Source: Antedon mediterranea (taxonomy: Eukaryota > Echinodermata > Crinoidea > Comatulida > Antedonidae). From it: 64,000 nucleotides of DNA. The notes under the pieces were generated by a model. The model was not told the DNA's origin. It saw only the letters and a program-made list of their open reading frames with translations, and ran no database searches. The stretch is from NCBI RefSeq assembly GCF_964355755.1, contig NC_092671.1:18564001-18628000 (forward strand). The letters run 5' to 3'. This document shows, piece by piece, positions 1 through 64,000 of this stretch (the first letter of the stretch is position 1; each line of letters begins with the position of its first letter). The position numbers and the translations under genes were made by a program.

Positions 1-1962
1 TGCTATCTTGTAAAGAAGCATAGGGCTTCATATTGTGATTACTTTTGCAAACCTGTGAGGAGGGGGCTTTCTTCTTCTTTTCGGTATTTTACAATATTGT
101 ACTCAATGACAAACTCATACTATACTGTGCAGTATATACAATACAGTTAGTTTTTATCTCTTTTTTTTTGGGAGCATCTTCTTGCTTAGTATCAAGAATC
201 TTGAAACTTAAGCTGAAAACATCGTTTAAAAATACGTGTTTTCTTTATCACGGATATACACTATGTAAATAATAATAACAATACCTTTTCAGTTGTTTTA
301 CTTTAACCTTTGTGTACTAAATATGAATACTTAAATATTCAGAAAAATACTAATACCAACTTAATAATAGCAGTGTATGAATAAATATACCGCAAGTCAC
401 AAAGACAATGAGAGGTTTACTACAACGTGAATTATGATTATGCAATTTTTTAATAACTAATGTATTTTTAAAGCAATAAATATCTTGTATAACGGAGTTG
501 GTTTGTTTGTTTTTTTATCCATATTTTTACAACAACCAATGATCAGGCAGACCGGTTATCTCATTTACATCATTTGATTCATCATTCTTCTGTTATTTCA
601 AATTATAGGATATTGTTCTTTGTATTTACATATATAAATATTATTCATTTTTTCTTCGCGAGGTACTGTGTTCTTTTAAATATATTAAATATGAATAATT
701 CCCAATGATCATTGTTAAATCTTTAACATTTGGGTGCATATACAGTATTTAACAAAAGTAGGCCTATGTAAGCGTTTCTTAGGTCTATACAAAATAAGCC
801 GACCTAAGCTCGTTCATTTGTTGAAGGTAAAAGTTCTGAGAAGATACTTTCATATATATTTTTTTACATACGGTTTTATGTAGGTCGACAGTACGGCGTA
901 ACAATTTCGGGTGTGGTATATTTGGGTAAAAAGAGTATTTGCAAATATAAAAATGTTTGCAAGATCGTATTGTAATTATTTACGGTAGTATTCAGGGTTG
1001 ACGTACAATTCCGTTGGAAAATGTGCAAGCATGTTTACTCCACTGATATTTGTGGTTACACAGCAGCTATATAGCATGAGCGAGCTTTAACTTTATTATT
1101 CTACTTTAATTAGCTTTTATATAAAAGAAATTAATAATCTTTGAAGCAGTATGTACTTTTCTTTAATATAATGAATATATTAATTGTAAAGATCAATCTT
1201 GAAAAAAGAATCTGTAGTCGACTGAATGGATAATTAAAACAAAAATGTATAAATGAATCGTTATGCTGTGCCGGTTGAGGTTTTTTTCATCAGTTTTTTT
1301 TTTCATCTTTGTTTTTATTTACTAATTTAAGTTAAATATGAATTAGTTCATGTGATACACGTTGCAATTAAAAAAAAGGTCGAGAAACTAAAATAATGTC
1401 AGTCAACAACATAATGCGCAAGTTGGTCAAATCTATTGTAGTCTTTAATGTTGTATATTGTTCAGGTTTTTTAGTAACACCACAAAATAAATGGTCTAAT
1501 CAATTAAAGTTTGATTTTATTTATTTTTCATGATTTAGGGGACATTACATCCTTAAGTATATTTTTGTGATTCGATTTTTCATTCTACAACCTTTTTGTA
1601 TATATTAACACCCCTATTAAAAGGAAATCTAGAAAAAATGTCCCGTCAATAGAGGTGTTCCTTGGAAAGGGTTGACCAGTGTTAAAACATATGCCCCTCG
1701 TTTGTTTCAAGGGAAAAGGTCCCATAGTGATGTCCTCTGAATATAAACTATAATAGTTTAGTAGTGGTGTAGTCCCAACAGAGGGTTATACTGTAGTATT
1801 ACTCAATCTAATATGTTTTGTTTTACACTAGTTATTCTGTTGTAGATTCTACTGATTCTACTACTGTGTTTCTAATTATTGTAATTTTAAAGACCATCAA
1901 AACAAAAATAAGGAATCGGTCTATAATAAAAAGAAATATTTCTTACAAAAAACGCTGCTAAC
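1..1962. other. Gene-free AT-rich DNA
   Basis: I see no conserved coding segment, tRNA or clear repeat boundary here. The short open frames on both strands have no recognisable motifs and are rich in Phe, Leu, Ile and Asn, as expected of AT-rich non-coding sequence. Confidence 0.6.
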
Positions 1963-2260
1963 AGTTTTAAAGATATATTGTCCCTCTGGAAAATATTTTT
2001 TATTTCAAATTTGTCATTGTCATTTTATTGTCACATAATAGTTATTTTACCTGAAAAAAAAATGTAATTTAAAGCAAAAAATACTTAAATTGTCTGTCAG
2101 ACAATGGTTTTTTGGGTTATAATTAAGCGTTTCTTTTCTCTTTTTATACGTGGATAAATATTATTTTGTTGTTTACAGAAGTGAATAACTTTGATATGAA
2201 ACACAGACTCAATTTCTGTCACTTTAGTTTATTTTATTGCTAAGGATAAGTCTGGGGGTC
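1963..2260 (+). repeat. Partial TTAA-type MITE (TATTGTCCC family)
   Basis: It begins with TTAA followed by AGATATATTGTCCCT and shares a body (CATTTT..TCACATA..GTTATTT..ACCTGAAAAA..TAATTTAAAGCAAAAAATA) with copies near 2630, 16912, 31070 and, at its ends, 32390. The right end is not clear, so this copy is probably decayed. There is no coding capacity. A TTAA target with a short terminal repeat is what piggyBac- or Kolobok-mobilised MITEs show; the superfamily is inferred. Confidence 0.55.
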
Positions 2261-2768
2261 ACTTCATCATGCCTAGATACTTCAAGTGTGAAGTATCCTA
2301 TTACAAACAAAAACTGTAATGGACTGTTTTGATAATAATTCAATGATTATCTGCATGACAGCGAATTTGCAGTATTATATTTATCGGTCAAATGGGACTC
2401 GTAAATACCAGAAATTCTTTGGGATTTGTAATTTTTAGCATGACGTGTCCTAATAGACTCTCGTTTTTTGGGTCCAGCAGATGGGACCTATAAATTATAG
2501 TCGAGATTCCATTTTAGCAAAAACGTCAGTCTCTAGTACTATAACTTCTGCTTGCTTTCAGCTTATAAATGAGTCATCTCTTGTGACGTAGCGGGCTAGA
2601 GCAGCAGCGTAACAAACAGCTAATTTTAAAGATATTGTCCCCTAAAAAACAATTTTTTTGTTTGTTTTTGTTGAATATGCCATTTTCATTTCACATATAG
2701 TTATTCACTTTGAACAAAAATTGGATCGAAAAAAAAATTATTTACCTGAAAACTGCATTTTCATCGGT

Positions 2769-3581
2769 ATGTGACATTATCGTTAATAACAGACTTCTAA
2801 TTTCAGATGAAGTGATACCTACTTTAAGCAATAAACAAAAAGGATCAAATATTTTGCGCTCTTGTATTCAATTCCATGTTTGTGGAAAGAAATCATCTTT
2901 AATTCAATAGAAAACAATCAAATTAACCTGCAAGTCAAAGAAACCGTATTTCATAAAAAAAAATACAAGGCATCTTTTCATTATATCCTTTTTGTTAGCA
3001 AGGTTGCTAAAATCCCCAATATACAAGCAAAGTGGGAAGTTGAGTTAGGTAAAAATGAAATAGACTGGGACAAAACATGGTACTGTAAATTTCACAATAG
3101 GAGACATTTACCAAAAGTCGCCCAATTTAATTTTAAATTATTACATCGTATCTTAGCTTGTAGAAAAAACTGGAAGTGGAATCTTAATAAAAGTGATTGT
3201 TGCGAAAAGTGTTGTATAGAAATAGAAAGTGAAAATCATATGTTGTACACCTGTAATAGCATTCAATCAGATTTGAAGAAGTTCCGTAAACAGATCGTTA
3301 AATGTATTCCGACTAATGAAACACTACGACCAGGTTTCCCCGAATGGTCAGACATAGTTATAGGAACTCAGAACACGCTTGTTAATGAACTCATCTCTTT
3401 ATTTACATTTAGTATTTACAAATCGTGCATTATTTATAAAACAAGCAAACAGATTATCACTTGGAATTTATTTAAGATAGAACTAAAAAAATTAATTTCA
3501 AATGAATACTTATGTAATCTAAACAAAGCAGAAAGAAAACGGAACGACGTTAAAGAAAAACTCCTTGAATCAATTATCTAA
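2769..3581 (+). pseudogene. LINE ORF2 C-terminal remnant with zinc-knuckle (zf-RVT-like) motif
   Basis: This is the tail of a non-LTR retrotransposon polyprotein, beyond the reverse transcriptase core. Typical landmarks are IPCLWK, KWEVEL, FNFKLLHRILACRKN and the knuckle CCEKCCIEIESENHMLYTC (Cys-x2-Cys-x7-His-x4-Cys pattern) followed by a helical lysine-rich tail ending at a TAA. The best frame runs 2862-3581 without an ATG start. The preceding segment (about 2770-2850, NNRLLISDEVIPTLSNKQ) lies in another frame, so a frameshift falls near 2840-2862. No RT or endonuclease domain is present; it cannot move by itself. Confidence 0.75.
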
Positions 3582-3720
3582 AAAGAAAAATAATCAATAA
3601 AATTTAATTTAATTAAGATATACACAAGAATAAACATAAACGTACGGTATACAGTATATTTTCTTGATTTAGATCAATTGTTAGTTTACCATCATTATTA
3701 TATTATTGTTTTCTAGGAGG

Positions 3721-3810
3721 CGCCCGAGTCCGGGATGACCGAGACGCAACTGGTGCTAGCCAGGATTTAAACTAGAACTATTAGAATAAACCTGGCTAGC
3801 GACGAGGGCG
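3721..3810 (+). other. Stem-loop in LINE 3' UTR
   Basis: GCTAGCCAGG at 3755-3764 is answered by its exact complement CCTGGCTAGC at 3791-3800, with a 26-nt loop. Outside it, CGCCCGAGTC (3721 on) can pair in part with GACGAGGGCG (3801 on). The segment is GC-rich in an otherwise AT-rich element. LINE 3' stem-loops often serve as recognition sites for the element's own reverse transcriptase; that role here is inference. Confidence 0.5.
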
Positions 3811-4408
3811 TATCCCCATACTTCGGTTTGGGTTTAGCTTTGCAATATTTATTAGTTTGTTATTTTATCATATAAATAATGAAAGCAATATTATGTTCAA
3901 AATGTAAAACTATACAATGTTATCAAAGTATTCAAACAAAACATAATCTTTAATGCAATATACCATTTTATCATATATATTTATATTATATCGAATCTCT
4001 TTTTAATACTGAATATCAATCTTTATATCGTTTTAGCTCTGTAATATAAATTTTCTCTGTATACATGTTTGTTTTATCTAGATTTCAACACAATATCAAA
4101 ATATTTTGTGTAATATCACTTAAATATTCATTGATAAATAGATAGATAGACATATACTGTAACTTTCACCATATTGTTTATCATTGCAATAAAAGTGGGT
4201 TGCCCCCACAAAAGAGAAAAAAAAAGAAAACTGCATTTTAAAGCAAAATATATTCTAATTTACTGGAAGTAAATGGGTTTTGAGTTGAATTTAACCGTTT
4301 ATTTTTTGTCTTTCTGCGGAAGTGATTAACTTTATTTAAACTGGGAAATGGCCTATTCAAAGTCTCTTTTAATCTTCATTTTTCATTTTTTTTGGGGACA
4401 AAACATCT

Positions 4409-5789
4409 GTAAGTCTAATTTAGGAATAAAACTACTATAAGTCTAACAGTGTACTGTTGATTTTTTTTTTCAATTAATTTAATTAATCAATAATTTCTAA
4501 AATATGTGGATGACTTTTAAATGAATCTTTTATGAAAGTATTTCTATAGGACAACAAAGCACTAACATCTTAAATGACACTCTGGAATCAAATTAAGAAC
4601 AAAGCTAATAAGAAACTATTTATACTAAGAAATATTTTGGTCTTATAGACAAGAGTTATGCAGAGTTTATGTATAGGTTATATCAGAACAATATTACAAT
4701 ATGCAATTTCATAATATTAAGTTTTTCTTTTTGTGCGAAAGTTAATAATCTATATATAAATTATGGTTAATTCTGACATAGGCAAGCACAATGCAAAAAC
4801 TTCGGTACAAATCTCCGCCTTGGATACCTACCTTATCTATCTGAGATGTACCGCGAAACGTAGATTTGATAACATTAGTGTTCACATCGACGCTATTGTT
4901 CCATATTTCTATCTTAGGAAGATAATATAAAGAGTTTTTTAACACAATTTATGATTTCAACATTAGATTTTCATCTCAATTTCAATTCTTCCCGGTCAAA
5001 GTAATTTCCTTTGGAAGACGAAAAAAAAGTCAGATAGTAGGACTGGAGCTTAGTTGGCCATTAGTCATAGCCATTTCAAGCATTTTCAATAATGGTAACC
5101 GACAGAAAACGTATAAGGAGAACATTATCATTCCGAGAACCATCGTCTACACTTCCTAGAGCGAGCGAAGCGAGCTCACCCTCTAGTAATAATAATAATA
5201 AAATTGTTTCAAAAATTTAGTTAGAGTTGATTTGTATTATGATAATATACAACACGACACTGAATTCATATAAAGGGTATGACATGGGGAGGAGGAACAA
5301 TCATTTACTGCAGAATATGGATCAAATAAATAGCGTACCTAATAAGAAAATCTACTGCAGAAATACTCCTACTGAAATTATAAAAAAATTTTATGGGTTT
5401 TCGGTAAATGTAAATTCGGTTTTTCCATACCAAAAATACGTAATATATTTTCATATTTAAGTTCATAGACCTGGTTCTCATAGCCAAGGCTATAATATAC
5501 TTTAATTGTACTAAAATGTACTTACTGATTATCCATTCATAATCATTAATTTATCCTTGTAACATGTCACTCAAGTGCACTTACGACACAAGATTAAAAA
5601 TATTGTTAAGTTTCTAAAGTGATGAGTAATGTTTTCTTTATACTTTAATGTTTATGTTGCAATTATTATTTTTTACTGTTCTCCCAGATGGCTTAGTAAT
5701 ACCTATGAGTGGTTGTATCTGACAGGGGTGTGTGTATCCCCTAGTATGACCCCCTACACGTTTCTAAAGATATACTAGGCCTGGGTTCT
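4409..5789. other. Gene-free stretch with a fragment of a dispersed repeat
   Basis: No gene is visible. At about 5150-5182 the phrase CTAGAGCGAGCGAAGCGAGC followed by CTAGT resembles a short dispersed repeat, and it runs into a TAA microsatellite (about 5186-5202). The rest is AT-rich non-coding sequence. Confidence 0.5.
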
Positions 5790-5793
5790 TTAA

Positions 5794-6382
5794 AGCTCAG
5801 GTACAGGAAAGAATTTTAAATATAATATTTGGTTAATTGTACATATTTGTAACAGAAATCGAGACGAAAAAAACATGAATTTCCCTTAATATGGTCAAAT
5901 ACAAAATTTGGCAAAATTCTTCCATAAAAACCAGGAAGACTTTTTTTTCAGTAGTTAGGTAGTTAACCTAATGTAATAACATGTCTGGTGACTCCCTAGA
6001 CGGTGAAAAAAGATGGTGGATATACGGTGGATAATTTTTTCTATAGCATGAAAAAAAAAAATCTGAAGTTGAATAAAAATATCAGAAATGTAATATTCAA
6101 GTTATATTACCTTTATTTAGTCATCTGATAACATCTTTTACCACACCGTTTATTTTTCATAGCTTTTTAAAATGCCTCTATATTTACAAAATTTGTGTAC
6201 AAAAGAATAGAGATTTTACTGTGTAATTTGAACTATCTCCCCACTGATAAGAAAGTGCTTATTTTCAACAAGCTCGTGTAACACAAATAAAATCCCAAAA
6301 ATTATAAAACATAGGGGGAAACTATAGATCGATAATTATTGGAATGTATGATCAACAGAAATTTTTTGCCCGTACCTGGCCT
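5794..6382 (+). repeat. TTAA-flanked MITE, copy 1 (589 bp)
   Basis: TTAA at 5790-5793 and 6383-6386 flanks an element starting AGCTCAGGTAC and ending GTACCTGGCCT, near-perfect terminal inverted repeats. A second copy at 22344-22931 is very similar along its whole length, also with TTAA on both sides. No coding capacity. A TTAA target suggests mobilisation by a piggyBac- or Kolobok-type transposase supplied from elsewhere. Confidence 0.85.
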
Positions 6383-6582
6383 TTAAAGTGAACATTAGCG
6401 AGATGTGTACACTGAACGATATATGGTTTATAGTCTTAATCCGTGAAGTCTCATTCTACGACCAGAACTATGGAGCAAGTGAGCCTATAATCCGAGCCTC
6501 GAATCATTGCCGATGCCACTCACTCACTCTAGACAGTATCTGCAATACTGCAATTGTAATTTATAATATTTTTAGTCTTTAG

Positions 6583-6670
6583 ACTCTACAGCTCACTATG
6601 TCGGTTGGTTGGTGGTCGATCGGTTGGTCGGTGGTAAAAACTAACTTGAGCACGCAGGTATAAGGCCTTG
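6583..6670 (-). repeat. Fragment of tRNA-derived SINE (GGTCGGTCGGT family)
   Basis: CTCTACAGCTCACTATGTCGG, the variable GGTTGGTCGG run, then AAAAACTAACTTGAGCACGCAGGTATAAGG matches the body of the copy at 6985-7185 and the reverse-strand fragment near 56500-56640. It lacks the tRNA-like head. Confidence 0.5.
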
Positions 6671-6984
6671 TTAATATAATTTTAGGTTTTATAGAATTAC
6701 TATATTATTTATAATACTAAATAGTTATGTTGTTCTTTAAACTAGAAATTCCCTGCTGGATTAGTAAAAAAGAATACCATACTGCTATACAAAGTTTACT
6801 GAAAAACATTGAGAATGTCCATAAACTTTAGTATGTAATAATATAGCATCTACATTTTCTGGAGAGAATGCCACAACGCCATTAAGGTTAGCGGCTAATT
6901 AAGCGGGCTCTCCTTAATTAATGACAAAGATGCTCTTCACAAAACAAAGTCTTAACAAGTTTTTAGTCGTGTGCAACGCGACTC

Positions 6985-7185
6985 TATGCTCACTATGTCG
7001 GTCGGTCGGTCGGTCGGTAAACACTAACTCAAATTTGCGCATGCGACTGCAGCCATGTATATGGTCTTGTTGTATTGGAAGTGGAGTTGTTGAAAAAACC
7101 TTGGAATCTGGATTTGAACCTATGACTCTGAGATCGATAGCATCTAAACAACCAAGCTACAGCTCCACTTTTGCTGTCAAAGTAT
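6985..7185 (-). repeat. tRNA-derived SINE with (GGTC)n body
   Basis: Read on the minus strand, the head GTGGAGCTGTAGCTTGGTTG resembles a tRNA A box region and AGGTTCAAATCC is a good pol III B box. The body contains a GGTC tetranucleotide run (seen on the plus strand about 7000-7017) and the GCGCATGCGACTGCAG segment shared with fragments at 6583-6670 and about 56500-56640. The open frames here are read-throughs of the repeat, not genes. Confidence 0.6.
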
Positions 7186-7199
7186 AGCAATAATAACTC

Positions 7200-10100
7200 A
7201 ATTTCATACACTGGAAATTACTCATTTGTTTAATTTGCAATTTGACAAATTACACAATTTAGAAGCATGTACAGTATGGCATTCATTAAGAAAGAAGATA
7301 ACAATAAAGGTGATATTATAAATGCAATTGATGTATTAAAGTAAATATATCATAACATAAGTTCCATATAACAATACAAAAAGACCAACTACTAACAGGA
7401 TAATTTTCTGCAATTATCAAAATTGAAGAATAAGTGCCCTTAGCATGTTGAATAAAATAAAATATTGATCTTCTTCTGAAGGACTATTTGACTAAAGTGT
7501 AATATTTGTATTTATTTTCATAAAAGTAAATAAAGAAAGACTTTAAGTAGATAAAATACAGTTAATTAGAAACCTAACAAAAGAAAAAAACTATGAGTGA
7601 GTGTATTTGGTACAGTACAGTATTTGTTTCAAACCATTGGAAGTAGTGTACCAAGAGCACATAATTCAATCATGGACCTATAAATTGATACAGTAGGTTC
7701 GGGGTTTAACTACTTATTTGTACCCATGTAGTATTGTGTATTGCCAAGCATGATGATACGTCAAGGTTTAAATTTCAAGGTATTTCTTTACAGAATGTTA
7801 ACTTACGAAACAAGAACAAAAAATATATCATATTTATATGAGGAAAATTGCAGCAGAAATGCATTCCATTGAAATATTAAACTAAAAAATGAACTGTTTG
7901 GCTGGTGTTACAGTAGGAAACGTACTGTACACAGTACAACAGGAACATTGATTGTCAATATTGTATTACCCAAAAGTAAATTTATCAAACTATTGATGAA
8001 GTTAGGCTAGAGAGATATAAATTTGAGTCTTTAGACTGAAAAGCAACGACCATCAGCTAAAATTTCAATTTGGTTTATTTTCGTTCAATCCACTTCCTAT
8101 TTTGGTGTTTAAATTCAAAACCAATAGTGAAACCTTTTTTTATGAACATTATGATACAGTAGACGTTGAAGGTTGATGCAGGCCTACTTGTCTAATATTT
8201 GCTCTGTTATGGAATGGAAAGATGAAAATGAAAATTAATTCAAACCAAGAACACAAAGTAGAATTAAATTATGACGTATTGTATAATAATACACTATCTG
8301 AGAACATCATCTTCATATAGGTGGTGCCTTATTATATTTAATTCATTATTATTGAAATAATCTCCTTTTTGTGCATCAAACAAAATATGTGCAGCTATTG
8401 TTTTTTAATTCCATTCACTGTAAAACTAACAACAGACATATCAGGTGGTGGGGTCTTTTCAAAGGAATATGATGCAATTCTGAAAATTAAATTAAAGAAA
8501 AAATAATTGCAACATTTACCAACTAAATAATAATGTTGGAAACAATAAAAGTAATTGAAGTAACTTGACAGTATAACCGTGCAAACATTGAGATATAAAA
8601 AAGTAGATGCATGCAGTAAATTAGGATTAATACAAGCACATGGAAATAAGGAGCCATCTACATTAAAGGAAAATACAAGCTATTAGTTTAACATGCTATT
8701 TTGAAAGAATTTCTTACAGATTTTACACAAGTTTGACACAAAGTTAAAAGTGAATATTAGTATTCTCCCAGTACACTTAGGGCTCTCTTTTTCAAGGTTT
8801 TCATTTAGGCCAGATTGTTTTATTTTATTTCATTCAATGCAGTTTGACAATAGAAACATGTGGTGCCCACTAGCCAAAAGAGTAAGTTATAAGGCAAAAA
8901 GCAAAACAAAGAAATGTTCCTAATTACACATAAACTGATTTTCATACTGTATGTTAATATAAAGTTTGTACTGTATGTAGTTCTAAAAAGAACTATTGCT
9001 TTTCTCGACATTTTAATTAATATGCTTCGATCGAATTCAATATATTATAATGATTTTCGCTAGGCAAACCTTTAAACAAAACTGATTTCTATGTTTATAA
9101 AACAATTCTATTTTCAAAAGTTGCAAAAGTGTTTTCATTATCTGTAAGATTGATACAAGTTAAATGCTACAGTATGTTCAGTAGAAGTTTAACGTTAATG
9201 TTAAAACAATCTCAATCTTATCTTAATACAAAACAGAGAATGACAAACAGGCAAAGTAGAATTTCAAAGGGTTTGTGATTTTCAATACAGAGTCCAGGAT
9301 GCTGGATTTCAAACTACTGTAAAACATGCAACATTATAACAAATAGATAAAATCAATCTATGCATACCGTGAATGAATCTTCCACACAAAAACCAAAACC
9401 ATGAAAACAAGTATTAATGAACCAAACATCGAACTGTAAATCACTGCATAAAATATATAAAATAATTTCACTTCATTAAGTATTTTAACATCATTAGACA
9501 ATACTTGGTTTAAAATCATGTCTCTGTCTGTAGTACACACATGACATTTTCCTCAACGGCTTCTGGTTAAAAGTATGGACAGGGGTGTCTCTAAAATAGT
9601 AGGCCTACTATTCATTAAATGCCCCAGTAAAGAACTGTATGCCCCAGTAAAGAACTGTATTCACCAGGGTAAAACTGAAGTGAACACTACAATTTGTTGG
9701 CACAGAGGCCCATGTACAGTTCTAATTAAAATCTCAAAATTGTAAGCAAATTTTATATTCATTTATATTATGGATTCTTTAAACACACCAATTCAATTAG
9801 TTTGGTTTAATTTGAATTGAATGTCGACCCTGGGGTAAGGCCCTAGGTTTAGCACTCACAAGAGGCCTTTGGGTTTAGTCAGTGAGCACTCATAGGCATT
9901 ATGCCACTGATCATGAGTCGGCAGCCGGCCAAAATTGGAAGCAAAAACTGAAAAAACTAAGTAATCATTTGACTTACATAAATGGTCTTTATGCCTACTG
10001 GTAAGTGTTGATGTGACCATAACTGGTAGCGATGTGTTGAATTTCGGCGGTGGATGGTCACAATTACATAACCTGATAAAAGATGAAAAGCACTTAGCTG

Positions 10101-10860
10101 GAATTGACATCTTAAGTTTTTTTACATCAATAATCAAGATGTACACTTTATTACTGAAATAAATAATAAGAGAATTTATTTATTTTTTTATATATAGAAG
10201 CATGTTAAAAAAACAATTGTGTTCGCCATGTTTTGGGTAATTTGTTTTCCTGACCAAAAATATGTTACGCAAACATTATAAAAGACCATATCTAAACAAG
10301 AAATATTTCTTACATAAAACGCTGGTGCTGACTTTTTGAAAATTTTAATCATTGTTCTTTCTTCAGATATAATGATTTATTATCAATTATTTTTAACAAT
10401 CAGTAGTAACATTTTGTGTAAATATAGTCTGGCCTACTGTACAGAACAAAAATATAATCATAAACTAAACTACAGTATATTAATTAAAACTAATGACCCG
10501 GCTCACTGTACTAGTCTTACAGGCCTACTACCTAGGGATAACGATGCAACATTAAAAGTTATAGCATACATTGCCTGTTAATATTTTGTATCAATATTAA
10601 AATAAAGAATTATGAAAATCTGACTTGTAGTTTTCGAAATAGGGTCCAAAACATCGCCGAAAATAATTGTTTTTAGCCACGAAAGAAGTAAATAAATTGC
10701 GCCATCTGTAGGCAATTGCATAAACTTTAAAAATTATGGATTTTAGTAATATATTTTGTATATCAACATTGTAAAATTCAATCAAATATGATATTACATG
10801 TTTATTAAATAAAAAATAGTGTTTATTTAACCTCATTAAAAGAATTTCAAAACATTATTT
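7200..10860. other. Gene-free stretch with small repeat fragments
   Basis: No conserved exon is visible on either strand. About 8950-9012 (minus) matches the AGTTCTTTT..AGAACT tail seen near 28740 and 49540, a probable Penelope-like tail fragment. At 9623-9662 a 20-bp unit beginning GCCCCAGTAAAGAAC is present twice in tandem. The rest is unremarkable AT-rich sequence. Confidence 0.5.
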
Positions 10861-11083
10861 TCCCGACGTGTGTTGGACATGCAGTCCTCAGAGACAACAT
10901 GACTTCACGGCACATGTGAGAAAATTCTTCCGCATCAACCATCAATCAAAGGGCGACAATCCAAAATCGTTCTACCGTGAGCACTCATATACTCCCTTTT
11001 CCCAGACGTTTTTTGGGTCAAGCAGCTTGGACCTATAAATTAGTCGAGTTTACAATACAAAATTCCAAAACTGACAGCCGTAG

Positions 11084-11712
11084 GGGTGTGTAGAAAGCGA
11101 CGACCTCGAATTGGATGACCCCAACGACCCGGGCGACCTCGAATTGGACGACCTAGAATTGGACGACCCATAACACGAAACCGACAACCCCTATAGCCTA
11201 GCCTAGCCTAGGCGCGGCCTAAGTGTGGTATAACATCCCGAAGCCGAACATAGCCAAAGATCTTTAAACCATACCTTATATAATACTCGCAAGCAAGCAA
11301 TTGATTGAAAAAAAGGGGCCGTTTTGACCTGGTTTGCCATGTTTATGATATTTCGTGTGTGCTAATCGAGTCGAATGCAGTTTTAATGATGCACTCTTGG
11401 CGTTCCATATCTGTTCGTTTGTTCGTGTCGACACATTCAGTATCAAATGGCGATATTTCTGTATTTTTTCAATCAATTGCTTGCTTGCGAGTATTATAAT
11501 AAGGTATGGTTTAAGGATCTTTGGCTATGTTCGGCTTCGGGATGTTATACTACCACACACATAGGCCTATAGGCTAGGCTAGGCTATAAGGGTCGTCGGT
11601 TTCGTGTTATGGGTCGTCCAATTCTAGGTCGTCCAATTCTAGGTCGTCCAATTCGAGGTCGCCCGGGTCGTTGGGGTCGTCCAATTCGAGGTCGTCGCTT
11701 TCTACACACCCT
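11084..11712. mobile_element. Non-autonomous Mutator-like (MULE) element with long TIRs
   Basis: A 629-bp element flanked by the 9-bp duplication CAGCCGTAG (11075-11083 and 11713-11721). Its arms (about 11084-11313 and 11466-11712) are inverted copies over some 230 bp, beginning GGGTGTGTAGAAAGCGACGA and ending with the complement. Each arm holds a short tandem repeat of GACGACCTCGAATTG-type units (two to five copies, different on the two sides). A 9-bp target duplication with TIRs over 100 bp is the classic MULE pattern. The Arg-Pro-rich open frame on the minus strand (11584-11874) is this repeat being translated. No transposase is present. Confidence 0.8.
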
Positions 11713-11879
11713 CAGCCGTAGATATCTTTGGCGTTGATAAAGCTTCTTTGATTGTCCTCTGGGAATATAGCTGCCTAGAGGCGTGGCGCAAACATTTATA
11801 AACAATTGCCATGTTTTCTTTTCATAGCACAATAGGCTCGCACTACCTATAAATAGTTTTTCGCCAAGGTCCATTTTGT

Positions 11880-13444
11880 TGAATTATCTGCCTTGGACTT
11901 TTGGGAAACATTAAAATGATAATGATGCCTCGCGATTTTGGGAATGGTAGAAAAAGCAATGTCTTCATTATGCCTCGCATGCCCAGCAGTGACAGTGTGC
12001 CTTGCTGCCTCGCAATTTATTATTACAACTAGGCCTAGGCCTAGGCCTATTCATACAGTATTAGATTCCTAGATTATAGATAGGCTAGTCATGCTCTGAC
12101 AAATAAATTTTAGTAGTACTAGGCCTACGTACTAGTGTAATAGTAGGCTTAGGATAGCTAGGCTTATGTCTAATTCATCTAGGCCCTAGGCTAAAAAATA
12201 ACCTCTCCCTGGAGTGGTGGTATAATTGGGACCGTATAATTATGCGGCCTCTGGAAGTCTCGAAAGTCTCACACACTCTTAGTTTTTAGCATGGAGTAAA
12301 GGTAAAGTCTCATCATCATAGTCAAGTATCATAGTGTCACCACCGTCTCATCTTATGTTAAAATTAAGCTTATGCCTAGTTTTCATGTCCAGTAATGTAT
12401 TTCTTTTGTTTCATACCTTCGTCGTATACGAATCCATTTTGCTAGCCTTATTTAATTAAACATTTGGTAATCATCTCTGTATCATCATCATCAGTATCAT
12501 TTGGTATTCATCTTATTACCGTAATCGTTTGTGTTGCCAATCTGAACTATGGAACGCATTCAGTGCATTATTATATGCTGAGGGTTCACGCTTAACACTG
12601 TGCCTTATGCTTAATATGGATTATTTTCTTCTTTTTAATCAATTTCTGAATTTAAAAAGTAAGCAGATTTTCTGCCATTCACAACTATAATTTATTTTTG
12701 AGTTGCAATTACAAGTAATAGGTTTTTTCGGGGCACTATGGTCTCAATTTCTTACAATATCTTGTGAGTATGGATCCATATTAATGCACAACCTCTCATA
12801 TAATCAAATCAATCAAATCAATGGCCGGCAACGTACTTAATCTTAAACACCCATGGTATGGTGTATCCGAGTATACACAAGAAACCACATTCATCAGAGC
12901 TTGCAACTCTTTCCTGTGAACTTCTGCAACTAGTTATCTACAGTTTGGCAACTCGTCCACACTAGCAAAATTTGGAAATCTTTTTGTGGTCCAAGCAACA
13001 AAAATGTTTTGGAAAAATTATACTTAGAAATGTAAAATATTATAAACTATTATAACGCAGAAACAATGTATTCATGTAATTTTAACTTATTTATTCACTT
13101 ATAATTAACTTAAATTTATATCTGTATTGTGTTTTGGTAGTGAGTTTTTTTTTAACATTGCCAACTAATATTCCTGTACCAACTCCATACTTAACCATTC
13201 ATCAAATTAATAGGCCTAATTGTGACGAAAATATATTAGAAGTTTGAAAATTTAAAAATCTGATTATAAAACTTAAAAAGTAATGTTTTCTATATTCTAC
13301 TCTTCTCTGAGAAACTATAAATAATTGATTCGCTGAAGAATGTGCGTCCGGCGTGATTTAAATTCTATTATAACTAAAAATTATAGCTTGTCTACACTAG
13401 CAAACTTATTGAACTTTGCAAACTGACCATTGTTTGGTGAAGTT
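11880..13444. other. Gene-free stretch rich in AGGCCTA words
   Basis: No gene recognised. Around 12030-12050 AGGCCT is repeated three times in tandem, and the AGGCCTA/TAGGCTA word recurs up to about 12200. From about 12940 the sequence carries degenerate copies of a CTACACTAGCAAA / AAACTAAAGTTTGCTAGTGTA motif that continue beyond the minisatellite to about 14280, possibly one decayed repeat element. Confidence 0.45.
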
Positions 13445-13884
13445 ACAGTATGTGATTCCAGACTACACTCGTACTTCTTGAGTGACATTAGGTGATTCCA
13501 GACTACACTCGTACTTCTTGAGTGACAGTATGTGATTCCAGACTACACTCGTACTTCTTGAGTGACAGTATGTGATTCCAGACTACACTCGTACTTCTTG
13601 AGTGACAGTATGTGATTCCAGACTACACTCGTACTTCTTGAGTGAGAGTATGTGATTCCAGACTACACTCATACTTCTTGAGTGACAGTATGTGATTCCA
13701 GACTACACTCGTACTTCTTGAGTGACAGTATGTGATTCCAGACTACACTCGTACTTCTTGAGTGACAGTATGTGATTCCAGACTACACTCGTACTTCTTG
13801 AGTGACAGTATGTGATTCCAGACTACACTCGTACTTCTTGAGTGACAGTATGTGATTCCAGACTACACTCGTACTTCTTGAGTG
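13445..13884 (+). repeat. 40-bp minisatellite, 11 copies
   Basis: A 40-bp unit (ACAGTATGTGATTCCAGACT followed by ACACTCGTACTTCTTGAGTG) is repeated 11 times head to tail with almost no variation. Differences are few: copy 2 has ACATTAGG, copy 6 starts GAGAGTA and has one CATACTT. Such uniformity indicates recent expansion. The array lies inside the CTAGCAAA-rich repetitive region and has no open frame. Confidence 0.95.
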
Positions 13885-14284
13885 AACTCCGAGTTTGGCA
13901 AGAACTTACTGTTTGCTAGTTTAGACATTTGACAACAAATTTTGAAAGTGAAAAAATATACATTGTTTGTGGAGGTTGAAGCAAGCGGCGAAGTTTACCA
14001 AATTTTTGTTTGCCAACTCTTGGTTGCTCAAGTTTGAAAACTAAACTTTGTAGTGTATTAAGTTCTGCAAATTTGTTTCCTGGAGTTTGCTCAAATTTAG
14101 AAACTAAAGTTACTTGTTTTCTGTATAATTTACCAAAGTTGCTCGAGTTTAGAAACTAAAGTTTGCTAGTGTATAATTCTGCACTGAATATCCTGTTGTT
14201 TTACCAAAGTTTGTCATTCAATGAACTCGATGTTTGATTTTGAAACAAAAATTTACTAGATATACTACTAGGCTTTAGGCTATT

Positions 14285-15794
14285 AACAAACTATTGTTCC
14301 GGGTTTGTTTTCAACTTGGCGAATTGAATAACAAATGTAGTCATTTGATACAAACATTATCGAATTTACAATTTTGAAAAAGCAGTACGTAAACAACTTA
14401 AAATGTTGTTCTTCCCACTAGTGCAATGGACAACAAGGACATAAAAGAAATGCAAATATTATCTAATCACAAGCGATGGATTATCTGAACTATCCCCTGG
14501 TCGAGTAGCTGGAGTTCTTGTTTTGCTTCCTTGTGGGACCGAAGCTTAAATTAAAGTAAATCATTCGGGTTACAATCAAGTTGAAGCAGTCAAGTCAAAA
14601 CCTTTAATACAAAAATGGAACAGAAAAGATCATCTTATTGTCAACATTATTAATATTGTTTTGTATTTCAGCAAAAGAAAACTTCATATTATTACTAATA
14701 ACATTAATTTCAATCAATTCACAGAGATTTTAAACCCACCTGCCTATAGTGATACACTAAAATTAAATAAAAATAATGGATATTTTTTAAAAAAGGTTAA
14801 CATGGCCAGGTTAGTTCAAACCATTGACAACAAAAATAACTGTATAGGCTATAACTGGTTTAAGAATTATTTCCATTATACACAAATGAAATCACACAAT
14901 CAGAAACAAACCAATCCTACACAAATTACGTACTGTGTGTAAATTTAAGTCACTAATGTAAAACTCGGGCCTTAAGATTATTATTGGTCAATACTTTAGG
15001 ATGATAATGAATGTTTAGAATCCGGATTATCATCATATTATATACTGTATAGTATTGTGTTACAAACAGTATTATACAATGGACACATTTGAGTTGTATT
15101 CTGTGTACTATACAGTATATGCAAAACTTCCAAATACACAAACAAACAAATATGATATTAAATTTACCCATTTAAAATTTGTAGATTCCACAAAAAAATC
15201 CACCAACCCTAAATGTATTGAATCGTCCACTCATTTGTTATATAATCACAGCAAAACCTCAAACCCTTAGGAATAAGTAAACAATATAAAGAAATTAAAT
15301 AATAAATATTATATGCTGCTAGATCGTTAAAGTTAAATGTAATAATAACCATTGACGTTGACCCTGATGTACTATTTTAATACAGATATTATTAATCATT
15401 TTGGCAAGTATCTTTATTTGACCACCCGTATTGGTGTTAATGGTATGGTTAATGTTAAAAACACTTTATAACTGCAACATCCAAATGGATTATATTTTGA
15501 TGCCATGATCATCAAAATTCAGATTTAAACAAACGAAAAACTAAAAATGTTGTTCAAATACAAATAATCTCAGAGATCTCATGTAGTAAACAACATGTAT
15601 AAACTCACTCTTCCTGGACATAAGCTATATAATATAAGGCACTATAAACTTTAAGATCATTATTATTATAGTTTAAGAATATATATTTCTATAATACATT
15701 CAAACTATGTTTTAATTAAACATACAGTACTGTATGGAAAAAAAAAACAATATACCACTTTATTATTATTATACTAGGTCAAAATAATTTGTAT
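14285..15794. other. Gene-free stretch
   Basis: No conserved motif, splice-bounded exon or bounded repeat recognised. The open frames at 14661-14942 and 15055-15270 are low-complexity Asn/Lys-rich readings with no family resemblance. Confidence 0.5.
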
Positions 15795-16107
15795 TAGTCC
15801 AGTCCCTAAGGGGAGAAAAAGGGGTGGGATGTTACCAAACTGGATACAAATTTTTCAGTATAGCAGTTTGGTAGAGTATAGTGTGGAGATGCCAAAACAA
15901 AGTTACTGGAAATCTGATTTGACCTCTGTGACCTCTGACCTCAATTTTTATATTTTTCTATTATATAACTAAAAATCGCCATATCTTGACAACGCAGGGA
16001 CATTTTACATTTATTTTTTTTTTTAAATGCTTGGAAGATATATATTTATATTTGCTATAATGAAAATAATTGTACAAAAATGGCCGCAAAGGCTTTATTT
16101 TTCAGTT

Positions 16108-16120
16108 TGACCTTTGACCT
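16108..16120 (-). promoter_or_regulatory. DR1-like nuclear-receptor half-site pair
   Basis: TGACCTTTGACCT is the complement of AGGTCAAAGGTCA, the textbook DR1 response element bound by RXR heterodimers and HNF4-type receptors. Here it is part of a repeat unit of the foldback element, so function is uncertain. Confidence 0.35.
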
Positions 16121-16458
16121 TGATTGCCTAATATCTCAATAACACGCAATCTCAGAGATTTGAGAATGGGCTCAAAATGTTAAGAAAATAAATCTAATAT
16201 TTAGTCTAATAGAAACTTTTTTCAAAAAATTACCATAAATTAAGCTTTTTTGACCCTTGACCTCTAATGTTTGAATATGTCAATATCTCGGTAACTATTT
16301 GTCCTAAAAAGTTCAGTTTGGTGTCAAATTGTTTAGAATATACACATTTATATTTGCTCGAACAAAATATTTTGTCAGAATTCAATTGGAAATGTCATTT
16401 TGAGCTATGACCCATCGTTTTGCATATATTTAGCAATTAATAATCTAAAAAAAGAGAT

Positions 16459-16716
16459 CGAGAGAGGGGAGGGGGTTGGGGTGGATGGAGAGACACATAT
16501 TTTTGTTACATGTTACACAAATATTAAAATTTGTCTACACTATAACATTTTTATGCGACAAAAAAATGTGATGTGCCCATATATGGACACGATGAATGAC
16601 ATATCACTACCATATTTGGGCACATCACACCTTTTTTGTTAAACTAGTTTATAGTGTAGACAAACATGTAAAAAATATGTGTCTCTCCATCACCCCAACC
16701 ACCTCCCCCTCTCTCG
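16459..16716. repeat. Nested palindromic MITE
   Basis: Arms of about 110-125 bp (16459 to about 16585 and about 16610 to 16716) are inverted copies: CGAGAGAGGGGAGGGGG and GGTGGATGGAGAGACACATA on the left are answered on the right by CACCCCAACCACCTCCCCCT and CTCTCG. The loop is about 24 bp. It interrupts the left arm of the 15797-18515 foldback element and is thus younger than that element. Confidence 0.75.
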
Positions 16717-18069
16717 CCTTTCCAATGCTACTGCATGCATCTATACACATCAAAATGACCGGAATTGTACTGGAAAGTTTTTAGCTACATTTGAAAATAA
16801 GTCCCAGAGGATGGGTGTATTGTAATGTTATCAGAATTATGGCAATTGTTTGTAATGGGAAAGTTTTAAAACTACATTTGAAATATTTGCTAATAATATC
16901 ACATGCTATTAAAGATATACTTATTTTCCCCCTGACAAAAGTAATTTTGACAAATATTTTTGTTGAATATGCAATTTTAATGTCACACATAATAGTTTCA
17001 CCAAAAATTGGATTGAAAAAAAAATGATATAGTGCATACCCAAAAAAACTGTAATTTAAAGCAAAAAAGAGGCTGGAAGTCAATTGTGATTTTGGTTAAA
17101 TTTCCTTTTTATTTTAGTTGATTGACCAACTGTATAAGATGGTCCTACTGTATAAAGCCTTATATATTGGTTTATTTACTTCTAGTCGGTCTCTGATTTT
17201 GTTTTTTGATTACTTTTGTAAATTATTTGTGTACATGTGATAATGTTCGTTTGGTCGGTAATGGTTGATGTCAGTTTTGTCATGTTTTTGTGGATTAAAG
17301 TATAATTATCATTGCTTCTCTTAATTTCTTCTGGTTTCAAAGATTTTGTTGTATAGTGTTATGAGCTGGATGTGTTATTGCCTCATCAAGCCAAGATGGT
17401 AATTTTGACTGCTCACTGGTTTGTTTTCCTTTTATATTCCACTACAGTATGTTCTTGAAAAGAAATCAGCTTTGTAATTAATTTGTCTTTGATCCTTTTC
17501 AGATTTCTAATATTTTAAACATATGTTTTTCTTTTCTTCGCTTTTTCCTCACTGTTTCAAACATTTTATTTTGTCAGCATACTTCAAGCAATTAATTGAT
17601 AATTAGGTCATATGTTTTATGAGTATCAAATCGCATTGGTTAATTTTTCTTTTCTTTCTTTAAGATCCTGATTTTCTTTCTTTTTTTTTTAATGATATTT
17701 AACTTTTAAGTTTATTTAATTTTTTGTTGATATTAAGTGTTGCTCTTACGGTGTAGGCCTACCATGCGATGGAATTATATATTGAAATTAAATTAAACAT
17801 TAAGTTTTAAAAAAATTGTGAAAGGCTAGATAGGATATTGAGTGTAGTTCTGGTCCATTAAATCTATATTTTAGGTATATTATTATAAGTATGACACACG
17901 CACGCTTAACAGTATATCCTGGTCATACCTCAAACTGGCATTTCCAGTAAAAATATGATAACATCTTCTATTAGAGCTAATATAAATGTTTACATTTTGA
18001 ACATTTTGACACCAAGTTGAACTTTTTATGACATTTGGTTACAGAGATACAGACATATTTAAACATTAA

Positions 18070-18082
18070 AGGTCAAAGGTCA
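18070..18082 (+). promoter_or_regulatory. DR1-like nuclear-receptor site
   Basis: AGGTCAAAGGTCA, a perfect direct repeat of AGGTCA with one-base spacing, lies in the right arm of the foldback element. A second perfect copy is at 18212-18224. Confidence 0.35.
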
Positions 18083-18211
18083 GTAAATGACATTTCCTGT
18101 GGATTTGGAAGAACATGTTTAATTAGAGTATATATAAATATGTATGCTCTTAACAATTTGAAACAAATTTCAAGAAATTTTGACCAGTAGTTATTGAGAT
18201 ATAGTAAGCCG

Positions 18212-18224
18212 AGGTCAAAGGTCA
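18212..18224 (+). promoter_or_regulatory. DR1-like nuclear-receptor site
   Basis: A second exact AGGTCAAAGGTCA, about 140 bp from the first, one repeat unit away. It is about 1.1 kb downstream of the uridine phosphorylase stop codon, so it is not in promoter position for that gene. Confidence 0.35.
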
Positions 18225-18653
18225 AAACATTGAGAAATTACATTTCCGGGCGTTTTTTGGAAAAAAGTTCTATTACAGCGAATATAAATATGTACCCTCT
18301 GATCTGTTTGACACCAATATCATTTCAATTGTCAAACCCGTTGCGGAGATATGGCTGTTTAAGATAGAAATATAAAAATTGAGGTCAGAGGTCACAGAGG
18401 TCAAATCAGATTTCAAGTAACTTTGTTTTGGTATCTCCATATCATGTTCTATCAACATGCCAAAGGGCACACTTGTATCCACTATGGTAACATCATTTCC
18501 CCTTAGGGACTGGACTATATTTGTCTTTATTAAATCAAGAACAAAAACCAGTAAGATACAGTGTACTTATAATTGATATATATATATATATATCAGGGGA
18601 AAAAGAGTAAATCTGCAGCAAAATTCAATTTCGAAAGACTTCGCTTCAATAGG

Positions 18654-18659
18654 TTTATT
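18654..18659 (-). terminator. Candidate polyadenylation signal for uridine phosphorylase
   Basis: AATAAA on the minus strand, about 625 bp downstream of the stop codon. It is the nearest canonical hexamer I noticed, but AT-rich DNA produces this word often. Confidence 0.3.
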
Positions 18660-19282
18660 TAAATGTCTTTCAATATAATATTATAAAAACAAAAATATAT
18701 TTTTCAATTGTGGTTTTCAACAGCAGCTGCATTAAATCTATTACACTCCATATATTTTTATAAGCTGGAAGAAGCATTTTATTTTTTAAAAGATAGATTT
18801 AAATATAAATAAAATTGGTTGAAATAACAAAATAATTGTACAGTAAACCACTTTAAGGATTGTGTTTTTCCAAAAGAAAAATGATATCCCTGGTTTCTTA
18901 TGACAGTTAAAATAATAATAATTTTAAGTATAAATATATAGAAATTCAGTCAGTAAAAAAAATATAAGTTTATAGTATAACTAAAAAGAATATAGCATTA
19001 AATAATTTATAAAATAATGTTTACTGCTTTTTAAATCTAAGTCTAATCTCTATATTTATATAACAATAAAATGTCTTAAAATAGTAGTATTCGTACATAC
19101 ATGTGTAAATGTATATTGCAAATTTGTCAACACTTTGACAAGACACTACAACACTTCATTAACAGGACATTTTGAAATGTCTTAAATTATAGAAAACTGT
19201 AAGCCAATATTTTTATCTTAATTATACAGCATGATAGAATATTATTTACTCTATAAAAATAGAAATATCATATTTGGCAAAA

Positions 19283-28654
<9,372 letters not shown>

Positions 28655-28732
28655 GCAAACAACAATCAATTCCTACTTTAAAAAAAAAGGCAATTTGTTA
28701 AAAACATCAATATGCTGATACACTGGATAGCA

Positions 28733-28850
28733 AGTTTGCGGTACACCACGTATGTAGTTCTGAAAAAGAACTGATGAGTTTCTTGACATTTGGAGCAATA
28801 TGCTCTGATTGTCCTCAGGAGTAAGAATGCAGTCCAGGAAATTGGTGAAT
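28733..28850 (-). repeat. Penelope-like element tail fragment
   Basis: On the minus strand it carries CTCCTGAGGACAAT, then CAAATGTCAAGAAACTCATC, then AGTTCTTTTTCAGAACT and CGTGGTGTACCGCAAACT. These match, in order, the plus-strand segment at 49452-49570. Such CTGA(G/A)GA..CGAAACGTC tails are typical of Penelope-like elements. Confidence 0.5.
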
Positions 28851-28859
28851 ATCAAGATT

Positions 28860-31800
28860 GGATAGGACTAGGTGTAAAAGCTAAAACATGCAAAGGTTTG
28901 AATTAGGCTGTAGAAGAGCATTGTAGTTTCTCTTTGAACAATGGTGAACGGAAACATGGCTATAGAAGAGGTATATGAAAAACCAAGTGAAACAAGCTAA
29001 GAAAACAATAGCATTGTCTGGAAACTGAGTGAAGAAGGTCAAAACTTGTATCTAGATTTAAGGTTGTGGAATGTCACAACTGGCCAAAAAACTACAGCAT
29101 GGTTTGTCGATGTACAATAGATTAATTGAGAAAAAAAGATATATCACTGACAACAAAGTTATAGCCACCATACCCAAAGATAAAACCATATCAGGAAACC
29201 GGTAAAATCAAAGTATTAAGCATTACTTAGAGGGCCATAGCCACCAGTACGGTTGCAATCAGCTTGTTTTCTGGAAAACATCACACCACTTTATCTCTCG
29301 TGGCTACATCACTGACTTATTACTTTGATTTTATCTGTTTTGCTTAGGTGTATTTAAATAATTAATTAATCAAGGCCATAGCGAGACAAAGATGCTTTAA
29401 ATATAATTATTAATATAAAATATGGCAATCTGCACTGGGGAATTGAGGTTGTTGGTAAAAATTGAAAATTTAAGATGAGGCGAGTTCCTCATGCTGGCTA
29501 CGGTCCTATTATAATTATAAAGCAAATTATAAATTCAAATAAAAAATTTGTGTAAAGAAAAAATGCAATAAAGTATTTGTGGTGGCTTTCAGAGTTTTTT
29601 ATGGATTGATGGTAGATTCTCCTGTCCTCCTCCTGCTTTAACCTTTTCCATCAAAGTGTAATAATTATTTGACGAACCCAACAATGATTACTAGCATAGG
29701 CTTTTGTCTGAAGAACAGTTTGTAATAATTTCGTTAAAAATACATTTATAAATATTATTACATTTAGAATGTATTGCATTTTTAATCCCTTATCATTGTA
29801 TTGGTTTCAACATAAGTAAATTTAAAATTACCCGAGATTGACAAATATATAAGTACCAAATTTTTTCCGATGTGATTCATTTTGTATGGTACTAATAAAT
29901 AAATGTTAATATGTTCTATACAGTGTAATGTTGGACACAGTAGAACCCTCCCTTTTGACACACATCCCTTTGTCAACTTTCCAAGTGAAGAAGAGGAAAT
30001 ATTGTTTTAACACATGGTCAATGCCTACTGTATTCAGAGGACACCTATATTAAGGAAACACTTTGATGGCTCCCTAGATGTCCAGGGTTGTATACCTTTG
30101 AAATAATGTAAAACACAAATCATTCCTACTGTAACCAATGCAGTATAATCAGTCAATAGACGTGACAAAAATGTATGTTGTTAAACCTCTTTTAAAGCAC
30201 TGTTAAATGTATTATGGTTGCATGAATTAGGACGGAAATATAGCATTAAAAGCCATGAATTGGTGCATGTTATTGTTATTGACTTTTGTATTGACTTATA
30301 CTGTATAATAGATTGAGACAGCCAATAAAAAAACAAATAGGAAATATCCATCTCAATAGCATCTGTTAAAAGTGTTATTTTTAGCTTGGAAATTCCAATC
30401 AGAAGGAAATGTTTACAACATTCTAACATTCAATGCACTGAAGGTTGAGTTGAGCACATTGTGTAGGCCTACACTTGCAAAAACAAAAGAAAAACAGGAA
30501 TTCTCAGTTTTGACTCCAAACTCACAACCTTCTTTACTTTACTGTTAGACCACAAACAGGCATTATTATTTCCACTTACTGTATAGTGGATGAATAAAAG
30601 GTTATCTTATCTCATACTTTTATAAATTACAGGTTGAATTTGTAATTGACAATTAATTACTTTTAATACATTATACTTTATTGTATATGTTTTATTCCTT
30701 GAAATGTACCAATTTATTCTATGTGACAGATGTTCTGTCATGGATACATAACTTTCCATTTAATTCTGGCAAACAAAGGAAATTAATCAGAATTTGGAAA
30801 TTCCAAAATCTGCATTCAGTTTCAATTTCTGTAATAATTTACCAGTAAATAATACTGTATGTAGTCTTTTGTCAGCAAGTAATGAAGGAAGTTAATAGCA
30901 AGTACCTATACTGTACCACTGAATGTGTTAAAAAAAAAAAGATTTTTACACAAAACTCAGTTTACTGAAACTTACATTAAGAAACAGTCAGGGAAAAAAT
31001 GGCAAAAGGTTTCCTACTTTGATTGTTTTTACTACTTTTACTGGATTTTGCCATTTTTCCTCTAACTAGAAAGATATTGTCCCCTTGAATTTTTTTTTTC
31101 ATTTCTTTGTTGAATATGCCACATAATGGTTTACTAAAAATTTGATCCGAAAAAAAAATATTTGACCTGAATAAAATGTAATAAAAAAAGAAAGAAAATA
31201 GTTAAAATGGCTGCCAGCCAATGTGTTTTTGGTAAAATTTTAAAGTTTATTTTGTATATTAATAATGAAAACAAATGGCCCATTTCTGATTTTCATAAAC
31301 TTTGTTCATATTCATGTTTTTGGAGCACAAATCTTTAATCCAAATAAAAACAATGTTGGACCTCAAAACAAAAATGTCAGATTGCTATGGGTTTGAACTT
31401 TTTACTTGCAAACTGACAACTTGGTTGTCTTTATTTTTTACTCAGTAAAAATATATAAAAATAAATAAAATTTCTGGATGAAACTTTGTGGCAAATCAAT
31501 TTCAATTATTCAACAAGTATCCCTGAAATTGACCAACAACCTTGACCTGATATGTTAAATTGGATTAGCAATTCAAATTTTGTGATGTGAACTTATTGAA
31601 AAAGAAAAAAATATTATTCATATTATAATTAAGCCAAATATATCTTGTTAAGCGTCACCGCCACCCTTGATTTTCAAGCCTGAAATGCCAAAACAAAAAG
31701 AAAAATCGTAACTTCGACAATTGCATGATTTATATTATTAATTTACAGATAAAATACAAATAATTTATTTAATTACCCATAACATACTTTATTTGTCAGA

Positions 31801-32070
31801 TGGTTTATTTGCCTTGTTAGACAGAGACTCAGCCCATAAAATGTATAACTCCATGCTCAGCCGAGTCCCCTGTAGTCAACTCAATACCAAAAGTGCAGAG
31901 TAAATTTTAGTTGTAACTCAATGCATGATGAAGCATGAAAACATTATTAATTATTACCACCAGGATGGTCCAATGTGTACTACTCGTACATGATACGGGT
32001 GAGGCAGGTTCTTAAAATAAACAAGTCTAGACCTAGAGGCCTAAATTCAGAAATTTATATAATAATTCTT
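28860..32070. other. Flank upstream of uridine phosphorylase
   Basis: No protein-coding exon recognised. It may be the first intron of uridine phosphorylase. At about 31070-31200 another decayed member of the TATTGTCCC MITE family is visible (AGATATTGTCCCC, then the GAATATGCC and TTTGATCCGAAAAAAAAATA blocks). Confidence 0.45.
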
Positions 32071-32072
32071 AC

Positions 32073-32140
32073 CGTTTTTATTGAAATTAACAGCTTATTT
32101 TCGATATGACGTGTCCAATGCAATCAATGACTCCTACCAG
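32073..32140 (-). other. Candidate 5' non-coding exon of uridine phosphorylase
   Basis: On the minus strand CAATAAAAACG is followed by a consensus donor GTAAGAATT (donor GT at 32072-32071). The first coding exon has a plausible acceptor (TAAAGTAG, exon from 28672) 18 nt before its ATG, so an upstream untranslated exon is expected. This is the best donor I noticed in the region, but its 5' end and its link to the gene are guesses. Confidence 0.25.
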
Positions 32141-32345
32141 GGCAGCAGTAAGTACAACCGACACAGCTGTTGTTGTTAATCGTTTTCAAATGAATTTCAT
32201 TCATATTAAATTATCATCCCATGCCGCGATCGATAAAAATAAGAGATTTACCAAAACATTGAATAACGCCCTCTCTCGCCTATCTTTGAGAAGGGAGGGT
32301 AGGAAGGGAGAGGGTAACTCTACTACTTCAGCAGAAAGGACATTA

Positions 32346-32373
32346 TGTCGTCGTCGTCATCGTCGTCGTCGTC
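32346..32373. repeat. (CGT)n microsatellite
   Basis: A run of GTCGTCGTC with one CAT interruption. It makes an Arg-rich open frame on the plus strand that I do not consider a gene. Confidence 0.8.
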
Positions 32374-32704
32374 AATGGACATTACTTAAAGATGTATTGT
32401 CCCTTGAAACACAAGAAATGAAAAAAAAAATATTCTAAATTTAAATTGGCCATATCAAAGTAATATTCGAGCCAAAAACAACAAGTTTACGTAATACTAA
32501 CAGGTAAATTAATTTGATTACATTTCGTCTGGAAAATCGTCACGAGCGAAAGTAAACAAAGATTTCAAACCATTAGTATGCATTATGCATGATGCTAATT
32601 AGGATTGTTTACAACTCGTCGCGATTGAGAAGGTGTTTTCACACAGATCGCGAAGAAGTTTTATGATTATGCATACAGAGTTAGCCAAACAAGCGAGGTG
32701 CATT

Positions 32705-32717
32705 CCCAGCTAGCAAT
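32705..32717 (+). repeat. Left terminal inverted repeat of giant transposon
   Basis: CCCAGCTAGCAAT, 13 bp, exact complement of 52602-52614. Beyond it the two ends differ in sequence but both enter ACGTC-rich repeats at once. Confidence 0.9.
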
Positions 32718-33267
32718 TTGACATTGGCCCGACGTCGGCAAGCGTCGGCAGACGTCGACAAAGTCGCGGGCAAATTGCCGACGTTATTACAACGTTATTA
32801 CAACGTGTACTATAAGTCGTGAATTTAATGGTTGTTAACCTAACGTCCTGCCGACGTCGTATTTACGTTGAAAAATTGACAAAAAAATGTGCCTTGCGAT
32901 TACATAAATCCAACGTCAGTTTGACGTCGTTATCATTGGTTGGCACAACGTCTGCAAACGTCAACATATTAAAGTAATTTTGACACGTCACATCAACGTT
33001 GGCAAAACGTTGTAAAGAGTTGTCAACAATCAAACGTCGTCACAACGTTGACAATTTGCCAATATATGACAACTTATCAAGTCGGCAAATTATTGTTGGT
33101 TTAACGTCGCCATTAGTCGTTGGTTCACCGTTAGCGAATGTCGACACACTAAAGTCATTTTCCTCACGTTGCACCGACATCGGCTAATGGTTGTAAAATT
33201 TATGTAGGCATTTTAACGTCTACCCAACGTTTGAAATTGGATACAAGACTTTAAGCATTTGGGTTGT
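32718..33267 (+). repeat. Left subterminal ACGTC/ACGTTG-rich region
   Basis: Non-identical short repeats of ACGTC, GACGT and ACGTTG in both orientations, spaced about 10-30 bp, with no clean tandem unit. It joins the regular 183-bp array. Subterminal repeats of this sort are transposase-binding sites in CACTA elements; binding here is inferred. Confidence 0.7.
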
Positions 33268-36200
33268 TCATTTATGTCGATTCAACGTCAAATAAAAGTT
33301 GTTAAGCCAACGTCAGCAATTGTCAACAACATTACATTGACTTGTTCCACGTCATACAGACGTTGGCTTATAGTTGTATACGTTAAGTCGGATATCAAAC
33401 GTCGTGCCAACGCTTGAAATTGACGCAAAATACTATCATTTATGGTCACTATTCTAGCGTCAGTTTAACGTCAAATAAAAGTTGTTAAGCCAACGTCAGC
33501 AATTGTCAAAAATATTACATTGACTTGTTCCACGTCATGCAGACGTTGGCTAATAGTTGTATACGTTAAGTCTGATATCAAACGTCGTGCCAACGCTTGA
33601 AATTGACGCAAAATACTATCATTTATGGTCACTATTCTAGCGTCAGTTTAACGTCAAATAAAAGTTGTTAAGCCAACGTCAGCAATTGTCAAAAATATTA
33701 CATTGACTTGTTCCACGTCATACAGACGTTGGCTTATAGTTGTATACGTTAAGTCTGATATCAAACGTCATACCAACGCTTGAAATTGACGCAAAATACA
33801 ATCATTTATGGTCACTATTCTAGCGTCAGTTTAACGTCAAATAAAAGTTGTTAAGCCAACGTCAGCAATTGTCAACAACATTACATTGACTTGTTCCACG
33901 TCATGCAGACGTTGGCTAAACGTTGTATACGTTAAGTCTGATATCAAACGTCGTGCCAACGCTTGAAATTGACGCAAAATACTAGCATTTATGGTCACTA
34001 TTCTAGCGTCAGTTTAACGTCAAATAAAAGTTGTTAAGCCAACGTCAGCAATTGTCAACAACATTACATTGACTTGTTCCACGTCATACAGACGTTGGCT
34101 AATAGTTGTATACGTTAAGTCTGATATCAAACGTCGTGCCAACGCTTGAAATTGACGCAAAATACAATCATTTATGGTCACTATTCTAGCGTCAGTTTAA
34201 CGTCAAATAAAAGTTGTTAAGCCAACGTCAGCAATTGTCAACAACATTACATTGACTTGTTCCACGTCATGCAGACGTTGGCTAAAAGTTGTATACGTTA
34301 AGTCTGATATCAAACGTCGTGCCAACGCTTGAAATTGACGCAAAATACTAGCATTTATGGTCACTATTCTAGCGTCAGTTTAACGTCAAATAAAAGTTGT
34401 TAAGCCAACGTCAGCAATTGTCAACAACATTACATTGACTTGTTCCACGTCATACAGACGTTGGCTAATAGTTGTATACGTTAAGTCTGATATCAAACGT
34501 CGTGCCAACGCTTGAAATTGACGCAAAATACAATCATTTATGGTCACTATTCTAGCGTCAGTTTAACGTCAAATAAAAGTTGTTAAGCCAACGTCAGCCA
34601 TTGTCAACAACATTACATTGACTTGTTCCACGTCATGCAGACGTTGGCTAATAGTTGTATACGTTAAGTCTGATATCAAACGTCGTGCCAACGCTTGAAA
34701 TTGACGCAAAATACTAGCATTTATGGTCACTATTCTAGCGTCAGTTTAACGTCAAATAAAAGTTGTTAAGCCAACGTCAGCAATTGTCAAAAATATTACA
34801 TTGACTTGTTCCACGTCATGCAGACGTTGGCTAATAGTTGTATACGTTAAGTCTGATATCAAACGTCATACCAACGCTTGAAATTGACGCAAAATACAAT
34901 CATTTATGGTCACTATTCTAGCGTCAGTTTAACGTCAAATAAAAGTTGTTAAGCCAACGTCAGCAATTGTCAACAACATTACATTGACTTGGTCCACGTC
35001 ATACAGACGTTGGCTAATAGTTGTATACGTTAAGTCTGATATCAAACGTCGTGCCAACGCTTGAAATTGACGCAAAATACAATCATTTATGGTCACTATT
35101 CTAGCGTCAGTTTAACGTCAAATAAAAGTTGTTAAGCCAACGTCAGCAATTGTCAACAACATTACATTGACTTGTTCCACGTCATGCAGACGTTGGCTAA
35201 TAGTTGTATACGTTAAGTCTGATATCAAACGTCGTGCCAACGCTTGAAATTGACGCAAAATACTAGCATTTATGGTCACTATTCTAGCGTCAGTTTAACG
35301 TCAAATGAAAGTTGTTAAGCCAACGTCAGCAATTGTCAAAAATATTACATTGACTTGTTCCACGTCATGCAGACGTTGGCTAATAGTTGTATACGTTAAG
35401 TCTGATATCAAACGTCATACCAACGCTTGAAATTGACGCAAAATACAATCATTTATGGTCACTATTCTAGCGTCAGTTTAACGTCAAATAAAAGTTGTTA
35501 AGCCAACGTCAGCAATTGTCAACAACATTACATTGACTTGTTCCACGTCATACTGACGTTGGCTAATAGTTGTATACGTTAAGTCTGATATCAAACGTCG
35601 TGCCAACGCTTGAAATTGACGCAAAATACAATCATTTATGGTCACTATTCTAGCGTCAGTTTAACGTCAAATAAAAGTTGTTAAGCCAACGTCAGCAATT
35701 GTCAACAACATTACATTGACTTGTTCCACGTCATGCAGACGTTGGCTAATAGTTGTATACGTTAAGTCTGATATCAAACGTCGTGCCAACGCTTGAAATT
35801 GACGCAAAATACTAGCATTTATGGTCACTATTCTAGCGTCAGTTTAACGTCAAATGAAAGTTGTTAAGCCAACGTCAGCAATTGTCAAAAATATTACATT
35901 GACTTGTTCCACGTCATGCAGACGTTGGCTAATAGTTGTATACGTTAAGTCTGATATCAAACGTCATACCAACGCTTGAAATTGACGCAAAATACAATCA
36001 TTTATGGTCACTATTCTAGCGTCAGTTTAACGTCAAATAAAAGTTGTTAAGCCAACGTCAGCAATTGTCAACAACATTACATTGACTTGTTCCACGTCAT
36101 GCAGACGTTGGCTTATAGTTGTATACGTTAAGTCTGATATCAAACGTCGTGCCAACGCTTGAAATTGACGCAAAATACAATCATTTATGGTCACTATTCT

Positions 36201-36300
36201 AGCGTCAGTTTAACGTCAAATAAAAGTTTGTTAAGCCAACGTCAGCAATTGTCAACGACATTACATTGACTTGTTTCACATTGACTTTATAGTAACAATT
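33268..36300 (+). repeat. 183-bp satellite array, about 16.5 copies
   Basis: A 183-bp unit (landmark ATTCTAGCGTCAGTTTAACG) recurs with exactly 183-bp spacing: 33451, 33634, 33817, 34000 and so on to 36196, 16 landmarks in all. Each unit holds about ten ACGTC/GACGT/ACGTTG words. Variants alternate between units (CATACAGACG or CATGCAGACG; ACTAGCATT, ACAATCATT or ACTATCATT), and the rare CAAATGAAAG variant at 35304 and 35853 is spaced 549 bp, three units. That points to recent duplication of multi-unit blocks. No coding capacity. Confidence 0.95.
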
Positions 36301-37669
36301 GTATTACTGGTTAAGTCGGATTTTAAACGTCGTACCAACGCTTAGATATTACAAACATATCGTGTTTATTCCAAACTTGATAGAGTAACTGATTGACAAC
36401 TTACTAAATAATACAATACCCCACATAGAAAAGTTGATTCAAACAAAATGCAATATTATGTTTTGATATGGATATTAAAGAAAAGTAGGCATATATTCTT
36501 CTTTAGATTGTTTCTAAATATTTTTGAACATTAATTAGGACATCTAACTTTATATATTAAGAGAATGTCTGTACACTTATCGTTTGAATGCAGCTATTGA
36601 AATGGAATGATTGATTTAATGATGGTCATCCTAATTATGGTTCCATTTAAAATAAATGGCGCCCCCATTCAAGAAACTGAATGTAATCAAAGATCTTATA
36701 AAATTAATGAAAATACAAAATCTACAATTTACAAGGAACCAATTATTGGTATTAAAAGATAAATATTGAAATATGTACTTGGCTATTTTTCTAAACGGAA
36801 AAATGCAACCATACCACCATACATCATAAATGCAAAATAAAGAAAAACGATTAAGTTCATTCCACTGATAATACGTTTAATTGCATTTTCATTTCAACAG
36901 CCTAACATTAAATTTATTTAAAAACATTTGTCAAGATAGATATTGGGAATACACCTCCATTTTTTCGCAATATAAGAGAAGCTAATAACGAATTGACAAA
37001 TGGTCAAACAATAAACGGTCTCAGAAAACGATGTTATAACGTTCATGATCTGTAATGTTCGCTGATATTATAAAAACTAAAAAGTAGGCATAGGTTAAGT
37101 TTAATTCGTAGTAAGATATATGTGTGTATTATATTATATACTCCAAAGTAACTAAATTCTACAGAGGCTTCAAATTTAATTTATGTAAAAATAAAAATTG
37201 TACATGAATGTTAATGAACTATTTGGGCTTATAAACTTATGTTATGTTATGTTCTAAATTACCGAACGTAAAACAAAAAATGATGAGATACAAAAATGTG
37301 GATAAAGAAAGAAATAATGCGCAAGACATAAAATTAAAATAATACATTATTATGTAAGCAGTGTATAAATTGTTGAACAAAGTATTAATATAGTTCATAT
37401 GTTATATATTATTTGTCTTGTTAAATAAATTTGTAAGGCCCTATACTGTTATTCTTTAAGGAAAGTTGATATACCCTATTATTTTATGCCAATTAATAGT
37501 ATTAATATTGTTTAAGTAAATATTTTGTCTAATTGCCTTGATTTTGTGTATAGGCCAATGGCATCAAATTTGTCTCAAAGCAAATTAAAGACACTTTTAG
37601 ACACATGATTCATTGATTTCTGATATAATATTCTGTACTTGTGTATGCATTACTAAAATAGTTATATTA

Positions 37670-39120
37670 TGTTTCATTTATAATGTATGTAAACATTTAT
37701 TCATTTTTTTAAAACAAATCGGTGCACTTTTTCTGTTGTTTTTGTTTAATTAATTTTAATTAAAATTATGACAACAATTCCTATCTAACCTAGATTCACA
37801 CAAAAACAATTACTTCCTAATAAAATTGTATAATGGTATACATTACAGAGCATTGAATAAACTCGAGCGGAATATTAACGCACATAAAAAAACATTCATT
37901 TTCTTGTCGAAAAGTGCCCTCTCTAGTTTTCTATTGATTTAATAATTATTAATAATTAATTAATGGGTAATATTAAAATATTTTTAACTTTTAATGTTAG
38001 AAGTTGGTTCTACTCCTAACAAAGTTTCATATCTCCAAATTTCAACAAGGTAGACAAAGCACTTCAATAAATATCACATTTAACATCACAAATTAGGGTT
38101 ATGGATTGAATTTTTGCTAATAATTTTCGATAAAAAATACTTTTCGTATTTAAAAACATTTGATACTTGGTGTGAATATTCAATATAAGTTGCTCTATCC
38201 ATATTGCTAAAGAAAAATAAATATCAAACCATAATTCACTGATTGTTGTGATTTACGTTTTTACAAAATTTACACTTATGAACGACCATACAATTCCAAC
38301 TCATTTTTTCAACCTAATAACGATTTAAAAAAAAAAAACCAACAGAAAAGGGTTATGAAAGCAATTTTCTGTGAATAGAGCAACCTATATTGAACATATA
38401 AAACGAGTTTCAACTGTTTTTAAATACGAAAAGTATTTTTTATCGACGTTTTTTATATATGTTTTTAGGCAAAAATTCCTTCAATAACCCTAATTTGTGA
38501 TGTTAAATATGATATTTATTGAAGTAATTAGACAACGTTGTTGAAATTTGGAGATATGAAATTTTGTTAGGAGTAGATCCAACTTCCTACATTAAATGTT
38601 AAAAACATGTTAACCTTACCCATTAATTAATTATAAATAATTAATAAATCAATAGAAAACTAGAGAGGGCACTTTTCGATAAGAAAATGATTATGTTTTT
38701 TATGTACGTTATTATTCCGCTCGAGTTTATTCAACATACTGTATTGTATACTACAGTAATATACTATTTTATTGGAAAGTAAATATTTTTGTGTGAATCT
38801 TCTTGGAGTTCTTTGAAAGAGTATCCGCTTATACTTCTTTTCTTCAGATTCAACATCTGATTTAGGTCTTAAATGTGCACACACACTTCCTGAACCAACA
38901 TAGTACATTGAAAGTCAAATGAATTGTTTTAACTTTTTTTATTGAAAACAATCTGACTCAAAACATATTATCAGTGACAATAATAGAAAGGTTAGATAGG
39001 TTTGTTGTAATAATTTTTAATTAAAATTAATTAAACAAAAAACAACAGAAAAGTGCACTTTTTTGTTTTAAAAAATGTAAAAAAATGAATAAATATTTAC
39101 TTACATTATAAATGTAAACA
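37670..39120. repeat. Large inverted repeat, arms about 550-750 bp
   Basis: Left arm about 37670-38215, right arm about 38370-39120. Pairs include GTGCCCTCTCTAGTTTTCTA (37914) with TAGAAAACTAGAGAGGGCAC (38652), and TGCACTTTTTCTGTTGTTTT (37723) with the AAAACAACAGAAAAGTGCAC stretch (39040). The right arm carries an insertion of about 200 bp (roughly 38785-38985). The loop is about 150 bp. Mismatches are moderate, so it is not newly formed. Possibly a nested foldback element; no target duplication identified. Confidence 0.75.
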
Positions 39121-40453
39121 TTTCGATAAGAAAATGATTATGTTTTTTATGTACGGTATTATTCCGCCCGAGTTTATTCAACATACTGTATTATTATACT
39201 ATTTTATTGGGAATACATTAATTTACACATTCATAGAAATATATGGTTCATACTTTTTTAACATAAATATTTAGCCATTTACTTTGATCGATACATTTAT
39301 AATTTATACCGATAATAGTACACCTATTATTGTATAGCATTACCATGTTTTCACCCATATTAATAATTCTGCATTTTCAATTCAATAATCAATTTCATTT
39401 ATTTATTTCAACACACATTTAAATCGGTGATTGACAGCAAAATAAATAAACAACAGGCGCGTATCTTAATACATGTATACTATTTGTAAATATTATAAAC
39501 AAAAAACATATATATAGAAAATGAAATGAAGTACATTTAAACCATTTTGAGCATATTTTCACTTATTATTAGGCCTATGTCAAAAACCGAAATTGAAAAT
39601 GATAAAAAAAAAAGCTGAATGAAAAAATATTTAGGCCTACACATGTTGCGGGGATATATTAAAAAATGATTTCGTAATTGGTACTTCTCTTTAAAATGTA
39701 CTAATTTCACTATTTATTTTGTTTGGATTTTGAAATTATTAAATACGAATTATACTACTTTTATCCATATGTACTGTACGATATTTGTACTAAATCATTT
39801 CTCCAAATAAACATTGTGTTTAAAAACTTAAATTGCTCTCTGTTTGCGCTGTATGCAACATTACATATACGCATTGGCTCCGGTTGGGGAGGAGGGGGAA
39901 TTACCAACCTGACGTTTATTACAATATCGGAGCAACAGATACTGTAATGCGTAAGTTCAACAAAAGATGCGCGTAGGCCTACACAGTGTTTGTGCGAAAT
40001 GTGTGTTTCATTAAAAATGCGAGACCCGTGACGTGTTAAAACTCTGTGAGCTGATATTATAGTTTGACAATAGGGAATGGTGTGTGGGGTGCTACAGTCC
40101 GCAGTAAATTGGAGGGATACGTGGGACTATGGGCAGTAGCGAATTAAAAGTTCACACCATATTAATTCTAAAAATAATTGATGAGATGCTCTTTAGTTTT
40201 CGTTTTAGCTATTAATATATTTCATTCAGCAGAACATTTTATTTAAATTACATTCGTATACCCCTTCAGTTAAGATACATAAAAAGTGTGTGCGGGTGGC
40301 CGTTTCGAAAACGCGGATGTTAAGTTTTGATGGATGTAACTGAACATATTTGGAGGTGCGAAAAAGTCTCCACGACATTGGCCCATCATGTTTTTTACTT
40401 CATTTCCAAATAAACATATAGTGTTTTAAGGATGAATGATAAAATAATTTGAT

Positions 40454-40721
40454 TTTTTTTTTATTTGATTTGAGTATTTAAAAACTTTAATTACTCTCTG
40501 TTTTTGCATACGCTGTTTTTGATACTTTATTCACATGCCGATGTAAATGTCCTTCAATCCTGTCGGTTGTTTACGAAAACCGAATGCCAATGCTTATATC
40601 GTAAACAACCGACAGGATTGAAGGACATTCGCATCGGCATGTGAATAAAGTATCAAAAACAGCGTATGCAAAAACAGAGAGTAATTAAAGTTTTTAAATA
40701 CTCAAATCAAATAAAAAAAAA
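40454..40721. repeat. Near-perfect palindrome, 123-bp arms
   Basis: Arms 40454-40576 and 40599-40721 are almost exact complements, separated by 22 bp; the only clear mismatch is TA versus CG in GATGTAAATG / CATTCGCATC. The arm sequence also occurs once, diverged, at 41848-41925 (CTCTCTGTTTTTTACTTTAT, CACATGCCGATATGAATGTC), suggesting a local duplication and inversion. The near-identity of the arms suggests a recent origin or gene conversion between arms. Confidence 0.9.
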
Positions 40722-40884
40722 CTCCTACCAGCGTGCAAAAATGCATTACTGTAGGTATTCTTGGGAATGGGATATGTAACTAATTCCACGTGTAAATCGA
40801 GTCGACTTGACACGGATGCCCGGATGTACTCTCCTAAATGTTTTAAAAAAAAGCCAGAGACGATATATATATATATAAATCACT

Positions 40885-40925
40885 TGCACTGATGAAGGGC
40901 TAGTGTTGGCCGAAAGCTCTGCTAA
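40885..40925 (+). ncRNA. Hammerhead-like motif, probable Penelope-like tail relic
   Basis: ACTGATGAAGGGCTAGTGTT then GGCCGAAAGCTCTGCTAA contains the hammerhead core words CTGATGA and GAAA, a possible short helix between them and a 3-bp helix AGC-TCT-GCT after GAAA. Penelope-like elements are known to carry minimal hammerhead ribozymes with a very short helix III. I could not form helix I from the flanks, and helix II has a mismatch, so this is likely an inactive relic. Confidence 0.35.
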
Positions 40926-43579
40926 CTTTTCTGACTGTTTTACTTATCGTTTTGATTTAGCTTTCTCTTTTTTTTGTATCTCCATTGAGATCCAGCCACA
41001 GCATTGTCATTTTTTCAGTAATTTGCCTTTGGATTTATAAATCAATACATACTTTAATGTCCAATCATACTCAATTCATTCTATTGAATGTTTTAAGTAG
41101 AATTGGGCAATTGTAATAATTCATAATTATATTATTAGACCTATGTACAGAAAAATGAAAGAAATGTATCGGTTCAAATATATACAGCCCAAACAACACA
41201 TTTGAAATGTAACACAAACACACACACCCCAGACCCACTGTAGGTACAGAACATTCATTCTTAGCCGCCCGGTGATATAATTTAATTAACTAATTATTTT
41301 AAAACGATCATGTAATGAGGAAATCTGTGAGAATAAGAAAAATTTAGGAACCCTCGCTTGATATGCTGGTGCTTTCATAGTGTTTTTCAAATTCGACTGG
41401 GCATAATCAACAAACAAAAGCCCTAATGAGGTTTCGTAAAATAATACAGTGATATTTTATTTTACAAATACAATCAATTTTAGGATTTTCTTATACATAA
41501 TAGTTTGGTTCTTTATCAGTATTGGATAGTGTAATAAATGGTCATTAATATTATACATAGAAATTATTTATTTAATTATAAATAGAAAATTAGGCCATAT
41601 CAAATACCAGTGAACATCCGTTTAGCCCGTTTGAAATTCAATCAAACCTATTTGGTTAATAATAATTTAATGAGTTCAGAATGTATACCTTTTTATCCGC
41701 ATACGATATTTGACTATGTATTTATGTAAATTATTTGATATGTTTTCCAATAAACAATGTACTGATTTTTGTTTTAACACTTTGCAATGATGAATGATTA
41801 AAGGGTCTATTTTTTGTAATTGATTTGGATATTTGTAACTTTCCATAGCTCTCTGTTTTTTACTTTATTCACATGCCGATATGAATGTCCTGGAGTCCAA
41901 TCGGTCATTTACGAAAACAGAATACACTGTAATAAGCATGATTTGCATAGAATTCTCATAAAATCCTGTGTTTATATCTCAAAGGTCACTAAACAGTCCC
42001 AGAAGACAGATCATTCAAGGTTATGATATGAATGGTGAACTAGCAAATAGCTCAACATTTTGATTACAAAATGCTTAATTTAAACACAAAGGAGAATGTA
42101 CATAGGTATACAACTCCCTGGGTAGACATTCTGTGAACACCACTACTCGTAGATTTGAATGTATAGATAGATAAATAATATATAATGTGATGATCAATGA
42201 AGAATGATAATCTCATGTAAAATCGAAACCTTGCATTGAATTGACAATGATTTTTAATACAACAAATTCAATCAAGGTGCTTGATATAAATATTCTTTTA
42301 CATTTCACATTAACATTATACCGACGATAATGATGGTGTATAATTATATGTGACTTGGTGGAGACTCTTACCCCAACCCGGTTTATAAATTACAATTCCG
42401 TCTGCTGTATTGCTTATTGTTATTGGATATACTCTTGTTTTTAAACCGTAAATATTAAAAAAACGACGAACTCTTTCATGGTAAAGAAATAACCATCATC
42501 CATACAAAAAGATAGATCTCGCAGATTTTTCTTTGTTTAAAGGTTCATGTACAAAAATAAGGAAAAACTGGCATTTAGGGGTAATGTTGTATCAAAATAA
42601 TCTGATTTAAAGTGTACATTTGAACCATCTCAAGGATGTATGGTATGTGGATGTTGGTTGAGAATGAGAGGATGAGCTGAGGTGGGGTTGGTGGTTAGAT
42701 GGGGATTCAGAGATAATGAATCAAAATGAATTCTTCTGTGAAGGATTTAACCTGTGATTTCAATCATTGCAATCATGCATGGTCTCCATGAAGCAAATAA
42801 CTCCCACCCTGGGGCAGGTATTTGTATCTGCTACCTTCTAATAAATATAAGAAGTCTGACAGTTTAGCATACCAGATGATTTTAATGCATTTTTATTTTA
42901 TACTTTACTTTTAACTTTATTAAATTGTACAATCATTTTCATAAATCATAATAAATAAATAAGTCTATATGCAGACTTTTGTACTAGGTTCTCCCAACCA
43001 AAGGGCCAATAAATTTACCTGTCATGGACACTTGTTGTGTGCTATACCAATTAAGGGATTGTGACTTAAAGTAAGATGTCATCTTTTTTGTGGCACGCCT
43101 AATTGGCGACAGAAGCTGTGTTAGCCTCTTTTGTTGCTCCATGGCGCAAAATCTAGCTATTTTTTGTATTGTTATGTTTGTATAATTGTTTTTGCCGAAA
43201 TTAATAAAATAAAATATAATAATCTAAATTTCTTCTTAAAGATGATGAGTTATTTAAGTTTGATCAAAAACTAACTCATATATATCAAAGTTATGCGATG
43301 AGGTCATAATTGCTACACCCATTTTACAATCTTAGTTTGTGTACATTTTATCATCGAGTTGAACAACAACTAAAATACAACTGTATCACACATTCATCAA
43401 ACAATACTGTATAAGTAATAATAATCCCTTCTACATTGTAGTTGTGGGCCCTGTACTCTGCTAAAGTTACTTTAAATACACGTAATACATTTGACATATG
43501 CCTACAATCATGTACTGTACGTGTACTTGAACAAAGCATGTATTTGTGTTTATTCTGCATGTTGTCAACCCCGATATCT

Positions 43580-43772
43580 ACTCGCAGTTTCCGACTCGCA
43601 ACTCGCACTTTCCGACTCGCAACTCGCACTTTCCGACTAGCAACTCGCAGTTTCTGACCCGCAACTCGCACTTTCTGACTCACAATTCGCACTTTCCGAC
43701 CCGCAACTCGCACTTTCTGACTCGCAATTCGCACTTTCCGACTCGCAACTCACACTTTCCGACCCGCAACTC
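43580..43772. repeat. 21-bp minisatellite, about 9 copies
   Basis: Units of the form GACTCGCAACTCGCACTTTCC with single-base variants (CCGAC/CTGAC, CTCGC/TTCGC, CAC/CAG). Because 21 is a multiple of three it stays open in several frames on both strands, which explains the repetitive Arg/Val/Lys-rich and Ser/Phe/Thr-rich open frames here. They are not genes. Confidence 0.9.
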
Positions 43773-44675
43773 CTAATAGGAGTTATCGCGGGAAAAACGA
43801 ATACTGTAAGCCTATACTACAATGAATCATAATTTATCTGGACTCAAGAAAATTTGATTCTATTTTGTATCTATACATACTGCTCTTATTCCGTTCTCTC
43901 ATTCGGCTAGGATTTTTGTCAAACAGTTCGTTTAATCTTTAATCATCAGGGTCTATGTGTACTTGATGTAATACTTTTTTGTATGGAATCTCTGCCTCGA
44001 CCAAATGATGCTTTTTGTTTTTGTTTTTATTTTTATTATTATATTTTTGTTTATTAAATATACATATGTTGATGTTTGATTTTGGTAGAAATAAATGTTG
44101 AATTGAATGTTTGCGATATACTATGATATGACCGGATGCATATCTGATGCATATACAGTATATACACTTTTAGTACTGAGTGCCTATATTATTTGTACGT
44201 GTCATCTAGTTGATGAGCCTAGTACAGTATAATAATATATAGAATACAAATCCAACATTCTTCAAAATTCTATGATGTGGGTAACATGGGTACCTTACTG
44301 TCAAACTACTTTACATTGCATTCGTTTATCATGAACGGATTGTGATTGACTTTCCAGTCCGCGAATGTCCTTGCCTGTTGGAATTTGATTTACAAGCGTG
44401 ATTGATTTTGACGGTAGCTTACCATTGAAAAGACCAAAAAACATTCTAGCACACGCTGTCGTCCCTGTATCACGCTCAGAACTTGCTGCTCAAAAACTTT
44501 TTGTCATCGAAACTGTAGGCCTACTGAAATTTTATTTAAAAGTTCCTGATTGACCTTTTCTGTTTCATCAATTGTTCGACTTCTTCAAATACAGTGAGTA
44601 ATAATAGAACATTTGTATTATATTAATTTGAACAACATTTTACAATTATTAAAACAGTACTGTATTACTGTAACT

Positions 44676-47000
44676 ATGAATGTAAATAGTAAAATTTACT
44701 GTAAAAGAACTCTCCGCAATAGAGCCAAAAGAAGGGCTAATGAGATTGTAGGGCAAATTGGTAGGCCTAGGCCTAATGTGAATTTTGATACGGATAATGT
44801 AATTAGGCCTATTAATCCACGTTATTATAATGATGAACACGTTGACGACGGAAGTGTCAATATTACTCCGTCTCTACCTCCTTCTGATAATAGCCAAACT
44901 GACAATGTCACTACTAGTACTACTAGTCATGATGACCAGAGTGTTAGTAGTCTTAATAAAGCAAGTAGTAGTAGTGTTACTTCCAGTTGTAGCCTAACTA
45001 AAAATAGTCCCAAACGTTGTAGTAATATCAGCAGAATTGAAATTAGTAGCAGCAGTAGTAGCAGCAGTAGTATAAATGATATTGATCGTAGTAATAGTAG
45101 TACTAGTTCTACTATTATTAATACTACCACTACTACCAGTGGTGGGGGTAGTAGTAATTTTAGCCTATCTCATCCTCCTTATTTTTCAAGTAGTCCGGGC
45201 AATACTTCCTCTAGTTCTCTGTCCGATGATGAGGAAGACAACATTAATCCTTCAACTACGATAAGAAATGAACTCTGTAGATGGGCTATTGAGAGCCAAA
45301 CACCATCATGTCATGTTACTTCACTTCTTAATATTCTTAAAACTTGTGTACCAAATCTTCCAAAAGATGCACGAACATTAAAACATACCCTTACTTCATA
45401 CCGACTAGAGGACATTGCAGGAGGGACATACCATCATTTCGGAATTGCCAAAAATGTAATTTCTATTCTTTCTGTCGATGACAAGTTTTGTGGTATCACT
45501 AGTTTACGTCTACAAATCTTCGTTGATGGTTTACCACTTTTTAAAAGTAGTAATGTCCAATTTTGGCCAATACTTGGCCGACTGGAATTGTATGAAAGTA
45601 CTGGCCCCTTCATAATTGGGTTGTATGTTGGAACTTCTAAGCCAACAGATGCAAATGCATACCTAGATGAATTCGTTAGGGAAATGTTGAAAATTGAAAC
45701 TGAAGGGATTACTGTACATGACACAACATTTAATGTTACGATTTTAAACGTAATTTGTGACACCCCTGCCAGGTCATTTGTAAAGTGTACAAAAGCTCAC
45801 AATGGTTACTATGGCTGTGATAAATGTGTCCAAAGTGGTGAGTATAAAAATCACAGAATGACATTTCCTGAAATGAATGCGGAAATTAGAACTGATGACA
45901 TGTTCGATAAAAAGGTAACTGAGGATCATCACCATAAAGAAAGCTGCCTTCAAAAAATCAAAATAGGTATGGTTTCACAGTTCCCGTTAGATTATATGCA
46001 CTTGGTTTGTTTAGGTATAATGAAACGACTTTTACATACTTGGATGAAAGGTCCCTTGCAAACTAGATTAGGAAGGCGCATAGTTGATAATATATCTGAT
46101 TCAATTGTCTCATTTATTCCATATATGCCACGCGAATTAGCTCGAAAGGGCCGTTCGCTGTCAGAGGTGGATAGATGGAAAGCTACAGAGTTTCGAACTT
46201 TTCTTCTGTATTCTTCATTGATATCATTAAAGGATAATTTGTCTCAGGATATGTACTATCATTTTTTATTGTTCCATGTAGGAATAAGAATATTATGTAG
46301 TCCTTCAATGTGCATGAAGTACTGTAGCTATGCAGAACAAATTATTCGCTCTTTCGTACAACATTGCAAAGTGTTGTATGGGTCAGATATGCTGATATAT
46401 AATGTTCACGCTTTAATCCACTTAGCAAATGATGTAAGAAAATTTGGGCCATTGGATAATTTTTCATCATTCCCATATGAAAACTATCTTAAAAAAATTA
46501 AGAGAATGATAAAGAAACCACAGTTTCCTATTCAGCAAGTAATTCGCAGATTATCAGAGGAAGCAGAAATTAATAGGCCATTTCCAACGCAAAAACAGGT
46601 AAACCCATTTAAAAAGCAACATTTTTCAGGTCCTCTTCCACTTAATTTCCCCAGATGTTTACAATTCACAGAAATACACACTCAAGATGAGTACACGCTA
46701 TCAATCAAACAAGGTGATAATACCATTCTTGTTGGTGACGACTATTTTCAGGTCAAAAATATCCTTGTTGTTGATTCAGTTCCAACATTACTATGTGTAA
46801 AATTTAGAGAGCCGTCATCTTTTTTTCAATATCCTTTAGATTCACGGAAATTAAACATAGCATATGTTAAACGTTTAAAGCGCCACTTTTACCAGTTTTC
46901 AATTTCAGATATAAGAGCCAAGATCATATTACTACCGTACAAGGCTGGCTTTGTAACTGTTCCATTAATCCACACAGAACATAGAAATTTAGGATTATGA
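44676..47000 (+). CDS. Transposase of the giant element (CMC/CACTA-like), 774 aa
   Basis: Cut-and-paste transposase expected to bind the ACGTC-rich ends and catalyse excision and insertion in the nucleus. The start is the ATG at 44676; the frame is open from about 44613 but has no earlier ATG. Residues about 15-40 are basic (RTLRNRAKRRANE). Residues about 60-190 are a low-complexity Ser/Thr/Asn linker coded by AGT/ACT runs. The catalytic region follows: IFVDGLPLFKSS with likely first Asp 284, FWPILG, VICDTPARSF with likely second Asp 362, a zinc-type CDKC (381-384), and LDYMHLVCLGIMKRLL (438-453). This set matches animal proteins annotated as transposases related to CACTA Tnp2/CMC families. 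The third acidic residue I cannot place with confidence. The frame is fully intact in a single exon. Confidence 0.85.
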   Translation: MNVNSKIYCKRTLRNRAKRRANEIVGQIGRPRPNVNFDTDNVIRPINPRYYNDEHVDDGSVNITPSLPPSDNSQTDNVTTSTTSHDDQSVSSLNKASSSSVTSSCSLTKNSPKRCSNISRIEISSSSSSSSSINDIDRSNSSTSSTIINTTTTTSGGGSSNFSLSHPPYFSSSPGNTSSSSLSDDEEDNINPSTTIRNELCRWAIESQTPSCHVTSLLNILKTCVPNLPKDARTLKHTLTSYRLEDIAGGTYHHFGIAKNVISILSVDDKFCGITSLRLQIFVDGLPLFKSSNVQFWPILGRLELYESTGPFIIGLYVGTSKPTDANAYLDEFVREMLKIETEGITVHDTTFNVTILNVICDTPARSFVKCTKAHNGYYGCDKCVQSGEYKNHRMTFPEMNAEIRTDDMFDKKVTEDHHHKESCLQKIKIGMVSQFPLDYMHLVCLGIMKRLLHTWMKGPLQTRLGRRIVDNISDSIVSFIPYMPRELARKGRSLSEVDRWKATEFRTFLLYSSLISLKDNLSQDMYYHFLLFHVGIRILCSPSMCMKYCSYAEQIIRSFVQHCKVLYGSDMLIYNVHALIHLANDVRKFGPLDNFSSFPYENYLKKIKRMIKKPQFPIQQVIRRLSEEAEINRPFPTQKQVNPFKKQHFSGPLPLNFPRCLQFTEIHTQDEYTLSIKQGDNTILVGDDYFQVKNILVVDSVPTLLCVKFREPSSFFQYPLDSRKLNIAYVKRLKRHFYQFSISDIRAKIILLPYKAGFVTVPLIHTEHRNLGL

Positions 47001-48699
47001 TCATGATTTTCATTATGAATTTGAGTCTCGGTTGGTAGGTCTACATTATTTTAAGGTGGACCTCTAAATAAATATGTTCGCATCTTGATGTATTTTTTAA
47101 TGCAAACAGGATGTTAATATTTCTTTGAACTAAACTAAAAATGCATAATAAAGGCATTCTACTCCAAATTTGTAAATTCATTGTAAGTGTTCATTTTTTA
47201 CTTAGTTTTCATTTTATATTTCATTTTATTACTCGATATAATTGTTGTTCACCTCTTGTGAGATAATTCTATTGTATGAATTTGTTCTACGTATTCAATT
47301 AGCAATATATTACTAATTTTCACAGAACATGGTGTTAAATTTGTATACATAATACAGAGAGGTTATTTAAACATTATGGAGAGTTCTTTTCATGGTATAG
47401 GCTATTATTTATCTTCATAGTTATTGTGTCTAAAAAAAACAACTAAATTAGTCAAACATTATTGCTAATACTGTATGTGTGACAGAACTTATGAATTGCT
47501 CTTTGTGGATTTGATGAATGCAGATGTATGCAGTAGTTGTTTTTAACAATTCAGAAGAAGTGGAAGCCGTCCCACTTTCTTGGGTTAGTGCAAGAAAAGA
47601 TAAATGCTGGTGGCCTAATTACCGGTCCATCCAGAAAGTAAAACGTGCAATAGAAATACAGGAGAAACCAACAGAACTGTGGCAGGAGTTTGAAATACGG
47701 GTCCTAGAAGAGACAGGTATATTTTAATGTTCTTATTAGGCCCATACTTAAAATATTGGTAAAGTGTTTAAATCGGATCAGTACTGGTCACCATAATTAG
47801 ACGAAAATAATCATCATATTAGTAATTAGTATAGTAATTGGTAGTATATGTCTTCTTTTGTATAGCTACATATGAGAGGGCAAGGCAAAAACTGAAGAAA
47901 GCTACAGAAACGTCAGACTTAGAAACCACAGACAGTGAGGTTGAAATGCCCAGAAAGAGAAGGTATAAGACTAAGTACTTCATATTACGAACTATTGTAC
48001 CCTTTCAGCAGCATTTTTCATTATTTGAAGGTTTTGATTGTTCATGTTATGTTAGATCTTATAATCAGCACGTCGTAACATCAGTACGAGCTTTTCCTTT
48101 AGTTAAATCAATTCATGTTTAGTTTGTGGATGAACTTCTGTTAATACTGTATGTAATGTTTTCTATGGATATTAAGGCCGAAATAAAGTTAAATGATTTA
48201 CAGTAATGAATGAATAAGCACATCAGCATGCAAGGTCCATAACAATTTGAGATCCCATACTTAATGTTTATGATACAGTATTTCTAATTATTTAATTCAT
48301 TTATATATTTGTTTAGTTTACCTGCCAGATTTTTTGAAAGCGATAAAGCTACAAGAACAAGCACGCCAGCCAAACAAAACTTGGGCCTACCTCCCGGCTT
48401 ACCTGCTCTTCCTAATTTTGAGCCTGAAAATGACAGCATTTCTACCACCCCACCACTCGATGAAAGCATGGATTCGTACGGTATGTTATGTTTCTAGTAC
48501 AGGGGAGGAGGGAATAGACAAATAGGCATATAGATACTGATAGATACAATAATAGGATCAAGGTTATATTGCACGTTATAATGTTACGTTTCATTTCTTT
48601 TTATAGCAAGTACGTCTTCACTTGAAACAAAAAGTAATGGTAAGAAATATTCAATTTTTCATCTATAATATTTCCATTTTCTCTCAATATGACACACTT

Positions 48700-48904
48700 A
48701 GCTGTGGCTTGGTGGTTATGATGCTTGTCTACCAATCTAAGGGTCCTGGGTTCAAGCCCTGTCATATGTCAGGGTTTTTTTCTCATGACAATTTACAACT
48801 CCACTCCCAAAGACTTAATAATAAGTTCTTGTTTATGTAGAGCATCTTGTGTATATGTTTGTGCAATTTGCCTAAAATCAGAATAAATTAAAAAAAAATT
48901 AAAT
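48700..48904 (+). repeat. tRNA-derived SINE, full length
   Basis: The A box TGGCTTGGTGG (48705-48715) and B box GGTTCAAGCCC (48749-48759) lie at tRNA-like spacing, followed by a non-tRNA body and an A-rich tail (ATAAATTAAAAAAAAATTAA). It sits in an intron of the companion gene, so it entered after the giant element acquired that gene. A truncated reverse copy is at about 27140-27240. Confidence 0.8.
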
Positions 48905-49439
48905 ATAACGGAGGGAGACTTTTAGAATACTGTATAACTACAGCAAGCAAGTCATTATAGTGTTCATAGACGTAACTGTTGGGTTTTTGTTTTTGTCTGT
49001 TTCAATGTAACATTACTAATTATTACAACATTTGTTTAAACATAAATAATTTAAGTATTAAGAACGTTATTTCATATCAATAGATCATGAGATGTTTACG
49101 CTACTTGAAGAAATAAAGGGCCAGGTGCGGCAAAATTCCTTGTAGTTACAAGCAATTTTAAAAAGAGGTACCATGTCGGAGGAAGCCAGTGACACTAATG
49201 ATGTTTTTGATTTGCCGGCGGCTTCAATGGATGACATCCAGAATATTGAAGAAAGCCTTAAAGAAAAGGCAAATCAAAAGGCCCTAGTAGGTTTAATATT
49301 TTACTTAAAATAATAATAACAACGTTCTCAATTAATTAATCATTCTGCTTTACATAGGATGTATTCAAATATTTCAATTAATGTTAAACCAAATTGATTA
49401 ATGTATTGTTTGAAGGTTTGCATGGCGAAATCAAATTTG

Positions 49440-49570
49440 CGTTTTGTGCTTTGATCATCCTCATGAGTGAGAATGGGCCTCCTGAGGAAGATTAAAGCAC
49501 ATTGATCGAAACGTCGAGAAACTCAACAGTTCTTTTCAGAACTAATTTACGTGGTGTGCCGCAAACTTTA
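49440..49570 (+). repeat. Penelope-like element tail fragment
   Basis: CTCCTGAGGAAGATTAAAGC, then TTGATCGAAACGTCGAG, then the short palindrome AGTTCTTTTCAGAACT. CTGAGGA..CGAAACGTC is the pattern of minimal hammerhead motifs described in Penelope-like elements. A matching reverse copy is at 28733-28850. It lies in an intron of the companion gene. Confidence 0.5.
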
Positions 49571-51619
49571 ATCAACAATATTAACTAATGTTTTTCATCT
49601 ACGTTATGTTGAAAATGTCTTGTTTTAACAATTTCTTTATTTTTATATTTTAGATTTTGCGATTATGCAGTCTTGGTGGCCACAATGAAACAGATGTCCT
49701 CAATAGGATAATGGGTCATCTGCTTTTCAAACACACTTGCCTCAGAATTTAATTGGATGGGAAGAGGGGATAAGAAGGGATTCAGAGGACTAAAGCTTTC
49801 AAAAATTGTAAAAGGTAAATACTCTAATAAACAGCACCCGCCATTCCAAGATATACACTGGTCCCAACATTGCTTCGGTGATTTGACGAGAACTGGTGTT
49901 TCAAAGTGTGTATATGAATTACCGTCTGACTGATTTTGGACGGAGATGCACACATAAAATTGGATGTCTCTTCCTCGTTTTCAAAATAATATTTTAAAAA
50001 TCTTATTTAGTATTATTAAAATAATTATTTCAAATGCATAATTGCTTGTTTTATCTTGCTAATAGGGAAGCAAGAGGCTTTTGATTATATATTTTTCACA
50101 TGAGATAAAGTATTCTGTTGATGCACAATGTTTGTACACTTTGCAGTTTCAGCTAGAAGATCATGGACCGGAATGACGGAGGCCACATGTGAAAATAAAA
50201 TAAAATCTTGGCTGAAATACAGCAAGGACAGAGCTGGGGGAAGAAAACTTAGGGAACAAAAGAAGAAAGGTCAGTTCAATAGTTAAATTTAGTATTTAAA
50301 GATGTTTGTACTTTACTTGTAAATCAGGTATCAAGTCATTTTAAACCACCATCATGACGGCAACAACAATAATCCATGCTAGTGGTTATTTATTACGACT
50401 ACTAATTTTCAAACTAGAATTTAATTCGTCTCTTTAACGAATTATAAGTGATGTCATTTTATAATTTTACTGACATTTATTTTAAAACAAATCATGCACT
50501 TACGTTAAAATACCATCGCAAAATGTTGATACTGTATAATTATGGCATCTTTTGACCTGATGCATTTACGCTTATAGTGCTGAGTTATAATTATCTACAG
50601 CATATGTAGGCCTACATCTATATACAATGTAGCATAGGTGAAATTACGGGACCCACATTATGTTCTATTTTTTTTGGTATGATGGCGTTATCAAAGTAAA
50701 CATGAAGATGATGAATTGAGCAAAAAGATAAAAGATTTGGAATAAAATTAATTGGGCACGTAAAAGGGCGGCGGTGCGCGCTTTTTGAAATTTGTACAAC
50801 TTTTACTAAAAACTAACATTGTGTTAAATAAATTGCAATGCGATAAGCTTTCTACTATAGCTTATGGTTTGTAATCACTATGTGTGTATTTAGTAAACGT
50901 ATATAATTTACAGTTAATTGACAATAACTTGCTTTTCTTTTCTCTTTGTAGCAGCTGCAGCAGCAGCAAACACCGACGAAGCCGAAGATACCATAGATGA
51001 TGATGATGAACTTTTTATTTGAATTGTTGGTTATCCGTATACTGGATGCTTTTACGGCATCATATTGCCAGTAGATTTTGTAAAATAGGATTTGTTTTTT
51101 CTTTGGTACTATTATTCATATTTAAAAGAGCGCATCTCGCTTATCGATACCCCATTTCTCCCAGCTTTAAATATTTTCTTATTCAATAAATCATTCCTCG
51201 CATGAGTAGTAAACTTTTTAATTTTGATGACCTCATTATGTCTCAACATTTGAACAACATGGGTTAATTAATTTAATCTATATAGTAAATTGTAATCTAT
51301 AGCCCCTCAGGATGAAAAGTGGCCCTCATGATTAAATGTGTGCTCAAATTAACTTCCGAATTGATGAAATGTTAAAAACTTGATTAAAATGTAATCAAAC
51401 GTTGCAATTAATTATACATTTTTACATTCTTAAGAGACGAGTTCAAATCTATATAGTTTATTTGATTTTTAATTGTCTAGTTTTTAAATGTTTTACTTAA
51501 ATTGTTTATCATTAAATAAGTATACCTTTAATAAAAACAATTTCCAATCCAATATTTGCAGAGTACCGGCATTATTTAATTGTTAAGTTTCATTCATATT
51601 CATTCGATGGTACAATCTA

Positions 51620-52601
51620 TTTACTACGGTGAATCGATGTAAATTAACACAGCTACTCCAACACGTTGTGCTCACGCATAACCGACGAATACAAAATACG
51701 ATGACCGACGTAATCTATGACTTTAAGCCGACGTTGACCCAACACATTGGGCGAACTAATGCCCAACGAAGAACAATTACGTTAAACCAACGTCATCAAA
51801 AGTTGTTAGACCAATGTAATATAAATGACGTTAAGCCGACATCAACCCAACACGTTGAGCCAACCTAGACACGACAAATAAAAAAATACGTTGAACCAAC
51901 GTCATCAAAAGTTATTAGACCAACGTAATGTATATGACGTTAAGCCGACGTCAACCAAACACATGTCGGGCCAACATCGTTAAAAGATGTTAAGCCAACC
52001 ATAAATGACGACGTTGCCCGAACACGTTGTTGCAATGTCTGTCCAACGCGTTGGGCCCACTAAGGGCCGATGTAAAAAATAACGTTGGGCCTACGTCGGT
52101 AAAAGTAACGTCGGGCCTACGTCGGTAAAAGTTGTTAAGCCAACCATAAATAACGACGTTTGTCCGACGTCGCCCCAACACGTTGTTCCGATGTCTGTCC
52201 AACGCGTTGGGCCCACTAAGGGCCGACGGAAAATATTACGTCGGGCCTATGTCGCGGTATAAGATGTCGAGCCAACCATAAACGACGACGTTTGGCCGAC
52301 GTCGCCCCAACACGTTGTTCCAATGTCTGTTCAACGCGTTGGGCCCACTAAGGGCCGATGGAAAAAATTACGTCGGGCCTACGTTGGTAACAGTAACGTC
52401 GGGCCTACGTCGGTAAAAGATGTCAAGCCAACCATAAACGACGACGTTTGCCCGACGTCGCCCCAACACGTTGTTCCGATGTCTGTACAACGCGTTGGGC
52501 CCACTAAGGGCCGATGGAAAAAATTACGTCGGGCCTACGTCGCCTAAAGTTGTTGGCCCAACGTAACTGTTGACCTTACGCCAACGTCGGTACAACGTGT
52601 G
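51620..52601 (+). repeat. Right subterminal ACGTC-rich array
   Basis: The landmark GCGTTGGGCCCACTAAGGGC recurs with spacings of 156, 132 and 156 bp (TTGGG at 52051, 52207, 52339, 52495). The 24-bp length difference comes from duplication of an ACGTCGGGCCTACGTCGGTA block. Further out (51620-52000) the units are more diverged. The unit is unrelated in detail to the left 183-bp unit but uses the same ACGTC/ACGTTG words. Confidence 0.85.
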
Positions 52602-52614
52602 ATTGCTAGCTGGG
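52602..52614 (-). repeat. Right terminal inverted repeat of giant transposon
   Basis: ATTGCTAGCTGGG, the exact complement of 32705-32717, followed by TT then the continuation of the host MITE. Confidence 0.9.
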
Positions 52615-53072
52615 TTATTATATGTTTTGATCGAAAACTTTGATTTTCGGTTATATTATTTTTTTTCGACTAATTTTTGGTGAAAGTTAATAACTATGAT
52701 ACTTCAAAATCACCCACTTTTTTTCGAAATATTAAAAAAAAATTGTTGTTGAATTAGTCAAAGCTAAGGGACAATGTCTAGCGCCCTAGGATCAAACAAT
52801 TTTTCAAGACTTCTTCAACTTCAGAACACTGGAAATGCATGTCAATCAAAATCTAGATAATGGATGGAAACCTTAAAAACAATGTTCAATGTTTGTCATC
52901 TGATCGTCTTTAGGCCTATCTAACAACGAAGGATAGTCACCCGGTAGGTTGACTTGGATTTTAAAGGGTCTACACTCGACTCCAATCTATGACTTGACGT
53001 ACATTAGGCCTAATATACTTTTTATGAAAAAATAAACTTTATAAAAGGATTGTCTATGTTTTTACTTTATAG

Positions 53073-53795
53073 GTATTACTTGGTACTGGGTCTTACGGAA
53101 AAGTTTTTTCTAAATCGCATTGGGGATTGTAATGGCAATCTTGCTGTTAAGACTATCACAACAACCAATAAGTCTAAAAAAATTCAATCGATTCATCGAC
53201 AAACTGGCAGTTTCACTTGAAGCCACTTGAAGCCATGGTGTTATCTCAAGAAAATGACGTTTTTCCATGGTGTATGGTGTTTGTGAAGCAGTTACCTCTG
53301 ATACACAATGGGCCATTGTTATGCCGGGAATTTGTTGGCCATTCAACATCATTCAAATCAACATCACTAATGAAAGCTTTGGCAGCGCAGTGGTTCAATT
53401 CACCACACGATTTATTGTTTCAACATAATTTTGGATCGAAGTTCAAATGAATGGTTTGATTCACAATGACCTGGCGACCCGGAATATTTTCCTTTACAAC
53501 ATTTTCTCGTATCTCGGCAAAAATTGTCGACTAGACTCAGTTTGCTCGATCCGCAGAAGCACCGTTTGATTTATTCCAGTTGAACAATACCGACAAAGCC
53601 GACCTAATGCAAGATTGGTACCCGGAACATGCACCAGAGCTGTATATCAACACCCAACCGACCTTTGACTTTGCCTCTACAGTTTTGGTGTCATAATTGA
53701 AGGCATTGCCGCTAACAAAGCATTAATACCGCTAATGGATATCAGCGGACTCTGCCTTATTGCAGACCAAACCAAAGACCAGCCATCGAAGACTT
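53073..53795 (+). pseudogene. Decayed protein kinase pseudogene
   Basis: After a TTTACTTTATAG acceptor-like site the sequence reads VLLGTGSYGKVFSKSHWG, a glycine-rich ATP loop. One base later, in a shifted frame, come NLAVKTI (Lys of strand beta3, 53149-53151), then GLIHNDLATRNIF (catalytic loop, Asp 53468-53470, Asn 53483-53485), a VD*TQFARS relic in place of DFG, and WYPEHAPEL (APE motif, 53631-53639). Stops and at least two frame changes interrupt it. LATRN in the catalytic loop suggests a tyrosine-kinase-like ancestor. There are no clear introns in about 720 bp, so it may be a retrocopy or an unusual single exon. It lies 460 bp outside the giant transposon. Confidence 0.65.
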
Positions 53796-53799
53796 AATT

Positions 53800-55830
53800 G
53801 GTCACATTGAATTCGAATTGTTTAATTTCAAGAAGAATCAAAATTAATATTGCTTTAAAAATTATGCAGTTTCAAATAATATGATCAACAAAATATGATT
53901 ATCTATTTTAACTGGAGAATGTGTTATGTAATTATTATATTGGATTTATAGTTTGATATCGATGTTAATTCTGAATTTAATACAAGTGACGATGAACATT
54001 GATGAAGTGAAGCTCGCATAAACATTCGTTGCTTGATGCCCGTTCGTTATATCATCTAGCACAATATCATTAAACAATGCTGAAAAAATAGAGGAGTTCT
54101 ACTAAAATACTTAAAACGAACTGTCAGAAATATTAAGATCGTAAAAGTGTAAAACAAAGTATAGGTAAAACTAGCAACGTACAACCATGATATCGATAAC
54201 AGTTTCCCCCTTCACTACTCAAATAAGGCAAGTTTTCTTTTGTTTGCCTGTCCTAGTCTCCATAAAAGACATATGCAGTAGTATAGGCCTACATTTTTTT
54301 CAATATTTAAACCTGTTACGTCAGATACGGTAGTGGTCCAGAACAAAATACATTATGTACTTAGACCTACTGTGACATACAAGGATTTTGCAGGAACTAA
54401 TAAAAACAAAACACGCATGCATTACGTACATAATTATTATATTAGGGACTAAATATTGTGTGCTGGTGTATAACACATACACACATTTTTTCTTCATTCA
54501 TCTTTTTCAGCCTACATTAAATGTCTGCGTTTAAACAATAATAGGCCTACCAATCAACTTATCAACATGGCAGGTTTTTTATTTTAAATAATATAAAACT
54601 TGAGTTGGAATAGGTTGTTATTGGCAATGGATAATGGAAAGCTCTTCACAATTTCCTAACCAACCTCTGAAACTGTCCCAGCCCAACATACACTATCAAA
54701 CAACAAACAGATATCAACGTATACGATCGGCCATCTATATTTTTTTAAACAGCATATTGTGTATAGATTTTACAAGCAGTAAATACGCCGGCCGAAGTTG
54801 AATTCCTATTTTGAGCGAGATCCTGGATTCTCGAAGACATCATCTAATCTTCCATTTTTGTGTGCTTCTGATTTTGGTTGAGATAATTCCTTCTAACATC
54901 TAATGCGATGAAAACAATCATATCGAGTAAAACACAATTTTTACAATAGTTATTTATAATATGGGCTTTAAAATATGTTTATATAAACAATTTGATGATA
55001 TAAACGGTGTTTAGTTGTATATAAGCAGCCGGTCTGTCCGCAATTTTATTTACCTCCAAGGAAGATGTCGATTACATTGTACGTGTCTGTCTGTTTGTTT
55101 GTTTGTTAGCAGGATTACTATTATTGCAAGATCTTTACCAAAATGAAAATAGAGATAGATAGATATGAGGTCAAGATCACTCCATTAAATGTTTGTTTTT
55201 GGCGTTCTGTTTTGTCAACTGAAACATTTTGCTTGGACGTGAATATACAATTTTCTATATACCTATGGTTCTATAGTTCTAGAATGAAAACTGTTTATAA
55301 TTATTTCTTTTGTTTTATGTATGAAAAATGCATAGGCTATTTGTCGATTTATCGTCAATCGTTATCGTCCTAGTCTAGGCCTAAATGGGTCTTGACAGTA
55401 ATCTTTAAAATAGCAATGAAGAAGGAACGGCATGAACTAGATTTTCAAAAATGTTTGATGTTTTCATTCATTATCTTGCTAACAATAAAACAGTATCAAA
55501 GACAAAATCATATGCAAAATCAAGGTGAACATACATCATAACAAAATAAAGAAAATTTGATAAAGTCATAGCATATACTGACAAGTTGCTGCCTGGGTGG
55601 ACAGGAATAAAAGAAATACAACAAAGGAGACAGGGTGGTGAATGGTGGGTGGACCCTGAATCAGAGTAGAAAACAAAGAAGGTGGCTTGGTAGAGATATA
55701 AACAATTTTGAAATTGAACTAAAAAACACCTTAAATGGTGGTTAATATTGAAACTTAAATTTTGGTAGTCAATGGAATAATTTTACCGATCTTGGAGTTT
55801 GTTCCTAATGTAAAGTCCAAAAGGTTTTGT
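53800..55830. other. Gene-free stretch with dispersed repeat fragments
   Basis: No exon recognised. At 55049-55120 TTACCTCCAAGGAAGATGT followed by GTCTGTCTGTTTGTTTGTTT and TAGCAGGATTAC resembles a dispersed repeat common in marine animal genomes. Nothing else is clear. Confidence 0.4.
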
Positions 55831-55833
55831 GGT

Positions 55834-56037
55834 TTAAAGTAATAATTCCCAGTGGTTTTTGTTTTCCGAGTTTGTCGATCCATTGACATCGTGGTCTATT
55901 GCAATAACTCTGAAATTTGCAATCGAGTGACCAGCTGAATTAAAATGTTTGGCTACAGGTTGATCAAGCTTTAATGTTTTGATAGCTGATCTGTGCTGGT
56001 CATTCTCATAAGGAGAGTGTTTTTTGTTTCCCCGTAG
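55834..56037 (-). pseudogene. Penelope-like element GIY-YIG endonuclease remnant
   Basis: The minus-strand frame from 56037 to a stop at 55834 reads HSPYENDQHRSAIKTLKLDQ, then PVAKHFNSAGHSIANFRVIA and NKNHWELLL. The QHRSAIK, PVAKHFNSAGHS and final W pattern is the second half of the GIY-YIG nuclease that follows the reverse transcriptase of Penelope-like retroelements. There is no RT domain and no start codon. Downstream on the plus strand (56036-56300) a TTGCTGTCAATGG..TATGTTTGTGCA segment is repeated two to three times, possibly more of the same relic. Confidence 0.6.
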
Positions 56038-56499
56038 TTGCTGTCAATTGGTATGTTTGTGCAGTCTGGGGCAACTTACAGGATATTAAGTTGCTGTCAA
56101 TGGTATGTTTGTGCATCCCAATGTGTGACCGTTACAGTGAAAAAGGAATGAGCCATGTGGCTCTTGTGAATAACATCATTTTTTAGTGGTCAGTTCTTGG
56201 GGGTACTGTCTCGGAAAACTTACAGGGAGGATAAAGTTGCTGTCATCGCTGTTGTAACATTGTATACACATGGGGACGTCCAACAACTTTTATCCGTGTG
56301 GCTTTTCACATGATTAAATCGATTTTTTACCCCCTTATTTGGTGTCCCCAGGGAAAATTTACAGGATAGGACCCGGCACCAATATTGATTATTGAATCTT
56401 AGCTATATATATCTACATAAATCAGCAGCCCATCAAACCTTGTTTTGTTAGTAATAATTCTCTGGGCGCCCGGTCTATGTTGTTTTGTTAGTTCGTGTA

Positions 56500-56640
56500 T
56501 CAAGTGTTTTGGCAACAATAATAAAGGTTACATTTAACAAGCCCATATGGATAGCTTGCCCACACGCGCGTGCCGAATTCATTTACAGTGTTTACCGACC
56601 GACCGACAAAGTGAGCCCTGTGAGTCACGACGACGACTCG
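56500..56640 (+). repeat. SINE fragment ((GACC)n family)
   Basis: Reverse-complement match to 6985-7060: CAGTGTTTACCGACCGACCG followed by ACAAAGTGAGC pairs with the GCTCACTATGTCGGTCGGTC stretch there, and CAAGCCCATATGGATAGC is a diverged match to the CCATGTATATGGTCTTG part. Confidence 0.5.
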
Positions 56641-56685
56641 ACTAAAAATGCTAATACATAGAGGGCAGTATATGTAAATAGGAAA

Positions 56686-57505
56686 CAGAGCCATATATAT
56701 AAAGAGTTACGACATTGAAAATTAGAAGCCATTTTTGTGTCAAAGAATTCGCACGCTGAGGGCGCGCGCGTCTCTTTTGTATAGCGTTTTCCTGTAGTTC
56801 CATGCATTATTTTTAGATTTTGTTGTCAATGAAATAACGCTTAGATTCCGTTTTTATTTTAGTAAATAATGTTATTAATGGTATTAATTTGGTAACATAT
56901 ATATATTGTCTCTATAATAACAAAAGAATAAATGCTAGGGCCTACATGCAAGTCAGGATACATCAAAGCATGAACCAATACAAAAAACACACAAATTCAC
57001 CCCTCTTTTTATACAGTATATGGCTCTCTGTGTGTTTTTGACACAAACTTTCAGAGACTCGTTCATCATTTCATTTGTAATAATTTGCCTTTATTATTTT
57101 AATATTGTTCATACCTATTCAATATATTAACAAATATATCCACGACACTTTATTATTTTATTTAGTCATCAAAGCATGCATTATGAATTGAAAATATTAC
57201 ATAATTGTTATTAATGGGACATAGTTATGGGATGTTTTGTTCCAAAATCAATCAATCGAACGTTATAATGTACTAGCGTACGCGCGCGCAATATTCTTTG
57301 GCGCAAGTGGTTCTGTACGCTGTGCACGTCGATATTCCACCGTAAAATGTGCAATTACATTTTTTTTAATATAAGAAAAAGTTTAAAGTAATTTCTTGCT
57401 CCTATACTTTACATCCATTAACGGAGACAAGTTTGACACAAATTGATCTGCATATCACGTGACTTAAATCCAATGTCGTAACTCTTTATATATATTATGG
57501 CTCTG
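56686..57505. mobile_element. hAT-type non-autonomous element, 820 bp
   Basis: The termini are CAGAGCCATATATATAAAGA and GTTACGACATTG on the left, matched by the complement at 57471-57505 (three extra bases in the AT run). The 8-bp target duplication ATAGGAAA is present at 56678-56685 and 57506-57513. CAGAG-type ends with an 8-bp duplication are diagnostic of hAT elements. No transposase is present. Its right end is 200 bp upstream of the heat-shock element of the DNAJA1 gene. Confidence 0.9.
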
Positions 57506-57705
57506 ATAGGAAATGTAATGTATGCTTGTTTTATAAATTTGTTACTGGAAGATATTATTTAATAACAATGTAAAGGTAGTAATGTATATTATAATATAAA
57601 ATTATTTAGCTGATTTTATATATTTTTTTCTTGTAGATACTAAATGTAATAATTTATTTCCTAACAGTAATGAAATTGACATAAAATAGTTTTTGTACCC
57701 ACATG

Positions 57706-57725
57706 AGAAGTTTCTTGAAAATTCC
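57706..57725 (+). promoter_or_regulatory. Heat-shock element, four perfect nGAAn units
   Basis: AGAAG-TTTCT-TGAAA-ATTCC is four contiguous alternating nGAAn/nTTCn pentamers, an ideal HSF1 trimer site. It lies 57 bp upstream of a TATA box. A weaker TTCTAGTA half-match follows at about 57754. Known biology: DNAJA1 and other Hsp40 genes are HSF1 targets. Confidence 0.85.
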
Positions 57726-57782
57726 CGTCGTCGCGTGAATGTTAGGTTCATGTTCTAGTAAATTGAACCTTAATTTCTACTC

Positions 57783-57789
57783 TATAAAA
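57783..57789 (+). promoter_or_regulatory. TATA box of the DNAJA1 promoter
   Basis: TATAAAA, correctly placed between the heat-shock element and a 5' splice donor at 57861. The transcription start would be expected near 57813. Confidence 0.7.
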
Positions 57790-57812
57790 ACCCTCCTAAA
57801 AGATATTTCTTT

Positions 57813-57860
57813 TGTAAATGAGCATTTCGTTGAGCCTAAATTAAAGTTTGTTTTTAAAAG
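57813..57860 (+). other. DNAJA1: Predicted 5' non-coding exon of DNAJA1
   Basis: The exon ends TTTTTAAAAG followed by the consensus donor GTAAGTATT (57861 on). The matching acceptor is TATTTTTTCAG ending at 59091, 15 nt before the start ATG. The 5' end is inferred from the TATA position only. The implied 5' UTR intron (57861-59091) contains a TTAA-type MITE. Confidence 0.6.
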
Positions 57861-58229
57861 GTAAGTATTAGAAGTACTTAGGCTTAGAATCTTTTATAAA
57901 ATTATCCGGTTAGCACGTCCGGTTCGGGTTAATGCATGATGACTGTACAGACCAGTGTGCTGACTGAGTTTGAACAAAAAGCTAGGCTAGCCTATTAAAT
58001 ATTAGGTCTAAAACAGAATTGTATGGCTTCTTTATGACGTCGGTGTGGTTGGATATTATACAAATAAAGAATGTTTATGAGTTGGATAGTGAGAATATTT
58101 CAAGAAAATCAGTCGATTTGTCATCGGATGATGATGAAATTAAAATTGTAATTCTTCCATATTCAATTTTCTGCCATCCATTCCACATACATCTAGGCCT
58201 AGGCTAGTTTAGGATATACAATACTAAGA

Positions 58230-58485
58230 AGGTGTTTTCACACAGATCGCGAGGAAATTTTATGAGAGTAGCCAAACAAGCGCATTGCATTATGAGATAT
58301 GTATGACTGGAAGTCAAAGTTATTTTTTGAACAAAAAAACGTCTGTATTTCAGTTAAATGATTTTTTTTGGACTAATTTTTGGTGAAAGTTATTAACTAT
58401 TATTAATTGTTATGATACTTCAAAATAACCCACTTTTTTCGAAATGTTTTTTTTTTTTTTAATTAGTCAAAGGGACAATACACCT
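58230..58485 (+). repeat. TTAA-type MITE copy showing the giant transposon's empty site
   Basis: It shares GAAGGTGTTTTCACACAGAT, AGCCAAACAAGCG, the ATGAT..ATACTTCAAAAT blocks and the right terminus (AAAGGGACAATACACCT, then TTAA at 58486-58489) with the MITE that hosts the giant element. At the insertion point this copy reads GCATTATGAGATATG without interruption. Its left end is truncated. Confidence 0.8.
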
Positions 58486-59106
58486 TTAAATTTATCCATC
58501 GTAAATCATTGACGAATGATAGGCCAGGAAGCTATGCCAATTGTCACATATCTATCTACATCCAATATATGTGTGTATGACGTCACAGTCAGGAGTTCCC
58601 AGAATGCTTTGGAATAAAGTTACACTCTCTCTCATTGATCTCATATAGTCGTCTGTCAATTTATTTCTTGCAACTAATAATTGCAATATATACGTTTAAC
58701 AACGTCACATGGTGTCAGAAGTGGCAGTGTTTAAACTTTGTACACAGAGTAGAAAAACAAGTTGATTTGCGAACACGATCGGATTATTCAACAATGTCCT
58801 GTGTCACAAATTCTCAAAATGAAAGAAAATGAACGTGCCACCGTTTTATATCACTTTTTCGTAAGAGATATGGCTAATTCAAAATGACACAAGATGCATA
58901 ATGGACCGATCAAATTGCAAGAATACAATCAGGCCTACAGTACAGTATGTCTTGCAGTTAAATAGTGCATGTTTTTAAATGAATTGAAACCACATCGATA
59001 AATATACACATGAAATTTTAATTTTATGGAAATGATCTGTTTTACCTATTATTTATTATCTTAACTTAATTTGTAGTTTCTATTTTTTCAGTAAAAAGAA
59101 ATCAAA

Positions 59107-62100
59107 ATGGTGAAGGAAACGGGTTATTATGATTTACTTGGTGTTAAGCCAGAGGCAACCGAGAATGAACTGAAAAAAGCATATAGAAAACTTGCATTGA
59201 AATATCATCCAGACAGAAATCCTGAAGATCCTGAAAAAGTGAGTTTGTAAGAAATTGTTTAGATTAAGAGCCCGTTTATACTACAGACGATAACCGGAGA
59301 CGATAAATATATTCACAAATCCAATTTCAAAAATATTATTTGAATCAAAAGATGGTACTGTATACGATTATTCTACAGTATAGTTCTAAAGTTTAAGATG
59401 AAACTTTCTTTTGTTTTCTGTAGAAATATAATAATATATAATAATACCAGATTTATATAGCGCCCTTTTCATGAGTAATCATGCTCAAAGGCGCTTTACA
59501 AGCATTATTACCCCAGTATTTTTTGGGATCAAACACGTATGGAAACATACTCCCATAATGCAGCCGGTAACCAGCGCAGTTGTGTCTAGATCTAACTGGG
59601 TACCCATTTATACACCTGGGTGGAGAGAGGCAAACGTAAGTAAAGTATCTTGCCTACGGATACAAGCAATGCGGCGAGAGTTGGATTCGAACCTAGGTCT
59701 GACGATCGGTAGTCCAACGTCCAACACACTGCGCCACACGAAATAATATTACAGTAGTATTTGTTGTTATTGTCCTTATACAGTACAGTTGGTACTGAAC
59801 TAAAGAACTAGAAACCGGACACTGATTAGCAACATTTTAATTCAACTTCTTTCTACAGTAATTTTTGAAATGGTTCATTTTACAGTTTAAACAGATATCC
59901 CAAGCATATGAAGTTTTATCAGATTCCAAGAAGCGCGATCTTTATGACCGAGGTGGTGATCAAGCTATCAAAGAAGGGGGCACAGGGGAGGGGCATTTCT
60001 CTTCACCTATGGATATATTTGACATGTTTTTCGGTGGTGGTGGTGGAGGAGGTGGAGGGCGACGTGAACGTAAGGGCAAGGATGTTATTCATCAACTCAG
60101 TGTTACGCTTGAGGAAATGTACAATGCTTCGGTTAGGAAATTAGCTCTACAAAAAAATGTTGTGTGTGAGAAGTGTGAAGGTAATTTTTTTAATTATTTG
60201 AATTTGAAACAACTAAAAAATTACAAATATATACATAATCCACAATGAATGCCATGAGTTCATAAAGATACAAGTATAAAACTTTTCATAAAGAAACAAT
60301 TGGTTTGTACAGTGCATAAATTCAGTCACTTCAAAGCATCTTACAATGTATACAACAATTGACTTGAAAATATACAAAAGTGTGTTGCAATTATATTTGT
60401 ACTGTACTGGTTGTATATTTCTAAAATTGAAACTAATTATATAAAAATATTTATGTTTTATAAAACAGGTAAGGGTGGTAAAAAAGGTGCAGTGGAGAAG
60501 TGCCCAATATGTCGAGGAACTGGAGTTCAGGTACAAATACATCAGTTAGGTCCTGGCATGGTTCAACAGATTCAATCTGTTTGTCGTAGCTGTGAAGGAC
60601 AGGGAGAACGAATAAATGAAAAGGATCGTTGTAAAACATGTAGTGGCAAGAAAATTGTAAGAGAACGGAAGATTTTAGAGGTGCATGTAGATAAAGGTAA
60701 CAAAACCAGCTCTTGTGTAATTAACTAGAAAAGATACCCACCCCAAACAGGGTGCTTGCTTTCCCCCAAACGTAGTTTAAAACATTCCCATTACAATAAC
60801 ATTCATTTTGATACTTTGTGTGTATAAATGCATACAATAGCAAACAAATGTATAACCAACAATCAAAGTAGGTTATTTAGATGCCAGCTATGTTGGCAGA
60901 TAAAGTGTCATATAACCAGTCCACTGCAGTTTAAAGTAAATTTTGTACCTCATGTGTATGTATATGCGTCTAGTAGGAACAATTTGTATTTAACATAGCC
61001 GTACAAACTGTCTACAATATAGATGAGTGGTGGTTACGATACCCAGACACTTTGAGAACTCCTTTACAATGAGATGGATATACTGATAGTACTTTGCCTT
61101 TATATACAAAGGTAGAGGTTAAAAGTATGATTGGTTTGTCTTTGTATAAAGGTATGAAGGATGGACAGAAGATTTTCTTTAGGGGAGAGGGAGACCAAGA
61201 GCCCGGTTTAGAACCAGGTGACATCATTATTATAATTGACGAAAAGGAACATCCGATTTATAAAAGACAAGGAAATGATCTTCTAATTAAAATGGAAATT
61301 AAATTAGTCGAAGCTCTTTGTGGTTTCCAGAAAGTATTGAAGACTTTGGACAACAGGGAGCTGCTCATTATCTCACATGCAGGTATGTTTATTGTTTCTA
61401 TGACAACCTTGTGTTGTAAGCAAAGATGTTATAATTAACTAAAAAGTAAATTGCAATGCAATCCGAGCTGAAAGAGGCAAGTTACCATGAAGAGGAACCA
61501 CACGGTATGGCTGCATGAGCCAATCAAATACACCAGTTTAAAATCATGCCTCTACTAAAATATTATATAACCTCTTTTGTTGTTAGACCAATGGTCACAT
61601 ATTGCTTGGCATAGCTTTTTTGTATAGAAAGCTCCACCCAAAAGCCAAGCCCTCGCCCAACCTACGCACTATTTTAAAATGTTATAACAATTAGTTAGAC
61701 ACTAGATTTTAAACTGTCAAATTTGTATGTGTACCAGTACCTGTAAGTTTGTACCCTGTTTTTTTTTGGATCATGAAATGACAACAATAAGTATAATCTT
61801 GTTGCTTTTTATTTTCTTCATTGAAGGTGATGTAGTGAAACATGATGAGCTGAAGTGTATCCTAAATGAAGGAATGCCGTTTTATAAAAACCCATATGAG
61901 AAAGGTCGTTTAATCATCAGATTTAACGTTATCTTCCCAAGTGACGGATTTGTGCCGTTAGATAAACTAAAAGAGTTAGAAAGTCTTCTTCCAGAACGTG
62001 AAGAACCTATTCCAGATGAGAACGCTGAAGAAGTTGATTTAGTCTCATTTGACCCTTCAACATACCGTCAAAAAGCAAGCCACAATCACGCATATAATGA

Positions 62101-62146
62101 GGATGATGACATGGGCGGTAGACGAGTCCAATGTCAAAGTCATTGA
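59107..62146 (+). CDS. DNAJA1: DnaJ homologue subfamily A member 1 (Hsp40), five coding exons, 401 aa
   Basis: Type I J-protein that delivers unfolded clients to Hsc70/Hsp70 and stimulates its ATPase; cytosolic and membrane-associated through a prenylated tail. Coding exons 59107-59238, 59886-60180, 60469-60696, 61152-61382, 61827-62146; all GT-AG, 1,206 nt with stop. J domain 1-70 with HPD at 34-36; Gly/Phe linker with [12 protein letters not shown] and a run of nine glycines; four zinc motifs CEKC (138-141), CPIC (154-157), CRSC (181-184), CKTC (197-200); substrate-binding C-terminal domains with [15 protein letters not shown]-terminal VQCQSH, a CaaX-like farnesylation site at Cys398 (CQTS in vertebrate DNAJA1). 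It matches DNAJA1 closer than DNAJA2 over its whole length. The start ATG follows AAATCAAA, with [12 protein letters not shown] as expected. Confidence 0.97.
59440..59760 (-). repeat. tRNA-derived SINE in the first coding intron of DNAJA1
   Basis: On the minus strand the head GTGTGGCGCAGTGTGTTGGA contains an A box and AGGTTCGAATCCAACTC a near-perfect B box. The body (AAGGCGCTTTACAAGCATTA, CTGGGTACCCATTTATACAC on the plus strand) and TAATAATA end are typical of widespread marine-animal SINEs. The open frame across it is not a gene. Confidence 0.75.
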
Positions 62147-62947
62147 CGACAGTTGTATTCTGATATGAATATTTCAAACGGTATGAAAATTGATGTACAT
62201 GAAAATTATATTCTTTGTGGATATAAAGCATCACTATTTAAATGGTTCAGTCTACTCCTTTATGTACCACATATTTTTAAAAACTACAATTTATATTACT
62301 GCAAAAAAGGACTGTTGTTAAATCTATCTATCGCCATAGTGTTTATAATTGCACTACACAATATAATAATTTATTTAGAAGCTACACTTTTTCTAAAGCA
62401 TGACAACAATTTCTTGTGCAAGTACTGTAAAACTATTCCGCAAATGATTGCCTTAACTGATAATAGGTAATTGCTATTCATATTTTCATTTGTATATTTG
62501 TGTATCTTAACAATTTACATAAACAGAATTATATAAACTGATACAATAAAAAGCAACTCAGACAGCATCGTATGACGAGGCCCATGAAACGTCTTGACTC
62601 ATCGGTGCTGCCCGAGTTAAATCCCGACGAGACGAGTCGTCTTGTGATAGCATTTTGCGTATTTTTATGGTCGTCGGGGGAACTTTAAACATGATTAATT
62701 TTCTCTCAACAAGATGACTTGTCATACAATGCTGTCTCAGTTGGCCTTAATACTGTATACACATCATTCTATCTGAATTAATATATATTTTTTACATAGC
62801 GAGTATTAAATTACTGTGCTCAAATTGTATGACACTCGCAAGATTGGAAAATAGTCAGTATTAAAGCTATTCAGTTCAGTTTTCGACCTGAATTTATTTA
62901 AATCAGTATCACATACTGACATATAACACTCAAAAGCTGTTCTCTAA

Positions 62948-62953
62948 ATAAAG
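62948..62953 (+). terminator. Candidate polyadenylation signal of DNAJA1 (proximal)
   Basis: AATAAA about 800 bp after the stop codon, followed by a GT/T-rich stretch (GTCTTGTTTCTACTGTATGT). Confidence 0.4.
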
Positions 62954-63520
62954 TCTTGTTTCTACTGTATGTTATGGTCCAGGTTCTGAGCAGCAATTTT
63001 ACTTAATATCTGTAAAAAGAAAATATCTATCTTAGATTCTTTAGCTAGTTATTATCAAAAAGGTTGTTGGTAGTGCTAAGTAAAAAGAAGAGACTTGTAA
63101 AATGTCCAGCTGTTATGTAATATTTCACAAATTCTTTGTATTCTATCACAATATATGCATTGTATTTGTATTGGCAACTTTGATCGTAACCACTGTTATA
63201 AAACATTTGTAAATAGTTTATTTGCATTTAAATAATAGATGTGTGGTTAATTATTTGTTCCAGAGGCCATGAATATTCTAGACTTAGAAATTTGGTTTAA
63301 TTTGGGTTCTTGTGCTTTATAAAGGTGTTTTTTGGACCCATCCCCACCTGAAAGGTAGTTTAACATTACGGTCAACTCGTACGTAAATTGTATACATTAT
63401 TGCTATAGGAATAGGATTACTTCTTAATTTTATTATTAATTATGTGCTTTGTTTTAATTTTTGTGATAAAATATTAGTTAATGGTGTCTTTGTACGTAAT
63501 ACCACAGTTGAATGTCAAAG

Positions 63521-63526
63521 AATAAA
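63521..63526 (+). terminator. Candidate polyadenylation signal of DNAJA1 (distal)
   Basis: AATAAA followed within 20 nt by TTGTCTGTATGTGTCC, a good GU-rich downstream element. It would give a 3' UTR of about 1.4 kb. From here to 64000 I see no further gene. Confidence 0.45.
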
Positions 63527-64000
63527 GTATTAATGATATCATTGTCTGTATGTGTCCATTGGGTGGAAACTAATTCTCATGAGTTGTCAGATCTAGCCGA
63601 CTCAGGCAATGCAAAAGATAGGACATTAGTTTCAGGTCAGCACTTCAGTTTAATACCATTAAATTTTTCAATGTGATGGAAAAACTACAGTATATAAAAA
63701 AAACATAAAATTCAATTCAAAGCAGTAATTTATTTTTTAAACATGAAAAAGTACATCTTATACCTCTACCACTGATATGAAAATGATCAATTATAGTACC
63801 ATCTACAGGAAATAAATCCAGTGTAAAGTACACTAATAAACCGAATTACACTGTATGTTTCATTTAAAAGTAGTAATTATTTTTTCATAGGAAAAAATTA
63901 TTTCTTTATAGTAATCACTAATAAATCATGTAGTATGCAGTAATATTGAGCAGGCAAAAAAATATTTTTTAAGGTATGATGCAGAAACGAATTATTCATT

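Follow-up and report, generated by a model that had tools for sequence, protein, structure and literature searches.

A 19.9-kb transposon of Antedon mediterranea assigned to the TRC branch of CACTA/CMC elements, with a DUF4806-type second gene

The window analysed here, a stretch of 64,000 nucleotides from Antedon mediterranea contig NC_092671.1 (positions 18,564,001 to 18,628,000), contains a complete transposon that carries a transposase gene and a second gene. In window coordinates the features are as follows.

32703..32704, no strand: left target site duplication TT (TT at both flanks, a single TT in empty sites)
32705..52614, plus strand: complete transposon, 19,910 bp (ends mapped; nine copies genome-wide)
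32705..32717, plus strand: left terminal inverted repeat, 13 bp, CCCAGCTAGCAAT (genome-wide 13-mer search)
32718..33283, no strand: left subterminal region rich in ACGT, excluding the array (17 ACGTC in the 580 bp nearest the end, against at most 6 after shuffling)
33284..36279, no strand: 183-bp tandem array, 16.4 units, 96% match (tandem repeat and ACGTC counts)
37386..39054, no strand: nested palindromic repeat, common to many genomic places and present in all nine copies
43580..43772, no strand: piece of a 21-bp satellite that also forms arrays at other genomic locations
44676..47000, plus strand: transposase gene of one exon, 774 aa, open throughout in the window copy (residues D284, D362, C381/C384, H578/H582, E602)
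47518..47716, plus strand: second gene, inferred exon 1 (exon model)
47866..47962, plus strand: inferred exon 2 (exon model)
48317..48480, plus strand: inferred exon 3 (exon model)
48607..48639, plus strand: inferred exon 4 (exon model)
49084..49286, plus strand: inferred exon 5, interrupted in the window copy by an in-frame stop
49654..49814, plus strand: inferred exon 6, DUF4806, frame-shifted in the window copy
50147..50269, plus strand: inferred exon 7 (exon model)
50952..51022, plus strand: inferred exon 8 with the stop codon (exon model)
51705..52601, no strand: right ACGT-rich subterminal region with 132/156/288-bp repeats (repeats and ACGTC counts)
52602..52614, minus strand: right terminal inverted repeat, 13 bp, reverse complement of CCCAGCTAGCAAT (genome-wide 13-mer search)
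52615..52616, no strand: right target site duplication TT, equal to the left-flank TT

The inverted match between the two ends of the window copy stops after 13 bases. Across the 354-Mb genome the exact 13-mer CCCAGCTAGCAAT has 24 matches, compared with none for the reversed control, and 18 of these form nine convergent pairs with spacings of 13.6-21.7 kb. All nine copies thus delimited have CCCAGCTAGCAAT termini beginning with CCC, and the 2 bp flanking each pair are identical in every case (TT, AA, AT, TA, CA, TC, TT, AC, TA), with the identity reaching 3 bp in none of them. An earlier note had read this segment as a single element with mapped ends and a TT target duplication, and had proposed a genome search for further copies; both readings are confirmed, and the search returned copies that share ends as well as 2-bp duplications. 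Chance joining of the ends of two different elements, the refuting case which that note had named, is ruled out by the nine pairs with their duplications together with the empty sites described below.

Six matches to the 13-mer were unpaired. One of them (C1:11197888) is 78% identical to the right end and has 24 ACGT in its inner 487 bp; it is an old relative of that end. Over the same inner length the remaining five have 0 to 2 ACGT, compared with 19-20 in three full copies; they look like chance matches, and three of them are copies of one other repeat.

When the window flanks were joined with one TT and searched against the genome (1,493 candidates, 40 scored, 6 read), all 40 scored places gave a match spanning the junction, at 82-89%. 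In five of the six paralogous empty sites that were read GCATT is followed directly by AT, with a single TT, and the sixth has a gap at this point. The C5 copy lies inside a 61-bp tandem repeat, and its flanks rejoin in register with one CA.

The nine copies are about 99% alike, the aligned pieces of the eight sisters being 98.4-99.8% identical to the window copy. Seven sisters that align in one piece show 12-25 mismatches in 7.5 kb, and the C1 copy shows 18 in about 7.0 kb, so that divergence from the window copy over the shared interior is 0.16-0.33% of bases. Because of this low divergence, and because the duplications are intact in all nine copies, the family is judged to be young and to have spread recently. 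In seven of the nine copies internal deletions have removed the transposase gene wholly or for the most part. The C4 and C9 copies, which are inserted at different sites and have different duplications, have one internal deletion in common, and therefore a defective copy has most likely moved. The transposase frame is kept to its end only in the window copy and in the C6 copy, the latter with a stop at codon 727.

The ACGTC-rich subterminal arrays that the earlier note had seen on both sides stand out clearly in counts. The left end, the array and the right end contain 17, 82 and 28 ACGTC (29.3, 27.4 and 29.1 per kb, compared with 0.7 per kb in the interior), each above the maximum over 30 dinucleotide shuffles (6, 14 and 8, respectively). 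The number of 183-bp unit markers ranges from 10 to 17 across the nine copies. Maize En/Spm and other plant CACTA elements likewise carry subterminal repeats; their transposase is of the tnp2 type, and they have a second, DNA-binding protein, TNPA, of which the second protein of the present element would be a putative counterpart.

Two further lineages in the same genome could be compared with the window transposase. A second family, represented by two copies with CCCAGCTA ends and 2-bp duplications, has a transposase that is 33% identical to that of the window; a third lineage (C9:13299581) has CCCAGCAAACA at its right end and a transposase 31% identical, and its left end was not found within 26.5 kb. 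In an alignment of the three lineages, D284, D362, the CDKC sequence at 381-384, the HALIH sequence at 578-582 and E602 are invariant. All three accordingly exhibit the CMC/CMCT pattern of D-D-E residues, in which C(2)C and H(3)H lie in the stretch from the second D to the E. Pfam DUF4218 matches all three lineages (best 1.6e-5), the window transposase itself scoring short of the cut-off (E 0.0022), and Pfam Transposase_21 (tnp2; PF02992) matches two of the three (best 1.4e-5), the window protein giving no match. With the motif definitions of PMC1636069, as available, box A ([LVI]-D-x-[LM]-H-x3-L-G) is present as LDYMHLVCLG in the window protein and is found in all three lineages, motif I (D-G ... 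W-P) is exact in the window protein and occurs in two of three, and the CXXC motif, here CDKC, occurs in all three. Structure prediction from the single transposase sequence gave a mean pLDDT of 35, too low for the model to show an RNase H fold. A transposase profile search of solved structures yielded chance-level matches only, with no transposase or RAG1 relative among them, and no relatives were found in viral contigs. The D-D-E, C(2)C and H(3)H residues support the earlier proposal of a CACTA-type transposase inside the element, and judged by them the enzyme is of the CACTA/CMC kind.

The same note had argued that an end beginning with CCC rather than CAC indicated an undescribed lineage. 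This is not borne out by the literature: in its available text, PMC1636069 proposed CCC ends and 2-bp duplications in 2006 for an animal branch of the CACTA superfamily, TRC (Transposon Related to CACTA), with Aedes ends of CCCAGTCAAC, and the Hydra element Spongebob/EnSpm-4N1_HM has CCCAGCCAACATTGAC ends (PMC4298943, as available). Given its CACTA/CMC transposase, the element might also be seen as a standard CACTA/EnSpm element in which drift alone has turned CAC ends into CCC. We consider this highly improbable, since CCC ends in three lineages already argue against it, as do the 2-bp duplications of the second family and the combination of CCC ends and 2 bp in published animal relatives, where plant CACTA makes a 3-bp duplication (PMC4158355, as available). 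Neither CACTA ends nor the 3-bp duplication of plant CACTA was found in any of the nine copies, whereas CCC ends and a 2-bp duplication were found in all nine; the window transposase has box A, motif I and CXXC. The element is accordingly classified, on sequence features, as a new family of a known kind, TRC-type CACTA/CMC.

The described TRCs (SmTRC1 of Schistosoma mansoni, Aedes, Tribolium; PMC1636069, as available) have all five of these features, and SmTRC1 additionally shows a region of tandem repeats and a second protein that was suggested to be TNPA-like. The insect TRCs are about 5.2 and 9.2 kb, compared with 19.9 kb here, and the available text reports no detectable relatives of the SmTRC1 second proteins among other TRCs; in the present genome, by contrast, three lineages carry a DUF4806-type gene. 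Spongebob_HMa/EnSpm-4N1_HM is alike in its ends, its 2-bp duplication and its authors' TRC assignment; it differs in being 5.8 kb long with >50 full-length copies, and its transposase was unreadable to its authors owing to stops or frame shifts (PMC4298943, available text). The CMCT clade as outlined in the available text of PMC12730594 (EnSpm, Mirage, Chapaev, Transib/RAG1, Plavaka, ESTA, Lanisha) likewise places C(2)C and H(3-4)H between its second D and E and has duplications of 2-5 bp, but most members have CA..TG ends, the likeness lying in sequence motifs. Size and the DUF4806 gene could instead mark a new CMC-group lineage distinct from TRC, given that the TRC or TRC-assigned elements compared for size (SmTRC1 excluded) span 5.2-9.2 kb and that no tie to TRC was found in the available text of four papers naming DUF4806. 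However, the ends, duplication length, box A, motif I and CXXC all fit TRC, and a 3-kb array and nested repeats account for part of the size, making such a separate lineage improbable.

The second gene, also proposed in the earlier note, is modelled with eight exons and gives a DUF4806 match that clears the cut-off (E 1.3e-7, with a peptide read partly from sister copies). DUF4806 is termed a BEN DNA-binding subtype in one paper, as far as its available text goes. A whole-genome Pfam search for DUF4806 gave no match, but as this was also the case for control genomes the negative carries no weight, and comparison of the second gene with solved structures gave chance-level hits only, the best of which (lactate oxidase, E 0.054) is not believed. 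Under the inferred exon model the second gene is interrupted or incomplete in every one of the nine copies: the window copy has one stop and one frame shift, exon 3 of the C6 copy contains a stop, the C7 copy has only part of exon 1 and a deletion within exon 5, and exons 1-4 are missing in the other six. Either no self-sufficient copy has been seen, or the exon model is partly wrong.

These broken genes are one reason to ask whether the DUF4806 gene is a passenger that was picked up from the host and plays no part in transposition; another is that, in the sources available, zebrafish, Hydra, a beetle and Anopheles have DUF4806 among their ordinary gene annotations. On the other hand, related exons lie downstream of the transposase on the same strand in both relatives examined (DUF4806 E 0.0055 and 0.037, short of the cut-off), and this gene order is thus kept in three lineages, the transposases of the other two sharing just 33% and 31% identity with that of the window. 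The deletion copies miss parts of both genes and are therefore silent on which gene is needed. We regard a passenger origin as possible but rather doubtful, and the second gene may encode the helper protein that elements of this type were believed to require.

For the proposed mechanism we infer from relatives that the transposase would bind the 13-bp ends and excise the element, which would then be joined at staggered cuts 2 bp apart, with repair giving the duplication; deletion copies would be mobilised by transposase from another copy. With less support, the BEN-like DUF4806 protein might bind the many ACGT-core sites beside each end, help to pair the ends and perhaps regulate the promoter, in the manner of TNPA in maize Spm. 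The reading as a young family of TRC-type CACTA/CMC cut-and-paste transposons is given a probability of about 0.93, the helper role of the DUF4806 protein being its less supported part. The protein with the TNPA role in animal TRC was left open in 2006, no conserved candidate being reported in the available text (PMC1636069). A bolder and tentative extension is that the DUF4806 gene might be this missing conserved second factor, reading the ACGT-core, CpG-bearing subterminal arrays and pairing the ends; it may counter or use CpG methylation like TNPA, and in that case scattered animal DUF4806 genes would largely be TRC genes or their descendants.

Since CCC ends were already known, any novelty may lie in the second gene. 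Its presence at the same place in three lineages makes the TNPA-role question open to a direct binding and excision test and offers a specific hypothesis for a domain of unknown function, and the recent spread makes the family valuable as an animal parallel to maize Spm.

The unusual size, which the earlier note had remarked on, is real, and part of it is passenger DNA in the left interior, namely the palindromic repeat and the satellite piece. Among the matches listed, genomic relatives of the palindromic repeat are 73-88% alike.

The transposon in the window is bounded by exact inverted repeats of 13 bp, CCCAGCTAGCAAT, with TT on either side, and reading these ends and flanks showed that the coordinates given in the earlier note for its 19.9-kb CACTA-like element were correct to the base. 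The features of the element are as follows (window positions; C1 to C11 denote genome contigs, the window copy being on C2).

32705-52614 (C2:18596705-18616614): complete transposon, 13-bp ends, TT flanks
37386-39054: nested palindromic repeat, about 1.7 kb, arms up to 252 nt, 87% complementary
43580-43772: piece of a 21-bp satellite common to many other places
44598-47000: transposase frame, ATG at 44676, 774 aa
47518-51022: second gene, eight exons with GT-AG introns and consistent phases, modeled from sequence, not transcripts

The exact end 13-mer has 24 matches in the 354-Mb genome, and its reversed control none. Eighteen of the matches form nine convergent pairs, spaced 13.6-21.7 kb, with identical 2-bp flanks in all nine and a 3-bp match in none; no two of the nine insertion sites have flanking sequence in common. 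The earlier note had proposed to judge the element by its other copies, and there are thus nine, counting that of the window, with the same ends and each with a 2-bp duplication. One of the six unpaired matches falls within an old sequence related to the right end; the other five have 0-2 ACGT in the inner 487 bp versus 19-20 in three full copies.

The window copy sits inside a repeat. When its flanks (150 bp each, single TT) were joined, the search for empty sites gave 1,493 candidates, of which 40 were scored, and all 40 matched across the junction at 82-89%. Six were read: five have GCATT|AT with one TT, and one has a gap at the junction. The copy on C5 lies within a 61-bp tandem repeat that continues in register once one CA is removed. 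The two ends therefore delimit one inserted unit with a 2-bp duplication, which rules out that ends of different elements were joined by chance and confirms the observation of the transposon as a whole.

For TRC (Transposon Related to CACTA) elements of animals, CCC ends together with 2-bp duplications have been proposed as diagnostic (PMC1636069), and on these sequence marks we assign the window element to the TRC elements as one family of them, although its protein is the one among three lineages without a Transposase_21 match. In the same source, 7 of 14 copies of the S. mansoni TRC show 2-bp repeats, Aedes TRC (9.2 kb) ends in CCCAGTCAAC, and Tribolium TRC measures about 5.2 kb; Hydra EnSpm-4N1_HM has a CCCAGCCAACATTGAC end and a 2 bp duplication (PMC4298943). 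Plant CACTA elements, on the other hand, duplicate 3 bp (PMC4158355). The kind of element had therefore been recognized rightly in the earlier note, but the suggestion that its non-CAC end might mark an undescribed lineage does not hold: the family is new, young and large, and the kind of element is already known.

Two relatives occur in the same genome. A second TRC family of 15.5 kb, with ends CCCAGCTAACA and duplications TA and AA, is represented by two copies 99.6% alike at C4:23784644 to 23800143 and on C8, about 7974279 to 7989782. A third TRC lineage, at C9:13299581-13301227, has a transposase frame that runs without interruption for 713 codons, DUF4806-type exons and a right end, CCCAGCAAACAATA, on the reverse strand near C9:13292449; its left end was looked for and not found. 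The transposases of the two lineages are 33% and 31% identical to that of the window over the alignment. DUF4218 is found in all three (best 1.6e-5; in the window protein E 0.0022, below the Pfam cut-off), Transposase_21 in two (best 1.4e-5), box A of animal TRCs (PMC1636069) in all three and motif I in two. D284, D362, CDKC, HALIH and E602 are invariant across the three and make up the D-D-E, C(2)C and H(3-4)H signature given for the CMCT clade (PMC12730594). A single-sequence structure model of the transposase had a pLDDT of 35, and comparison with solved structures gave chance-level matches only.

For the peptide of the second half of the second gene, part of which was read from sister copies, the match to DUF4806 (1.3e-7) passes the cut-off. 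The gene has an in-frame stop (exon 5) and a frame shift (exon 6) in the window copy; the C6 copy is free of these two defects but is interrupted by a stop in exon 3, in the C7 copy exon 1 is partial and exon 5 has lost 8 bp, and the remaining six lack exons 1-4. Under the sequence-based exon model no copy has an unbroken second gene, and none of the nine has both genes unbroken, so that all may now be dependent, or a functional copy could exist beyond this assembly. In both other lineages the transposase is followed by related exons of like strand (15.5-kb family, E 0.088 and 8.3e-4; third lineage, 2.1e-4 to 0.005), where DUF4806 itself is sub-threshold (E 0.0055 and 0.037). Among the freely accessible papers searched, four of which mention DUF4806, none was found that links it to TRC, which is weak evidence of absence. 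The second gene is a testable lead of this family.

The family has recently spread. Its eight sister copies can be aligned piecewise with that of the window at 98.4-99.8% identity; seven have 12-25 mismatches in 7.5 kb of shared interior, and the C1 copy, aligning in two pieces, has 18 in about 7.0 kb. Most of the differences among the copies are internal deletions in and around the transposase region and changes in how many 183-bp units they carry (10-17 unit markers). Only the window and C6 copies retain the transposase frame to its end, that of C6 with a stop at codon 727; C11, C5, C1 and C3 keep the N-terminal part, and no transposase match was found in C4, C7 and C9. The C4 and C9 copies share an identical deletion (element 11988-17103) at different sites, with duplications TA and AC. 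Most simply, a deletion derivative would have been mobilized by the transposase of another copy; gene conversion between copies, a less simple route, could also have given both the same deletion. An additional 5.4-kb insertion in the C7 copy (element positions 14625-20003), with similar inverted ends GCTCGGGCTCA / TGAGCCTGAGC and opposite-strand frames of 655 and 218 aa, is probably another DNA transposon.

ACGTC and ACGTT cluster toward the two ends of the element, over the outer 3.6 kb of the left side and about 0.9 kb of the right, with the interior near the shuffle mean. Among the relatives, the 15.5-kb family is rich in ACGT at either end, and the third lineage at the right one. The 183-bp array accounts for about 3 kb of element length. 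The palindromic repeat is 73-88% similar to many genomic places among the matches listed, and since both it and the 21-bp satellite occur elsewhere as well as in all nine copies, the 19.9 kb include passenger DNA gained before the family spread. Elsewhere, relatives of the satellite form opposite-strand arrays, often about 5 kb apart (e.g. C11:2464096 and C11:2469177), arranged as if they were subterminal arrays of another transposon family.

The copies demonstrate that insertion was precise and duplicated 2 bp, that the family spread recently, and that one deletion form is present at two sites. By analogy with the family, the transposase would bind the ends, and double-strand excision would be followed by staggered 2-bp insertion, with D284, D362 and E602 as the putative catalytic residues. 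More tentatively, the DUF4806 protein might bind the ACGT sites and assist assembly of the ends. Transposition of maize Spm requires TNPA, which also acts on methylated promoters, and a TNPA-like role was proposed for SmTRC-PrA, but its authors found no conserved relative of it in 2006 (PMC1636069).

Beyond the transposon, the window holds a 40-bp tandem repeat at 13441-13885 (11 copies, 97% match) and, downstream of the insertion, frames at 59862-62146 that, judged by eye, look like exons from a DnaJ-type chaperone gene.
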